A stretch of 64,000 nt of DNA from Thunnus maccoyii (taxonomy: Eukaryota > Chordata > Actinopteri > Scombriformes > Scombridae), in the NCBI RefSeq assembly GCF_910596095.1, contig NC_056535.1, forward strand, positions 5,799,001 through 5,863,000, written 5' to 3'. Within the stretch, counting starts at the first letter, position 1. Every line of letters starts with the position of its first letter. This document shows positions 1 through 64,000 of the stretch, in pieces. The notes under the pieces are model-generated. The model was not told the DNA's origin and did no database searches. It worked only from the letters and a program-made list of their open reading frames with translations. Position numbers and translations under genes: made by a program.

Positions 1-760
1 GAGTGAATATTGGACTTAAATTTGCTGGGTGGAAAGAAACATGACTCCAAATGAATGCTAATGTTGCTCCATGTCTTCTGGATGTGTAAACAGGCAACTG
101 TTTGCTAACACGTTTGCCACATCGACTTCATAGTGTTTACAGCTTTCCGAGTGTGAGATGAGAAGATCAATATCAATCTATCAATCACAGGCAATGACTG
201 ATTTTTTGGCCACAGCGGAAACAGTCATTACCTTTTAAGTTAATATGGCAACTTGTTGGCAAACTGTTGCTTATATACACATCCAGCAGTTAGGGAGCAA
301 CATTATCATTCATTTGGAGTCGTGTTTCTGTCCATCTGATGAATGCATGTCCAATATCCATTCTTTTTTACCTCTGTTTTTGCTCTCTACCATCTTCTGA
401 GGGAAATATCTGACCATTTAGCTGCTAAATGCTGCACTATGTTCACCAGCTAGTCTACAGCTAACTGTGTCTGTTTGCTGTTTGGTGCTGAGCAGGCAGT
501 GTACAGTGGCTTTTAAGAGTTTTTTCTCTGAAAACAGCTGCCTGCTCCGGCCAAAAACAAGAGTGAATCAAAACAGTAAAATTGCAGCCGGACAGCTAAA
601 CAATAAGCCCAAACTCGCTATGAAGCTCCGTAAAGCCGAGCTGCAAAGTCGCTGATAATTCTCTGTAGGGTCATCACTATGAATAATGCCTCTAACATTA
701 CACTGTGTCATTTGATACATTGTTATTATAAAAACATTGATTATAGCCGCTTTAAGTACA
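1..760. repeat. Dispersed repeat copy with inverted arms
   Basis: This AT-rich stretch shares long similarity with 6046-6480, 22996-23110 and 29600-30025. Shared blocks include a segment around the word ccaaatgaatgctaatgtt and a tail reading roughly 'acattg..tagtgc.gctttaag'. Within this copy, about 36-118 and 253-328 are reverse complements of each other, so the left part can fold back. It is probably a non-autonomous transposon family. No coding exon was found between 1 and 1392, although phactr3 must continue to the left. Confidence 0.6.
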
Positions 761-1392
761 GAGCTAAAATCAGTGGTTAGCCTAGCTTAGCATAAAGCCT
801 GGAAAAATGGGAAAACAGCAGGCCTGGCTCTGTCCAAAGTGAAAAATATGCAGGCTACCAATGCCTCTAGAGCTCACAAATTACCATGTTGTATCTCAGA
901 AATATAAAAATGACCATTTGAGGTTTTAGGGGGAGTTTCCTGCTGGAACTGTTTATTTCTTGGCGAACAACAGCTGGAACGGTGACTTCCAGGAGTCTTG
1001 TTGTCACAGTCAGGTTGCCAGGTCTGGTGCTAACTGACTGTATCTGGAAACCAACACTATAGCCAGAGCCCCTGCACAAAAGCGCAAGACATATCTCCAA
1101 CATGTAACTCCCCATAAGTCTCTTTGCTGCTAAACGGAATTAAATGGCAGATAAACTGAGCTTAGGTGGGTTTACCCTTCTGTCCGAGTCACAGTGAGAA
1201 TAAAAGAATAAAAGCTTTTGTGATATGTTTTGGGACAGCATTTGTTAGTGGACGGTGGAAGGGAAAACAGACAAGCAGACAACAGTGATGTTGAGTGATG
1301 AAACAGACATACATGGGGTAGAGGAGGGTGAGGGGGGGGCTGATGGGGGGAGCTGATGGCGGGTTGATCTGGGTCCACACAGAGCGACTCAC

Positions 1393-4300
1393 TTGGCCAG
1401 CTTCATCTCTATCTGCTGGCGGATTTCCTGCCGCTCCTGGTCGCTGCGGACGGGGAAGATGTTGCGGTCCTCCAGCTCCTGTTTGCTGGGTCTGTTCCGA
1501 AGCTTCACAGCCAGCAGCTCCTTTCTCATTCGGCGTGGGAGGGTCCCTGTTGTTGTTGGGCACAAATTAAGGTCAATAACGACACAGTGGCTTTCAAGCT
1601 GCCAGACATAGTTTTCCAGCTAAGCCCGCTGAACTGATTCTAATCACCACACAGTGTGCTTTTCAGCTTTCTCATAAGACCTGACATACAACTGTGTTAA
1701 ATAACACCTTTTTAATTAAATACATACCTACATACTTATTTCAAAATGTTCAAATATGTACTTAATTTTCTATCTTTATATAATGGGTTTAATGTTATTT
1801 GTGTATAAATATAAAAGTTCACCCTCCTTCGACCTTCTCATGTTTTAAATTTATTGTACAATTTTGAATAACACTGGATGAATTGAGTCGATTTTTTGAT
1901 ACCGTTCAACAGAACATACTCAGAACAAAGATATAAATTGCACAAATATAGAACACACAAGAATGAATATATTTTACTGAAGTTAATATTTAGTAGCAGC
2001 ACATCTGGCAGCAGTTACAGCCCTGAGTCTACGTGGATACAGTAAGTCTGCAATTTTCCCTCATTCTTCTTTGCAAAACTCTTCAAGCTCGGTCAAGCTG
2101 CATAAGGACCATGCAGTAAACGACAATTTTCAAGTTCAGCCACAGATTCAGGATTGGATTGAGGTCTGGACTTTGATTTGGCCATTCCAGGACATTAACA
2201 ATGAAGTTTTTAAGCCATTCCTTTGTAGCTTTGTATTCGTGTTTGGGGTTAGTTGGCTGGAAAATACTGTAAATCTTCTCCCAAACTGCAGTTCTTTTGC
2301 AGACTGCAGCAAGTTTCACCCCAGGATGTCTTTGTTTTTGCTGCATTCCTGGTGCCCTCCACCTTCACCAAAGGCCTTCAAAGGCTGCTACCGCCATGCT
2401 TCATGATGAGGATGTTTAGTTTGATGGTAAATTGGAGACTCAGAGAATAGAATCTTCTTCCACTTTGTTTCAAACTTTCCTACAGGCTAGCCAACATATA
2501 ATTTCTGATGTCAGTAGCTTTCTGTGTGACATACTGCTACAGAGCTTCAATAGGTGAAGTAACAGTATTGTCTGCACTGTGTCTCCTGTCTTAGCCACAG
2601 GACACTGCAGCTCATTCAGTGTCCCTCACTAGTTCCTTTCTTACACAGACACTCTAAAGCACAGACACTCTTCTCCTCCTTTAGTGGCAAAGTGCTGCAT
2701 TACAGCACATTAGTGTCTCCAACTGTCAATGAAACTGAGGGATGTCATACAGCCCCTTTCATTTGATCAACATGACCAGTTTTTGGAAGTTTTCTTTACT
2801 ATCACATGAGGCAATTTGTGATGCAGGCTTAGCTAGCAACTAATAAGAGGAATAAAAACACCTGACAGTGGGAGCTACAGTAAATTAGCCTTGTTAGCAC
2901 AACTGATAAGTATTTTGTAAATGTAAAAATTTGAAAATAAAATCAACATTGATTCATGCTCAAATGTGAGATAGATTCCTGTAAATTCATAAGATAAATC
3001 TCCATAACAGAATGTAAACATGTTGGATATCTATTAGTTTCATTCTGCTGCATCTTGCCACACTTTTTCACGACTGTCTCTGCAGTCAGCAGATATTTGT
3101 ATCACGTCATCCTTGTGCTGGTGGCGTGCACATCTGTCATGTCCGTCATAATTCCCCGTTCTACTCTTTTCACATTTTTCCCCCCCAGAGTCACAGACAT
3201 GTTAACCGCAGGCGGCTGAGCACCACTGACCCACATGAATAGCCAAGAATTAGGCCACTGCAGCAGATGTTGACGGGCCGTTGAAACTTAACACCCGTAA
3301 GTCAGCTATCTGTCATAGCTGTAAATCTCCCTGTCATGCTCTCACTGTAAACAAACAGCAGAGATTATGCTGCTTCATTATCCACTGACAGGGTGCCCAG
3401 ATTTTGTTGGCTTTGTACATTAAGAGGCAGATAATAGTAACACAAATTTTGAGCCACATGTCCGCTGTCAGCAGACCTACCAGAGATCACAGACTCGTTC
3501 CAGCTGTCCTGGTCGCTCAGATATTCGTCCAGACGCCAGTTCTCCTTGTTCTCATCAGACTCCTTCTTGCTCTCCGGCTCGCCGGCAGGTTCCCTCTCTG
3601 TGCTGGATGTGCGGGACAGGCGGCCATCCAGTCGACGTTTTGGAGATGAGCGCGCCTCCTTTGCCTGGAAACTGAGGTCACACATCACAAGACCAGACTG
3701 TTAATTACAGCTTAAGTAAAGACTTTTTTCCTGTTTAATACAGCCTTCAGGTCAGCACAAATGCCTCAAAGAACTTAGACATGATTTCAAGATGCTGAAT
3801 CTTAATTTACTTGCTGTAAGTAAAGAGATGGTTTAGAGCTGTCTAAAATGTAAATCTCTGTGAGGTTTTTTGAACTAACAACCGACTGACTTTCATTCAT
3901 CTTTGCTGAGTGTTAGCATTATACTACAAAAGTTAAGGCCCATCAGCTGGTGTCTGCTCATGTTCTCTGCAGTTTCCAGAATCCAGCAAAAAAAAAGACC
4001 AAATAACTACTTGCTGTATATTTATCTCTTTAGTTTGTTAGCACTTCTAAATCCACTGGCTTTGCTGTTGCAAGTTTACAAAAGCTCTAAAAAAGTCAGC
4101 AAATCCACTTCTTACTGTACAAACAAGTGAATACAATCTGTAGGATAACAATGGTGACAAAATGGCTAAAATATCATTAGTATGTCAGGTGTTCTCTGGC
4201 ACATACAGTAATTACATTGATTTTAGTATACAGATGCAAATTACAGATGGGGTTGAACAAATGTAAATTACATGTGTTCTAATAGATCTGTCAAACTTGT

Positions 4301-7300
4301 ATATTCAGAATATTCACAGACTAAGTAAATATTATACAGTGTCTTGGACAACAAAAACATTAACTGACAAGGTAGAAAATGTCAGCAGTAGAGCTGAAAC
4401 AATTCTTCATTTGTCGATTGATAGAAAAACAATTTAGATATATTTTATAAAATAATTCATCCAAAAAGTAATCAACAGATTAATGGATAATTTAATTGTT
4501 ACTTGCAGCCCTAGTCAGCAGTGTTATTTTGGGTGTGTGCTGCTGTTTGAAGGGTATATGCTGTTTATGGTCCATATTGTCCATATTTAGTGTGTAATAT
4601 GCACACTTGTGGCTCTTGGGAATTGATGATTACATTCTGCAAACAGGAACTTGTAATAGTCTAACAGGGATAAAAAGAAATCATTTATTAAAGGAAGTGC
4701 TTTTTTTCCAGTTTGTAAAAAAAAAATCTCCTGCAAATGTAATTTTCTTACTCATTATTACTAAGTATTTCAAGTCTGACCTGTCCTGTCTGTGTTTGGT
4801 GGCCAGGGCGCGGTGCAGTTCCTCAATGATGCAGCTAGGGGGCAGCTGAGGGTGTAGTGCCCCAAGGTGGGGGGACCCAGTCGGTGTGGAGATCCTGCCT
4901 CTCAACAGAGAGCCATGAGGGTCTTTGGGAAGTGTGAAGTTCCTGGGTAAGGTGGCTGGGGACTTTTTCACTGGCACTGGAGGAGCACCTGGGAAGGGAA
5001 ATTATGAAAGTGAAACACTTTTGCAAACCAGTGAGGCTCACCATCACTTTTATCCTGCTAAACTCACCTTCAAGGCTGCCCAGTCTGGTGAGCAGTTTGA
5101 CAGGGAGGTTGGGTGGAGGGGGGGTGCTAGCCCGTCTCTGAGGCTGGACCACTGCCACTTCCTGTTTCCCTTCAACGGCCTCCACCTTCCCCATCGACTG
5201 CTCGTCACTAGGGTCGCTCAGTGAGGTGTGGTCGTCTTCTCCGTCTTCACTCTGATTGGGATCTCCCACTGCCTTTGAATCTTCAGTCACATCTTGTGCT
5301 GAAATGCAGCAACAGCAATGGTAATGCAAAGGTTCAGTTTGTTTCTGAGGTCTCTGTCTCCACCTGGTGGACTATCAGAGACATGTTGTTTCAAACTGCA
5401 GCAGATGCCAATAAAACTGCACCAGGAAAGATTTTCATGTAGAAGTTCAGCCATTTATCACCCATTTTATTATTTAAAATCAATCATTTGATTCTAAATT
5501 TGATTAAAAAAAAGTAAAAACTGAACTTAACACCTCTTCATTTACTCTGCCACCACCAGAGAAAAAAATAAGTTTCCAGTTTCCTGACAAGGTTGTGTCC
5601 AAAATGATTTTTTCATTCACTTTTCACTGCACTAACAACAAGACTTACAGCCCTTACAAGACGTTTAGCTGCACACAGTGGTGCAGTTGTGAGCACTGTT
5701 GTATTGAATCTATCAGCTATTTCTGTGCAGAGTTTGCATGTTCTCCACATGTCTGCTTGGGTTTCCTCTCACAGTCCAAAGACATGTAGTTTAGGTGTGA
5801 ATGTGTTAATGGTAGGTTGGTAGGATAAGACCAGCCATCATGAAACTGAACAGGATAAGGAGTTATAGATAATAGATGGATGAATGTTTGGACAACACTA
5901 CAAAATGGCAAACATTTTAAAGTGCATAGTGAATGATTTTGAACACAGTCTGGATTACTTTCAGGTAGTTAAATCTGCATTCATTGATTTTTTTGGTCAT
6001 TTTGGGGCAGCGCAACGAGCTGTAAATACAACATTGAAATATTGTCTCCAAATAAAGTTAAGATGGCTAACATGCTAGCCTATTTACACATCCAGCAGAC
6101 ATGGAGCAACATTAGCATTCATTTGGAGTCGTGTCAGCTGCTAAATGCTCCGCTATGTTCGCCAGCTAGTTGCTAACTTTGTCTGTCTGCCATTGGTGAT
6201 GGGCAGGTAGTGTACAGTGGGTTTTTAGAGGTTTTTCATTAAAAACTGCTGCCTTTTATGGCTGGAAATTAGGTTGATGAGACTGAACCAAAGCTGTTAA
6301 GTTGCTGGCTGTAAAACTAAAGCAATGAGCTAAAAGTTGCTAAAATGCCCTGCAGAGCTGAGGGGAGCTACAGAGTTTAGTCATGATTCTCTGTGGGTCA
6401 CAATGAGTGACCCCTTTCACATTACACATGGTCATTTGACCTATTGTTTATATATAAAATATTGATAAGTGCGGCTTTAAGTTTACCCAGTTACCTTTTT
6501 CTACAGTTAAAATATGTAATTGCATATTGCAGCTTTAACCCTTAAATCTAACATGTTTTGTGTACTCCTACATTTTCTAGCAAGCCACAGTGCTGTATTC
6601 TACCTGTCGAGGCTTCTAAATCACTGCCCAGGTCTTCAGTGGTGCTGGCCAGAGGTGCCATGGGCTCCTCATCTCTGTCCTCACCGTCTGAGTGTGTCGG
6701 GGTGTCTGGATCTTCACTGTTACCCCCACAAGCAAGATCTGACTCTGCATACAGTGCACAGTGGAAGAGGACAGGAATGAGTCACCATAGCATTTGGGCA
6801 TCATGTGGCTAAACAAGTGAACTGTAATCAGCCTGGAGTCGTGTGTGTGTGTGTTTTCATCTCTCATTTTGCACCTGTTTCCGTTTCCCCAGGGCTCCTC
6901 CTGACGAGGTCATCTCTCTTCTGTCGTACAGCTGCCTTCTTCTCCACCGCTAAACAACACAAACATTTATGGAAAAAGGTCCAGTGATAACATGGAAAAT
7001 GAAAATATGTGTAACAGCATAGGTCTATTTTCTGTTCCCTGAGAGACTCCCACACCGCTCATGAATTGATGGAAGCACGAGTCTCTACGTCACACTCACT
7101 TGCCGAGGGCTTCAGCTTCTCGTTTTTCTTTTTCCTCCATTTCCAGGGCTTGAAGATGCGTCCCAGGCTGGCCAGCTTGCTGTTGCGTCTGACGGGAGGC
7201 GTACGGACCCCTGAGACCACGCAACCCGAATGCAGCGTCCTCTGCTGGTCCATCACATCTGTAACACAAACACAGACAGAGCTGCTTTAAAATAGGCCGC

Positions 7301-8959
7301 AGACAACAAAATCCATCCTGAACACAGGCATTAGTGACATCAATCAGTGCTCCAGCATGCTGAGGACTGAGGGAATTTCTTAAAATCACTTCTAACACAA
7401 TTGGCTGAATACTACTGACACCCCGTCATGTGAGAGCAGTGAATGTGGGTCACTGGCTGTAAATGCTGTATTGATTCCAGTCTAATTTCTGAGAAGAAGC
7501 GAGCGGTGGGGAGAAGACAGAGAATTGCTTTGTTTGTTTGTGACTCACATGGTTCCAGGGCAGCCAGACCTTCCTGGCCCCAAACATGCAGACAATGAAA
7601 GGCTTTTAAAAGACATCTTGAAAGACACACAGAGGATAAATAAAATCAGCGTCAGTACAACTGCCTGTTGTAAGGTCAATGCAGACATCTGCAGCCTGCA
7701 ATCCCTGCTGATTTTACACTATTTTCGGCTGTGCACATCTTGTCGAGGTACACAGGAATCTGCTGCACAATTTGACATCATACAGTAGTGACAGAATTGT
7801 TCATATCTTACGTGCTGCTTCTGAACACCCTGCTGTAATATAATAATATATGTTTAAAATGTGTTTTGAATCATGAACACACACACATAATACCTATTAT
7901 AGTAATCTAATCACTCCTTAGTATAAGACTCTATGTTCTGTGTGTGTTGTTGTAGTGCTGAAACAATAAGTCCATTCATTTGGGGCTGCAACTAACTTTT
8001 GTTTTTCAGTATTTATCCAGATGATTTTCTCAATTTATCAATTAATCTTCCCAGAGCCCAAGTTGGCATACCTAAATTGCTTCTTATGTCCAACTAACAG
8101 TCACATTTTAGATTGTAGACTTTAACTAATTCATTTTCTGACATTTTTTCTTGAAAAATTAACCAATTAAGCAATAAAGTCCTTTATAAAGGCAAGGGTA
8201 CATGTCAAACATTCTTTGGTTCCACCACTTGGTGTTCTCTTTTTTTCTCTTTCCTGACAGAGTAAATTGAATATGCTTTGGGTTTTAGATTGTTGGTCAG
8301 ACCAACAAGCAATTGGATGATATAACCTACAACTCTTTTCATTATTTTGTAGACCAAACAATCAATTGATTAATCCGAAGGACATGCAACAGATTAATCA
8401 ATGATAAAGATAATCATTAGTTACACCCCTTTATGTACCTTCAACTATGAATTACAGTAAGTGTTAGCCATTATTTTCATTAGAGATTCATCTGTGGATT
8501 ATCTTAAACTGTTTTGTCAATAAAATGTCACAGAATAGTGACAAATGCCCAGAGCCAAATGCGACATCTTGACATGACTTGTTTTGTCCGACCAACAGTC
8601 TAAAACACAAAGATAGTCAGTTTACTAACATACAGGACAAATAAATTCTAAAATTCTTCACATTTCAGGTGCTGGCACTAGAAATTGTTTTCAATGTTTG
8701 CTCTAAAAATGACTTGAGCGATTAATCAATTGTAGTTGCGATACATTTTTTTATTGATCGACTACTTGATGAATCAACCAACTGTGAGCAGAAGCTGTGA
8801 TTCCTCTCCATAGACAAAGACTGTTAATCAATGGCTATCCCTCTTAGCTGTCACTCTGACTTCTTGAAGCACTGTTAAGTCTGCAGGCGAAGCTGTAGAG
8901 AAGCGATCACAGTGACGGACAGATAGGCAGAAAACCACAGAGGCTGCCTGAGCTGACTG

Positions 8960-9014
<55 letters not shown>

Positions 9015-11074
9015 CTTGGAGAAAGGACAGAAATAGGCACTCCAACACAGTCTGGCTCCGACAACAAGCTGACACCTCAGGGAGCCTACAGCTGAGCCAT
9101 GGGCTGTGCAGGGATCGCTCCATGAACGCTTTCATTTTCTGTCAGCGGCGTCTAAATCCACAACATCTGTTCATTTATCCCTTAAGAAATGAATTACATA
9201 CACTTCCTCACTAGTACCAGTTACATAACATGACAAAATGAAATGTATTGTGATTTATATGGAAATATTCCACAGGTGCAGACCATAAGCCTGGCAGTGA
9301 TGCGATGGTGCCGCCAACTTTAACAGAAACCCAAGAAAAAGTGCAACATGTTCACAATGTGACATTAAAATAAGGTCAAAATCCAACTGATGTCAGAAAA
9401 ACCGACAAAATGATGCAGCTAGCAGCAAGGGATGTCATCTAAACTTTCAATTGGGTGCTATATTTACACAGATTTCCAGCACAGATACAAGCCATCATCA
9501 TGTCAGCAACTGCTCGACATCAAAATGTTCACACAGGCTGTTCACAGAGTTATGCAAGCTAGAAACTCTGTTCCAGCTGTTTCATCTGCCTACAGATGCT
9601 TCAGATTACTTTCACCCACCACGGACCTGTGACTGCTGCACAAGAGATAACATTACAAACATACAGACTCCGCTACCAAGACAAGGCCAATCACAACAGA
9701 GTTTATTGATCCATGAACAAGCGGCGTATTTGGCGCCTCGGCTCTCACTGACACCCACAACTGCTTGACCGCTGACAATGAGAAGCAGGTCAGCGGCCCA
9801 AGTCATGTCTGCCCGCCTGGGATGTGGCGAAGAATTCAGGTCAAGCGTGTAGTAACTGTCGCAGCACACCCAGGGTCAGGCTGCCGTTGCCATGGTTACC
9901 ACGCTGGATGCTGCAGAAAAGGCCCTCGGAGGCAGAGAATCACCACGGCATGAGGAATAGGGAGTTGCTGGGTGGATGGGAAGGCTGTTGCCACACAGAA
10001 AGACGGAGAGCTGCAGCCAATCGCGGCCCAGCGTGTAATGATGCATAATGTAAGTCAAGCAGCCTCTGTATTTTTAATTTGCAAGTTATGTTGAAATATT
10101 CATATAAGTGGTTATAAAGTAGGTGGTGAAAAATAACACGTCTTTCTGCAAATGCTGGAAAAGAAAAAAAAATGTTTGTCCTTTTGTGCCGCATAAATAA
10201 AATTGTCATAAATAATGATACTTTAAAGCTTGCATTAGCCTGAAGTAAATGTTTGCTACTGCAGATAATGAGCCTGCTGAAGATGCTAAACACAGAGCAC
10301 CTGCTGGAAGTGTCACAACATCCTCATCACTCACATAACCTACTGTCATGAGTTTAGTGCTCCTGAGTGTTTTTAGAGTGAAATACAAACCAGATACTAA
10401 AATGAAGAAGAACTATAATAACTCTTCATGTTTTAAGCACATTATATAACAACTATGATTTATTAAAAGTCTCATAAAGGAATATTATAGCTTTATCACA
10501 GTGATATCACACTTTTAAGATAAATGAAGTACACTCACTATGGGAATATCATAATAATATTATAGTCATATCATAGGTGGAATAGCGCCACTGACTGCCA
10601 TAACTACAAGTCCATACACGTAGATTACACGAATATTATTTTTGTAGTACATACATGGGATGTTTCCCATAAGTTTGCCCATAAGTCAGTGTAATATTGA
10701 GCGTAAAGCAAATTATGACACTTACATATTACAGGATACACAACTGTCCGTCCTTCTCCCACACTCGCTGTTCACATCATAGTAAGAGCCGGCGGGCTCA
10801 CACTGACCGAAGACTGATGGTTTCCTAGGCGTGATGTACTTTAAGAAATAAACGGACGACTGAATGTGCTCTGTGTTACAATACCTGGTTTCAAACGGTG
10901 TAAAAAGCTAGTTTTTCCGGCGACCGGAGGGGTTGAAGTCAGCACAAACAAAGTATGAGCGACCGGGTTACATCTGCAGCTGCTACCATGTGGACCCCGC
11001 CCCTCTGGACGGGAGGAGGAGGGCAACTAAACTGGCACACACTCACTCATCCTCTACTACTGTGGGATACAATG

Positions 11075-11118
<44 letters not shown>

Positions 11119-14100
11119 GTTAACAGCTGGTCCAGTGCATACACACAGAGGACAGCTTAAATATCTTCTGCAATGCAAGTTATCGCTGTAATGTTTTTGT
11201 ATATATGTAAAGAGTTGTCAGTTTATTAAGTTCACCTGAATACTGAAAGGTGTTTCCAGTATTGAGTCTACCCACACTGGTGGACAAAATATGAGAAACA
11301 CCTCAAGTAGGTTAACACAGTAGAATTTAATGGTGCGTGGTAGTGAACATAAAGTTGAATCAACACCTCCAGTACTGGTAGCATGTTGTATTAGACTGCT
11401 TTAGTTTAGTTTTAGTTTTAGCTTTAGCTTTAGCTTTAGCTTTAGCTTTAGTTTTAGTTTTAGCTTTAGCTTTAGCTTTAGCTTTAGTTTTAGTTTTAGT
11501 TTTAGTTTTGGTAGACAGCTGAATATACCAGTGGTAGAAAGTAACTCAGTACATTTACTCAAGTACAATTTTGAGTTTCATTTCCCTGTCATGTTACTTT
11601 ATACTTCCACTCCATTTCATTTCAGAGGGAATTATTATACTTTCTACTCCACTGCATGTATCTGGCAGTTCTACTTACTTTTCAGATCAAGATTTTACAA
11701 AAAAAACATATGATAAGCTTATAAAATACAATACATTGTTAAAGTTTAAACCAGCAGTTCCCAACCCAAAAAATCTGTGTCTGGTTGGGTTCTTGTCACA
11801 TTTCAGATGTTGTCAGAGTTGTCAGCCATTTCCCCTCTAAACTTCTCACATGGTTTCATTTAAACAACTGTTTGTGGTCAATTCATCCAGTGTTTCACAA
11901 AAAAAAACAAAGTTTATAAAGAAGTCCAAAAAATGAATTCATATTTGTGTAGCAGAACTTTGTGTTCTCTTCATTCTTCTCACATTAATCATCACTCGAT
12001 CCAACTGGCCAACTGGAGGGTCCCCTAGGTTGAGAACCACTGGATTAAACTATCAAACAAACTAGCACCAACATTACAGTACTTTTACTTTTGACACTTA
12101 CACTTATCAGTAATTTTGCTGATAAAACAGTACTTTTATTTAAGTAGGATGTTGAATGCAGGACTTTAATGTAGACAAGAAGCTTGTTTTCAAGTCTTTT
12201 AATATGGATGAAAGTTATCTTAAAACTACATATTTGTTATTTTAAAGCCAACTTCAAAGCATATCTCTGTATCCTTTAGTCTACTGTATGTGAATGTATT
12301 ATTTTATGCGTGGGGCAGTCTACTGGGTACTAAATAATAAATAATATCAGATACGTAGGAAAAAAACTAAATAAAAATAGGACAGCATAGCATTTTAGCT
12401 TATTTTGACATAATCAAAGTATCAGACAAGTTTCACATCATTGCCATCCATAAAGCCATGCTGCTAACATGGCTAAAAAAATAACAGGAACAAATCAGGC
12501 AGCTACTTTGGGTCAGAAAATTATACCACTGAAAATATCACAGGTGATAGAAGAAGAAATACACTTATACACTCAGGTAATTGCAAACTCCCTATTTAAT
12601 AATGCAGGCACATAATCCCCTTGCAATAATACAGGAATAGGATTTCAGTTTTTATTACATACAATATCTGCTTTTTCCAGCAGCAAAAACAAAAATTTTA
12701 AATATATTTTTCCTCTACTTGCATACACTCCATCCGCACGGGAAACTAATTATTAATTATTCAGACATCACTTGTGTGTAAACAAAGCATTTGCGGTTAC
12801 AGATCGATTTTCTAGAGGACCACTTGAACATTAACAGTAGGAAGGGCTGAGCTGCATCAGAGATGATAAAAGTCAATGGCTGGATTTCTCCTCTGGGACA
12901 CCCAAGCAGTAAGCAAACAATATAAACAAAGATGTAGGACTCCCAGTGAACATGAATCTCATTCAATATTTACAAGATTTCATTTAATATGGTCGAGGAC
13001 GGAAGGCGTGCCAAAAGGTAGTGCACACAAATTATAATCAGTTCATAAAAAAAACTGACAAATGACCTCAGGCTTGCCAAGTGGAAGATGAAGGAATCTG
13101 GAGCGAGTGCAGTGATGCAGTTTTCATATAATATAAACAGAGCGGAAATATTCATCAAAGGCTTCAATGAGTGGAGCCAAAGAGACAGTTTTTTTTGCAT
13201 TAACTAAATAGACCATTTTCTTAGCAAACACTTCTTGTCATAGCAGGAAAAACACAGGTGTAATTAATAATGCTAATGATGGCTGCCTCCCACTAAGAGT
13301 GTGTGAGTTCCTGAGCCTGGTTTTGTCATTGTTATTAGTTACACCTGTACATATACACATGTACACATGTTCGTGTCACATCGTTAAGACTCTGATTGCG
13401 TGCAGCCAGTTGGGAAAAACTGTTCACACCAGCCTCCTAGCTGTAATAACAAGTTTCACTTGTTAAAGAACTGCTAAAAACTAAATAACACAACAAAAGC
13501 CTGAGCAATTTAAATGGTGTGACTAAAAGGCAAGCAGTGCAGTGGGTATAAACATCTTGGAATAATGTGTTAATGCTCCCAAGTCGGAATAACGGGAGAC
13601 TTTCCTGTTCTTCTCATTCTGCCAACATTGCCTGAATGCATGACAAGTACATGACAGGATACATGACAAGTTAAAGTGTCTGCACCTGAACACACCTAAA
13701 TGAAATGCAGCCATAATAGACCCTTTTTTACAGCAGACATTTTGACTTATCAAAGCAGGAAAAGCACAGGTGTAAATAATAACATTAACAAGGACTCCAT
13801 TCCATTAACTGTCCCGGTAAGCCATGTCAGTGAGTGAGTGTGCACAATACCAGAGCGCTGGAACTGACTCACCTAAATGAAATGCTGCCATCGTTAATGT
13901 TACTAATTTCACCTGTGCTTTTCCTGCTTTCAAAAATGTCTGTCGTGAAAAGTGTCTATTCATGTTTTTAATTGCACCTGTGTGTGACAACTCAGAGTCA
14001 ACTGTGAGAGAAGTGGCATGATTTCTTTTTCCTGTCATTCATTGCTAACTGTAGTCTTGTACAAATAGTTTGAAACTGGTAATTCATGAGGGCTAACTAG

Positions 14101-17100
14101 CTAATTCAGATAACATCATCTGAATAAATTATACTTTTGCAATGAGAGTGTTACTGTGTAAGTAAAGTAACTCTTTACTGGGCCTCAGTCACTTAGCAAT
14201 AAAAACTGTGTTCTTTGGCTGTGTCAGTTGAGCTCTAAAAGTATATTCATATTGCCTTCTGTTCAACAAAACTGAACCAAACTCAGTTCTAAAAAAAGAT
14301 GTGATGTCACAGTTCAGATGTTGGTAATACATAAATATTGCGCAGAGAAGTCACAAACTATAAAAGTGTATGAGAGCAATGAAACAAGAATAATGAATTC
14401 CCCATCTCCAAACACTGCATCAGTGTTTCTATTGGCTGAGCTGACAAGGGAATTGCACCGGAGTGGGCTTCAAATGAAGTGAATGGGAAGCCTTTACAAA
14501 AATCTATAAAATCTGTTTAATATGAGGTCATATTTTACACCTTCACTTGCAATATACTGTAACTGATGGATAGTGACAGCATGTGAGTGTATGGCTTTTT
14601 GCATGTGTGTGCGCATGTGTTTATGGGGGAGGGAAAGGGGGGGTATAAGTGTTGTGTAGTCACAGGGGAGATGATAGAAAATGGAGAAACATGCTCTACA
14701 TCAGCAGAATAGCAGCTCAAACCTGCAGATATGGAGTGTCCATTTGTGGAACAATTTGCAGCAAAGCACTTTACAATTAATTGCAAACCTCAACTGCAAA
14801 GTGGTCACATTCTCAGTGATGGAAGAGCTTCTGTGTAACTGAATCAGAGGACAGTTATTGAAAGCCTGACAGTAAAACAATATTAATGATCTGAGATATT
14901 AGTCCGCAATTCCTTAAACCATTAAACCATTTACTGTATATAAAGATGGACTATGTGACAGCTCCCCATAAGTGAAGCCAAAACATCTCAATCGCCCCCT
15001 GGTGGCGGACATCAGTATAGGTCATAAGTCCCGCCCCCTCCATGTTAGCGGATAGGACATGAGCCAAACTAAAAAATCAAAGTAAATACATTTTTCCCAA
15101 AGATGGTTTCTGTCATTTTTGTTAGTTCTTATCACGTTGATGTTTGTTCAAGCGCTCATTTTTCTGATAAGTTTTTAATTAGTTATTTGACAATATATTA
15201 AGGGGGCATGATGTTATGATTGACAGCTATGACAGCCACTCTCAAACCTCCGTCAGGCGGCGGGACAGCTGAGGGGGCCACTTGACTCTACTGCACAGAC
15301 TCTGGCCCCAAATGACGTCACACAAGCAAGATGGCTGCTCCCGGAAAGGAGGTATTTTGGCTTTACTTTTGCGTAGCGGTAGGAAGTGGAGACACGTCGT
15401 CCATATTTATATACAGTCAATGATTACAACTGGTAGTTCTGTAGTGATGGTTTAAATTTCAGTACCATGCATTAAATATAAGAAAAATGAGATACTTGAA
15501 ACGTTCATACAGCTGATGTAACATCCACCAAGAACCAAAGAAAACATTCCTTGTAATTACAGTTGAGACACTGAGCATCTAAAATTCAAAATATCATCTG
15601 GCACACACGTTGAATAATGTCTGTGTTTAGCGACCACATATCCTTTTGAAAAATACCACAGAAGCATAAAGTAACATTTGAAGATTAGGACACACTGATT
15701 GTTGTTGTATAAAGTTCCGCCTGTTCGTAAGAAATATCCTCTGATTCATCAAGTTATTTAATTGTTTGTTCAGTTCTGAATTGATTTACTTGCGTGTCAT
15801 ACCTGCATGTTTAAGTATACTGCTTCCTCTGCTTGGAATCAATTGCAAAATTACCCGAATCTTCAGGAGCTGGTTTCACTGGTAATTCTAAATGACTTGA
15901 AGCCAGGCACATCTGGCTGCAGATGTTGTGACTGACTCATATTGCCCCCGTTTGATCCCTGAGGTTGATGACTTGCAACGAATGCTGATGAGTATTTTTA
16001 ATGTTTTATGATTCTGTAATTCATTCTTCATTTTCATCGTAAATTGTTATGTTTTTTTATGTCTGCAACCCTGTTAATTATGCTGCCGCTTGTCTTTGCC
16101 AGGACGCTCTTGTAAAAGAGATTTTTAATCTCAATGAGACTCCTGGCTAGTGGAGACAATGAGATTCCTGGTTAAATAAAATAAGAAATAAAATAAAGTG
16201 TTTGTCCATTGCTGACATAATCATATTGTGATCCTTTTAGCTTTACTGCCTGCGGTTTCAGATCAGTTTTCCATGTTAGTATAATGTCATGACACAGCAA
16301 ATGTAAAATCATCACGTATGGATGGATAGGTTGAATGTCTGTTGTGTTGTATCAATAAAATGCACAACAGTCATGTAGATATTAGTTGAAATCAAGCTGT
16401 AATCATATTTTAATATGTGCAGCCCTGTGGGTTACATTCAAATGAACATTAAAGCTTTGATCCACAGACCCAGGATGTCAAGTCAGACTCAGAGCCACTA
16501 CACAGACAGCAAGTGGGAGACTGACTGTTTCCATAAAATGCTTGTCTGACATTTATCACCTAAACAGGCTTTCAATGTGCCAATGCCGACACTTCAAAAT
16601 ATAAAACATTAATTTTACGTTCATAAAACCTTGCTGCTGCTCAACTCCAGTACTGCTCCCCTTTAAATCTGCTGAATCATTCATCAGGTACAGCTACAGC
16701 CTGCGCAGTCTACGAGCCAATGCGGTGTCACAGTGACAGATAGAAGACTGTAGCAGTGGGGAAGACACAGCCTTGACTGCGTGGAGTGTGTGAGCTGCAA
16801 ACTAAATAGTCTCTGGGATTCCACTGAAGGGGATGTTTCAAGGTTGGGAGGAGGCCAGGTTTCTCAGGTCGGCCTTGGTGCTGACTGAGCTTAGCAAAAA
16901 GGATTTGTTTCAGGGCTGAAATGATCAATTAGTTTCAGTATCTGCAGATTTTTTTTTTTTGACTTATTGTTTTCTTCTTTAATCTATAAAAGGTGTAGTG
17001 AATAGTGAAATGGCAATCGCAATTTAAACCCAAAGACATTCAATTTAAACCTTATAAAACAGATACAAGCAGCAATTTCACACCTGAGTAGCCGGAACAG

Positions 17101-20100
17101 GCAAATGTTTGGCATTTTTGCCTAACAAAAGACTTTAACAATTCATAGATAATCAAAATTGTTGGTGACCAACCTGAACCCTTTTACAATGAGTCCTCCA
17201 AACTACACAACAAAATGTATCCTTTTTCATTGCCTTAAAACCTATTACATATAACCATTAAAGTGCTTGTTGGATTGTCAAACAGAATTGGAAACCCTCT
17301 ACCTCTACAGCTTTACAACGTTGGAATTGAAGCAGGCTGTGTTCAACAGTTTTTGTAACTTAATTTGTAACTGACAATTCAACAAGAACACCACTTCAAA
17401 CAGTGACTGGCCAGGTGTCCTGAGGTGAGAAAGGAGGTGTGATTTCTCTTTCACGCTCTCTTTTTTTCATTCTCCACACAAACCAATGCAACACCATAAT
17501 TGCATTCAAGGACTGTCCAAAAGTATACACTTTTATCCCCATTTCAACAATTATCATGTCTCTTCCTTTTCTATTACAGCTGGCTTTTCACCCTGTCTTC
17601 TATAATTGCCATTTGGAACACTTTTCCCCTCCAAAGTGGACTACTTCATATCAAGCACACCCCAGGTTTTACAAAAATAATTACTATCAGCATTTTTCTT
17701 AATCTGCCACTGCTATTGTCAAGGTTTTTTTTAGGTGTAGGAATAAAAACTACTTGGTAACATGAGGAAATATACTTTCACTTTCCTGCCGTTAGATGAA
17801 AAGATTGATATAACTCCTGCACTGGTACACTAAACTTTTTAGACTTTTAGCTTAGCTTAGGTTGTCTGGTGAGCTAACAGAGCCCAACCAGGAGATAGTA
17901 AAACATATAAACCCCCATAAAATTACTAGTGTACCAACCTGAGAATGGTATTGATCTATTCATCAGCTCTCAGCAAGAAAGTGAATAAGTGTATTCCCCC
18001 ATATTTTGAACTATTCCTTTAAGTTTAGGAAAAGACTGTGGCTTGGGTTAAAAAACAAAAGTTACAATTAGCAAACAATCCTGGTTGTAGTTAAAATAAG
18101 AACTACTTAGTTAAGGATAGGGAAAGACAGCAATACTGCAGTCATGGTTAAAAGAAACCGATGTTTCCCATGTTAAAGTCACATGTTTTGTTGATCCACC
18201 CGTCCAACCCAAGCAGTAACTACCTCAGCTCGAAGCTGAAGCTGACTTTATCCTGAGGAGCGACATGACGCTCCCTGCCAGCACCGAGGCCCCAGACCTC
18301 ATGCGCCGGGTCAGCCGCTCCACCTCCGCATGCTCCTCCGAGAGTCTTGCAATCATGGCGTGGGAGTCCAGGTGCAGATTGAGGTGGGGCATCTGCTGGC
18401 TGGGCTGCAGGACGCTCTTTGAGTGCGATAAATTTGGAATGAGCTGCAGTCAGTGGAACCGCTGTAAACACCCCCTTAGGACGTAACAGAAAACTGTTCA
18501 CGTCAATTTATTTTGAAAAAGCAATTGCCAATGGGAAAACCCCAACACTTAGCCGGCCATCCAACGGTCATCAGACTGTGAGTCAGTCAGTCAGTGACGG
18601 ACAGACATTCCCGTGTGTTGGGCTGGCTCTGCCGTTGTGGTCCAGCCAAAAATTGTCTATTTACAGCCATTATTTGTAACAGATAAATGGCACATGTTTG
18701 TTTCACTGCCAGTCTATACACAGTGTGTGTGTGGGGGGTTTATTGTTCTTTTTGAGCAGGCATGATTTTAGATGATTTTTGCAATTGCGTGTTTTTCTTG
18801 TTGTAGGCATGAGTCATATCAGGACAGCAGTTTGGTGCTGATTAGTAGCTTTCGTTTTTATTTTTTAAGTCTTAATTCTGAAGGGAGATACACATGTTCA
18901 AATCCAGCACCCAGTTTCAGCAGACTAATTTTTGCAGCTGCTGCCCCCACCCATTCTCCTCCTCCGCCTCCTTCTTTTTACACTGCTGAGAGATTCAAGT
19001 CTGTCAAATGCTCTGGGCTTAAGCATTTGCTTTAATTACATCTGCCACAGAGAGGAAAGTATCTCTTTTTGTGATAAAGCCCTCGCTGGGCCTTTTCTAT
19101 TCCCCATCTCTGTGGGATGCGGCGTAGATTTTGTAAAAAACAAATGACTCAAAATAACTCTACCGGGGTGGTCTATAGAGCCTCTGTTCTTGCCTTCCCA
19201 GGGCGTCCAAGTGATCATATCACAGCTCTGTTTCCATTTGTCCGGCCCTTCCTATCCCCTTGTTGTGGGATGAGGATGTCTGATGGATCAGCTGGATGCA
19301 CTGGTGTGTTCTCATGTGCAACATATTGCTTTTACTCGGCTCTGAAAGGAATTAGGTCAGCACATGAAACATTCATAAAAGATACATTATGTGTAAATGG
19401 CTGACAGCTTAAGTCAAGTAGCTTCCCCCAACATGCCTAGCCCAGTCGCTGGGTAGATCTCAGCCTCTGCTTCCTGTCTCGACACGCATAGTTAACAGTT
19501 TTTCCTTCTTAAAATAAAGCATATTATGGCATGTGCACATCCACCCTCAGGAGCAGGCACTGTTACTACAAACATGTGACTGCAATTCCACCATATTAAA
19601 TCCAACAAGGGTACAAAACAAAGAGGTAAACATGCACAACAACATCCATTTAAATGCACACAGGCAGTATTGCTATAGTACAAATCATGGGCATAGAAAG
19701 CACAATGGAGCATAAAAGCAAAGCTCTGTTGGGAATGAAAACAGTAAGTTGGTTGTGGATAGCATGCAGAGCTGTACACACAAGCCACAAGCCATTCATC
19801 TCATTGGGCACGGCTTCACCACCACTCTGTTTTTAATTTTGCCTGTACTGAACTTGAACACACCAGAGCAGTATTTTTTAAGTCCTTCTGTATGTGTGAC
19901 ATCCTTGTTGTTTAGTTGTTGGGGGGAGGGGAGACGGTGTGTGTGTGTTTGTGTGTGTGGTGGGGGAGGGGGTAGCACAGTTTCACCATTCCTGTTTGTG
20001 CTACTGTTCAATCGAGTCTGTACATGGAGACAATGGCTATGTTCAGACTGCACTTTTGCCTGCCGTTCAGACTGCAGGCAAATGGTCCAAATCTGATTTT

Positions 20101-23100
20101 TTTTTGCTCATATGTACTTAGATCTGATTTTTTCATAACCGTGTGAACGGCACAAATTATATGGAATCTGATCTTTTCAATTCTGATTTGTGCCACTTTC
20201 AGATGTGGTCCTAAATCAGATACAGGTGGGATTTTTTTTTTTTTGCAATGCAACCTCAGTCTGAACAGTCGGAAAATCGGAATTCATACGACTTTTACAT
20301 CACTCGCCTGAACTGAGTGTCTTGCCACGAGAGTCTTGTGGAGAGGTGCTGACAGATGTAGTGGAAAGTAGCCCTTGACATCCTGAAATTTTTCAATGAA
20401 ATCTATATCTGTGAAGCCATTCATGTCGTGATCCCACCTCTACTGGCACTGACTCCGCATCCACACACACCTCCGTACAGAAGTAGCAGCCGTCGCTCCA
20501 CAAAAAGCCTCATCCTCCTCGTCGTCTTCATCTGCTCACGAATTCGCTGGTTTCCACCGCACATCGACTTATAAATGAAACCGTAAACGCTGACTTGTGT
20601 GGCCTCCATGTTTACTTCTGTATGACAGTGTGCTGCATGTGACGTCTCTGTTATTGCTCTGTTGTGGATGCGGGTCAGTTCAGGTCCGTGACCAGTTCAC
20701 ACTGGAATCTGATATTGGCCAAATTTCAGAAATCAGATTTGAGAAATAAATCCGAATCGAGCACCAAGGCTTGCAGTGTGAAGGTAGCTAAAGAGTATCT
20801 ATCTATATTCATCTTGTTCTCTGAAAGGGAAAACCCGCCTTGAAACAGAATTAGCACATTATTACGTTATTCCCTTGATGTTAATTACATCCCATGATAT
20901 AAGACAAGTCACTCCTGATTCATGCAGATGGCCAAGTCACTTCAAGCTTAAAAAAATGTATGACATATTAAAAATGGATCACATGGCTGTGTGGAATGTG
21001 AAAGGAGTTGCTCATAGTGACAATTATCACCCAACTCTGCAGTTCCTCTTAGGCTGTGTTCAGCTCAAAATCAGACCTGCATTAGAACAATGCGAGGGGA
21101 AGTGTTAGTGGGGGCGTGTTGTTTAAGGTACCGGTGAGACAATGAAGTGTTATTATGGATCTCACTGCTTTTGAAGTGCTAGGATTGGCCAAGTGTCCAT
21201 GCTCACGCCACTAGCCTGCTATTAACTGTATGTTCAGTGGGTGTCTGGTGTTGAGTAATGGGAAACGTTAATTCTGAAGGACTATGAGTTAACAGTTTGA
21301 GTCAAGCACAGGAGCTGTATTATGTGTAGCTTGGAAAATAGTGATATGTGGCACTGAATTTTTATTTCTTCCTTGTTAGAACGACTGCACTGAGGAGCTG
21401 CACCGTTGCACGCTGGCCAAAGTGCACCACAGAACGGATAGACATGTTGCCGAGGTCCGCCATTTGAAATGCAGTTTCAGGACGTTTTGGAGGTTTGCAC
21501 TGTCCAAAAATAAAAAGAATCAGTGCTGGGAGCTGAGGGGAGAGCGGCTGGTGCTGGTGGATGGTGCAATCCTTTAAAACATCCTGAAACTGCGTTTCAA
21601 ACAGCAGACCTCAGCAACAAGTCCATCTGTCCTGCGGTGCACTGTGGCCAGCGTGTGGCAGTGTGGCTCCTTGGTGCAGCGGCAGCAGTAATGCCGGGAA
21701 AAGAGATTTGACAAGGAAGACAGAAAAGGGCAAAACAGGATCCCTGAGCTCCCAGACAGCCACCTCTCCTCTAAAACAACCTAAAGCTGGTTTCTGTTAA
21801 TTTATCCCCAGCGGGGGAGATGGTAGAGAAGAGAGCGAGTGTGTTGGTGTGTTGTGCTAATTCTTGTCTCATTTGTGGTCTAAAGAGTAAATTCATCAAA
21901 GTCAGTGCCCCATATCACTATTTCCAAGCTACACATAATATAGCCTCTATGCTTGACTCAAACTGTTTACTCATAGTCCTTCAGAAATAACGTTTAGCCT
22001 ACCATCAGTCACCACAAGACACCCACTGAACCTACAGTTAATAGCAGGCTAGCGGCTTGAGCATGGACGCCAAAACACTGACCACAACACAAACACAACT
22101 GTTTGCAATACTCACAAACAGAATTTTACAACTCTGGAAAGTTATCACGGTGGCAAATGTTTTATCTTTCGTCGCTACGATCATGACATTAACAGTCAAA
22201 TATTCTGTTCTCATTACAAAGTAATCCAGCAGGAATGTGTGCTTGCATGTTTGGGATGTGCCAATGCAGCGCTTTTCTGGAAGACGTACATTGCGTTGCA
22301 GCAAAAGTTGGGCCCTGTTCAACTGGATTTACAATGTCCCCTATTCAAATGACTGAGAGGGCTGTTTTTCCATGCAGAGCTAATGTTGGTTTGAACACTG
22401 CCTTAATTCTCCGGGGCATCTTACGCCTGGGACACACTGGATGTGTGAATCTCAGCAGTGCGTGTGCGTCGCTTAACTGCTGCATCTCACACGCTTGTAG
22501 CGTCCACACAGGAAGCGTGTCTGCAGCGGCGCTTCTGCCACTGGCAGCCCTATCTTTCCATCGTGTTCCCTGTCTATTTCTGCTGAGAACCGCGTGTGTC
22601 ACACGGAGAAAATAGGCAAGACCTCGAATCTCTAGATGCGCGTGAGACGCTGTTCTAACCTGTTAACATGGGCACCGAAATGAAAAGCAAGAGGTTCCGC
22701 AATGCACATGCGCTGCTCACGCATCCAGTGTGTTCCAGGCGTTAGCATCTTTCAGCTTGTTGTTTTGGTTTTTATGGCTCACAAGTTTACCTTTTTGGCT
22801 CCCTCTCACTGCTATGACCAACCCACTGCAGAGGGCAGTTATTTTCAGTGAAAAAGCTCCAAAAACCCACAGTACACTACCTATACCGCACCAAACAGCA
22901 CACAGACAACTAGCTGATGAACATAGCAAAGTACTATACAGAGCCAGATATTGCCCTCAGGAAGGTGGTGGAGACCAAAAACAGAGCTAAAAGGAGAGTG
23001 AATATTGGACTTACATTTGTCAGGTAGCCAAAAACATGACTCCAAATGAATGCTAATGTTGCTCCTTATCTGTTGGATACATACATAAGCAACTGAGCAA

Positions 23101-24560
23101 TAGTCCACAGCCCTTCTTCTTGCTGCTCATAATCAAAACAGCCTAGTATATACACAGGGCTGCAATTACATATAATAACAATTAATATTGTTTTATTACA
23201 TTTTTTAGGGCAACTTCTGATATTTTTAGCTGTGCTATTGTTGTGGCTCTATGGATGGCAATGTTGGTTGGTTCTCCATTTTAGTCCAGACTGAAATATA
23301 ACAACAACGACATAAACTATAAATCAACTCATAAACCATTATTGTTAAAAACCATTATTGTTTTTAGGCACAAAATTAAATAAATTAAAATAAAAGAAGT
23401 TTAGTATTCTGCACCAGGATTACATACATGGTAGTGTAGAGAAGGCTAGAAAATATGAATAAACAGTTACATTAATAAATAAAACAGAATTTTGTGATTT
23501 TTTAAAAGTACTCAAAATTTTTGGTTTGGTTAGGAGTGGTTAAACATTTTTGGTCAATGGATTTCTGCTGGTAGAATTTGAACTCCTCAGTATTTCTGAA
23601 TCCTTGCTACGACCATGTACGTATCTACAGTATGAAAGTGTCCTACATAGTGGTGTTTGTGTCCTTTCAATACATTGGAGGACAGTGACGTCATGTTTTG
23701 TGCTGCCTGCTGCGCAGCTCTCAGGGGACCCTGAAGTCAGTGGGGCCTGGGGACATCTCTGTATAGTGCATAATGCCATGAGAGATGAGTTGGCACAAAA
23801 AAATGAGGTGCTTCTGAATTAGCCACCGTACCACTGAGTCTTGGCCAGCTAATAAAAAAGAATCAATGCTGCACCAAAGACTCAAGGGTAAAACTCACTG
23901 ATGGAACAACCTATTACTGTCTCAGCAAAGTCACATTTTCATTTATAGCCTTAGATTAGAGTCACATCACTTCTGCAATGCTCCACATTAATCACTACCA
24001 TGCTGTCCATGCTTAATCCTTCATTACTGCTTTCAAATGTTCCACTTTTGAAATAGACATGAGATCCCAAAAAAATCTAAGGAGTTGCATCAGCTCTAAA
24101 AATACCCACAGAGGGGCATTAAGTTAAACAAAATTTCGGTTTTTATGTTTATGTTTTGGTTTTCTATGTAAGTGTTTTGTTTTAACCTAGTCTTGATTGA
24201 ATTTCAAATGATTTCAAAGCTTATTCTAATGCTGCTTGCACAGTGTTCATCCTTGTCTCACTCAAGTCTAATTCCAATTCATCTTAAACCTTGCAGTATA
24301 GTGTAGTGCTGAGTAATCCTGGGTGTCTGTCCATTCCCACTTTATATGCGGCATGACCTTGGACAAACCATTTGTCTCTATTCTTTGTGAGAGGTCAGGT
24401 GACTGCAGTACTGGACTCTCCTGACAGTGACTGCTCATTTATGCAACATCTTGGCATCTGCCATGTCGAGCCCTCTGGTGGCAGTTTCACCAACTGTATC
24501 ACCTTTAAACTGCTCTTAACCCCACTTAGCAGCATTTTGGATCTCTGCTGCTGTATGTGC

Positions 24561-24620
<60 letters not shown>

Positions 24621-27600
24621 GCGTGTGAGAGAGAGAGACTCAGGTGTTTAAGATGCCTTTTAACAATTCTCCAGTCTCATCTCTGCTTGGTATTCTTGGT
24701 ATTCTCCAGTCTCATCTCTGTTTGGTCCAACTGCAAACCTGACATTTTGGGACCCCAGGTCTGCATGCCAACGGGCAGAGAGTAGGGGTCCCAAAGCATG
24801 AAGTCTGTCACTTTCATAAGCAGTTTACAGAGTTTCTCCACTTGGGATTTTAAGTTGTGTTAACATAATGCAGTTTGTCAAGTAAAAAACTAGCTAAATA
24901 TAAGTTCTTGTAGTGTGTTAGGTGTTGAGGAAACCAGATGCTAAATTACATAGGTTATGTTTAGATGTTAGCTTTTTGGAGAAGCTAATATTTGTGTTAG
25001 TCCTATTATATAACCACATCAAACGTCAATTGAATCATATGTCCCTAAACTCACTGCCTTCAAATATTTATACAGTACATAAAATACAAAAATTAAAAAA
25101 CATATTTTCCAGTAATTTCTAACTTCCCACTCAGGATAAGAAGTTTATTATACCAATACTTGTAGACAAACACAATATCATCGTATACAACAAGCTAATC
25201 TCTAACAGCACATTAGCTAACTTTCGTCAAATGTTAGCATTAAGTTGGATTCTACTCTGTTCTTTTCACACCTCGCTAATGTTCAAATGATAATGTTAGA
25301 TACAACTTCATAAAACACTGACGATAAAGTTATGTTTTACCAGTGATACTGAACATTCAGCTTTCGTTATGGCTTTCTTACAGGTTGGTTCACTTAGAGT
25401 ATATTTTTAGTCATGCTAATGGTGTGGCTTTATGGATTGCAATGTCAGTCTGTCCATCAGTCCACTACTTTGGTCCAGACTGAAAAACCTTACACGTATT
25501 AGATGCATTTCCATTGCCATGTAAACCTCAGGATGAATTATAACAATTCTAGTGCTCTCTTGACTTTTTGTCCAGCGCCACCATCAAGTGAAAATTTCAT
25601 TCATCATTTATGACCAAATACCTGAAAAACTAATGACAGTCCCATGAGACCCAACTGTGTTTTGTGCTAATTAGCAAATATTAGCACGCTAACACATTAA
25701 ACTAAGATGGTTAACATTGTTATCATTGTCATTGTGAGCATGTTAGCATGATAAAATTAGCATTTAGCTCAAAGCACCACTGTCCCAAAGAACAGCTTCA
25801 CAAGGCTGTTAGCAAGGCTGTAGCCTAGACCCTTAAGTCCCTTTCATACATGCACTGCAACCCTGAACTTATCTAGACATTACCTGGAAGAGCTGTATGT
25901 GAGAATGCAAATGTCCGAATTAGTTGGACCAGACATTAAACAGACTTTACCCTGTCAACTCCCTCGTACAAAGTCTGTGTAATGTCCAATTGAGCCCATG
26001 TGTGAATGGAGCAGGTCATTGTCTGGGGAATTCACAGCGTGCGACTAGGCGTGTTGATGGCGTTTCTATCATGTGACTGGTGCGAAACCAGAAGAATATA
26101 AAGAGCTTGCCTGTATATGTCCAAATACATGTAGTATTAATATCAACGCAAAAACAGTCAGCACTACAGATGAGTCAGCAGCCTCGTCCACCATCTTTGC
26201 TGTAAACAAAACACTGTGATTTCCGCAGTGTACTTTTTTGTGCCATGTCCTGCCTCCTGCTTGCTCTACCCAGGTGCCGCCCCTCATCTAAACCAAACAG
26301 AGTATTTCCAGTAGGTCAGAACACATCTTACACGGACAGTCTGTGCTACATGTGTGGAAGGGCAACTCCGGACAATGTCCAAACCTGATTCTCTGGACAT
26401 TGTGCATAGTTCATATGAGAAAACAGCCTTAGTCTTGTTAGTTTCAAAACTGTAACCCTTCTTCAGTTAAATTCAACATAAAAATAGAGGTCTGCAGATG
26501 GGCTCTTATCTGTACTTTGGTGATGTCCCAGGTTAAAATGTCAAGACCCTGAGCCTTGCCAATGCTGTCATGGTGCTTTAACAGACATTGTGAGGGTGCG
26601 AAATTTGTGTATTAGTGACAAAAATTAGACACTAGAATACATCTTTAGTGAGCTCCAAGTCTATGGAGACAAAACTTTGTGACATGGCACATAGCCAAAC
26701 GCTTTACAGCTGACATTTCCATAGAGACAACTGTGTACAATAGAAGTGACGTTGCTTTATTGCTTTTCTATTACCAGCTATGAACACCTTTCATCCCATC
26801 CCATCTAAAACTGCAGTTGCTGTGAAATGACTCATGTCTGCGATGCTGAGCTGAACATGTATGTAGGAGTGAGCTGCCAGGTGCCAGGTTTGCCATTCTC
26901 TCTATTCAATCTGCTGAATGTATAAGCTTTCTGATAAATAAAACATGGGGAACTCTGATTCAAATGAAAGGAATCCTAATCTCTTCATCAGGCCCCCTCC
27001 ACCTCCTCTGACCGAATGTGAGGACTAAACCGAGGCCTATCAGTAGCTGAGAGGTGCGGGTGGGGCGGGGATGGCGGGGGGTGGGAGCGGTTGGAGGATG
27101 GCAGAGGAGTCCAGGGAGAAAGCCTTTGATGTTTGAGCAGCATGTCAGATTAGTACAACAGCACCAGCTCAAAAATGGAGATGAGAGTAGCAAGAGAAGA
27201 GACTCCTGCAGGCTAGAGGCAACACTAGGGACTGACAGTGCACCTCAATCATTTCTATATATGTAGATCAAAAAAGATACCCGCAGTTTGATGCGGTGTT
27301 CAAACTTTAGCCTGAACTGAAGCACTCCAACATCATCAGGATGTCAGTCAGCCTCACAACTTTACTGTAGAGTCTTTCTTGTTGCCAAAGTACATTTGAT
27401 AAATATGCTAATTAAGAAACAAAACCATTTTGTGTGCTATTCATGTTGAATATTTCACGCTGGTTTTTTTTGTTTTGTTTTGTTTTGTTTTGACCATCAT
27501 TTCTGTTGTTGAGAATTTGGTATTCACCTGGTTAATTGCTGAGATCTGGAACATGGTGACATCACTGCAACTAAGTCTGACGGGGGCAAAAAACACGAAC

Positions 27601-30600
27601 AGTCAGACGATTATACAGGCTGTAAAGAAGCCAACAGGTTAGCAAGTTTATCTTAACCACTTTATTTGGACATGAAACCGAAAGCGAGTGCACCTGAAAC
27701 GCTGCTAATGTCTCGCTGGTAGTTAGGAAGTTAATAGTTTTACCGTTCACCTTGTTTTATCTCTTCCAAATAAGTTTATCTAACATAGGGCTTTGTTTAC
27801 AACCTGTCAGATTGTCTTAATGCAAATCTTCGCCTGTTCAACTTCTTTTTAGCTATGTCACCACATTCCGTTAGCAATTAGCTCGGCAGTGGCGGATCTA
27901 CTGGGGTGGCATGGGGTGGCAGCTGCCACCCTAAAATAATGCCTTGCCTCCCCTGCTGCCACCCCACTTGGCAGCAACGAATTCAAAGAAAAGTTATGGC
28001 CAACTTGACTTTTACGAGCGCGAATCTCTGATGTCCTACTGCACCGAATGCAGCACGAGAGCGTCAGAGCGGCACTACTGGACCTTTTCTTTGTTTATTT
28101 TATTTTTAAACTGTGTGGCGCGAAGCAGAGGAGCAAGGAGAGAAGACACGGGAGTAAAGAGGTAAATACCGATTAATTATCGAATGATGAAAGTACAGTC
28201 CTAGTATAACGTTAGTTGTAAGTTAGTTAGTTAGTGTAACTTGTACAGTTGCTATGTTGCTTTTAAGATGAAAAAATCTAGTTGAAGAAGGTTATTTTGT
28301 ACATGTAACCGTTACATTAATATTGGCTATCGTCTAATTTAAGCTAACATTGATTAACGTTAAACGTCTGTGAATCCAGCAGAAATGAAGAGGAAAGGTA
28401 ACATACACAGTTTTTTCGGACCGAAGAGAAAAGCCAAAGAGATTGAAAATGAACAATTGAGCAAGGTAGACGGAGGACATGAGGTGAAAGGAGAGAGAAA
28501 AGATGAGGAAGGAGAGAGAGGAGAGGACGAGGTGGAGAGAGAGGGAAAGGAGATGGAAGGAAAGAAAGAAGACAGAGACGAGTTGAAAGGAGAGAGAGAA
28601 GGGCAACAGAAACGCGACAGAGTTCAAGGCCAAGGTGACCAGGGACAGGAGGAGGTGACAGAACACCTACTTTATGTTTTTAATGTCTTTAAAATTTATT
28701 TAGAGTTTAGCTATGACTGTACTAAAATAAATTGTACTTAAAGACTTAAGAATGATTCTTAATGCAATGTTCAAAATGCATGGGCCCAAAAACTTTTTCA
28801 CTGTATGTATAAAACTGTCCAGGAACAGTCTACTCACAAAAGTTCTTCGTACATTTTATGACTGGGAGCAAGGTTTATTTTCATGTGACTCCTTTCCAGG
28901 TTTGTGGAGATTTTAATTTAACATACTCTTTTGTAATGTTCTGTATTTGATATGATTTTATTGGTAAAAACCTCATTTGTCAAAAGTATGCTCTGAGTAA
29001 CCATTAAAAGTCATGTCCAGTCCTTGTTTGAATACTGTTTATTTCCATAGTTGACCCAGGGCCATCAGTGACATGAGGTAATCAGATGTAGCAATACTAA
29101 TTTTAGTACAGCGTACTGCATAGATCGTCATGGGTAAGTTTTACTTTGGATAGTTACTTATACAAATGCATCCTGCAATGCTACCACTCTGACACAGTTT
29201 TATTCTTCCTTTCACACATATGTCATTCATCACCAGTGTCCTACCTTAATGCTTTTCATGTGATAATGACCCACATACAGCAGTGTCATCAAAGTTCTTT
29301 CTCTCATTCAGTTAACTGTTTCATATGAAACACTGATTGCATGAGATTAAGTTTGTATGAGTTTGTAAATAGTAGCCCATGCCATTATATCCACATATGA
29401 GACATGTTTTTGAGTTATGTATAAAGTCCTGCAAGCAGAAGTGTTTGTGTAAATTATGTCTACTATTGTCTTATCAAACTGTGATTTAATTCATTGCCAC
29501 CCCTCGAAAATTCCTGCCCCCCTTTTGCCACCCCATAAATATTTTTCTAGATCCGCCCCTGTAGCTCGGTGAGTACAATCTTATCACAACCTGTTGTTCC
29601 TGTTAGGGGAAATGCAACAAGCTGTAACATAAACCAACATTAGCATTCACTTCAAGTTTCTGTTTACCCAGCAAATTGTATTCCAACGTTCTCTCTCCTT
29701 TTAGCCCTATTTTGGTCTCCAACAACTCCTGAGAAAAATATCTGTCGCTAGCTAGTCACTAACTTTGTCCGTTTGCTGTTTGTTGCGGCTACTCCCTGTG
29801 GTTGGAAACAGCACTGAAGAGAACAGTGAATTAAAACAGTAACGCTGCATGCCGTAAAAAAACCAAAACAATGAGCTGAATGATGCTAAAATGCTCCATA
29901 GAGCTGAGGGGAACTACAGAGTTGGGTGAAAATTCTTGGTTCTTCGCTAACCAATCCAGCCCTCTCACATTACACATAGTCATTTTTCAATTGTTAATAT
30001 AAAAACATTGATTAGTGCTGCTTTAAGTTAATTTATCCAAAATTATACTTTGCTGAAAATGACATATTAAATATTAGATGTACAGTAGATTATAGCTGTG
30101 AGTGACCTGAAAGCCAAACCCATTAAATGGTTAAATATTGTATAATTATCATATAGTTATTGCTTGATGAAACAACTGGGCACTATGTGCACAAACTAAT
30201 ATGGATACACCCATTTTGTGGTGCGTTTTTCAAAATCACACTTGTCTTCACTGCCAGCAGACTGTGAATGTTGGAAAAATTGGAGTCATTCTTTCTTTCT
30301 TTCTTTCTTTCTTTCTTCAAGTTCTGTGTGCAGGGCCGATAAGTGTCACATTGCCCCCGTGCCGTCTTTCTCCTGATGAAAGTAATGAATATCCCGTTTG
30401 CTGGCTACTGCATATGCCAAAATTTAAATGCAGCACGAGTTCCACCTTTGGGCTACAATGTTTTGGCTGCGCTTATTCTTCTGCATCATCTCCAGCCGAG
30501 CTAACGATGTAACCTGTATATGCTGAGCAAAGCGGCTGCTTATGACTGGCTCCAAATGAAAGAATCTGATATAAGTCTTATCCATAGCACAGTGTTTTGT

Positions 30601-32930
30601 GCTCAGTCTGCTGTCTCTATATATTAGGTGGCAGAGTACAGTATTATCAACCAGGCACTCAGGTGGTGAGTTCTGCGAAACATGAATTCATGTCCTCAGT
30701 GCTCTGTGTGCTTTATATGGCATCAAAATGAGCAGCATGAGAATCTGATTTGAAAGCATTAAGTGAACACTCACTCTCAGCACAAAGTGATTCTTCTGTT
30801 TTGGTTGTACCCAGAATTACTTCATTTTTTCCTACTTCATCATTAAAGCATCACAACGGAAAAAGAAGTCATTTGTATACGAAGTCCAGTCTATTGTATA
30901 GCTGATTCACTTTGATTGCCCAGCTGGGTGCCATGATAATGCCACCATCAGAGATCCGTCACCCCCCCCCCCCTTTTCTCCCCTTTAATGGAGATGGTTC
31001 TTCAAGTGGCAGCATCAAAGCCGCAGTAGGGGTGCCAGGGCTACGAAAGGGTTAGCACTGAGCAGAGGGGGTGGAGGGGTGGAGGGGTGAGGGAGGACAG
31101 GCAGGTTTTCACTGCTGCATTGCCCAAGCCCTGCCTGCCTGACGCTGCACAGGAAATGTCAGCTCCGGATGAAGTCTGCTATGCCGCTCTAGGGGGATCT
31201 GGGTGAATTTGACGTTTCATTTAAGATGGTAATGAATGGTATATCACAGGGCAATCCAGCCTGTGCTGTCTCAAGAGTTACACACACACCAACGCTGTTA
31301 TGTAACCATAACAACCATGACAACGTGACAAGTACTGGATGCGAAACTGAGGGCATAGATACAACAATATCCGCCGTTGGCAAGAGAACTTGAAGATCCT
31401 CTCCGCAGTATTACTGTGGCCCTTATATCTAAAGATAGATGTCCCTGTGAAACGGCCTGATGTTCAAACAGACTGTAACATCACACACAAGAGAAAATGA
31501 AAGTGTAGTACAGCACATGTGCTTTAATATGAAGAGGAATACTGTCTCATATATTGTAATGTAACCCCCACACACATCAGACTATGTTTCAGTAACTGAG
31601 CCCCAACAGTTCTACAGTATCATCTTCTCTGTTCAACTCATCACTTTTTCTGCTGCCACTCTGTTGTGAAACCAGTTGAACCTACAGTACGTGGGTGATG
31701 ATGGCTGGCAGACAGTTACGTCAAGGGCCCGCAAGTCAAAATGAGTGATTTATCATGTTTTCATATCGATCCACCGTTCAATACCTTTCAAAGCAGTATA
31801 TTTTACGAGCGCTGCTTGGGAGCAATTGAACAGTGAACGCCTGTCCGGTGGAAATGTGAATCCCATCTCACATATAAACACGATTCACAGTTTAAGTGGC
31901 ATTTCACTTTGAATGCTGTACATCACCGAGTGTATTGAACACACACACACACATGCACACAAAAAACACGACCAGTTAGTGGAGCAGACAAACACCATGT
32001 CGGCTCACAGTTGGAGAGCCAAGTGCTGCCTTCTGCCATTTGGATCACCATGGAAACAGCCAAATACACAACCAGCACTCTCATCAGCTTCAGCTCAACA
32101 TACTGCAGTCCATGTGTGATGGCAAGTTTTACACTCCATCTTCCCATGCTGCAAAAAACTCAACTCATACATACAAAGATTGGACCGTAAAAAATACAAA
32201 GAGGACTTGCAGTTTTGGTGTGGTGATTTTCTTTGCACTGATTGCATCATCTGCAAGTAATTGATAACAGTTTTGTTTTGGGTTGCCAGTCACAGCTTGA
32301 TGACACGGAGAGGAATGAACTGGGCAATGAGTGGGTGACAGCTTGATGGGGAAAACAGGAGGTAATACTGTATACCACTGCCAGTATGGCTATTAAGCAT
32401 ATGGGTATGCAAATGACTAAAAATCAGCAAATCACTGCATGCCATTATTATGCTATAATGAATACACCACTGGAAAACGAGTCATTACAGTCATGACACC
32501 AGTTGGACAACATCTGCTGTGTTACATGACACATATTTTCCAGATTCATTATGTAAATGACATTATTATTAAAGCAGTTTCACATATAAGGCCGACAACA
32601 CAGCAATGCAGTGAGTACATGTAGTAAATGACGCACGTTTACAACACAACCTTCGTTTGTTGCATACAAATTCAACGGGATCACCGCTGATCAGATCGAC
32701 GCGCTGCAGGCGAGCCCCGACACCGCGATGTGTTTCCTATCCAACCACCTGCCAAGAGCACAAACTAATAAGCAGATGACAGATGTCTAACATGCCTTAC
32801 AGGCCCCCCTCTCCTCCTTACCTGCTCTGTGCGCTTCACCCAAGCGGACCTCGGTGATGCTGCTCGGGTCACTCTGAGATCTTCCCCGCTGCAACACGCA
32901 GTCCTCATCCAGCCCGTCCGATGACGCCAT
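1393..32930 (-). CDS. phactr3: phactr3, phosphatase and actin regulator 3 (5' eight coding exons, 3' end outside window)
   Basis: PHACTR proteins bind monomeric actin through RPEL repeats and protein phosphatase 1 through the C-terminus, linking actin levels to dephosphorylation. Coding exons in transcript order: 32930-32822, 7258-7100, 6949-6875, 6744-6604, 5298-5068, 4988-4781, 3671-3481, 1546-1393. All have GT-AG borders and their phases join, giving about 422 residues before the edge. Exon 1 carries the RGRSQSDPS motif typical of PHACTR3. Exon 2 has [20 protein letters not shown] followed by a basic [12 protein letters not shown] stretch. Exon 6 has STPTGSPHL and [14 protein letters not shown]. 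Exon 8 holds the first C-terminal RPEL repeat ([15 protein letters not shown]). These segments fit PHACTR3 better than its paralogues. The remaining RPEL repeats and the PP1-binding end must lie left of position 1. The start ATG follows PHACTR3 and is the only start that joins in phase to exon 2. For exon 5 an in-frame alternative acceptor exists a few bases downstream. Confidence 0.93.
1985..2480 (-). mobile_element. Decayed Tc1/mariner-like transposase fragment
   Basis: Read on the minus strand, this contains the C-terminal half of a Tc1-type DDE transposase. Visible pieces are [23 protein letters not shown] with the nearby LNLW (usually ENLW), [11 protein letters not shown] and a final AATKY before a stop. 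The usual Trp after FCKEE is a TGA stop, and the part upstream of about 2346 is shifted in frame with further stops. It is a dead copy in the phactr3 intron between exons 7 and 8. No terminal inverted repeats were located. Confidence 0.85.
4385..4520. repeat. Small AT-rich foldback repeat fragment
   Basis: The text 'gagctgaaacaattcttcatttgtcgattgatag' and the ending 'ttacttgcagccct' resemble the ends of the repeat at 7983-8432 (gctgcaacta... type), in the opposite order. This is a short MITE-like copy in a phactr3 intron. Confidence 0.4.
5655..5885 (+). mobile_element. Retroposon 3' tail (SINE/LINE-like teleost repeat)
   Basis: The segment has the familiar fish retroposon phrases gcagagtttgcatgttctcc, cctctcacagtccaaagaca, gtgtgaatgtg and a tail ggataaggagttatagataa followed by tagatggatga. 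It is diverged and lies in the phactr3 intron between exons 4 and 5. Which exact family it belongs to cannot be settled by eye. Confidence 0.6.
6046..6480. repeat. Second copy of the dispersed repeat seen at 1-760
   Basis: The copy shares 'acacatccagcagacatggagcaacattagcattcatttggagtcgtgt' style text (split here for length) and the downstream 'acagagtttag...attctctgtgggtca' and 'attgataagtgcggctttaag' blocks with the other copies at 1-760 and 29600-30025. Confidence 0.6.
7983..8432. repeat. MITE-like foldback repeat (gctgcaactaa family)
   Basis: The left end ggggctgcaactaac and the right end gttacacccc are near inverted copies. The flanks are rich in gattaatc/gattaatcaa words, as in common teleost AT-rich MITEs. 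The interior 8160-8340 differs and may be a second insertion. A further short copy lies near 8690-8790. It is located in phactr3 intron 1. Confidence 0.55.
8970..9011. repeat. (GA)n microsatellite
   Basis: About 40 bp of near-perfect AG dinucleotide repeat, preceded by a few imperfect aaag units. Confidence 0.95.
9886..9899. promoter_or_regulatory. Possible RFX X-box in phactr3 intron 1
   Basis: The 14-mer GTTGCCATGGTTAC matches the RFX X-box consensus GTTRCCATGGYAAC at 13 of 14 positions and is almost palindromic. It lies in a locally GC-richer stretch (9760-10030) of the long first intron. Whether it is used is inference; one near match in a 64-kb window could be chance. Confidence 0.35.
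11077..11116. repeat. (CA)n microsatellite
   Basis: About 40 bp of uninterrupted AC repeat. Confidence 0.95.
11396..11510. repeat. Hexanucleotide tandem repeat, unit TTTAGC/TTTAGT
   Basis: About 18 units of TTTAGY in a row. Runs of TTTAGC alternate with runs of TTTAGT in blocks, a pattern expected from stepwise tandem expansion. Confidence 0.95.
11525..12190. repeat. Dispersed teleost repeat beginning 'agtggtagaaagtaactcag'
   Basis: The stretch starts with agtggtagaaagtaactcag and then tacatttactcaagtac, tactttatacttccactcc and ttctactccactgca, and closes with cagtacttttacttttgac and aagtaggatgttgaatgcag. These are words of a very common non-autonomous fish repeat. The middle (about 11750-12050) is unlike the family and is probably another insertion. 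Confidence 0.6.
13242..13929. repeat. Cluster of direct and inverted repeat copies
   Basis: The motif agcaggaaaaacacaggtgt at 13242 recurs as agcaggaaaagcacaggtgt at 13754 and inverted near 13901-13929. The motif cacctaaatgaaatgc occurs at about 13693 and 13871, followed both times by gccat. The region appears to be built from several copies of one small repeat in both orientations. Confidence 0.6.
14933..15417. mobile_element. MITE with 19-bp terminal inverted repeats
   Basis: The left end actgtatataaagatggac and the right end gtccatatttatatacagt are inverted copies with one mismatch. The interior has no long reading frame. The ends and text such as cgccccctggtggcggacat fit an abundant fish MITE. 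Target duplication was not resolved. Confidence 0.75.
15815..16200 (+). mobile_element. LINE 3' end fragment
   Basis: A short frame reads SSAWNQLQN...[10 protein letters not shown], resembling the C-terminal tail of fish LINE reverse transcriptase proteins. It is followed by a 3' tail with tgccgcttgtctttgccagg, ctcttgtaaaagagattttt, aatctcaatgagact and ctggttaaataaaat, a typical 3' end of these LINEs. It is a 5'-truncated insertion in phactr3 intron 1. Confidence 0.7.
18225..18446 (-). other. Coding-like GC-rich island, possible unidentified exon
   Basis: On the minus strand an open frame of about 72 codons ends in TGA at 18225-18227. It includes [20 protein letters not shown] and, further on, [18 protein letters not shown]. 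Third codon positions are strongly G or C, unlike the AT-rich surroundings. A plausible acceptor (ctgactgcag) sits just upstream on that strand. No initiating exon, promoter or family could be identified. It may be the last exon of a nested gene, an old transposon gene piece, or chance. Confidence 0.35.
20035..20789. mobile_element. DNA transposon-like element with 18-bp imperfect inverted ends
   Basis: The left end ggctatgttcagactgca and the right end tgcagtgtgaaggtagct are imperfect inverted copies. Subterminal blocks with ccaaatctgatttt on one side and gaaatcagatttg on the other are also inverted. The middle has a short GC-richer minus frame near 20421-20609 starting [10 protein letters not shown], of unknown origin. 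Confidence 0.55.
21194..22069. repeat. 876-bp foldback (imperfect long inverted repeat)
   Basis: The left arm from about 21194 reads gtccatgctcacgcc, then ctagcctgctattaactgta, ttctgaaggactatgag and ttatgtgtagcttggaaa. The right arm, read on the minus strand from 22069, gives the same order (gtccatgctcaagcc, ctagcctgctattaactgta, ttctgaaggactatgag, ttatgtgtagcttggaaa). The inner parts also pair, for example cacgctggcca and cgcagtttcagga-like segments, leaving a loop near 21510-21555. Similarity is high but interrupted by small gaps. It is probably a foldback-type non-autonomous element. Confidence 0.8.
22421..22744. mobile_element. MITE with about 25-bp inverted ends, Harbinger-like
   Basis: The left end reads ttacgcctgggacacactgg and the right end, on the minus strand, taacgcctggaacacactgg, followed on both by atg.gtga. 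A flanking TTA on both sides would be a 3-bp target duplication of the PIF/Harbinger type. The interior is GC-rich without a convincing gene. Confidence 0.65.
22996..23110. repeat. Third copy (fragment) of the repeat seen at 1-760
   Basis: It begins gagtgaatattggactta exactly like position 1 of the window and continues with the same ccaaatgaatgctaatgttg block. Confidence 0.75.
23235..23310. repeat. Short fragment of the repeat seen at 25390-25835
   Basis: The words tggctctatggatggcaatg and ttagtccagactgaaatat match the start of the longer copy near 25420-25490. Confidence 0.5.
24561..24640. repeat. (TG)n microsatellite ending in GA repeats
   Basis: About 60 bp of GT repeats with a few GC interruptions near the end, then a short run of gaga. 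Confidence 0.95.
25390..25835. repeat. Dispersed teleost repeat rich in gctaac/gttagc words
   Basis: Contains ctaatgacagtcccatgaga, gctaattagcaaatattagc, ctaacacattaaactaagat, ttgtgagcatgttagcatg and tagctcaaagcaccactgt. The same ordered words occur at 36100-36470. It is probably a LINE-derived or non-autonomous family common in perch-like fishes. Confidence 0.6.
25832..26432. mobile_element. Possible 600-bp DNA element with weak inverted ends
   Basis: The left end ttaagtccctttcatacatg and the minus-strand right end taaggctgttttctcatatg share spaced matches, and both sides contain gacatt/aatgtcc words. The inverted ends are imperfect and no target duplication was identified. Confidence 0.3.
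27887..29561 (+). mobile_element. hAT-superfamily element with intact ends
   Basis: The 5' terminus is CAGTGGCGGATCTA and the 3' terminus, read inward on the minus strand, is CAGGGGCGGATCTA (13 of 14 identical). It is flanked by a perfect 8-bp target duplication TAGCTCGG at 27879-27886 and 29562-29569. CAG-starting ends and 8-bp duplications define hAT elements. Subterminal ggggtggca repeats lie at both ends. At 1675 bp it is too short for a full transposase gene. It keeps one N-terminal-like frame at 28370-28741. It is inserted in phactr3 intron 1. Confidence 0.92.
28370..28741 (+). pseudogene. Truncated hAT-associated ORF (123 aa)
   Basis: The frame begins [20 protein letters not shown], like the start of hAT transposases of the KRK..I..FF type. 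It then becomes a low-complexity Glu/Lys/Arg/Gly-rich stretch and ends at a stop. No DDE catalytic region, BED finger or hAT dimerisation domain follows. It is most likely the N-terminal exon left in an internally deleted copy. Alternatively the ORF was only ever a first exon spliced onto a lost remainder. Confidence 0.6.
29600..30025. repeat. Fourth copy of the repeat seen at 1-760
   Basis: Shares aacattagcattcacttcaa, actttgtccgtttgctgttt, agagctgaggggaactacag and acattgattagtgctgcttt with the copies at 1-760 and 6046-6480. The hAT element at 27887 landed next to or inside it. Confidence 0.6.
30289..30316. repeat. (TTTC)n microsatellite
   Basis: About seven tandem TTTC units in phactr3 intron 1. 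Confidence 0.9.
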
Positions 32931-34024
32931 GGTGAATAGAAAAGCACAATGCAAGACTGAGAGACGTAACCACCGTCTGCCAAGGTCACCGGCGGCATCA
33001 AGTGGTGGAGCAGACTTAATGTGGCTGGACTGCTGCTGCTGCTGCAGCTCCTGCAGGAGCGGTGCTGGGGAAATCCATTACGCGCGTAGCATCATGCCGC
33101 ATTCGAGTGCTGCTCGTAAAGCCCCGTTTTAAAATATAAATTCGCCTTCACTTCACGTTTTTTTTGGGGGGGGGGGGTTAAATAAATAAAACTAAAATGA
33201 CCCGGTATTAGAGAGGAGTTTCCTATGTATGATGTCTGTGTAGCAGACAAAGATAATGTTCCAAAAGTTCTTATTAAGACACCCGCCGTTAACGCATCAT
33301 CGTCATACCACACCAACTTAGACCAAACAAGGCTGTAAGCTGGCACCGTTCAACGAGTTTTACGGGGCTCATATGAGAGGACAACTTTTAGGTGTAATGC
33401 CCTGCAGTCCGTGAAGGCAGCGTTGGATTCATGGCCGTTTGGTAAATCTGAGGACTTTCTGACTTTTTCCCACTGAGCTGTGAGATGTGTAGGCTACTGA
33501 ATAAAGCATGTAGGCATGTATCAGATATGATGGAGCTTGTTTAAAAGTGCAACTTGTACCGCTGGCAATTATCAACACACAACACAGTGAAAGTGGGATT
33601 AATCAATTAAGCTACTTAAGTGTATGCACATTATAAATGAATAAGCGAAACTTTAATTTCACTCAGTGCAGATACCAGAGAGCCTCTAAAGGACCCCTCA
33701 CACCACACTTGTTTAGTAGGCCTATTGTGTGTTCATAGGCTTGTAAAATATTGTAAAATATCATCTCTCAAACGTATCACAAAGCATATTTTCTACAGAA
33801 CAACAGAGATAGCTCATTACGTCACAACATAATATTTTAACAACAAATCACTCGACTCTGCATGTACGGCGCGTTTTAGATCAATTATTTGGTTTTACTG
33901 CCTCGTTTAGTTTGGTTGGTTCATTTCTCCCCTTGGTGCAGTTCGTTTTCGCACTCGGTTGCAGACCAAAACAACCAGACCGAGACCTTGTTGAAGAGGT
34001 GGTCTCGGTCCGGTTTGTTAGGTC

Positions 34025-34079
34025 GGATCACGTTCATAGCACAAACGAACCGTACGATACGGTTCGTTGAACGTGATCC
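34025..34079. repeat. Near-perfect two-stem hairpin
   Basis: GGATCACGTTCA (34025-34036) pairs perfectly with TGAACGTGATCC (34068-34079). Inside it AACGAACCGTA (34044-34054) pairs with TACGGTTCGTT (34058-34068, sharing one base). The strands are separated only by a 7-nt one-sided bulge and a 3-nt loop. The region upstream (33890-34020) repeats cggtt/gaacc words, suggesting the tip of a foldback transposon. Confidence 0.85.
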
Positions 34080-34210
34080 ATTGAAACATTGCGTTTTTTA
34101 AACCAGCTCCCGTGGCCAGCTGCGCTGTTCATTATGTGTGTGCTCAAGATGTGCTCAGTGTGTGTCCCACAGAATGACAGTGTGCCCGTGATGGAGGGGT
34201 GGGGTCGGTT

Positions 34211-34266
34211 AGAGAGAGAGAGAGCGAGAGAGAGAGAGAGCGTGTTTGTGTTGGTTACTGTACACT

Positions 34267-34333
<67 letters not shown>
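34211..34333. repeat. (GA)n and long (GT)n microsatellites
   Basis: Imperfect GA repeats at 34211-34241 are followed by an uninterrupted GT array of about 66 bp at 34267-34333. Confidence 0.95.
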
Positions 34334-34339
<6 letters not shown>

Positions 34340-35229
34340 AGCGGAGCAGCATTGTTCTCTAGATGTTGCCATGAAGTGCACATGTGCCGGTCTGCTGGTA
34401 TATTATGACTTGGTATATGACCCAAACAATTATGAAGAAAAGCCAATTCTGCCAGTGGGAACTTTTCCCAACTTATATCCATGATTTTGGAATTTATAAT
34501 TTATAATTTTAGTAATAATCAATAATAATCAAATGCTGAAGCCTCATATAAGCTTCAGATGAACTTTTAAATGATTTTTGCACAAAATTACTGTGTGGAC
34601 ACATTGTGGATTTTGGCCCCCATCACTTACATTGAAAGCACATTTAAAGGGGATCTTTTAATAGCCAGTATGAACAGGAGGAATGATTACAGTGAGCCTC
34701 TTTCACTGCTCATATGGACACCTGACTGTTGTTTTAAGACACACTTGAATTATCATCACTGTCATCATCAGTCACTTACCTTTTTCAGATGTGAGACAGG
34801 TGGTCGTGTTTGAAAGTTGACTAGCACTGCTTTGTCAGAGCTAGAGAAGAAAACTACAGGCCAGTGCTGCTGACCTCAGTCCAAGGGGCATATATTGGGA
34901 GGAGGAGGAAGCTGCAGATCAGGGGGCACAATGATGCTTGGTATGTAGATGTAGCGTGGTCTAAAATGGTAGCCATGCTCTTGCTTTGAAAAAGTTTTAC
35001 AATGTTGAATATATAGTCATCTGAAACAGCCTGTGCACTTTACTGAGTCTTGATCTCAATTAATATGAAAGAACTGCAGTTGTGTCGTTGCCGTGTTAAA
35101 CAAATGGTTTATGTTACATTTAAATCACTAATGTTTAGGGAATGTTGAGTTCAACACTTCATTCTTGGAGGTTTTGTGGGGTTAAAACTGCATTTTAAAT
35201 AGTTCCCACCCGGCTAGAAGATCGATTCT

Positions 35230-35603
35230 TTTTAATTTAATTATCAAATACAGTATAATGATTCTGTGCACACGAACGCAGGGAGGGGATCAGGAAATGG
35301 GAAAAACAGAAGAGGGAGATAGAGAATGTTAGAGATGAAGAGCAGAATGAACAGAGAGGAAGAGAAACTGATGGGGAGAGAGATGAAGACGGAGAGACAC
35401 ATGACCCAATGCTGGACCCATTGTATGTTTGTTCTCTGTTCATATCAAATTACCATTTCACAATAACAGTTTTTTAGTTATTATCTTGTGTGGTCATTTA
35501 CCTGCAGAAGTAGTAGGCTATGTATTTTTATTTGGGGACCCTGAACCAACACACTCCCAAAACTTCTTGCCACCCCATGAAATATTTTCTTGATTCGCCA
35601 CTG
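35230..35603 (+). mobile_element. 3' part of a second hAT-like copy
   Basis: The end ttgccaccccatgaaatatt then tcttgattcgccactg resembles the 3' end of the element at 27887-29561 (ttgccaccccataaatattt, then ctagatccgcccctg). It is preceded by a similar purine-rich, Glu/Arg-coding stretch at 35280-35400. The left terminus was not found. Confidence 0.55.
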
Positions 35604-36099
35604 TTCTCAGATGTGCACATTTTAAAGTGAGATTTAAACAGACCTCTGGTGTCAAACTCTGCACATACATCATTGTGCACAGTGAAGCTCAAACATTCAA
35701 GTAAGGTAACAACAAGTCAAACACATTTTTGAGTGGAGGGGGGACTTTGGACATATCATTAATCCATCTGTTTAGCAGGGTAATATGAAACATTTGGTCA
35801 CATTTACTGTGGTTGAAAATGTTCTCTATGTTATTGGGAAATGTTGCTTATCTTGTCAGTTTGTTGGTTGCACCCATTTTGAATGAATAAAATTGGTTCA
35901 AAATTGGTAAAGCCAAATTTCACGCTGTGTTTTGCATTTTCAACCCTTAAAATCAAGTCTAAACTCAGTACTTCACTCACTAACTGTAGTGGCTTCCCTG
36001 TTTCGCTGTGGTTGATTCAAATAAATGTCAGGCTAACAAACAATATTTACAACCTCTATGTTGTAAATACATTGACATATGTGTGGGGGTTTTTTGTAA

Positions 36100-36470
36100 T
36101 TATCTCTACAACTGTTGGATGGATTGCTATGACATTTGGTACAGACATTCTCCTCTGGATGAAGTGAAATAAATACATGTAAAAAAAAATTAAAAAAAAC
36201 AACAATTTTCATAATCCATTAACCTTCAGGTGCAAAATTTGGTTTATGTCTTAAGACATTTCCATTAGCTTCAGCTGTACTTTGTGTTTTTTGCTAATGT
36301 GCTTGAGTTAGCATGCTAACACACTAAACTAAGATGGTGAACATGGTAAACAATATATCTGCTAAACATCAGCATGTTAGCATTGTCATGGTTAGCATGT
36401 TAGCACGCTGGCACCACCCTGCCAAAGTAGCCTCACAGAGCTGTTTGCATGGCTATATACTCTTTAAAGT
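36100..36470. repeat. Second long copy of the gctaac/gttagc dispersed repeat
   Basis: The same ordered words as at 25390-25835 occur here: ttggatggattgctatgaca, gcatgctaacacactaaac, taagatggtgaacatgg, aaacatcagcatgttagcat and cctcacagagctgttt. Confidence 0.6.
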
Positions 36471-39121
36471 GTAAACAAGCTTAAACAGATTTTTAAAAAC
36501 TTAAATATTGCATAAACTGTTTCATTTTATTTATCCTTTTTATCCTTCCTGTAGTCAGACATTACAGGGTAAGGACTTATGGTACAATATCTGCTGCATC
36601 TCATACTTGTGAAAATTACACATCGATGAGGTGGCAGTGAAATGTTCTCCTGCTGAGATTTTGAATCATATTAAACATAATTATAATGATGAGCTTTGAG
36701 GTGAGGATATGCCAAGAGGACATGCACAAATGAAGACAAGGTGTTGACTTCGATCTTGCAAACAATACAGTGAATTGTGTAAAGGTATTCACACACAATG
36801 AAAATGTGAGAAAAAACTTGTTCATGACTATAGATGAATGAGGCAAAATTTTACCAGCAACTAATGAACTATGCGCTGACTAAAACCATTTAAAAATCTG
36901 TGACTAATGCTAAAAAATCATCTGAAAATCCCTGTCAAAATGACTGAATGGTGTAAAACAAAACCAACTCTAACATCTGAGATTAAAAAGGCAACAGTCT
37001 GAACTGGTGCCTGAGCTTGTAACACGTTTCCTCATTGCTCTGAGGCATGATTCATGCTTTACATCCTATAGTCCCAACGGAGCAGCTTCTCTGAAATGAC
37101 TCAGCAACTAAATGCATCTTATTTCAGAAAAGGATGCAAATTTGTTCCAGATGACCTAACAGGTAGAGGTTTTACATCTTAAAAGAATGTTGGAGATGTA
37201 TCTTCGGGGTAAGCAATTAATGATTTATAGACATGCAGAAAGTTTTTGAAATTGATTCGGTGATGCAGTGGAAGCCTGTGCAAGGTGTTCTGAATATGCT
37301 GCAGTTTTGTTAAGGATAGAGATCAATGCTGTTACTACTGATAAAGACATGTATATGTTTTTTTTCTGCTTTAGATATACGTTCTGCTAAACCTGTTATA
37401 TTTTTAAGAGGGTAGAAATATTAAATGTGAAGTGTTTTCATAATTGATGCATATTTTTGTTTTAAGCTGAGCATTTGTATGCACACAGAGATGCATGCTG
37501 TAGACTGCATTAATGCTGTAATGCTTACAAGAATTTGTGAGTATGTTGTCTGATAGTACATATAAGCTATCCATTATTGCTGCTGCTTTACTTTACTTTA
37601 CTTCTCATGGTTGTGTGTGAGTATTCACTTAATGAAATAAAGTTGTGTGATAAAATGTAGTACCTTAACCCTAAACTGCCCAGTCCAGAGACTTCATAGG
37701 CAAACCCATAACCATCTAGTACACTTCAGTAAAGGTCATTATCAATAGTGGTGTTACAATTGCATCTGTCTAACTACCTGCTGTTGTTTGAACATCAGCT
37801 GATAGGGACCCAGCCACCTTCTGTGCCACCTGCACGTCATTTAGATGGGGTTCCTTGCTCTTGCTGGTATGCAACATGGGGCACACCAGCACAGTAAAGA
37901 GCAGTGCACGCACTGACAACACGTGTGGGAGTCTAAGGCTTTCAGCTCAGTATATTTGTGTTCTTGAATTATGCATTTCTATGGTTCCCTACCCACACAC
38001 AGAGCTGGAAGCCCCATTCTCCCTTTTACCCCTTTATCTTTAGCACACCAAACCAAAACTGGAACCACTTTCTACCAAAGAAATAGCTCCTATATGAAAA
38101 CCCTTTGATCGTGTGTTCTGTGGATTATCAGACTATATGGGGATGCTGTTTCTGGAAAGACATTTTGCTGATATATATTTTTTCAAATCTGTGAGCGTCA
38201 CAATATAATAAGCATAAGATTTCATTCACCTCATTCACTTTCTCACCTTAGGAGAAAAAGTGAAGGATTTTTACTTTAACTTTCATTTTGGTCCAAATTT
38301 ATACTTTCAGCACTTCTAAGAATCAGACTTAATAATGTTCTAAAGAGCCAACTAAGGAATAAAAAAATGAGGGGAACTTATAATGGCCTGTATGAACAAG
38401 AGGAATGATTATGGCAAGAAAAACCTATTTCAATGTTCATTTGGGCTTTAAAGTATTTTCTCTTGTAAAATCGAAGAGTACTGTTTGAAAGCACTTATGA
38501 TAAAGCATAAATTTGTTGCTTGTCCGAGTTTGTTTCAACGCTATGGTGAGATTTATAGTTTATTGGAAGTGTTTCAAACTGTACGTTTCGGTTTTTCAAG
38601 ACAAAAAAACAGGATGAGGACTGACTGGTTGGTTGGGCAAATGTACAACCCCATTTCCGTTAATATTAAATAAAAACGAAGACATACGCAAATATTTTAG
38701 AACTACCTACCATAACACAGAGAATGACATATCTGGTTTGTTAAATTTCACTTTCAGCTATTTACAGGTGCAACACCGATCTAGTTTTGATAGACTAGAG
38801 TTAGTGTCAGTGTCTATGAAATATTATTCCTTGTTCCTTAATTTCAGCATTTCTGTCATTACAACACCCAAACGCAGCAAAAAAGTATGGCATTTTTACT
38901 CGACGTTTGCAGTATTTTGAACAGGCATGACACAGTCACCCACTTTCTCATATCGCTTCCGCCGTTTCCTGTCCCCGAGCGTCCTCAAATCACCATCGCA
39001 ACCACAGCCCCATGTACGCGGATGTCACCAATTCAAACACCGGTTAAACCGAAACAACTCCCACAAAGCGGATGTAGTATCTACGTATTCATGTGTTTAC
39101 AGAGGAAGCTGCTAAATGAAC

Positions 39122-42100
39122 ATGGCAGAAAGGGAAGTGGACGCTAGCCGTGATGCTAGTGAGTCAACACATATAAATGATCATTCAGGCGGTTCAGTGT
39201 CGCCGGAATCTCCTGAAGATGAAGGCTCGGACAGCCCCGCACCAACGTACACTCAGGACCTCCGAAGCGTCCTGGTCACCAGCGTTTTAAACCTGGAGAA
39301 GCTCGACGTAGACTTGTACAGGTAGCTGGCTGAAGTCTATCACTTTACTTTGGCTTAATAATGGTGACAGTTCATGAATTAATTCCCTCAGGTCAGATGC
39401 TGTAAATGTTTTGTTCATCTTTTTGCACAGGTGCTTTTCGAGGGCTAAGTTAAATGTTATTGGAAATATTTGTGTCAGTTAGGTAGCTTGCTATTTTTGG
39501 TTCAACAAAATAAAATTAAAAATTAATAGAAATGAACAAGGCCTTTAAATGTGTGCTTGAATTATATAAAATAAGGCCAGACTCATAAATTAAAGCTATT
39601 GTTAAATTGGCAGCACCTACAAACTGTTTTAGCATATTGTCACACAAGTTTTTGCAAGGAGAAAATGGTAAATTTCTTCTATGAAGTCCACCAAATGATT
39701 CACTGTCCTGCTGCTTTGTCCATTACCAGTGGTGGCAAGTAAGAACATTTACACAACTATACATATTTTCAGGCACTGAACTAGATTATTTCCACTTTAT
39801 ACCAACTAACAGTACTGGCATCTGCACATATTTTTGTAAACAATCTGTTAATAGCAACAAGACTTTTCATATCAGTGCATCCCTCACTATTTTGTCTATT
39901 TGACTGCTGCATGTATGCAAATGATATACTGTTGTGTGTATGTTTGCAAATTATGTACAATAATTCATTGTGCAAACAGCAGCGATTTGCATCTGACACA
40001 TCTAGGCTGGCAAAGTGGTACTCAAAAAATGTGTCCAAGGTTGGCAGGTCTGTAATTACCTGAAAATAAGAATTTTCGTGTTTTCATTTCATTATTGTGT
40101 TATCATTTATCTTAGAATGAGCTCTTTATATCTACATAGGGAGCGGCTCCTCTTCCACGGAGCCCGCCATGTTGCACCGCCATGTTTCTACAGTAACCCA
40201 GGACCGACAAACCAAACACTGGTACTAGAGAGGGCTGTACATGTTTTTTGCAAGTTTCGCGCCCACCGTAGGTTCTCCTACACGCTTGGAAGGGGAGGGG
40301 GAAGGGTATTCAGTTGGTTGCAATATGCAGCCTCACCGCTAGATACCACTAAATCCTGCTGTACAAGCCCCAACATCTACACACTGGTCCCTGAAGCGAC
40401 AGTAGTTCCCTATATTCCTTAGTTGAAATATGTTCCAAAGCGTATCCTAATGTGGAGAGGGGTTGTCAACTGGTCTTAACTGGCCTTGAAGCTATTAACT
40501 CGTAATGTGACTACACTGTAAGAGATGCAGGACAAAATCCAAAGCCTTCCTTGTATGCAAAATTGCATTCCAAAGTTCAGCTGAAGCTAGCATTAGCTGC
40601 TACACTGGACATTTGTGAAGCCCATAATCTTCAGTTTTTGTGCACTGCCACTTATACAAATGATGGTAAGAGAATATCAAAAACACTTGTCATAACATCA
40701 GTGCCATTAACTACTGTCTCAAAAAAAAAACAACTCCCATATTCACTTCATAAAGCTAGACTCCATTGTATGGCTGCAGTATTTGATAGCATTAAATTGG
40801 GTGCAGGGGAATCCAATAAACTCAAACACGCTGACCCTCACTGTCAAAGCTACATGAGCATCATCTAGTGAGACTGCATTACATGTATTTCAGTTGTGTC
40901 TCTATGTTTCTCCAGAGGGACTCACCACTGGGTGCCCCGCAGTCAGCGTTTGTTTGGGGGTCAAATAGTCGGCCAGGCCCTGGTGGCTGCAGCCAAATCT
41001 GTCGACGATAATCTCTATGCACACTCTCTCCACTGCTACTTTGTACGAGCAGGTAAGATGAAGCATGATTTACAGTGTTGGCCAGAGCTAGTGCAACCCA
41101 AATATTAAAAATGAAACTCATTGTTATTGCAATGTAATGATCTTTGTTTGAAGTAATGGAACTAGAGAAAAACAGTAGTTACAGTTATGGTGACCCTTGT
41201 GGTTTTTCTTACAGTTAGCTTTATCAGCTTTTGTGAACTGCATCATGAATACCGAAAAAAAAATCTCAGTTGAAAGAGGAATACACAAATACAGACACTA
41301 TAAACAGTCCATCATCTACCATAATTGGCCAAAGAGTGTCCCAGTTGCTGTTTGCCCACAGCTGTCTTTTGTTTTTATTATTTTTCAGGGGATCCTAAGG
41401 TTCCAGTGCTGTACCAGGTGGACCGCACAAGAGATGGTCGCAGTTTCACGGTACGCTCTGTGAAGGCCATCCAGCATGGAAAACCTATACTGATCTGCCA
41501 AGCGTCCTTCCACATGCTGCAGCCAAGTCCCCTGCAGCACCAGTTCACCATGCCAGTGGTGCCTCAGCCTGAAGACCTCCTCACTGTAGAACAGCTTATC
41601 CAGCTTTATCTCAGGTACAAAAGTACTAACACAACAAGGTATTTGTGTGCTTTGTATACTTAGTGGGTTAGATTAAAGGTTAATACATTGGGGTAACACA
41701 AAAAGAAAGGACCATTACAGAATTTGAAAGTGATTTTGATATTGTTTGTCAGTTCACCTCCATCACACAAATAACATTTTCACAGTTGCCTCTGAGATTC
41801 AAATCATGCTTGGGTAGTTTTGGTTTTATCTGCAGGTGTTTTTTTTTTTTTAGATATCCACATTTTACTTTTCTCCCATCACCCCAATACAATGGAGGTG
41901 AATGGAATTTTGTTTGCTTCACAGTGTTTCTTTCCAGAAATAATGTTCTAGTTGAACAGTGCACTGGAACTTTTTTCTACCAAAGAAATGGGAAAAATTG
42001 CAAAAACACAAGTAGTTAAATAAATGGAAAGATGTAGAATAAGTACAATAACTGTAACATACATACAGAGTGCAGTTTACTACACTGTGTATTTGTCATT

Positions 42101-44059
42101 TAAGATCTTCATTGAGCTACTACAGCACAGCCATGTAGAGACACCAATTTACACATTACTTAAGTGTTTACTAGATAAGAGATTTCTTAAGTTTTAATGG
42201 TGTCACTTGATTTAGTAAATATCTATTTTGAAATTCATGATCTGTATTCCTTTTCATTATTTTACAGTAAACCAGACGTGGAGGAGAATGCAAAACATGG
42301 CCTTAACAAACTGCTGGCTAATGAGGTCCCCATTGAAATAAAGCCAGTCAACCCAGAACAACTTTACAGGCCTGCTGCAACTGAGCCGAAGAAGCTGTTT
42401 TGGGTGCGAGCGCGAGGATATATTGGTAAAATACATTTGATGAAACTTCAGCACATATGTCCACATACTACATTGAATAGCATTTGATGCTACACTGTAT
42501 GATCATAGGATATCCCTGTAAAATGAATAACAAGATTTATAAAAACCTTTTTGCCCTTTCTTGATGTCAAATGAAACAGTATGCTCAAATTGTTAAAGTG
42601 TACCGTATCACTGCTGCAGCTAAAACTCAGATACTGCAAATAACACTATGATATATATATATATATTAGGGGTGTGTCCAAATACAAATACATTATTCGG
42701 CAAAGCACAGATAATGGGTTTTTTACAAATATTTGTTTCATACAAATATTTAGGTCAGTAGTCAGCGCAGTCTTCTATGATCTGGGAGACTCCAATTCAA
42801 GACCCAGTGTGGGGACCTCCTTCATAAGGGAGTTTATTTATGAACACTTATTGTAACACTTTAATTTTCTAAAATTAAAAGAGTAATAAAAACAAAAACA
42901 GGATTTTTAAGCCTCTTTCCACTTTCATTTGAATACAAATGATTTTGCTGCCTCAACAAATACAGATACAAATACAAATACTATATATATATATATATAT
43001 ATATATACAGTCTATAGAAATAGAGCAAATTGGGAGGTTGTAAGCAAACAGTTTCAGTGCCATGCATATATAAAAATATAGCAATATGAAAATAAATGAG
43101 AATGTCAACACAAGTAAAATATGAGATGTATAAGCAAGATTTGATGCATTTTATTTGTGTGTTTGTGTAGGTGAAGGCAACATGAAGCTGCATTGCTGTG
43201 TTGCGGCTTATGTATCCGACTTTGCGTTTCTGGGCACTGCACTGCTGCCTTTTCCCAACTACAAAGCCCAGTTCACTGCCTCACTGGACCACGCCATGTG
43301 GTTCCACAGCACTTTCCGCAGTGATGAGTGGATGTTGTATGAGTGTGAGAGCCCGTGGGCAGGTTAGTATGTCGTTCACTTCCCATCTGCTGTACTTCGA
43401 TTGTTCTCTCTGTCACAGAAAGTACTTACAAAGTAATGGGGGTCACGCATACTGTATGCACATGCAGTTATTTATATAATGTTTTGTTCGCTGATTAATT
43501 CAGCCACAGATGCTTTCACAGTGGTTTGTTGTTCACTGTCATTTTTGATGTAGGCGATTCATCTGGAATTTTGATTAAACATACAATTTTGATCATTTGC
43601 TAGAAAATAACCTTAAGAATATTGAGGATTTTCAATTGTTAGTGTGAATGCATTAATCATGAAATATTAATGACAATGAAAATCTTTTTTCCAATTTACA
43701 AATTGGATTACCCAAATCTCTGTATTTGTGCGATTGGTTTTAACTTTTAAACATATTTTTGTGCCTCTTGACTTTTATTTACTTCATACTGACAGATCTT
43801 TGTATATTTCTGAATATTTTGTGTTTTTCTACACTACTTTTGTGGCTTATCATCTGTGAGCCATTTCAAAGCTTGGACACAAATGACACTTTGGTGCATC
43901 CTGTTTTAACCTAACATGTTGTGTTTATTGTGTCTTACAGGGAGCAGTAGGGGACTGGTTCAAGGGCGACTGTGGAGAAGAGACGGGGTGCTGGCTGCCT
44001 CGTGTTCCCAGGAGGGCGTCCTGAGAGTGAAACCAGTCCCAGAGCCCAGCAAACTATAG
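39122..44059 (+). CDS. acot8: acot8, peroxisomal acyl-CoA thioesterase 8 (complete, six exons)
   Basis: ACOT8 hydrolyses acyl-CoA esters to free acid and CoA in peroxisomes, and acts in bile-acid and dicarboxylic/branched fatty acid metabolism. Exons: 39122-39321, 40916-41052, 41389-41614, 42268-42425, 43171-43362, 43941-44059, all GT-AG and phase-consistent, giving 343 residues (human about 319, the excess being at the N-terminus). Family motifs are LRSVLVTSVLNLE, RLFGGQIVGQALVAAAKSV, HSLHCYFVRAGD, VRSVKAIQHGKPI, NEVPIEIKPVNP, FWVRARGYIGEG, SLDHAMWFH and ECESPWAG. Together these give the two hotdog domains of the TesB/ACOT8 family. Asp280 (SLDH), Ser301 (ESP) and Gln328 (SQEG) match the family's catalytic positions by motif. 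The protein ends Ser-Lys-Leu, a canonical type 1 peroxisomal targeting signal. Two in-frame ATGs lie at 39116 and 39122. The second has the better context (aacATGg) and was chosen. Confidence 0.96.
40135..40400. repeat. Dispersed repeat in acot8 intron 1
   Basis: Text such as ggagcggctcctcttccacg, gccatgtttctacagtaacc, ccaaacactggtactagaga, ctcctacacgcttggaaggg and ctacacactggtccct belongs to a repeat I recognise as common in perch-like fish genomes. It has an open frame of 135 codons by chance and no gene features. Confidence 0.55.
42981..43007. repeat. (TA)n microsatellite
   Basis: About 26 bp of TA repeats in acot8 intron 4. A shorter one lies at about 42650-42667. Confidence 0.9.
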
Positions 44060-44207
44060 GCACATTCCTAAGCTCTTTCTAAGATGTATCATGTGTATAC
44101 TCTAATCATAGAGATAATATTTAATTTTAAGACACAAAAATAGTAATATAACATGAGTTCATGATTGTTTTATTATGAACATGCAAACTTCTAATTTATT
44201 TCCTGAC

Positions 44208-44213
44208 AATAAA
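44208..44213 (+). terminator. acot8 poly(A) signal
   Basis: AATAAA about 150 bp after the acot8 stop codon, with no better candidate between them. An aaataaatg follows 15 bp later. Confidence 0.6.
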
Positions 44214-46576
44214 TAATACAGCGGAAATAAATGTTGTCATTTGTTTTGTCATTTGTTAGATGAGATGTGCATATACGTTCCTCATAGCCACTAATTACAC
44301 AAAATGGTTTCAACTACTTTGCATACAACTACTTCATTCATGATAATTTTTTAAATCTAATAATGATAAAACCAATTACACTGCAAAAACTCATTTTATA
44401 GTGCCACAGTTTTAACATGCCACCTATCATCATGGTGAAATAAGAAAATATGAAGTTTGTTTTATTTTTAGAAAGCCATCACACAAATGCAATGTCAAAA
44501 TTGACAGTAGTAGTATTAGTAGTAGTAGGCTAACAGCAAAAAGACATGACTAAAAAGCCATGCACTGTAAAATGGAATTGTAAATGTCTTGAGTTCCACA
44601 AAATAGAAACAAAGATGGCATAAAATGTGTATGACTGTCTAGCACATGCAACTGCTAAGACATGTCACAAGGGGTTTTCTCAATGTGAGGTACAGAGCTG
44701 CCTGTTAAAAAGGAATAAAGCAGACGAATGAAATACAGAGCAGGACAGCCAGAGAATGGAACAGCCTGATCCACCAGCGGAAAATGGAGTAATTGTAACC
44801 ATTTTACAGCAGGACAGCCTGATCCACTAGGAGGGAATGAAATAAGTAATATATTAAATTTTTGGAGCAGATCAGGATGAAAATGTACAGATAGATCTAC
44901 CTGCAACATTAACCATAGCTATACTCTTTGCCACTGCAGCTGCGGGGGAGGGCTGGCATGTAAAAGAGTAGTTTAGAAAAAAAGAAAAGTGCATAATTTC
45001 CACTGGGCTCAACTAACTTCAGTTTTTTCCCCTCAAAGTTAATCATCTGAATCAGATATGATGAATATGATAATTCACGTTTTTTTTTTTCCAAGTTCCA
45101 ATGAGTGACACCAGTGCTCATGTGACATGTCCTACCTCACAGTGTGGTTATTGGACATCTGTTGCCATTGTTTACCTTTTGGGAATCATTATTGTAAAGA
45201 TGGAAAATGTGCACAACCAACTAGCCTGAATCTGACATTCAAGTATGTTCTGCCTGGCATCAGGTAGAAAAAAAGCTTTTATACTGTGAAAAAGATTTGT
45301 GTTAATCCCATTAGTAACATTGATTAAAGAAAAGATCAAACGTGAGGTCACAATGTATTAAGCTTGCAGTCAAAATTAACAAAGTGCTTGATGTTTAAAT
45401 TTGGAAGTGTCCACTGAGGGCAGAGTGGGGAGTTCAATGAAGGGAAAGATGACTGCCTGACCTGATTGGCCCAATGTGTGTGTGATTTTTGCAATTTGAC
45501 CATTGTTTGACATAACCAGAAACCATGATGACAGCATCAGTTGTCAACAGTCTTGCAACAGTTTTACTGTTGCAAGACATGTCACAGAGGACCAAGCCAA
45601 CACCGGTTTCAGCCATTGATTTGGCTTCCTGTACTCTTTAGTAAAACAAAGAGTTTTTGGTAGGTGTCATCTTTGTCTTAATGAGTTACAAATGGAGAGT
45701 GTGCAAAACAAGGAACACTGACTGAAAAGTAAGACAAAATCCAAATTTTGCTAAATTGGGAGATGTCTTCTGGCTTTTCAGCAATTTGGAATATATTAGT
45801 TAACATTACTTAAATCTAAAGCAAAGCTAGATTTAAGGAAACAATGTTGGTATTACTGCTTTAAAGAAGAATAAGAAGCATATTTTCATTCGAACAGTTA
45901 GAGAATCAGCTTTTCTAAGAGGGAGAGTCGCAAGTTCTCTGCATCTAAAATATCTCATTTAATAATAAAACATCAAACATTGTACAGTAAATCTAGAAAA
46001 TGAGGCATCAGGTTTTGTCTCATAAGCACACAAAACTATATGTTGGTTTTCTGGTTCCTACATTTTAGCAAAGTTAAATCTTTAAAAGTTCCTTAAAGGC
46101 TAAAGTTGCAGAAATTACTATGGTTGCTGTACATGGGGGAAAAAAACGCTAATACACACAAATTAAAGCAAGACATGCTGTCTAATCCCTAATTAAGTGT
46201 TTTTTAATCCTGGTCCACAGGGCACAGAGTGCTGCTGATTGTCCAGGTGTTAAAGAACATTCACCTTACATGCCCAATTTAAATGATCTCTTACTGCAAA
46301 GCTATAATGATAAGCAACAGGGTTCCATGTGTAGAGGATCTGGACTGAAAACAATTGCTGTCTTTAATCACAGACTCCTTTATCCCCTCCAAAACTTGAC
46401 AGAGCTCGACAGTAGTCACCAGTCTGTAGATAAAGTTAAGGCACTAAAAAAACCCTATAGATAAAGAGGTCCAGCCTGTAATGGTTTCATAGGTTGTTAA
46501 TGCTAGTTCGGAGTCCTCTTCTTTCTTAAATCCTTTGTCTCTAAATTAAATTTGAATCTACCTATCTTCTTTGAAG
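44214..46576. other. Intergenic stretch without recognised gene
   Basis: AT-rich sequence with no supported exon. A small internal duplication of cagcctgatccac occurs near 44760 and 44815. The expected first (RRM1) exon of the srsf6-like relic was looked for here and not found. Confidence 0.6.
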
Positions 46577-47245
46577 GTAGCAGCTACAGCAGGAATCACT
46601 CTGGCAGGGACAAGTACAGGCCATTTATACACACTGAACACTGCCCCACTGTGGAGAACCTGTCCAGCAGGTGCAGCTGGCAAGACTGTAATGTGAGAGA
46701 TGATGTATGGCCTTCATGATTTATCAGCATACAGACTCCAAACCAACACGTTCCAGTGGTTTTAAACAAGTGAACATCTAAGTAAACAGTGTAGGAATTG
46801 TTTCCCAAATGAAATATCTACTAGTCGCCCTGCAACGTGCAACATGACAGTGATCCTAAACATACAGCCGAAGCAACCAAGGAGTTCTGCAGCAGCAAAA
46901 AGTAAAGTATTCTTGGTCAAATCAGTCAACAGATGTGAATACAACTAATCATGTGTTTCTTCATAGGATTTTATGCAGAATCTGGGTGGCACTGATGTTA
47001 ATGGAAGGAAGATTTGTGTGGTAGAAGACAAACATTGGCAACATTGCTCTTATTCTGGGAGCTGATCCAGCTAGATGTGGCTGAAATGTTCATACCCTTA
47101 TGTTACCTACTTGTGTACATTGTGTGTGCATTTGCTCTTACATTTAAGGTTATGTTTAACCCACAGGTCTTGCAGCAGGCAGCGCTCTCGCAGCTGCAGC
47201 AGAAGTAGGACTTCTCGCAGCCGTTCCAGGTCTTGCTCACCGTAA
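46577..47245 (+). pseudogene. srsf6-like splicing factor gene relic
   Basis: SRSF4/5/6 proteins have two RNA-recognition motifs and an Arg/Ser-rich tail. Three exon relics remain in the right order, each with a splice site. At 46577-46692 the frame reads [18 protein letters not shown] then [13 protein letters not shown], matching the family's SGRDKYGPP...[14 protein letters not shown] linker and start of RRM2, and is followed by GTGAGA. From 46967 after a TTCATAG acceptor, DFMQ is followed directly by GGTDVNGRKICVVEDK. This is the start and end of the RRM2 core, with about 35 residues deleted, then stops. At 47167-47245 after CACAG, the frame gives SCSRQRSRSCSRSRT and SRSRSRSCSP before TAA, the RS tail. 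RRM1 is missing. Because introns remain, it is not a processed copy but a decayed gene. Human SRSF6 lies close to IFT52 and MYBL2, so srsf6 fits best. Confidence 0.82.
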
Positions 47246-49012
47246 CCTTCTCTCACCACTTATTCATATGCATATTCATTCATATCTTACCCCTCAAATG
47301 ACATTTCAACTGCTTCCATCTCTTATGCTTTAGATGACAATTCAACTGCTTCCAGTTCTAACACGCCAAACTGACATTTCAGCTGTTTTTGTCTCCTACT
47401 CTTCGAGTCACATTTCAGTGTGTTTCAATGCTTACACTTGATATATCTGTCTAGTACAAGACTGTTTGTGTGATACAGCAATCTGGCGTCTGGAAACCAG
47501 AGCCAGTCAGAGATGATGCTCATTTGTACATAACAACAGTTTGGCAGACAGATCAGGAGCATATTCACATGAATATTGAGTGTTGTGTGTAGGTGTTTCA
47601 GTTTGCCATTGCACCACACTGAAGGAGAGATCTTTCAATTGAACCTGCCTCAGTAGCCCTGTTTTATGTGTGTTTAGGCACAGTGATAAATGAATGACTT
47701 CTAGCAATGTTTTTGCATTCATTTACCATAAATTACATAGAGCATATTTTACATATTTGTCCTAATACTAAAACCCCCCAAAACTTGATATTGTCCTTTA
47801 ACAGAGTATGAAGTAGGGATTTTGCCACATGATGGTTGTAAAATAAAGAGACTGGTCTGGCTAGACACGATAACAGGGGTCCCCCCCCCGTATTAAACAT
47901 GGAATCAAAACCAATAGTTAAGCTAACTTTTATTGTTGCCTGTTACATAAAACCATTAAATTAAATATGTATTTTGCTCCAAATCACTCCAGGACTCCCA
48001 CAGATTCAAAGCTTATGAGAAGTGTTTGGACAGCTAATCAAATGAAACATGATCTTTTAACTGGTACATCTCCACAAGGGGCACTGAATGGGGAATTTGA
48101 ATGATTCAGCATGCCCAGAGCTGGACAGGGGGCCTGGAAGATGCCAGGGATTATAGAGTTTCACAGCTCTGACAAAGCTATTTTCAGGGGGGACAGAACT
48201 TCTAATAACTACTTTGGAAGGTTAGCCTTGTACACAAGAAGGTTTGATCATTAAATTGTTTGCAACATAATTGAAAGGGATGGAAAACAGAAACAATCAA
48301 TATCTTGGGCCAAAGAGGGCTTCAATTGGGGTCGTAGATTATGGCCTAATTTTCACTTTTTGTTAAGGACTCTGGTTACTTGGATTTAAAAGGGCATTTT
48401 TGGTGACACCGGTTTAAGTTTGAGTCCCTTTACACCTTAAAATACGTTTCGTATCCAGATTGTATCAAGATATGATATAACCTGATTACATTTACACCTG
48501 GTATTAATATGTGTCTCCAGTGTCCACATTGAGATCCGATTAAGATGTGATTGCTCTGTCCAGCTCAAACAATCAAATGTCACATCCTCCTCATCCCTTC
48601 ACCAGGGCAAAACACGGGACGATCACCCAGCACTCCATCCAGCTCATTAAAAAAGGCACAAGTCACCCTGCCCCTGCCACTTTTGTTATTGTTGTCCCTT
48701 GTTTTTTCCCTGTACGACTTTTGGGACCACCTCCTTCACCACCTCCTGTAGGCCAAGCAGTTTGGAGCTGTGAGACAATTGCTGCTGCTCTGTCAGGCTG
48801 CTGGCGTACTGATTAGCCTGGCTGATGATCTTGGGATGTCTGTAGGTTACAGTCATTCAACATTTGTTTTAAAAACACTTCAGAACACCACAGAGACATC
48901 ACAACCATTGTACTGTAACTGGTAATAAATTTGTGTCAAATAAGACACACTAATACTGAGGAGGGATGGTCTGTGTAGAGTTGAGGAGCCTTCTGGCTTC
49001 ATACTCAACATC
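47246..49012. other. Intergenic stretch without recognised gene
   Basis: No supported exon. A C9 run lies at about 47881-47889. The segment 48430-48560 has transposon-like text (ctttacaccttaaaa and ttacatttacacctggta), but no matching opposite end was found. Confidence 0.5.
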
Positions 49013-49642
49013 TCACATCTTCATGCTGGTGTTCACCTCAAACACCTGAAATAAGGAATGAGACATGATGATCAGATTTGACGTATTTAACTCAAAACTA
49101 CTACTGTGAATTCTTTCCAGGATTCTGGTCTTACCAGCCTGAGAAAAGGCTCGACATCAGAGTCAAAATCCTCTAGTTCAAACTCCCAGAGCCTTCAAAC
49201 AGAAAGAAAACACAAGCTTCATCATTACTGTTCCTCTCTTCCTCATAAGAGACAGATTGGTGAGACAGGAGCAGAGTTCAGGTCAAGTGTACTGCTGGAC
49301 TGTGTGTATGTGTGCATGTGTGTGTCTGTGTCAGTAACTCACTTCACTCTCAGTGTGCTCTTGCTCTCCTCTACCAGCAGGTCACTCATGTCTTCAGCAG
49401 TCACAGCAGATGGGAGCTGTTTTCTCTGCTGAAGTCTCAACAGTTCAGCCACCAGTGCAATCTAAAGACCATACAAGAGATCACATGTCTTCATGCTGAA
49501 GTTCAAGACACAATTTATGAGATTTTACCCGGTCTTTTATATTAGTGTGGTCATTATATTGGGTCTTACCTGACAATTATAAGAGCCGGTATGCCAGACA
49601 ACTTGCTGACCCCCGCTCATATATGGGTGTGTCAAACAACAC
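49013..49642 (-). CDS. Unidentified minus-strand gene, four 3' exons (5' part not resolved)
   Basis: Four putative exons join in frame with good GT-AG borders: 49642-49570, 49461-49343, 49192-49135, and 49045-49013 ending in TGA. Pieces of the product are YMSGGQQVVWHTGSYNC, IALVAELLRLQQRKQLPSAV, EDMSDLLVEESKSTLRVKLW, EFELEDFDSDVEPFLRLV and the C-terminus FEVNTSMKM. I do not recognise the family. A possible further exon lies at about 49738-49810 on the same strand, but its frame is ambiguous: an alternative frame reads IPWGFIEGSGGMYRSIR there and then hits a stop in the next exon. The gene is head-to-head with ift52, and an X-box lies between them, which hints at a cilium-linked role (inference). 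Decay into a pseudogene cannot be excluded. Confidence 0.5.
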
Positions 49643-50345
49643 CTGTGTAGAAAATAAGATAATATTGCTCATATAGTTTGTTATTCAGAGTTTTAACTAC
49701 ATCTGAAAATGTTCCAGTAAAAAAAACTCTCATATACCCTGATGGATCTGTACATTCCTCCGCTCCCTTCAATGAACCCCCAGGGTATTTTGTTACTGCC
49801 GTACATCTCGAAACGCAACAAGCTTGACTTTCAACACAACAATTTTATCTTCAACAACAGACATTTACATATTAAATTTGAAACCCCAACAATAACACCA
49901 CTCTTTCAAATGATCATGACAGGGTTTAAATCCATAGATTAGCTACTTTCTTCAAGAAACACAGTTGGTGGATGTATATTGGCATAAAATAATACTTTTG
50001 AAGACATCTTACAGTCAGCAAACAGTGTGCCTGTTGAGACTGTGAGATGTGGTTGAAAGATCTCTCAAAAAAAGCTAGGAGGTGGTCCTTGAGTTAAGTT
50101 TTTGTTGTTGTTTTGTCAAATCATGCAGCATTTTTTTTATTTGTATCGCGCTTACTCCCAAATTTAATAATTTAGCCATTACAAGTCTGTTGAAATGTGT
50201 TTGGTAAATTTTTCCCATGAATACGGTGAGATTATCTTGAAAGCAGAAAAAAGCATGCTAGTGGATTTTGTTTACCCCATGGATATATTATGTTTAGGGT
50301 TATTTTATATTTTACCCCACTGCTGCGTCACTCGGTTGCTATGCG

Positions 50346-50359
50346 GTTACCATGGTCAC
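50346..50359. promoter_or_regulatory. RFX X-box in the ift52 upstream region
   Basis: GTTACCATGGTCAC matches the X-box consensus GTTRCCATGGYAAC at 13 of 14 positions. An extra half-site GTTGCT lies 6 bp upstream, and ggcaacgc follows about 40 bp downstream. RFX factors drive intraflagellar transport genes, and the site sits 528 bp before the ift52 start codon, between ift52 and the minus-strand gene. Confidence 0.65.
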
Positions 50360-50887
50360 CACTCTCCCCCATAATGCATCACTGTTAGGAGAGCCTGGCA
50401 ACGCTGATCTGTGAATGTACAATAATAACGTAGTGTCACAGGTGGGAATTTATGTTATAGGCGAACAGTTAATAGAGAACAGAAACATTAATGTCAAGCA
50501 TCGGACACTAACGTGAGGTAATGGGACCCAGCTATTAGCTACGTGGCTAACAATAACGTCACATTCTGAATAACTTATAGCTAGCTCCTTAGCTATATTT
50601 GCTAACGGTATTCTAACGTACGACGATGGATGCTTAACTTGTTACTTAAGTGACCAACTAGTACAACGTTTCCAAGTTAATACTGGCTACGTATAGACTG
50701 GAATTTCAGTTACAAGCAGTGAATTGCCATGCTAAAATAATCCACAACTAGCTAAAATAGTAATAATGTGCTAAAAGACACCTCATAGCTAATCAAATAG
50801 GATCTAACGTTAACTAGGAGTTAAACCCTGTTTGTAGGTGTACGGATGCTTCTAAAAGCCAACTGCAGTGAGTGAACCTAATAAAGA

Positions 50888-53629
50888 ATGGAGAAGGAAC
50901 AGCACAACACTGTGGTCTTCAATGCTTCAAAAAGAGAGCTGTTTACCACGAACAATGGATACAAATCCATGCAGAAGAGACTCCGGGCTCAATGGAAAAT
51001 CCAAAGGTAATGTGTTTGTGGTGTAACACTGACCTGTCTGCGCTTTGTCTAGAGCTACTACTATATTTTTCATTATTTCGTAGCAATATTGAGAGATACC
51101 TCAGATGCTAAATAAATGCTGCCTCTTCTAGTATGAAGGATGAGCTGTCTATGGAGAAGCTGAAGGGTGTCAAGTTGTGGATAACTGCGGGCCCAAGGGA
51201 GAAGTTTACAGCATCAGAGGTAGTGTATCAAAAGCTATCATTTTACATCACCAAATTCATAAATAGCATTGTATGTATGCTTAAACTATGATCTGTTTAT
51301 TTCCATTTAACAGCTCTTGGCATAGGAGGGGGTAGAAATAGCAAGCTTGCCAGTCACTATGTGCTTTGTTGCCTTTAAATTCTGCATTCAGGTTCTCACA
51401 CAAGCATGTTTCCACACTTTTGTCCCATTTGATTTCAGCTGGAGGTACTGAAGCACTACCTGGACAGTGGAGGAAATGTGCTTGTCATGCTCGGTGAAGG
51501 AGGGGAAATGAAATATGACACCAATATCAACTTTCTCCTGGAGGAGTTTGGAATAATGGTTAACAATGGTGCGTAGTGAAATCTGTGCAAATGACACTTC
51601 ACATCATTTATGTAATTGTTGTGTATTGAAGTTTTAAAGAATCATATGTTCTCCATCAACACTACAGATGCAGTTGTGAGGAATGTGTACTACAAGTACT
51701 TCCATCCAAAGGAGGCGCTTGTGTCTAATGGTGTATTAAACCGGTTGGTTTGTTACAGTATCTATTGTATTTCTCTCACACATAATTTATTTATGGTTTT
51801 GTTGTATATATATAAATATTTATTCATTTCAACTGTAGTTGTATTGGATTACCACTCTAAAATGAATTATCCTACACACTGATGAACATTAAAGCCAACA
51901 TGATCTGCCTCTTTTTTGTTTAGAGAGATAAGTCGCGCTGCTGGCAAAGTGATCACAGGAATAACTGAAGATGAAAATGTTGGAAACAATGCACAGTAAA
52001 TGATTTGGTTTTATATTCCTATTTACTACATTGACCGCTACATTTAGTGTTTTTGGAGGGGTTTTGAATGCAAAATTTTCTGTCTTTATTTGTGCAGGGC
52101 TCTCACATTTGTGTACCCATATGGTGCCACACTGAGTGTGATGAAACCTGCTGTTGCTGTTCTTTCAACTGGCTCAGTCTGCTTCCCCCTCAACAGGCCT
52201 GTCCTGGCTTTCTATCAAGGAAAGGTCAGAGGCACAAGATGGTTTTTTTCATACTTATTCTTAGGCAACAATACCTGTGCATGTATACTTGTAAGGTGAT
52301 GTTGAAAGATGTCTCATGTCTTATTAAGGAGGCTGGAAAACTGGTAGTTCTGGGTTCCTGCCACATGTTCAGTGACCAATACATAGACAAAGAGGAGAAC
52401 AGTAAAATCATGGTGAGTACAGCTGACATATAAAAATGTTTAAAAAGTATACTCTGCTATCTTGTGGAATTTGAAGTGGAGTATTTGTGCTCAACACTCT
52501 GTTGTACTTTTTCATTCCAGGATGTTGTGCTCCAGTGGCTCATGACTGATAATATTCAGTTGAATCAGATTGATGCAGAAGACCCAGAGGTGAGGACGTT
52601 TACTTCACAGGAGAATGGCATCATTGATATTGTCTTTTAAATTAGCTGACATCCATCTTGTCCCTTTTTTTTTTTGTCTCCTAGATCACAGATTACACCA
52701 TGTTGCCAGACACAGGGTGCCTGTCAGAACATCTCAGAGTGTGCTTACAAGAGGGTGATGAAAACCCCAAGGACTTCACCTCTCTCTTTGACATGTCTTT
52801 GTTCAATTTGTCAACCGATACTTTACCCCAAGTCATCAGGTGAGAATGCAAAATATACCCGAGAACATTATCTGCACATCACTGCTCTTGTTTTTCTTCA
52901 TAGCTTAAAAAAAATTATTTGCTGTAATGTTTTCTGCAGTGCTTACAAGCAGCTTAATGTCAAAGACGAGCCGCTTCAGCTGATCACACCACAGTTTGAG
53001 ACCCCTCTGCCTCAGCTCCAACCTGCTGTAAGTCCAGCGTTTTTCCATGCATACATTTCTAGAGTCATATGTAACCGCAATGTTATGGGAACAAACATTT
53101 TTGCTTTTATCTCCACAAATTTAAATCCACAAGTGTGGGCTTTCCTGTCTTTTAGGTCTTTCCACCTGCCTTAAGTGATTTGCCTCCACCCATGCTGGAC
53201 CTGTTTGATCTAGATGAAACATTCTCCTCTGAGAAAGTGCGCCTAGCTCAGCTCACAAATAAATGTAAGATCACTACTGTTCTTAGCAAAATTAAGTGGT
53301 TAGGTTTAGACCCTTGATAAGGCACAATTTATATTTTTTTAAACCGCTTCTGCTCCCAGGTACAGATGATGATCTTGAGTTCTATGTACGGAAATGTGGG
53401 GAAATTCTGGGGGTGACTCCCAAGTTGGATAAAGATCAGAGGGATGCCAAGCACATCTTGGAGCACATTTTCTTCCAGGTTGTGGAGTTCAAGAAACTCA
53501 ATCAGGTGAGAGAACTTAGCTCTCCTACAAGTAAGTTTATTATGCATTTAAGGCCTTGTCTAATAACAAATTCCCCTCTTGCAGGAGCATGATATCGATA
53601 CTGAGGCACAGTTCACTCCGGGTCACTGA
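50888..53629 (+). CDS. ift52: ift52, intraflagellar transport protein 52 (complete, 13 exons)
   Basis: IFT52 is a core subunit of the IFT-B complex that carries cargo along cilia. Exons: 50888-51006, 51132-51219, 51439-51568, 51668-51743, 51924-51995, 52098-52224, 52329-52412, 52521-52589, 52685-52839, 52940-53027, 53156-53264, 53360-53505, 53585-53629. All borders are GT-AG, phases join, and the product is 435 residues (human 437). Recognised stretches include LFTTNNGYKSMQKRLRAQWK, VKLWITAGPREKFTA, MLGEGGEMKYDTNINFLLEE, VVRNVYYKYFHPKEALVSNG, VMKPAVAVLSTGSVCFPLNR, LGSCHMFSDQYIDKEENSKI, LNQIDAEDPEITDY, LFDLDETFSSEKVRLAQLTN, LEFYVRKCGEILGVTPKLDK and AKHILEHIFFQVVEFKKLNQ. The N-terminal half is the GIFT domain and the C-terminal part binds IFT partners. 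The start ATG (agaATGg) matches the MEKE start of the family and has good context. Confidence 0.97.
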
Positions 53630-53849
53630 TTATTATTCAGCTCTACCTTTTCAATATACTGTACCATGACTAAGCAGATGTGAGTATATTCTGTAGTAAA
53701 AAGGACTGTTACATTGTTCTGGACTATAGTATCAACAGGGTACTGTGATGACTGAAATGTATGATTGTATATGGTAAACTGACATTTTTAAATCTTTATA
53801 CTTTTGTATTCCATTGTGTAGAATATGTAAAACTGTAAATACACCAGCA

Positions 53850-53855
53850 AATAAA
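53850..53855 (+). terminator. ift52 poly(A) signal
   Basis: AATAAA 221 bp after the ift52 stop. Confidence 0.65.
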
Positions 53856-53863
53856 GTCATACT

Positions 53864-53869
53864 TTTATT
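53864..53869 (-). terminator. Poly(A) signal of the convergent minus-strand gene
   Basis: TTTATT on the plus strand (AATAAA on the minus strand) lies 257 bp after the TGA of the minus-strand gene and only 9 bp beyond the ift52 signal. Confidence 0.5.
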
Positions 53870-54125
53870 TAAATATTCAAATATTAAAAACATTTTGTTC
53901 AAGACAAAGAGCTGACTGCATGCATCCTCACACATGGATCCTGTAAAAAGACAAGAGAAATTTAACTCTAAAACATGGGTTTGCAGATTTTGCCAGAGAA
54001 CACTAATGAATGAAGCATCTTACCTTTTAAATTTTTCTCTTTGACTCATCCTTGATGCATGATGGGTGCAGAGGCAGACAAGATAGTGTAACTTTCATGC
54101 CAAGTGTGCCTGTAGGGGGGGCACA

Positions 54126-54877
54126 TCAGGGAGAAACTTCAGCTGGTGAATGTTGTGTAGACTGTTTGAGTTTTGGACTCCACATTGGCTCCTGAGTGCT
54201 CAACTCCATGCAGGGTTTGGGGCTCTCTGATTTAATCAAAGACACATCCCAGGATATTTGAGAGGCTGCGAGATCACTGTACGACTGGTCAAAACAAGTA
54301 GACTTTTGCTTGGGAAGGAGGATGTGGGGAGTGGAGGACATTCCCTGTAAAGGCACAACCAAGTGATGACTGTCAGTCTCTTGAGGGTTCAAGCTGTTCA
54401 ACGAAGACACCTGTGAGGGAGAAAGCGGGTCCGACGGCTTGCAGAGAGACGCCAGGATGGACAGCCTAGCGTCAGATCCATCAGCTACTGTGTCATTTGA
54501 TGCTCTTGATGTGGACAGTTGTTCCAGTGACAAAGCAGACAGCAAGCTCTGTTCACCAAAAAACTTCTTGTCAAGCTCTGATGGAGAGGAACACTCAAAG
54601 CTATTCATATCTAGGAGGTAAAATGATACATAGCACTTTGAATCATATCAGCAGATCAGGCTTTAATGAATGAACTTACCTTCAGAATAAAACTTGTTTT
54701 CTTACCTTTAACAACAAACATGTTCTCCATTGTTTCTGTGAGCCAGTGAGTGCCAGCTGAACTCCAGGTGGGTTTTAAACTGTTGAAGCTGCGTGTTAAT
54801 TGACCCAGCTGGAGGCCCAGCAAGTCATCAGTCAGGAGGAGGTGGGGCAGCATACAGGCTCTGCAGCTATGAGGGAA
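54126..54877 (-). CDS. Unidentified Ser/Pro-rich minus-strand gene, last two exons
   Basis: The penultimate exon (about 54877-54706) begins after a tccctcatag acceptor with CRACMLPHLLLTDDLLGLQL and GQLTRSFNSLKPTWSSAGTH, and ends MENMFVVK at GTAAG. It joins in phase to the last exon (54610-54126), which reads MNSFECSSPSELDKKFFGEQ and then a Ser/Thr/Pro-rich tail. That tail has several SP or TP sites (SPSEL, PLSPSQ, SSTPHI, SESPKP, MWSPKL) and ends SPAEVSP before the stop. It has no membrane or enzyme motif. SP/TP clusters suggest a regulated, perhaps cell-cycle phosphoprotein, but the family is not recognised. The upstream exon(s) and start were not found. The first visible exon needs a 2-base carry-over from an earlier exon, probably towards 55.5 kb and head-to-head with mybl2. 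Confidence 0.6.
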
Positions 54878-55503
54878 ATCAGGTGCAGACACATATTAGT
54901 TGAAATTACATGTAGTTTTTTCTTTCTTTCTATTTTTATGTAAATTAAAGTTGTAATAAAAGGTGTTTTTATTGTTGATTTATTTGAACTTTTTAATTTT
55001 TATTTCCTAAGCAATTTCTTATGGAAAAATGAATAAAACTAGGCCTTCAACTTACAATAATTTTCATTATGGTTTAGTTTATCATTTGTTTTTTTTAATT
55101 AATCATAATATTGATTAATTCGCCATTCATTCATATAATAGTGAAAGCTCAAAATGAGGACATGATTGGTTTTTAATAATTACGTTTTCACAATTATAAA
55201 TAATTAAGATGAAGTCTAATAATAAATAATGTAAGTTAACATTATAATAATCTGTTTTGGTTTTTTGTTGCCTTTAATTAGTTTCCATTTTCCTCATATA
55301 TTTCATTTCCCTCATATGTATATAATAATTAGAGCGGTATACAAGACAATGTACAGGATTTAGCTTGTCACTATATTGAATAGGTGTATGTTAGTTATTT
55401 GATAGTGGGGATATCATGAAAGCTTACGCCTGTTTGAATAGTTTGGTCTAAATTTGGTATTTGAAGGTTGCCCTACGTGAAACGTTTTACCTTGAAAGTC
55501 CTG

Positions 55504-55512
55504 CCGGAAGTG
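55504..55512. promoter_or_regulatory. ETS-type site in the mybl2 upstream region
   Basis: CCGGAAGTG lies 314 bp before the mybl2 start codon in a locally GC-rich stretch of CpG-bearing sequence. No TATA box is evident. No perfect E2F or CHR element was found by eye. Confidence 0.35.
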
Positions 55513-55825
55513 TTTTATCTCGCTACATGACCCTGTGCGCATGTGTAATGCGCCGCATACGTCACTATCTGGTTTGTACGCTGGGGAAGAGCGGGAGATA
55601 GAAATCCAGGAGCGCGGACAGACTGGCCGCCCCGCTGTAGCTGGCTACAGGCTGCGACTTTTAACATTCAACACAGCAGCAGCGAGCCTCCACCACCGCG
55701 GACCTCTTCACAAAGACAATAAACACGCGGAATACAACCAGATAACACCGAATATACGCGCATATGACGTGCAGCAACGGCAGGACAAACCACAGTCTGA
55801 ACGTAAACAACAGAAACAGAGGGAA

Positions 55826-58800
55826 ATGTCCTGGTGGCCGCGCGGGTAAGATGCTGATATTTATTATCTGAATGAACTAGCATTAGCAGTACTGTTTTGA
55901 CCACTAACAGATTAAATGTGAGCACAGTTAAAACGTTCAGTTGAATAACGTACATTACATTTACATTTTGGCCTAACCCTGTAACTTTTGAGAACTTCAC
56001 GGTCTCTCGTCTGTGCCGCCCTTTTCCAGACAGTCACAATTAACTGGGTTCAGTATTTGATTTCACTCCAGACACTCTTTCTATTCATTCACGTCAACCA
56101 TTTATTTACTCCAACTCTGTACTAACATCTTAACTGTGCTACATAGTAGTGTATGGCTATGAGATAGCAGCTAACCATACAGCTAAACCTGATTATCCAG
56201 TTGTCCTCTGCACACTACAAGGGCGGGCCAGTAGAGTTTCTGCATTCATTGTCAGCTTTATTGGAGCTTTTTTGTTTCTCAGTGAGGATGGAGAGGAGGC
56301 CATGCATCAAGACACTGACTCTGATGTGGCAGAACAGAGAGACGGTGGGAAAGTGAAGGTGAAATGGACACAAGAAGAGGTGATTGTCATGACTTGTCCC
56401 AGTGATTTGCATGTCCTCTGGTCTGAATGCCTCCTGACACAGTCAAAGAAATCACTACTCTCTGGGAGACAGAATGTAAACATGTTTATTTGTTTGCTTA
56501 CAGGATGACAAGCTCAAGGCTTTGGTTCAAAAAGTGGGGCAGAATGATTGGAAATATATTGCCAGCTTCATACCAGTAAGTTTGATTAACTTTTCTGTTG
56601 TTTTTAGTAAGCTGTAAGGGCCTCATTGGTTATTTGTTGACAGCAGAAATCTCATCAGTGTTTTGAAGTTTCTTCAATTGTTTTGTTTTGCTTAGAATCA
56701 CACTGAACATCAGTGTCAGCACCGCTGGTTTAAGGTCCTGGATCCAGAACTGGTTAAAGGTCCTTGGACCAAAGAGGAAGATGAGAAGGTAGGCGACTCG
56801 TTAGCTAGCAATGAAAAGGGTTTGAAATTTGACTTATTAAGTACAGTATATCTAGTGTTATTAGTGAAAACAAGTTGTATTTCACATGCAAGCTAAATTT
56901 CCTCCTCATTCCTCAGGTTATAGAGCTTGTACATCTCTATGGCAACAAACAGTGGGCTGTGGTAGCCAAACATCTGAAGGGCAGGCTGGGGAAGCAGTGT
57001 AGAGAGCGCTGGCACAACCACCTCAATCCCAATGTGAAGAAGTCGTCATGGACAGCCGAAGAAGACCTCATCATCTACAAGGCTCACTGCCTGCTCGGAA
57101 ACCGATGGGCTGAGATTGCAAAGCTGCTCCCTGGGAGGTAAATACACAACGGTCAACTCATAGGATGAGTTTGATATTGTCAACATGTTTTTGTGTGTGT
57201 ATGTAATTAAAGCCTTGCCTCCTCCAAAAGATTCATGTTATAATATTTATTCACAGGACGGATAATGCAGTGAAGAATCACTGGAATTCGACCATCAAAC
57301 GCAAGTTAGAGATGGGCTTCTATGCCGGGGAGGTCTTTAAGCCAAATGAACTGGAAGAGCTGTTGGCCCGTGTTAACAAAGATATGCAGGTGGGTTATCC
57401 TACCCATGATGTTCTCCTCTAAGATGGATACACTATTGACTGTATGATAAAATTTCTCTTTTCTCATGACACAGATGCCCAGTTGCTCTCAAGATGGTGC
57501 AGACAAGGACCCAGAGCAGAAAACACAACCTTCAGTAAGTGACCAATCACATCGATTTAAAAAAAAAAAAAATCACGATTTAAAAACAGGGTGGTTTTAA
57601 ATACTTTAAAGGTATACTATGCAGGATTTGTTGGTTGGTGTTTGTACACACAGCATTCAAAGTTGGCTCCTCCTCCCCGGGTGTGAGAGAGAGAGAGCAA
57701 CGGTGGTTGAGCGAGCTAGAGAGTAAATGAAGAGAGCGAGCGACCCTGGCCTGAACAAAGCTGTGAATCAGATAAATAAAACGTCATTTTCTGATTGTTT
57801 CACACACCTCCACACAACCCTGCGGGAAAGTACCGCATTGCTGGATTTGGTGTGAATGCAGAGCTTCATCCTATCCACTGTGGTCTCTGCTCTGTGTGTG
57901 TGTGTGTGTGTGTGTGTGTATAGCTCACACACTTCTAGTGGGCCATGAGTGATGATTAAGAGAGATTGCTTTTGTCTGAGTCTTAGTTAGTGTTTTTTAG
58001 GAAATTCCTGCATAGTATTTTAATCTCTGTCAACTGATTTGTTATAAATAAAGTCCACAGAAAGATTATCTGTATTGCACAACAGTAATGATGTTTTCAA
58101 TGTCAGTTAGTTATAGATGTCTTCTTTTTCCACCAGTTGCAGGAAACGCCAGTCTCAGCCTGTGTTAAAGCCAGCCCCAGCAAGCCAGGTCCTTCACAGT
58201 CTGTCCCCTCTCCAAAGGACAGTTTAAGCCCCAAGACTGAAGCAGACACCTCAGGAGAAATGAACGGTACCAACTGGGTGGTGGACAGCTCCGGCTTTCT
58301 CTCCCCCACTGGCCCAGCACTGAAGGAAGTACTGGACATGGTGGATGGGGTAAGTGTCCCCAATAGCCAACAAGACATTCAAGAGTGTATCCAGTAGCTG
58401 GTACCCCCACCTTATTTTGATGTAGTTTTAGGCAAATTTTAGTCATTTGATTTTTGTTTGTTTTAGTCAACAGAAGACTCTTTACATTTCGTCAGGTGAC
58501 ATTGTAGTCTCATCTTTGTTTTGCCTCATTCATCTTTATGTCTGTCCATTTCCCATCATTTCTGTATTGATTTACCTTGAGAGGAGAAGCTACAATGTCT
58601 GATAGCCTTCGATATTTCTTCAACAAACATCTAGAGGAAGATTTAGATTGTTGACTGCTGATAATAATCCTGGAATTTACTCATTATTTCTGATAGTAAC
58701 AGGCAAGATAGTTGTTTGAAAATAATGTTAACGTTACACTCTGAACAAGAGATAGTTTTAGCAGCAGAGGACACTGTTACATTTTGTCATAGTTCTTGTT

Positions 58801-61703
58801 TTCAGAGGCTACTTACTTGGCTTTAGTCTCATTTTTGTCACCAACAGATATTTTTTGCTTTCGTTAATCATTTGTGCTGTTTTTCATATTGATACATTAT
58901 TGTACTTTTGAGTAATACTTGTGACTTATTGTGAATAATAAGCCTCTAATGACTAGTTAGTATTGATTTCAATAATATGTATATTTTTAGTTGATCTTTT
59001 ATGACCCTTTTTCGAGAAGTGACCAGATATATAACAATTTACTATTATCATTGTTATTATTATTTTATTTTTTCACACCGGATATATAACTGACAAATAA
59101 AGTGTTTCTTATGTACTCAGGACATCGATGGCTGGTGCAACCTGGCAGCCTTCGACCTGCCTGAAGACAGCCCGAGCCCAGAACGCCACCAGTTCCGTCT
59201 GGAAGGTAGCGCCTTGCAGGAGTTAAGCAAAGGTAGCAAGGGAGAACTCATCCCCATCTCTCCTGGAGGGGTCACACCGCCCTCCATACTGAACCGCCGC
59301 AGCCAGAGACGCATCGCCTGGTCTCCTGATGCCAATACCTTAATGACTCCCAAGAGCACCCCTGTCAAAATCTTGCCCTTTTCTCCATCTCAAGTGAGTC
59401 TTCTTAGTTAATTCTGTAGCACTGACTATGGCACTGCTCACAATGTTATAATGAAGAAGGAGTAACTTTAACTAACAAGCATTGTTTCAGTTCCTCAACA
59501 TGTGGACCAAGCAGGACAGTCACGACCTGGAGAACCCGTCCCTCACGTCCACGCCGGTGTGTAGCCAGAAAGCCATTGTTACAACACCTCTACAGCGAGA
59601 CAAGACCCCACTCACTCAGAAGGAAAACTCAGCGTAAGTAGTCCTTTACTCAGATCCGATGGTTAGCGTACAATCGGTATCACCTTGAGTCTCATTGTTC
59701 ACATTTTGTTTTCATGCAGATTCGTCACACCCAACCACAAGTCGGAGCTCTGTACGACACCACGAACTCCCACGCCGTTCAAAAATGCCATGGAGAAATA
59801 CGGACCTCTGCAACCTCTGGTGAGTATCTGTCTCTTGACTGTCAATAAAAAGCAATGAGTTATCAGCATTAACAGTGTCTTCTGATGTGTCGTCACAGCC
59901 TCAGACTCCTAACCTTGAAGACGACATAAACGAGGTCATCCTGAGAGAAGCCGGGATTGACTTGGTTGTTGTACGCACAACTCCACCTGAGCAAAGACGC
60001 AAAACAATGGTAACTATGAAACTTTAATACTTATAATACTTAATAACTATTCCTTTAACCCCCGTTAAAGGTATACTTTACCATTTAGACATATTACATA
60101 TTAGATCATAGAGAGCCAAAGTAAACAGCAAAGTAAAATAGTTCTTTATTTAATATTTCTGTTTTGGTGGCCTTTAATTAACACCATGGAAGGAAGAAGA
60201 ACAATATACACATATTAAACATAGAGCATTTGCTGTGTAAAATAGCACCTCTTCTTTTTTCCCTTACCTTTTTATTACTTTAGAATAGACTACGGGTGGA
60301 TATCATCAATAAGGGAGAAACAGTTACAGCAATGTATAACCTGCACACTGTCAACATGAGAAAACTTAATGGCAGCTCTAGTTTTTTGAATGCTAACAAA
60401 TAAATTGCAGTTTAATCCCAAAAGATTTTATTCTGATAGCAAATACTGTAATAGATACTGATTTATCTTATATAGTATAGATAGTAAACCTCAGGAACAA
60501 CACTCTGACCTCTGAAAGCAACCCTGAATGAGACATTGTACTGAACTACAAAAGCTAGCGTTATAGCAGCTAGCTCAGATGTGAAGTCAGGGTTCAGACT
60601 CTATAATGATACAAGCTAATGTTTTTAGCACGGTGTAATTTTAGTGTATGGTGTTGGCATATAAAAAAGAGCAGGCAAAATGTTCTTAGATGTGTAAATG
60701 ATAGTTTGTGCTTGTAATCATGTGCTAGTTGCAACTTGAGCATATGTCTGTTAAACTAATACTGCAGGTTGTCAGTAGAAGGTGTGTCTCAGAAAGTTAG
60801 ACTGCTTGGGAACATTGAGTACTTGAGCTCCCCACTGCTTCACGCTCACAACTTCACACCTTGTAGCGAGGCATTACAACAACAGTCTTCTGTTGGTCAG
60901 TAGGCAGCTGCGTGAGAGCAACTGAGTGTGAAATCTCTTGTTCATTCACTTCCCCCATCCAGATATTTAAAGTCTACCACTGTTCCCACCATTCAACAAT
61001 GCTTTTGGCTGATGTTTTAGCTTCCACTCTAGAACCCCTAGCACAGACAGACAGAAATTGTACTTGACTGACAATCTTTCTGAACCTATTTACTCACATC
61101 CTGATGGTTTTTGTTGTTTTTATTCCTAGCATCGCCCTCCTATGAAGAAAGTGCGGAAGTCATTGGCCCTAGATGTCGTGGATTGCCAGGTGATGCCTAC
61201 ATCCAAACGCAAATCCAAGACTGAGGCCAAACACAGCATCAAGGTAAAGAGTGTGTAAATGTGCTGTTAATCTGTCTGTAGTTTTTACACATAATAATTC
61301 TCTGCTCTTTTTCCTTCTTTTTTTGCTCACAGGAAGAACCTGTGATGGTTTCTCTGAACTCCTCGTCATTTTACAGTAAGGGGCATGAAAATATTTTGGA
61401 TCAGGGCTTCCTTTTGGGACCTAGTGACAGTGCCATATTTCCCAGCACGGTGCCCCCAACTCCTGTAAGTTCCACTTTTATAACCCTAAAAGGAATTATC
61501 CTCATCAATGGAGTATGAGTATTTCACATAGCTCTTCTTTGACCTAATTCTATTGTGATGTTTTTTCTCTTCAGATGTCAAAAGAATGGGAGACGGTTGT
61601 GTGTGGACAAACTAAAGACCAGCTCATAATGACAGAGAAAGCAAGACGCTACCTTCGCTCGCTAAAATCACACACTCCCAACAGAGCTCTGATTTTGTCC
61701 TGA
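55826..61703 (+). CDS. mybl2: mybl2 (B-Myb) transcription factor (complete, 15 exons)
   Basis: B-Myb activates late cell-cycle genes with the MuvB complex. Exons: 55826-55845, 56283-56379, 56504-56575, 56696-56788, 56917-57137, 57257-57389, 57475-57534, 58137-58349, 59121-59393, 59491-59633, 59720-59819, 59899-60009, 61130-61243, 61333-61464, 61575-61703. Phases join, giving 636 residues (human 700). The N-terminus has [13 protein letters not shown] as in B-Myb. Three Myb repeats span about residues 33-188: R1 with WTQEEDDKL, R2 with [15 protein letters not shown] and [18 protein letters not shown]3 with SSWTAEEDL and [18 protein letters not shown]. The C-terminal half keeps B-Myb marks: [26 protein letters not shown]-like [62 protein letters not shown] and [13 protein letters not shown]. 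Many SP/TP sites fit cyclin-A/CDK2 control. The first coding exon is only 20 bp; its ATG is in good context and joins in phase. Confidence 0.96.
57606..58023. mobile_element. MITE in mybl2 intron 7
   Basis: ATACTATGCAGGATTT at 57614 and aaattcctgcatagtat at 58002-58018 are inverted copies. TTAA flanks both ends (57606-57609 and 58020-58023), fitting a TTAA target duplication as in piggyBac/Kolobok-type elements. A GT microsatellite lies inside at about 57893-57919. A related end (ttaaaggtatacttt) occurs in intron 12 at about 60065. Confidence 0.7.
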
Positions 61704-62483
61704 GATGTCTCTCATCTTTACTTCAACATGTTACACACGGAACATTTTCTTGCTGTTGTTGTTTCTTCCTGACTTTCTGCTGTTGTACTTTGTGGTGAAG
61801 AAAAGTACATGTCCTGTAGATTTAATACAGTTTTTTGAACAAGTCATTAGTAATCAAAACCTTAACAGTATAGCTCTGTTAATAACTTTAGCAGGGACAA
61901 TTTGAGAGAGAAAGGTGCTTTTAGATTTAGTCTCATTCCAAAGGCCTCACATGAGGCCTGAAAAACAAAGTATAAATTACATTTCATTGTATTATTGTCA
62001 CTTAAACATATTTGAAAAGAACAATTAATGTAAAATTGAAAACAAATCACGGCTACTTTTGCTATCGGTGAAAGAGATGGTTTTACATTGCATAATGTGT
62101 CTGTGTAATTAAACAGTATTTTAAAGTTGTGGAGAGCACAAACACTCAGGTTGCACCTCCGTATGTAAAAATCAGTTGTATAACTAATTCAGACAAGTTG
62201 ATCAGTAATGCCTTTAGGGATGAGGGATCCATGTTGTTAAAATGTTGAGTGAACATTGTCTTGTATGATCTGTTTAGCATGTGTGTACAGTAATGATATG
62301 CAGGGTGAGGACCTGCCTCATACAGGAGTACAGTAGACATCCGACAGGTGAAATGTTATGCTTGCAGGAATGGGTGGTGTACAGTTGATGGCAAGGGCGT
62401 ACATAACATGTTATTGGCACTGTATGTAAATATTTGGTGTTGTATGTTTTTACTTCATCATACAAGTTTTTGCTAAGAATTTA

Positions 62484-62489
62484 AATAAA
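62484..62489 (+). terminator. mybl2 poly(A) signal
   Basis: AATAAA 781 bp after the stop codon, giving a 3' UTR of roughly 0.8 kb. No earlier AATAAA was noticed after the stop. Confidence 0.6.
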
Positions 62490-62907
62490 AGAATTGTATG
62501 TGTAATATGTATTTAATTCATGCTGCTGTGGTACAAAGCTAATTTTTATGGCTAGATTTTCTTTCTTTTTTTTTCAGATTTTCCATTAACCTGCTTTTTC
62601 AGTACTTGTAAATAAGTCGGTACAGGGAGATAAGTTAGAAAATAAGTATATGGAACCCTATGTTTTATTATTAACACGCTGTCTGTAGTCTACTTTTTTG
62701 GTTATAAATAAGCTCATTTTTTTAGCCAAGGAAGAAAATGTACTGAAAAGGTGTTGTGTAGCCTTCTGGTCTAATTTGTGTCAGTTTAGAGGTCCTTGAT
62801 GTGAAAAAGTTTAAGAACCACTGTTAAAGGATATTAAATATATTATTTGTTTATCATTACTAAAGGCCATGTCATGGCCTGCATGTACAGTATTAGTGCA
62901 TTACAAC

Positions 62908-62960
62908 CATGGATGTATCAAAAGATCTTATGTTGATATAAGATCTTATATACATCCATG
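62908..62960. repeat. 53-nt imperfect hairpin
   Basis: CATGGATGTAT pairs with ATACATCCATG, and inside it AAGATCTTAT pairs with ATAAGATCTT around a 6-nt loop. It is probably the tip of an old MITE between mybl2 and rpn2. Confidence 0.75.
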
Positions 62961-63356
62961 ATTACCACAGCCATAAACATATATACATCTACATACATAT
63001 ACATGTGTGTCTATGACCACAGCTAATAACTGGAAATAACTGCTGTCGTGCTTTCATTTTGAAATGCGGAATGCACAGCCGGATATTAATCCTCTGATGA
63101 CGTCTGATGACAGCTCACACCGGAACAAGGGACAGGGGATAAACAATTACAGGTTCAAAGGGCTTTATTAAAATATTTAAACGAAACAGGTTTATTATCC
63201 AGAATACATCTCGTTTATAACGTTTTTTTTCGTTGTTTGGTTTCGTTTTGTTTGTTTGTTAGTGTTTATTGTTTAAAGTCATGATGTTCCACACTCCGTT
63301 ACAGTAGGTGGCGGCATACTTGTAGTCCGCCAGCAAAACCAAAGAAGAAGAAGACA

Positions 63357-63364
63357 CCGGAAGC
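63357..63364. promoter_or_regulatory. ETS-type site just upstream of rpn2
   Basis: CCGGAAGC lies about 40 bp before the proposed rpn2 start codon in a TATA-less, CpG-containing stretch, as expected of a housekeeping promoter. Confidence 0.35.
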
Positions 63365-63403
63365 AAACGTCGGTTTTGGTGACGCTGCATTAGACTGCAA
63401 GAC

Positions 63404-64000
63404 ATGGACCGGTCTAGTAAGTGAATTACTAAATTAACAGTGAATACAATGTTATTTTTCTGTTTGTTTTATGCGTTATACATCGTGTATGCTATTAGGG
63501 AGTTCCCTGTTGTAGAATTTAGGGAAAGAAATTCATGCAGTGTGCTGCTTCCTACTGACGTTAGCAAGCTTGCCTCCTAGCTAATGAACGAGCCAGCGCT
63601 AACTCGATGAATGAATAAAACGTTATATCATCAGGAAAGAGATAGTGTGGTGTAAAAATATATTTTGTTGTTTTCAACCCACTGTGGTAAACACGATTCA
63701 GCCAGCTAGCGGCTCATCTTGTCTCCGTTGTACGTTATGTCCGCAGGGCTGCTCGGGTTGTTCATCCTCAGCCTGGCTCTCTCTGGAGCTCAGGCGCTCA
63801 CACCCGCTCACTACCTCTCCCTGTCCGATGTGGCCCGACTGCAGAGCCTCCTTAGCCAGCAATTCACTGACCTGGAGTCTGCATACTATTCGGTTGTTGG
63901 TCTGACCAAGCTTGGAGCGACTGTTCCCGATCATAAGGTAAAAAAAAATAAAAAAAAATGACTCGGTTATACGTGGTTATGCTGCGACAAGACTGAACAT
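63404..64000 (+). CDS. rpn2: rpn2, ribophorin II, oligosaccharyltransferase subunit (5' two exons; runs off window)
   Basis: RPN2 is an ER-membrane subunit of the oligosaccharyltransferase that N-glycosylates nascent proteins. Exon 1 (63404-63416, only 13 nt: MDRS plus one base) joins in phase to exon 2 (63747-63937), which ends at AAG before GTAAAA. Exon 2 gives a hydrophobic signal peptide GLFILSLALSGAQA, then LTPAHYLSLSDVARLQSLL and FTDLESAYYSVVGLTKLGA. These align well with the mature N-terminus of ribophorin II (LTPTHYL..., NLESAFYSIVGLSSLGA...). An unspliced alternative start exists at 63739 (MSAGLLGLF), in frame with exon 2. The remaining exons lie to the right. Position 63938 onward is intron. 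Confidence 0.9.

Follow-up and report, generated by a model that had tools for sequence, protein, structure and literature searches.

The DNA between acot8 and ift52 on contig C3 of Thunnus maccoyii very probably holds a dead, intron-bearing ohnologue of srsf6, a type of locus whose class is already known. Remnants of srsf6 exons 3, 4, and 5 follow one another in order on the + strand at 46577–47241 of the window, i.e., of the whole stretch of 64,000 nucleotides that was analyzed (C3:5799001–5863000). The genome searched for related copies comprised 782 Mb in 54 contigs, and an intact srsf6 of six exons, open throughout, was found on the minus strand of contig C4 (C4:12028.0–12032.1 kb). An earlier note on this DNA had described three decayed but ordered remnants and had expected a sister copy to have survived elsewhere; both were found. 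The fossil is nevertheless larger than this simple reading suggests and is probably younger.

Anatomy of the srsf6 fossil

With the intact C4 srsf6 as reference, the remnant formerly read as a linker plus the start of RRM2 corresponds to exon 3, and that read as an RRM2 exon with an internal deletion to exon 4 (Table 1), from which 99 nt, i.e., 33 codons, have been lost in frame. What had been called an RS tail is indeed the remnant of an RS exon, which its place identifies more precisely as exon 5, although fossil exon 5, owing to the low complexity of RS sequence, also shows a partial match to exon 6. Exon 3 retains an acceptor (TTTGAAG), a frame without stop and a donor read as GTGAGA, while an alternative alignment yields a 5-nt deletion and the donor GTAATG. 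Exon 4 keeps its acceptor, carries a TGA near its end at an arginine codon of C4 srsf6, and has lost its donor through a change of GT to CT. Exon 5 has an open frame, and both its acceptor (CAG) and its donor (GTAACC) are kept. The splice sites are still recognizable, as the note had stated, in five cases out of six (all three acceptors and two donors, that of exon 4 being lost). Each of the three exons differs in length from its counterpart in C4 srsf6 by a multiple of three, a regularity not required of a gene long dead; the differences in exons 3 and 5 fall in linker and RS stretches that also vary in length between srsf6 and srsf4.

Table 1. Features of the srsf6 fossil and of its neighborhood (positions are those of the window).
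Feature	Position	Strand	Description
acot8	40923–44059	+	upstream neighbor; 4HBT_3 in Pfam; exon places mapped
Relic of the srsf6 intron-2 conserved element	45372–45550	+	putative poison-exon region; branch-point-like ATTAAC kept
Fossil exon 3	46577–46692	+	linker and start of RRM2; 116 nt vs. 119 in C4 srsf6
Interspersed-repeat fragment	46840–46892	+	in fossil intron 3; two other genomic matches, on C13 and C17
Fossil exon 4	46967–47070	+	RRM2; 104 nt vs. 203 in C4 srsf6
Fossil exon 5	47167–47241	+	first RS exon; 75 nt vs. 87 in C4 srsf6
ift52	50888–53538	+	downstream neighbor of the fossil
mybl2	56501–59408	+	coding pieces detected; paralogue on C4
rpn2 (start)	63710–63958	+	just 3′ of mybl2, at the window end; Ribophorin_II in Pfam, E 1.7e-8

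Similarity searches confirmed that the exon remnants are more than chance resemblance. Indeed, tblastn against a small set gave an E-value of 3.8e-9 for exon 3 and of 1.6e-5 for the exon 4/5 stretch, the genome-wide search with human SRSF6 recovered exon 3 (C3:5845576–5845689, E 8.5e-6) among its 38 matches, and phmmer aligned the joined peptide of exons 3 and 4 with human SRSF6 at E 1.1e-16. In Pfam, RRM was recognized in none of three queries with fossil peptides, the one weak match being unrelated (E 0.18).

Neither tblastn nor blastn detected exon 1, exon 2 or a separate exon 6 in 43301–51000, where only chance-level matches were obtained and where the RS-stretch matches fell on fossil exon 5; when an RRM1 exon, a promoter and exon 6 were sought near the fossil, the best E-values were 0.15 for RRM1 and 0.41 in blastn. 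The promoter and exons 1 and 2 should lie within the ∼1.3 kb that remain between the stop of acot8 at 44059 and the intron-2 element at 45372. In C4 srsf6, exon 1 and the element are ∼1.6 kb apart, which exceeds this space; hence, the 5′ end of the fossil was probably deleted. A working srsf6 would have two RRMs and an RS domain. Here, RRM1 exons were undetected in the searches above and RRM2 is broken, so that the locus appears to be a remnant rather than a working member of the family. Retained introns, homologous intron sequence and disabling lesions are those of an intron-bearing pseudogene.

The repeat fragment in intron 3 is 83 and 92% identical to its two other genomic matches, over 53 and 38 bases, and presumably belongs to a Tc1-type transposase, of which one frame appears to carry a motif. 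Just 3′ of exon 5, at the place expected for exon 6, positions 47281–47352 hold two tandem 36-nt copies that are 81% alike.

A relic of the intron-2 element

When the C4 gene was compared with the window by blastn, the top match fell in intron 2 and in no exon (4507–4707 of the C4 gene against 45370–45536, E 3e-15). This element extends the fossil beyond exons 3 to 5 and was missed by the first reading. It shares 144 of 178 aligned bases (81%) with intron 2 of C4 srsf6, with nine gaps. Its local score was 176.6, compared with 51.8 ± 7.6 (maximum 82.7) for 200 dinucleotide shuffles and with 65.7 for the best other place in the window among those tried on both strands. The intron-2 elements of C4 srsf6 and C15 srsf4 are themselves similar (190 of 242 bases; score 109.3, maximum of 47.9 in 100 mononucleotide shuffles), and the fossil element matches that of srsf4 weakly (44.6 against a shuffle maximum of 40.9).

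Lareau and Brenner (PMC4379411) report that human SRSF4 and SRSF6 carry homologous poison cassette exons in their second introns, and that the exon of SRSF6 is present from fish to mammals. Based on that account and on the homology between srsf6 and srsf4 in intron 2, we take the element, by position and homology, to correspond to the poison-exon region known from vertebrate SRSF6 and SRSF4. The likeness to that exon lies in the intron-2 position and in the homology of the intact srsf6 element with that of srsf4, whereas the present element is a putative exon, its host is dead and its aligned part stops before the candidate donor. In the intact C4 srsf6, all 10 acceptor/donor pairs tried as candidate exon limits led to an in-frame stop a short distance past exon 2. 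The similarity of the fossil to C4 ends at 45550, before the GGTGAGGAT stretch common to srsf6 and srsf4, which may hold the candidate donor of the poison exon. Directly after this loss of similarity, positions 45551–45577 consist of two perfectly matching inverted arms of 11 bp that flank TTTTA, a repeat that might mark an insertion.

Assignment to srsf6

In the genome-wide search with human SRSF6, the best matches were two multi-exon srsf4/6-type genes, located on C4 and C15. The protein of the C4 gene reads like SRSF6. The C15 gene carries what we take to be SRSF4-type residues, by comparison with the human sequence, and genes on C16 and C17 are presumably srsf5-like. In a ranking covering the loci on C4, C15, C16, and C17, a comparison that the earlier note had proposed, the fossil exon-3 and exon-4 peptides matched C4 srsf6 best (50.8 and 37.0 bits), then C15 srsf4 (43.1 and 29.3 bits) and then the srsf5-like genes (at best 32.3 and 24.3 bits). 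An origin from srsf4 or srsf5 was ruled out by this ranking among the loci compared. At 12 residues that differ between srsf6 and srsf4, the fossil is srsf6-like in seven cases, srsf4-like in two and like neither in three. Neither exon 4 alone (48.5 for srsf6 vs. 47 for srsf4) nor exon 5 alone (35 vs. 37) separates the two genes. The assignment to srsf6 over srsf4 and srsf5 is supported by best similarity. Genome-wide DNA searches revealed no link between the fossil and the C4 copy, as expected at such divergence. Besides, the fossil resembles the intact C4 gene in exon order, exon-intron boundaries, intron-2 element, RRM2 and RS sequence and in the presence of mybl2 in the block, and differs from it by the lack of detectable exons 1, 2, and 6 and by the exon-4 deletion, stop and lost donor.

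Paralogous blocks on C3 and C4

As the earlier note had it, the fossil stands beside ift52 and mybl2, both 3′ of it, and thereby adjoins these genes as SRSF6 does in the human order SRSF6-L3MBTL1-SGK2-IFT52-MYBL2. The name of acot8 and its C-terminal exon at 43910–44059 are putative assignments made from lists of open reading frames, and the mybl2 pieces beyond 57419 were presumptively assigned by position. Down the minus strand of C4, the order is srsf6-l3mbtl1-sgk2-mybl2, in agreement with the human order except that ift52 is missing; an intact srsf6 near a paralogous mybl2 region is what had been anticipated.

None of 12 ift52 exon peptides from the window matched C4:11986001–12016000 at E < 0.1 (best 0.12), and an ift52 fossil was not found in this interval. 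Genome-wide, the ift52 matches listed are confined to C3, with no second copy among them (50 of 75 candidates scored), and those listed for acot8 and rpn2 are also confined to C3 (60 of 60 candidates scored). C3 retains ift52 and mybl2. Human probes for l3mbtl1 and sgk2 gave no match in the window at E ≤ 0.1, while probes for IFT52, Myb and SRSF6 served as positive controls, and 3 l3mbtl1 and 10 sgk2 exon peptides from C4 gave nothing below E 0.8 in 47242–50887.

The DNA-binding parts of the two mybl2 copies share 72% amino acid identity over 75 residues. Outside the mybl2 exons, the blocks share one match of 28 bases at blastn E ≤ 0.01, just upstream of mybl2, and 47242–50887 has only two matches of 17–20 bases (E 0.026). 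Such deep divergence of mybl2, together with the near absence of non-coding matches, indicates that the duplication is old, while the reciprocal losses fit a whole-genome duplication. Paralogous blocks with shared genes and reciprocal losses are what marks ohnologues, and we infer that the event was the teleost whole-genome duplication. Reciprocal loss between paralogous blocks is also found in pseudogenized ohnologues of this duplication. Many losses of that kind are traceless, as are those of l3mbtl1 and sgk2 here, whereas the srsf6 fossil can be read exon by exon.

Constraint, release and probable date of death

Over 72 codons, the fossil and C4 srsf6 differ at 21, 12, and 38 sites at codon positions 1, 2, and 3, respectively, a pattern indicating prolonged protein constraint on the pair. 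Branch tests, in which srsf4 served as the outgroup, were run on 51 codons, after removal of the 10 at the start of exon 3 and the 12 at the end of exon 4, where the srsf4 alignment was unsafe. Under these conditions, Ka was 0.189 on the fossil branch (95% interval 0.095–0.30), 0.027 on that of C4 (−0.016 to 0.08) and 0.080 on that of C15, and the C4 value equaled or exceeded that of the fossil in a bootstrap share of 0.0025. Second positions changed only in the fossil at 7 of 49 sites and only in C4 at 0 of 42; the corresponding counts were 9/43 and 6/40 for first positions and 11/21 and 10/20 for third positions. Fossil-only changes are thus uneven over codon positions, with third-position change about equal to that of the sister. 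This unevenness is explained by silent change that mostly predates death, and the excess lies at amino-acid-changing sites, as would be seen had constraint been lifted late. The changes of the fossil would be a mix of a constrained past and decay.

Dating relied on three assumed neutral rates (2.5, 4, and 8e-9 per site per year). The coding branch then gave 75, 47, and 24 My (bootstrap interval 12–120 My over all), and the intron-2 element, with 34 differences in 178 or ∼0.22 per site, gave 88, 55, and 28 My. Since part of the change predates death, these dates are upper estimates. At the assumed rates, the C3 srsf6 probably died tens of millions of years ago. The teleost duplication took place ∼300 My ago, and a death long after it fits better than an early one, because the other non-coding DNA of the block is almost wholly unalignable.

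Proposed history and alternative explanations

The teleost whole-genome duplication would have left srsf6-l3mbtl1-sgk2-ift52-mybl2 on both C3 and C4. Later, ift52 would have been lost from C4, and l3mbtl1 and sgk2 from C3, with no trace found. The C3 srsf6 would have remained long under purifying selection and would only later have lost the 5′ end with the promoter and exons 1 and 2, a part of exon 4 together with its donor, and exon 6, leaving exons 3 to 5 and the intron-2 poison-exon region, all of them now drifting and presumably without function.

A real dead copy might instead descend from a segmental duplication of srsf6 that was local or took place later, given that one genome was compared and that the age of the duplication was measured only indirectly. 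However, mybl2 is present in both blocks, the losses are reciprocal, the mybl2 copies are deeply different and the remainder of the blocks is almost devoid of blastn matches, which makes such an origin very unlikely. We give slightly less credence still to exons belonging to a transcribed locus, producing a non-coding RNA or a truncated protein, with the poison-exon region perhaps acting in trans on the sister. The open frames of exons 3 and 5, the five recognizable splice sites, the 81% identity of the element and the exon-length differences in multiples of three would suit such a locus, but neither an RRM1 exon nor a start was found in 43301–51000, RRM2 lacks 33 codons, exon 4 has a stop and no donor, and second positions changed in the fossil and not in the sister.

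Derivation from a processed retrocopy or from another SR gene (srsf4 or srsf5) has hardly any probability. Exons 4 and 5 alone fail to discriminate srsf6 from srsf4, yet the overall ranking and the diagnostic residues favor srsf6, the fossil lies beside ift52 and mybl2, and exon-flanking splice sites are preserved along with the intron-2 element. The preserved intron-2 sequence is a strong argument against a retrocopy, which was rejected on this ground, in line with the earlier proposal of a dead intron-bearing gene.

Significance of the fossil

The dead srsf6 ohnologue on C3 would be a case of ordinary gene loss after genome duplication that is unusually readable. Of many duplicates that disappeared after the genome duplication of fishes, nothing readable remains. 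Here, exons, splice sites and a regulatory element are still recognizable, so that related fishes can be used to establish when, and in which order, the losses occurred. In the literature, we found no work on srsf6a/srsf6b or on SRSF6 duplicates after the zebrafish/teleost genome duplication, and nothing on unitary pseudogenes of teleost splicing factors; in PMC3012610 we found nothing bearing on an srsf6 fossil.

The conservation of poison exons becomes testable at such a locus, through the decay of the element relative to the coding exons once the host gene is dead. As judged from the alignments, the drift of the poison-exon relic (∼0.22 changes per site) seems to have been close to that of the coding exons (0.19, with a wide interval). 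It is conceivable, though on balance doubtful, that after the death of its host the element drifted at roughly the rate of coding sites once under constraint, which would constitute a natural experiment on ultraconserved poison exons. If so, the extreme conservation of the element would serve the autoregulation of its own gene only, with no separate enhancer or trans role.

Other features of the window

Over the whole window, Rfam gave no match at gathering scores and ARAGORN no tRNA gene. Several coding-looking open reading frames lie on the − strand at 3368–7286, two of which were tested and had no Pfam match; they may resemble a PHACTR-type protein. A decayed transposase fragment, presumably Tc1-like, occupies 2086–2364 on the − strand, with a weak match to DDE_3 in Pfam (E 0.0033, below the curated cut-off).
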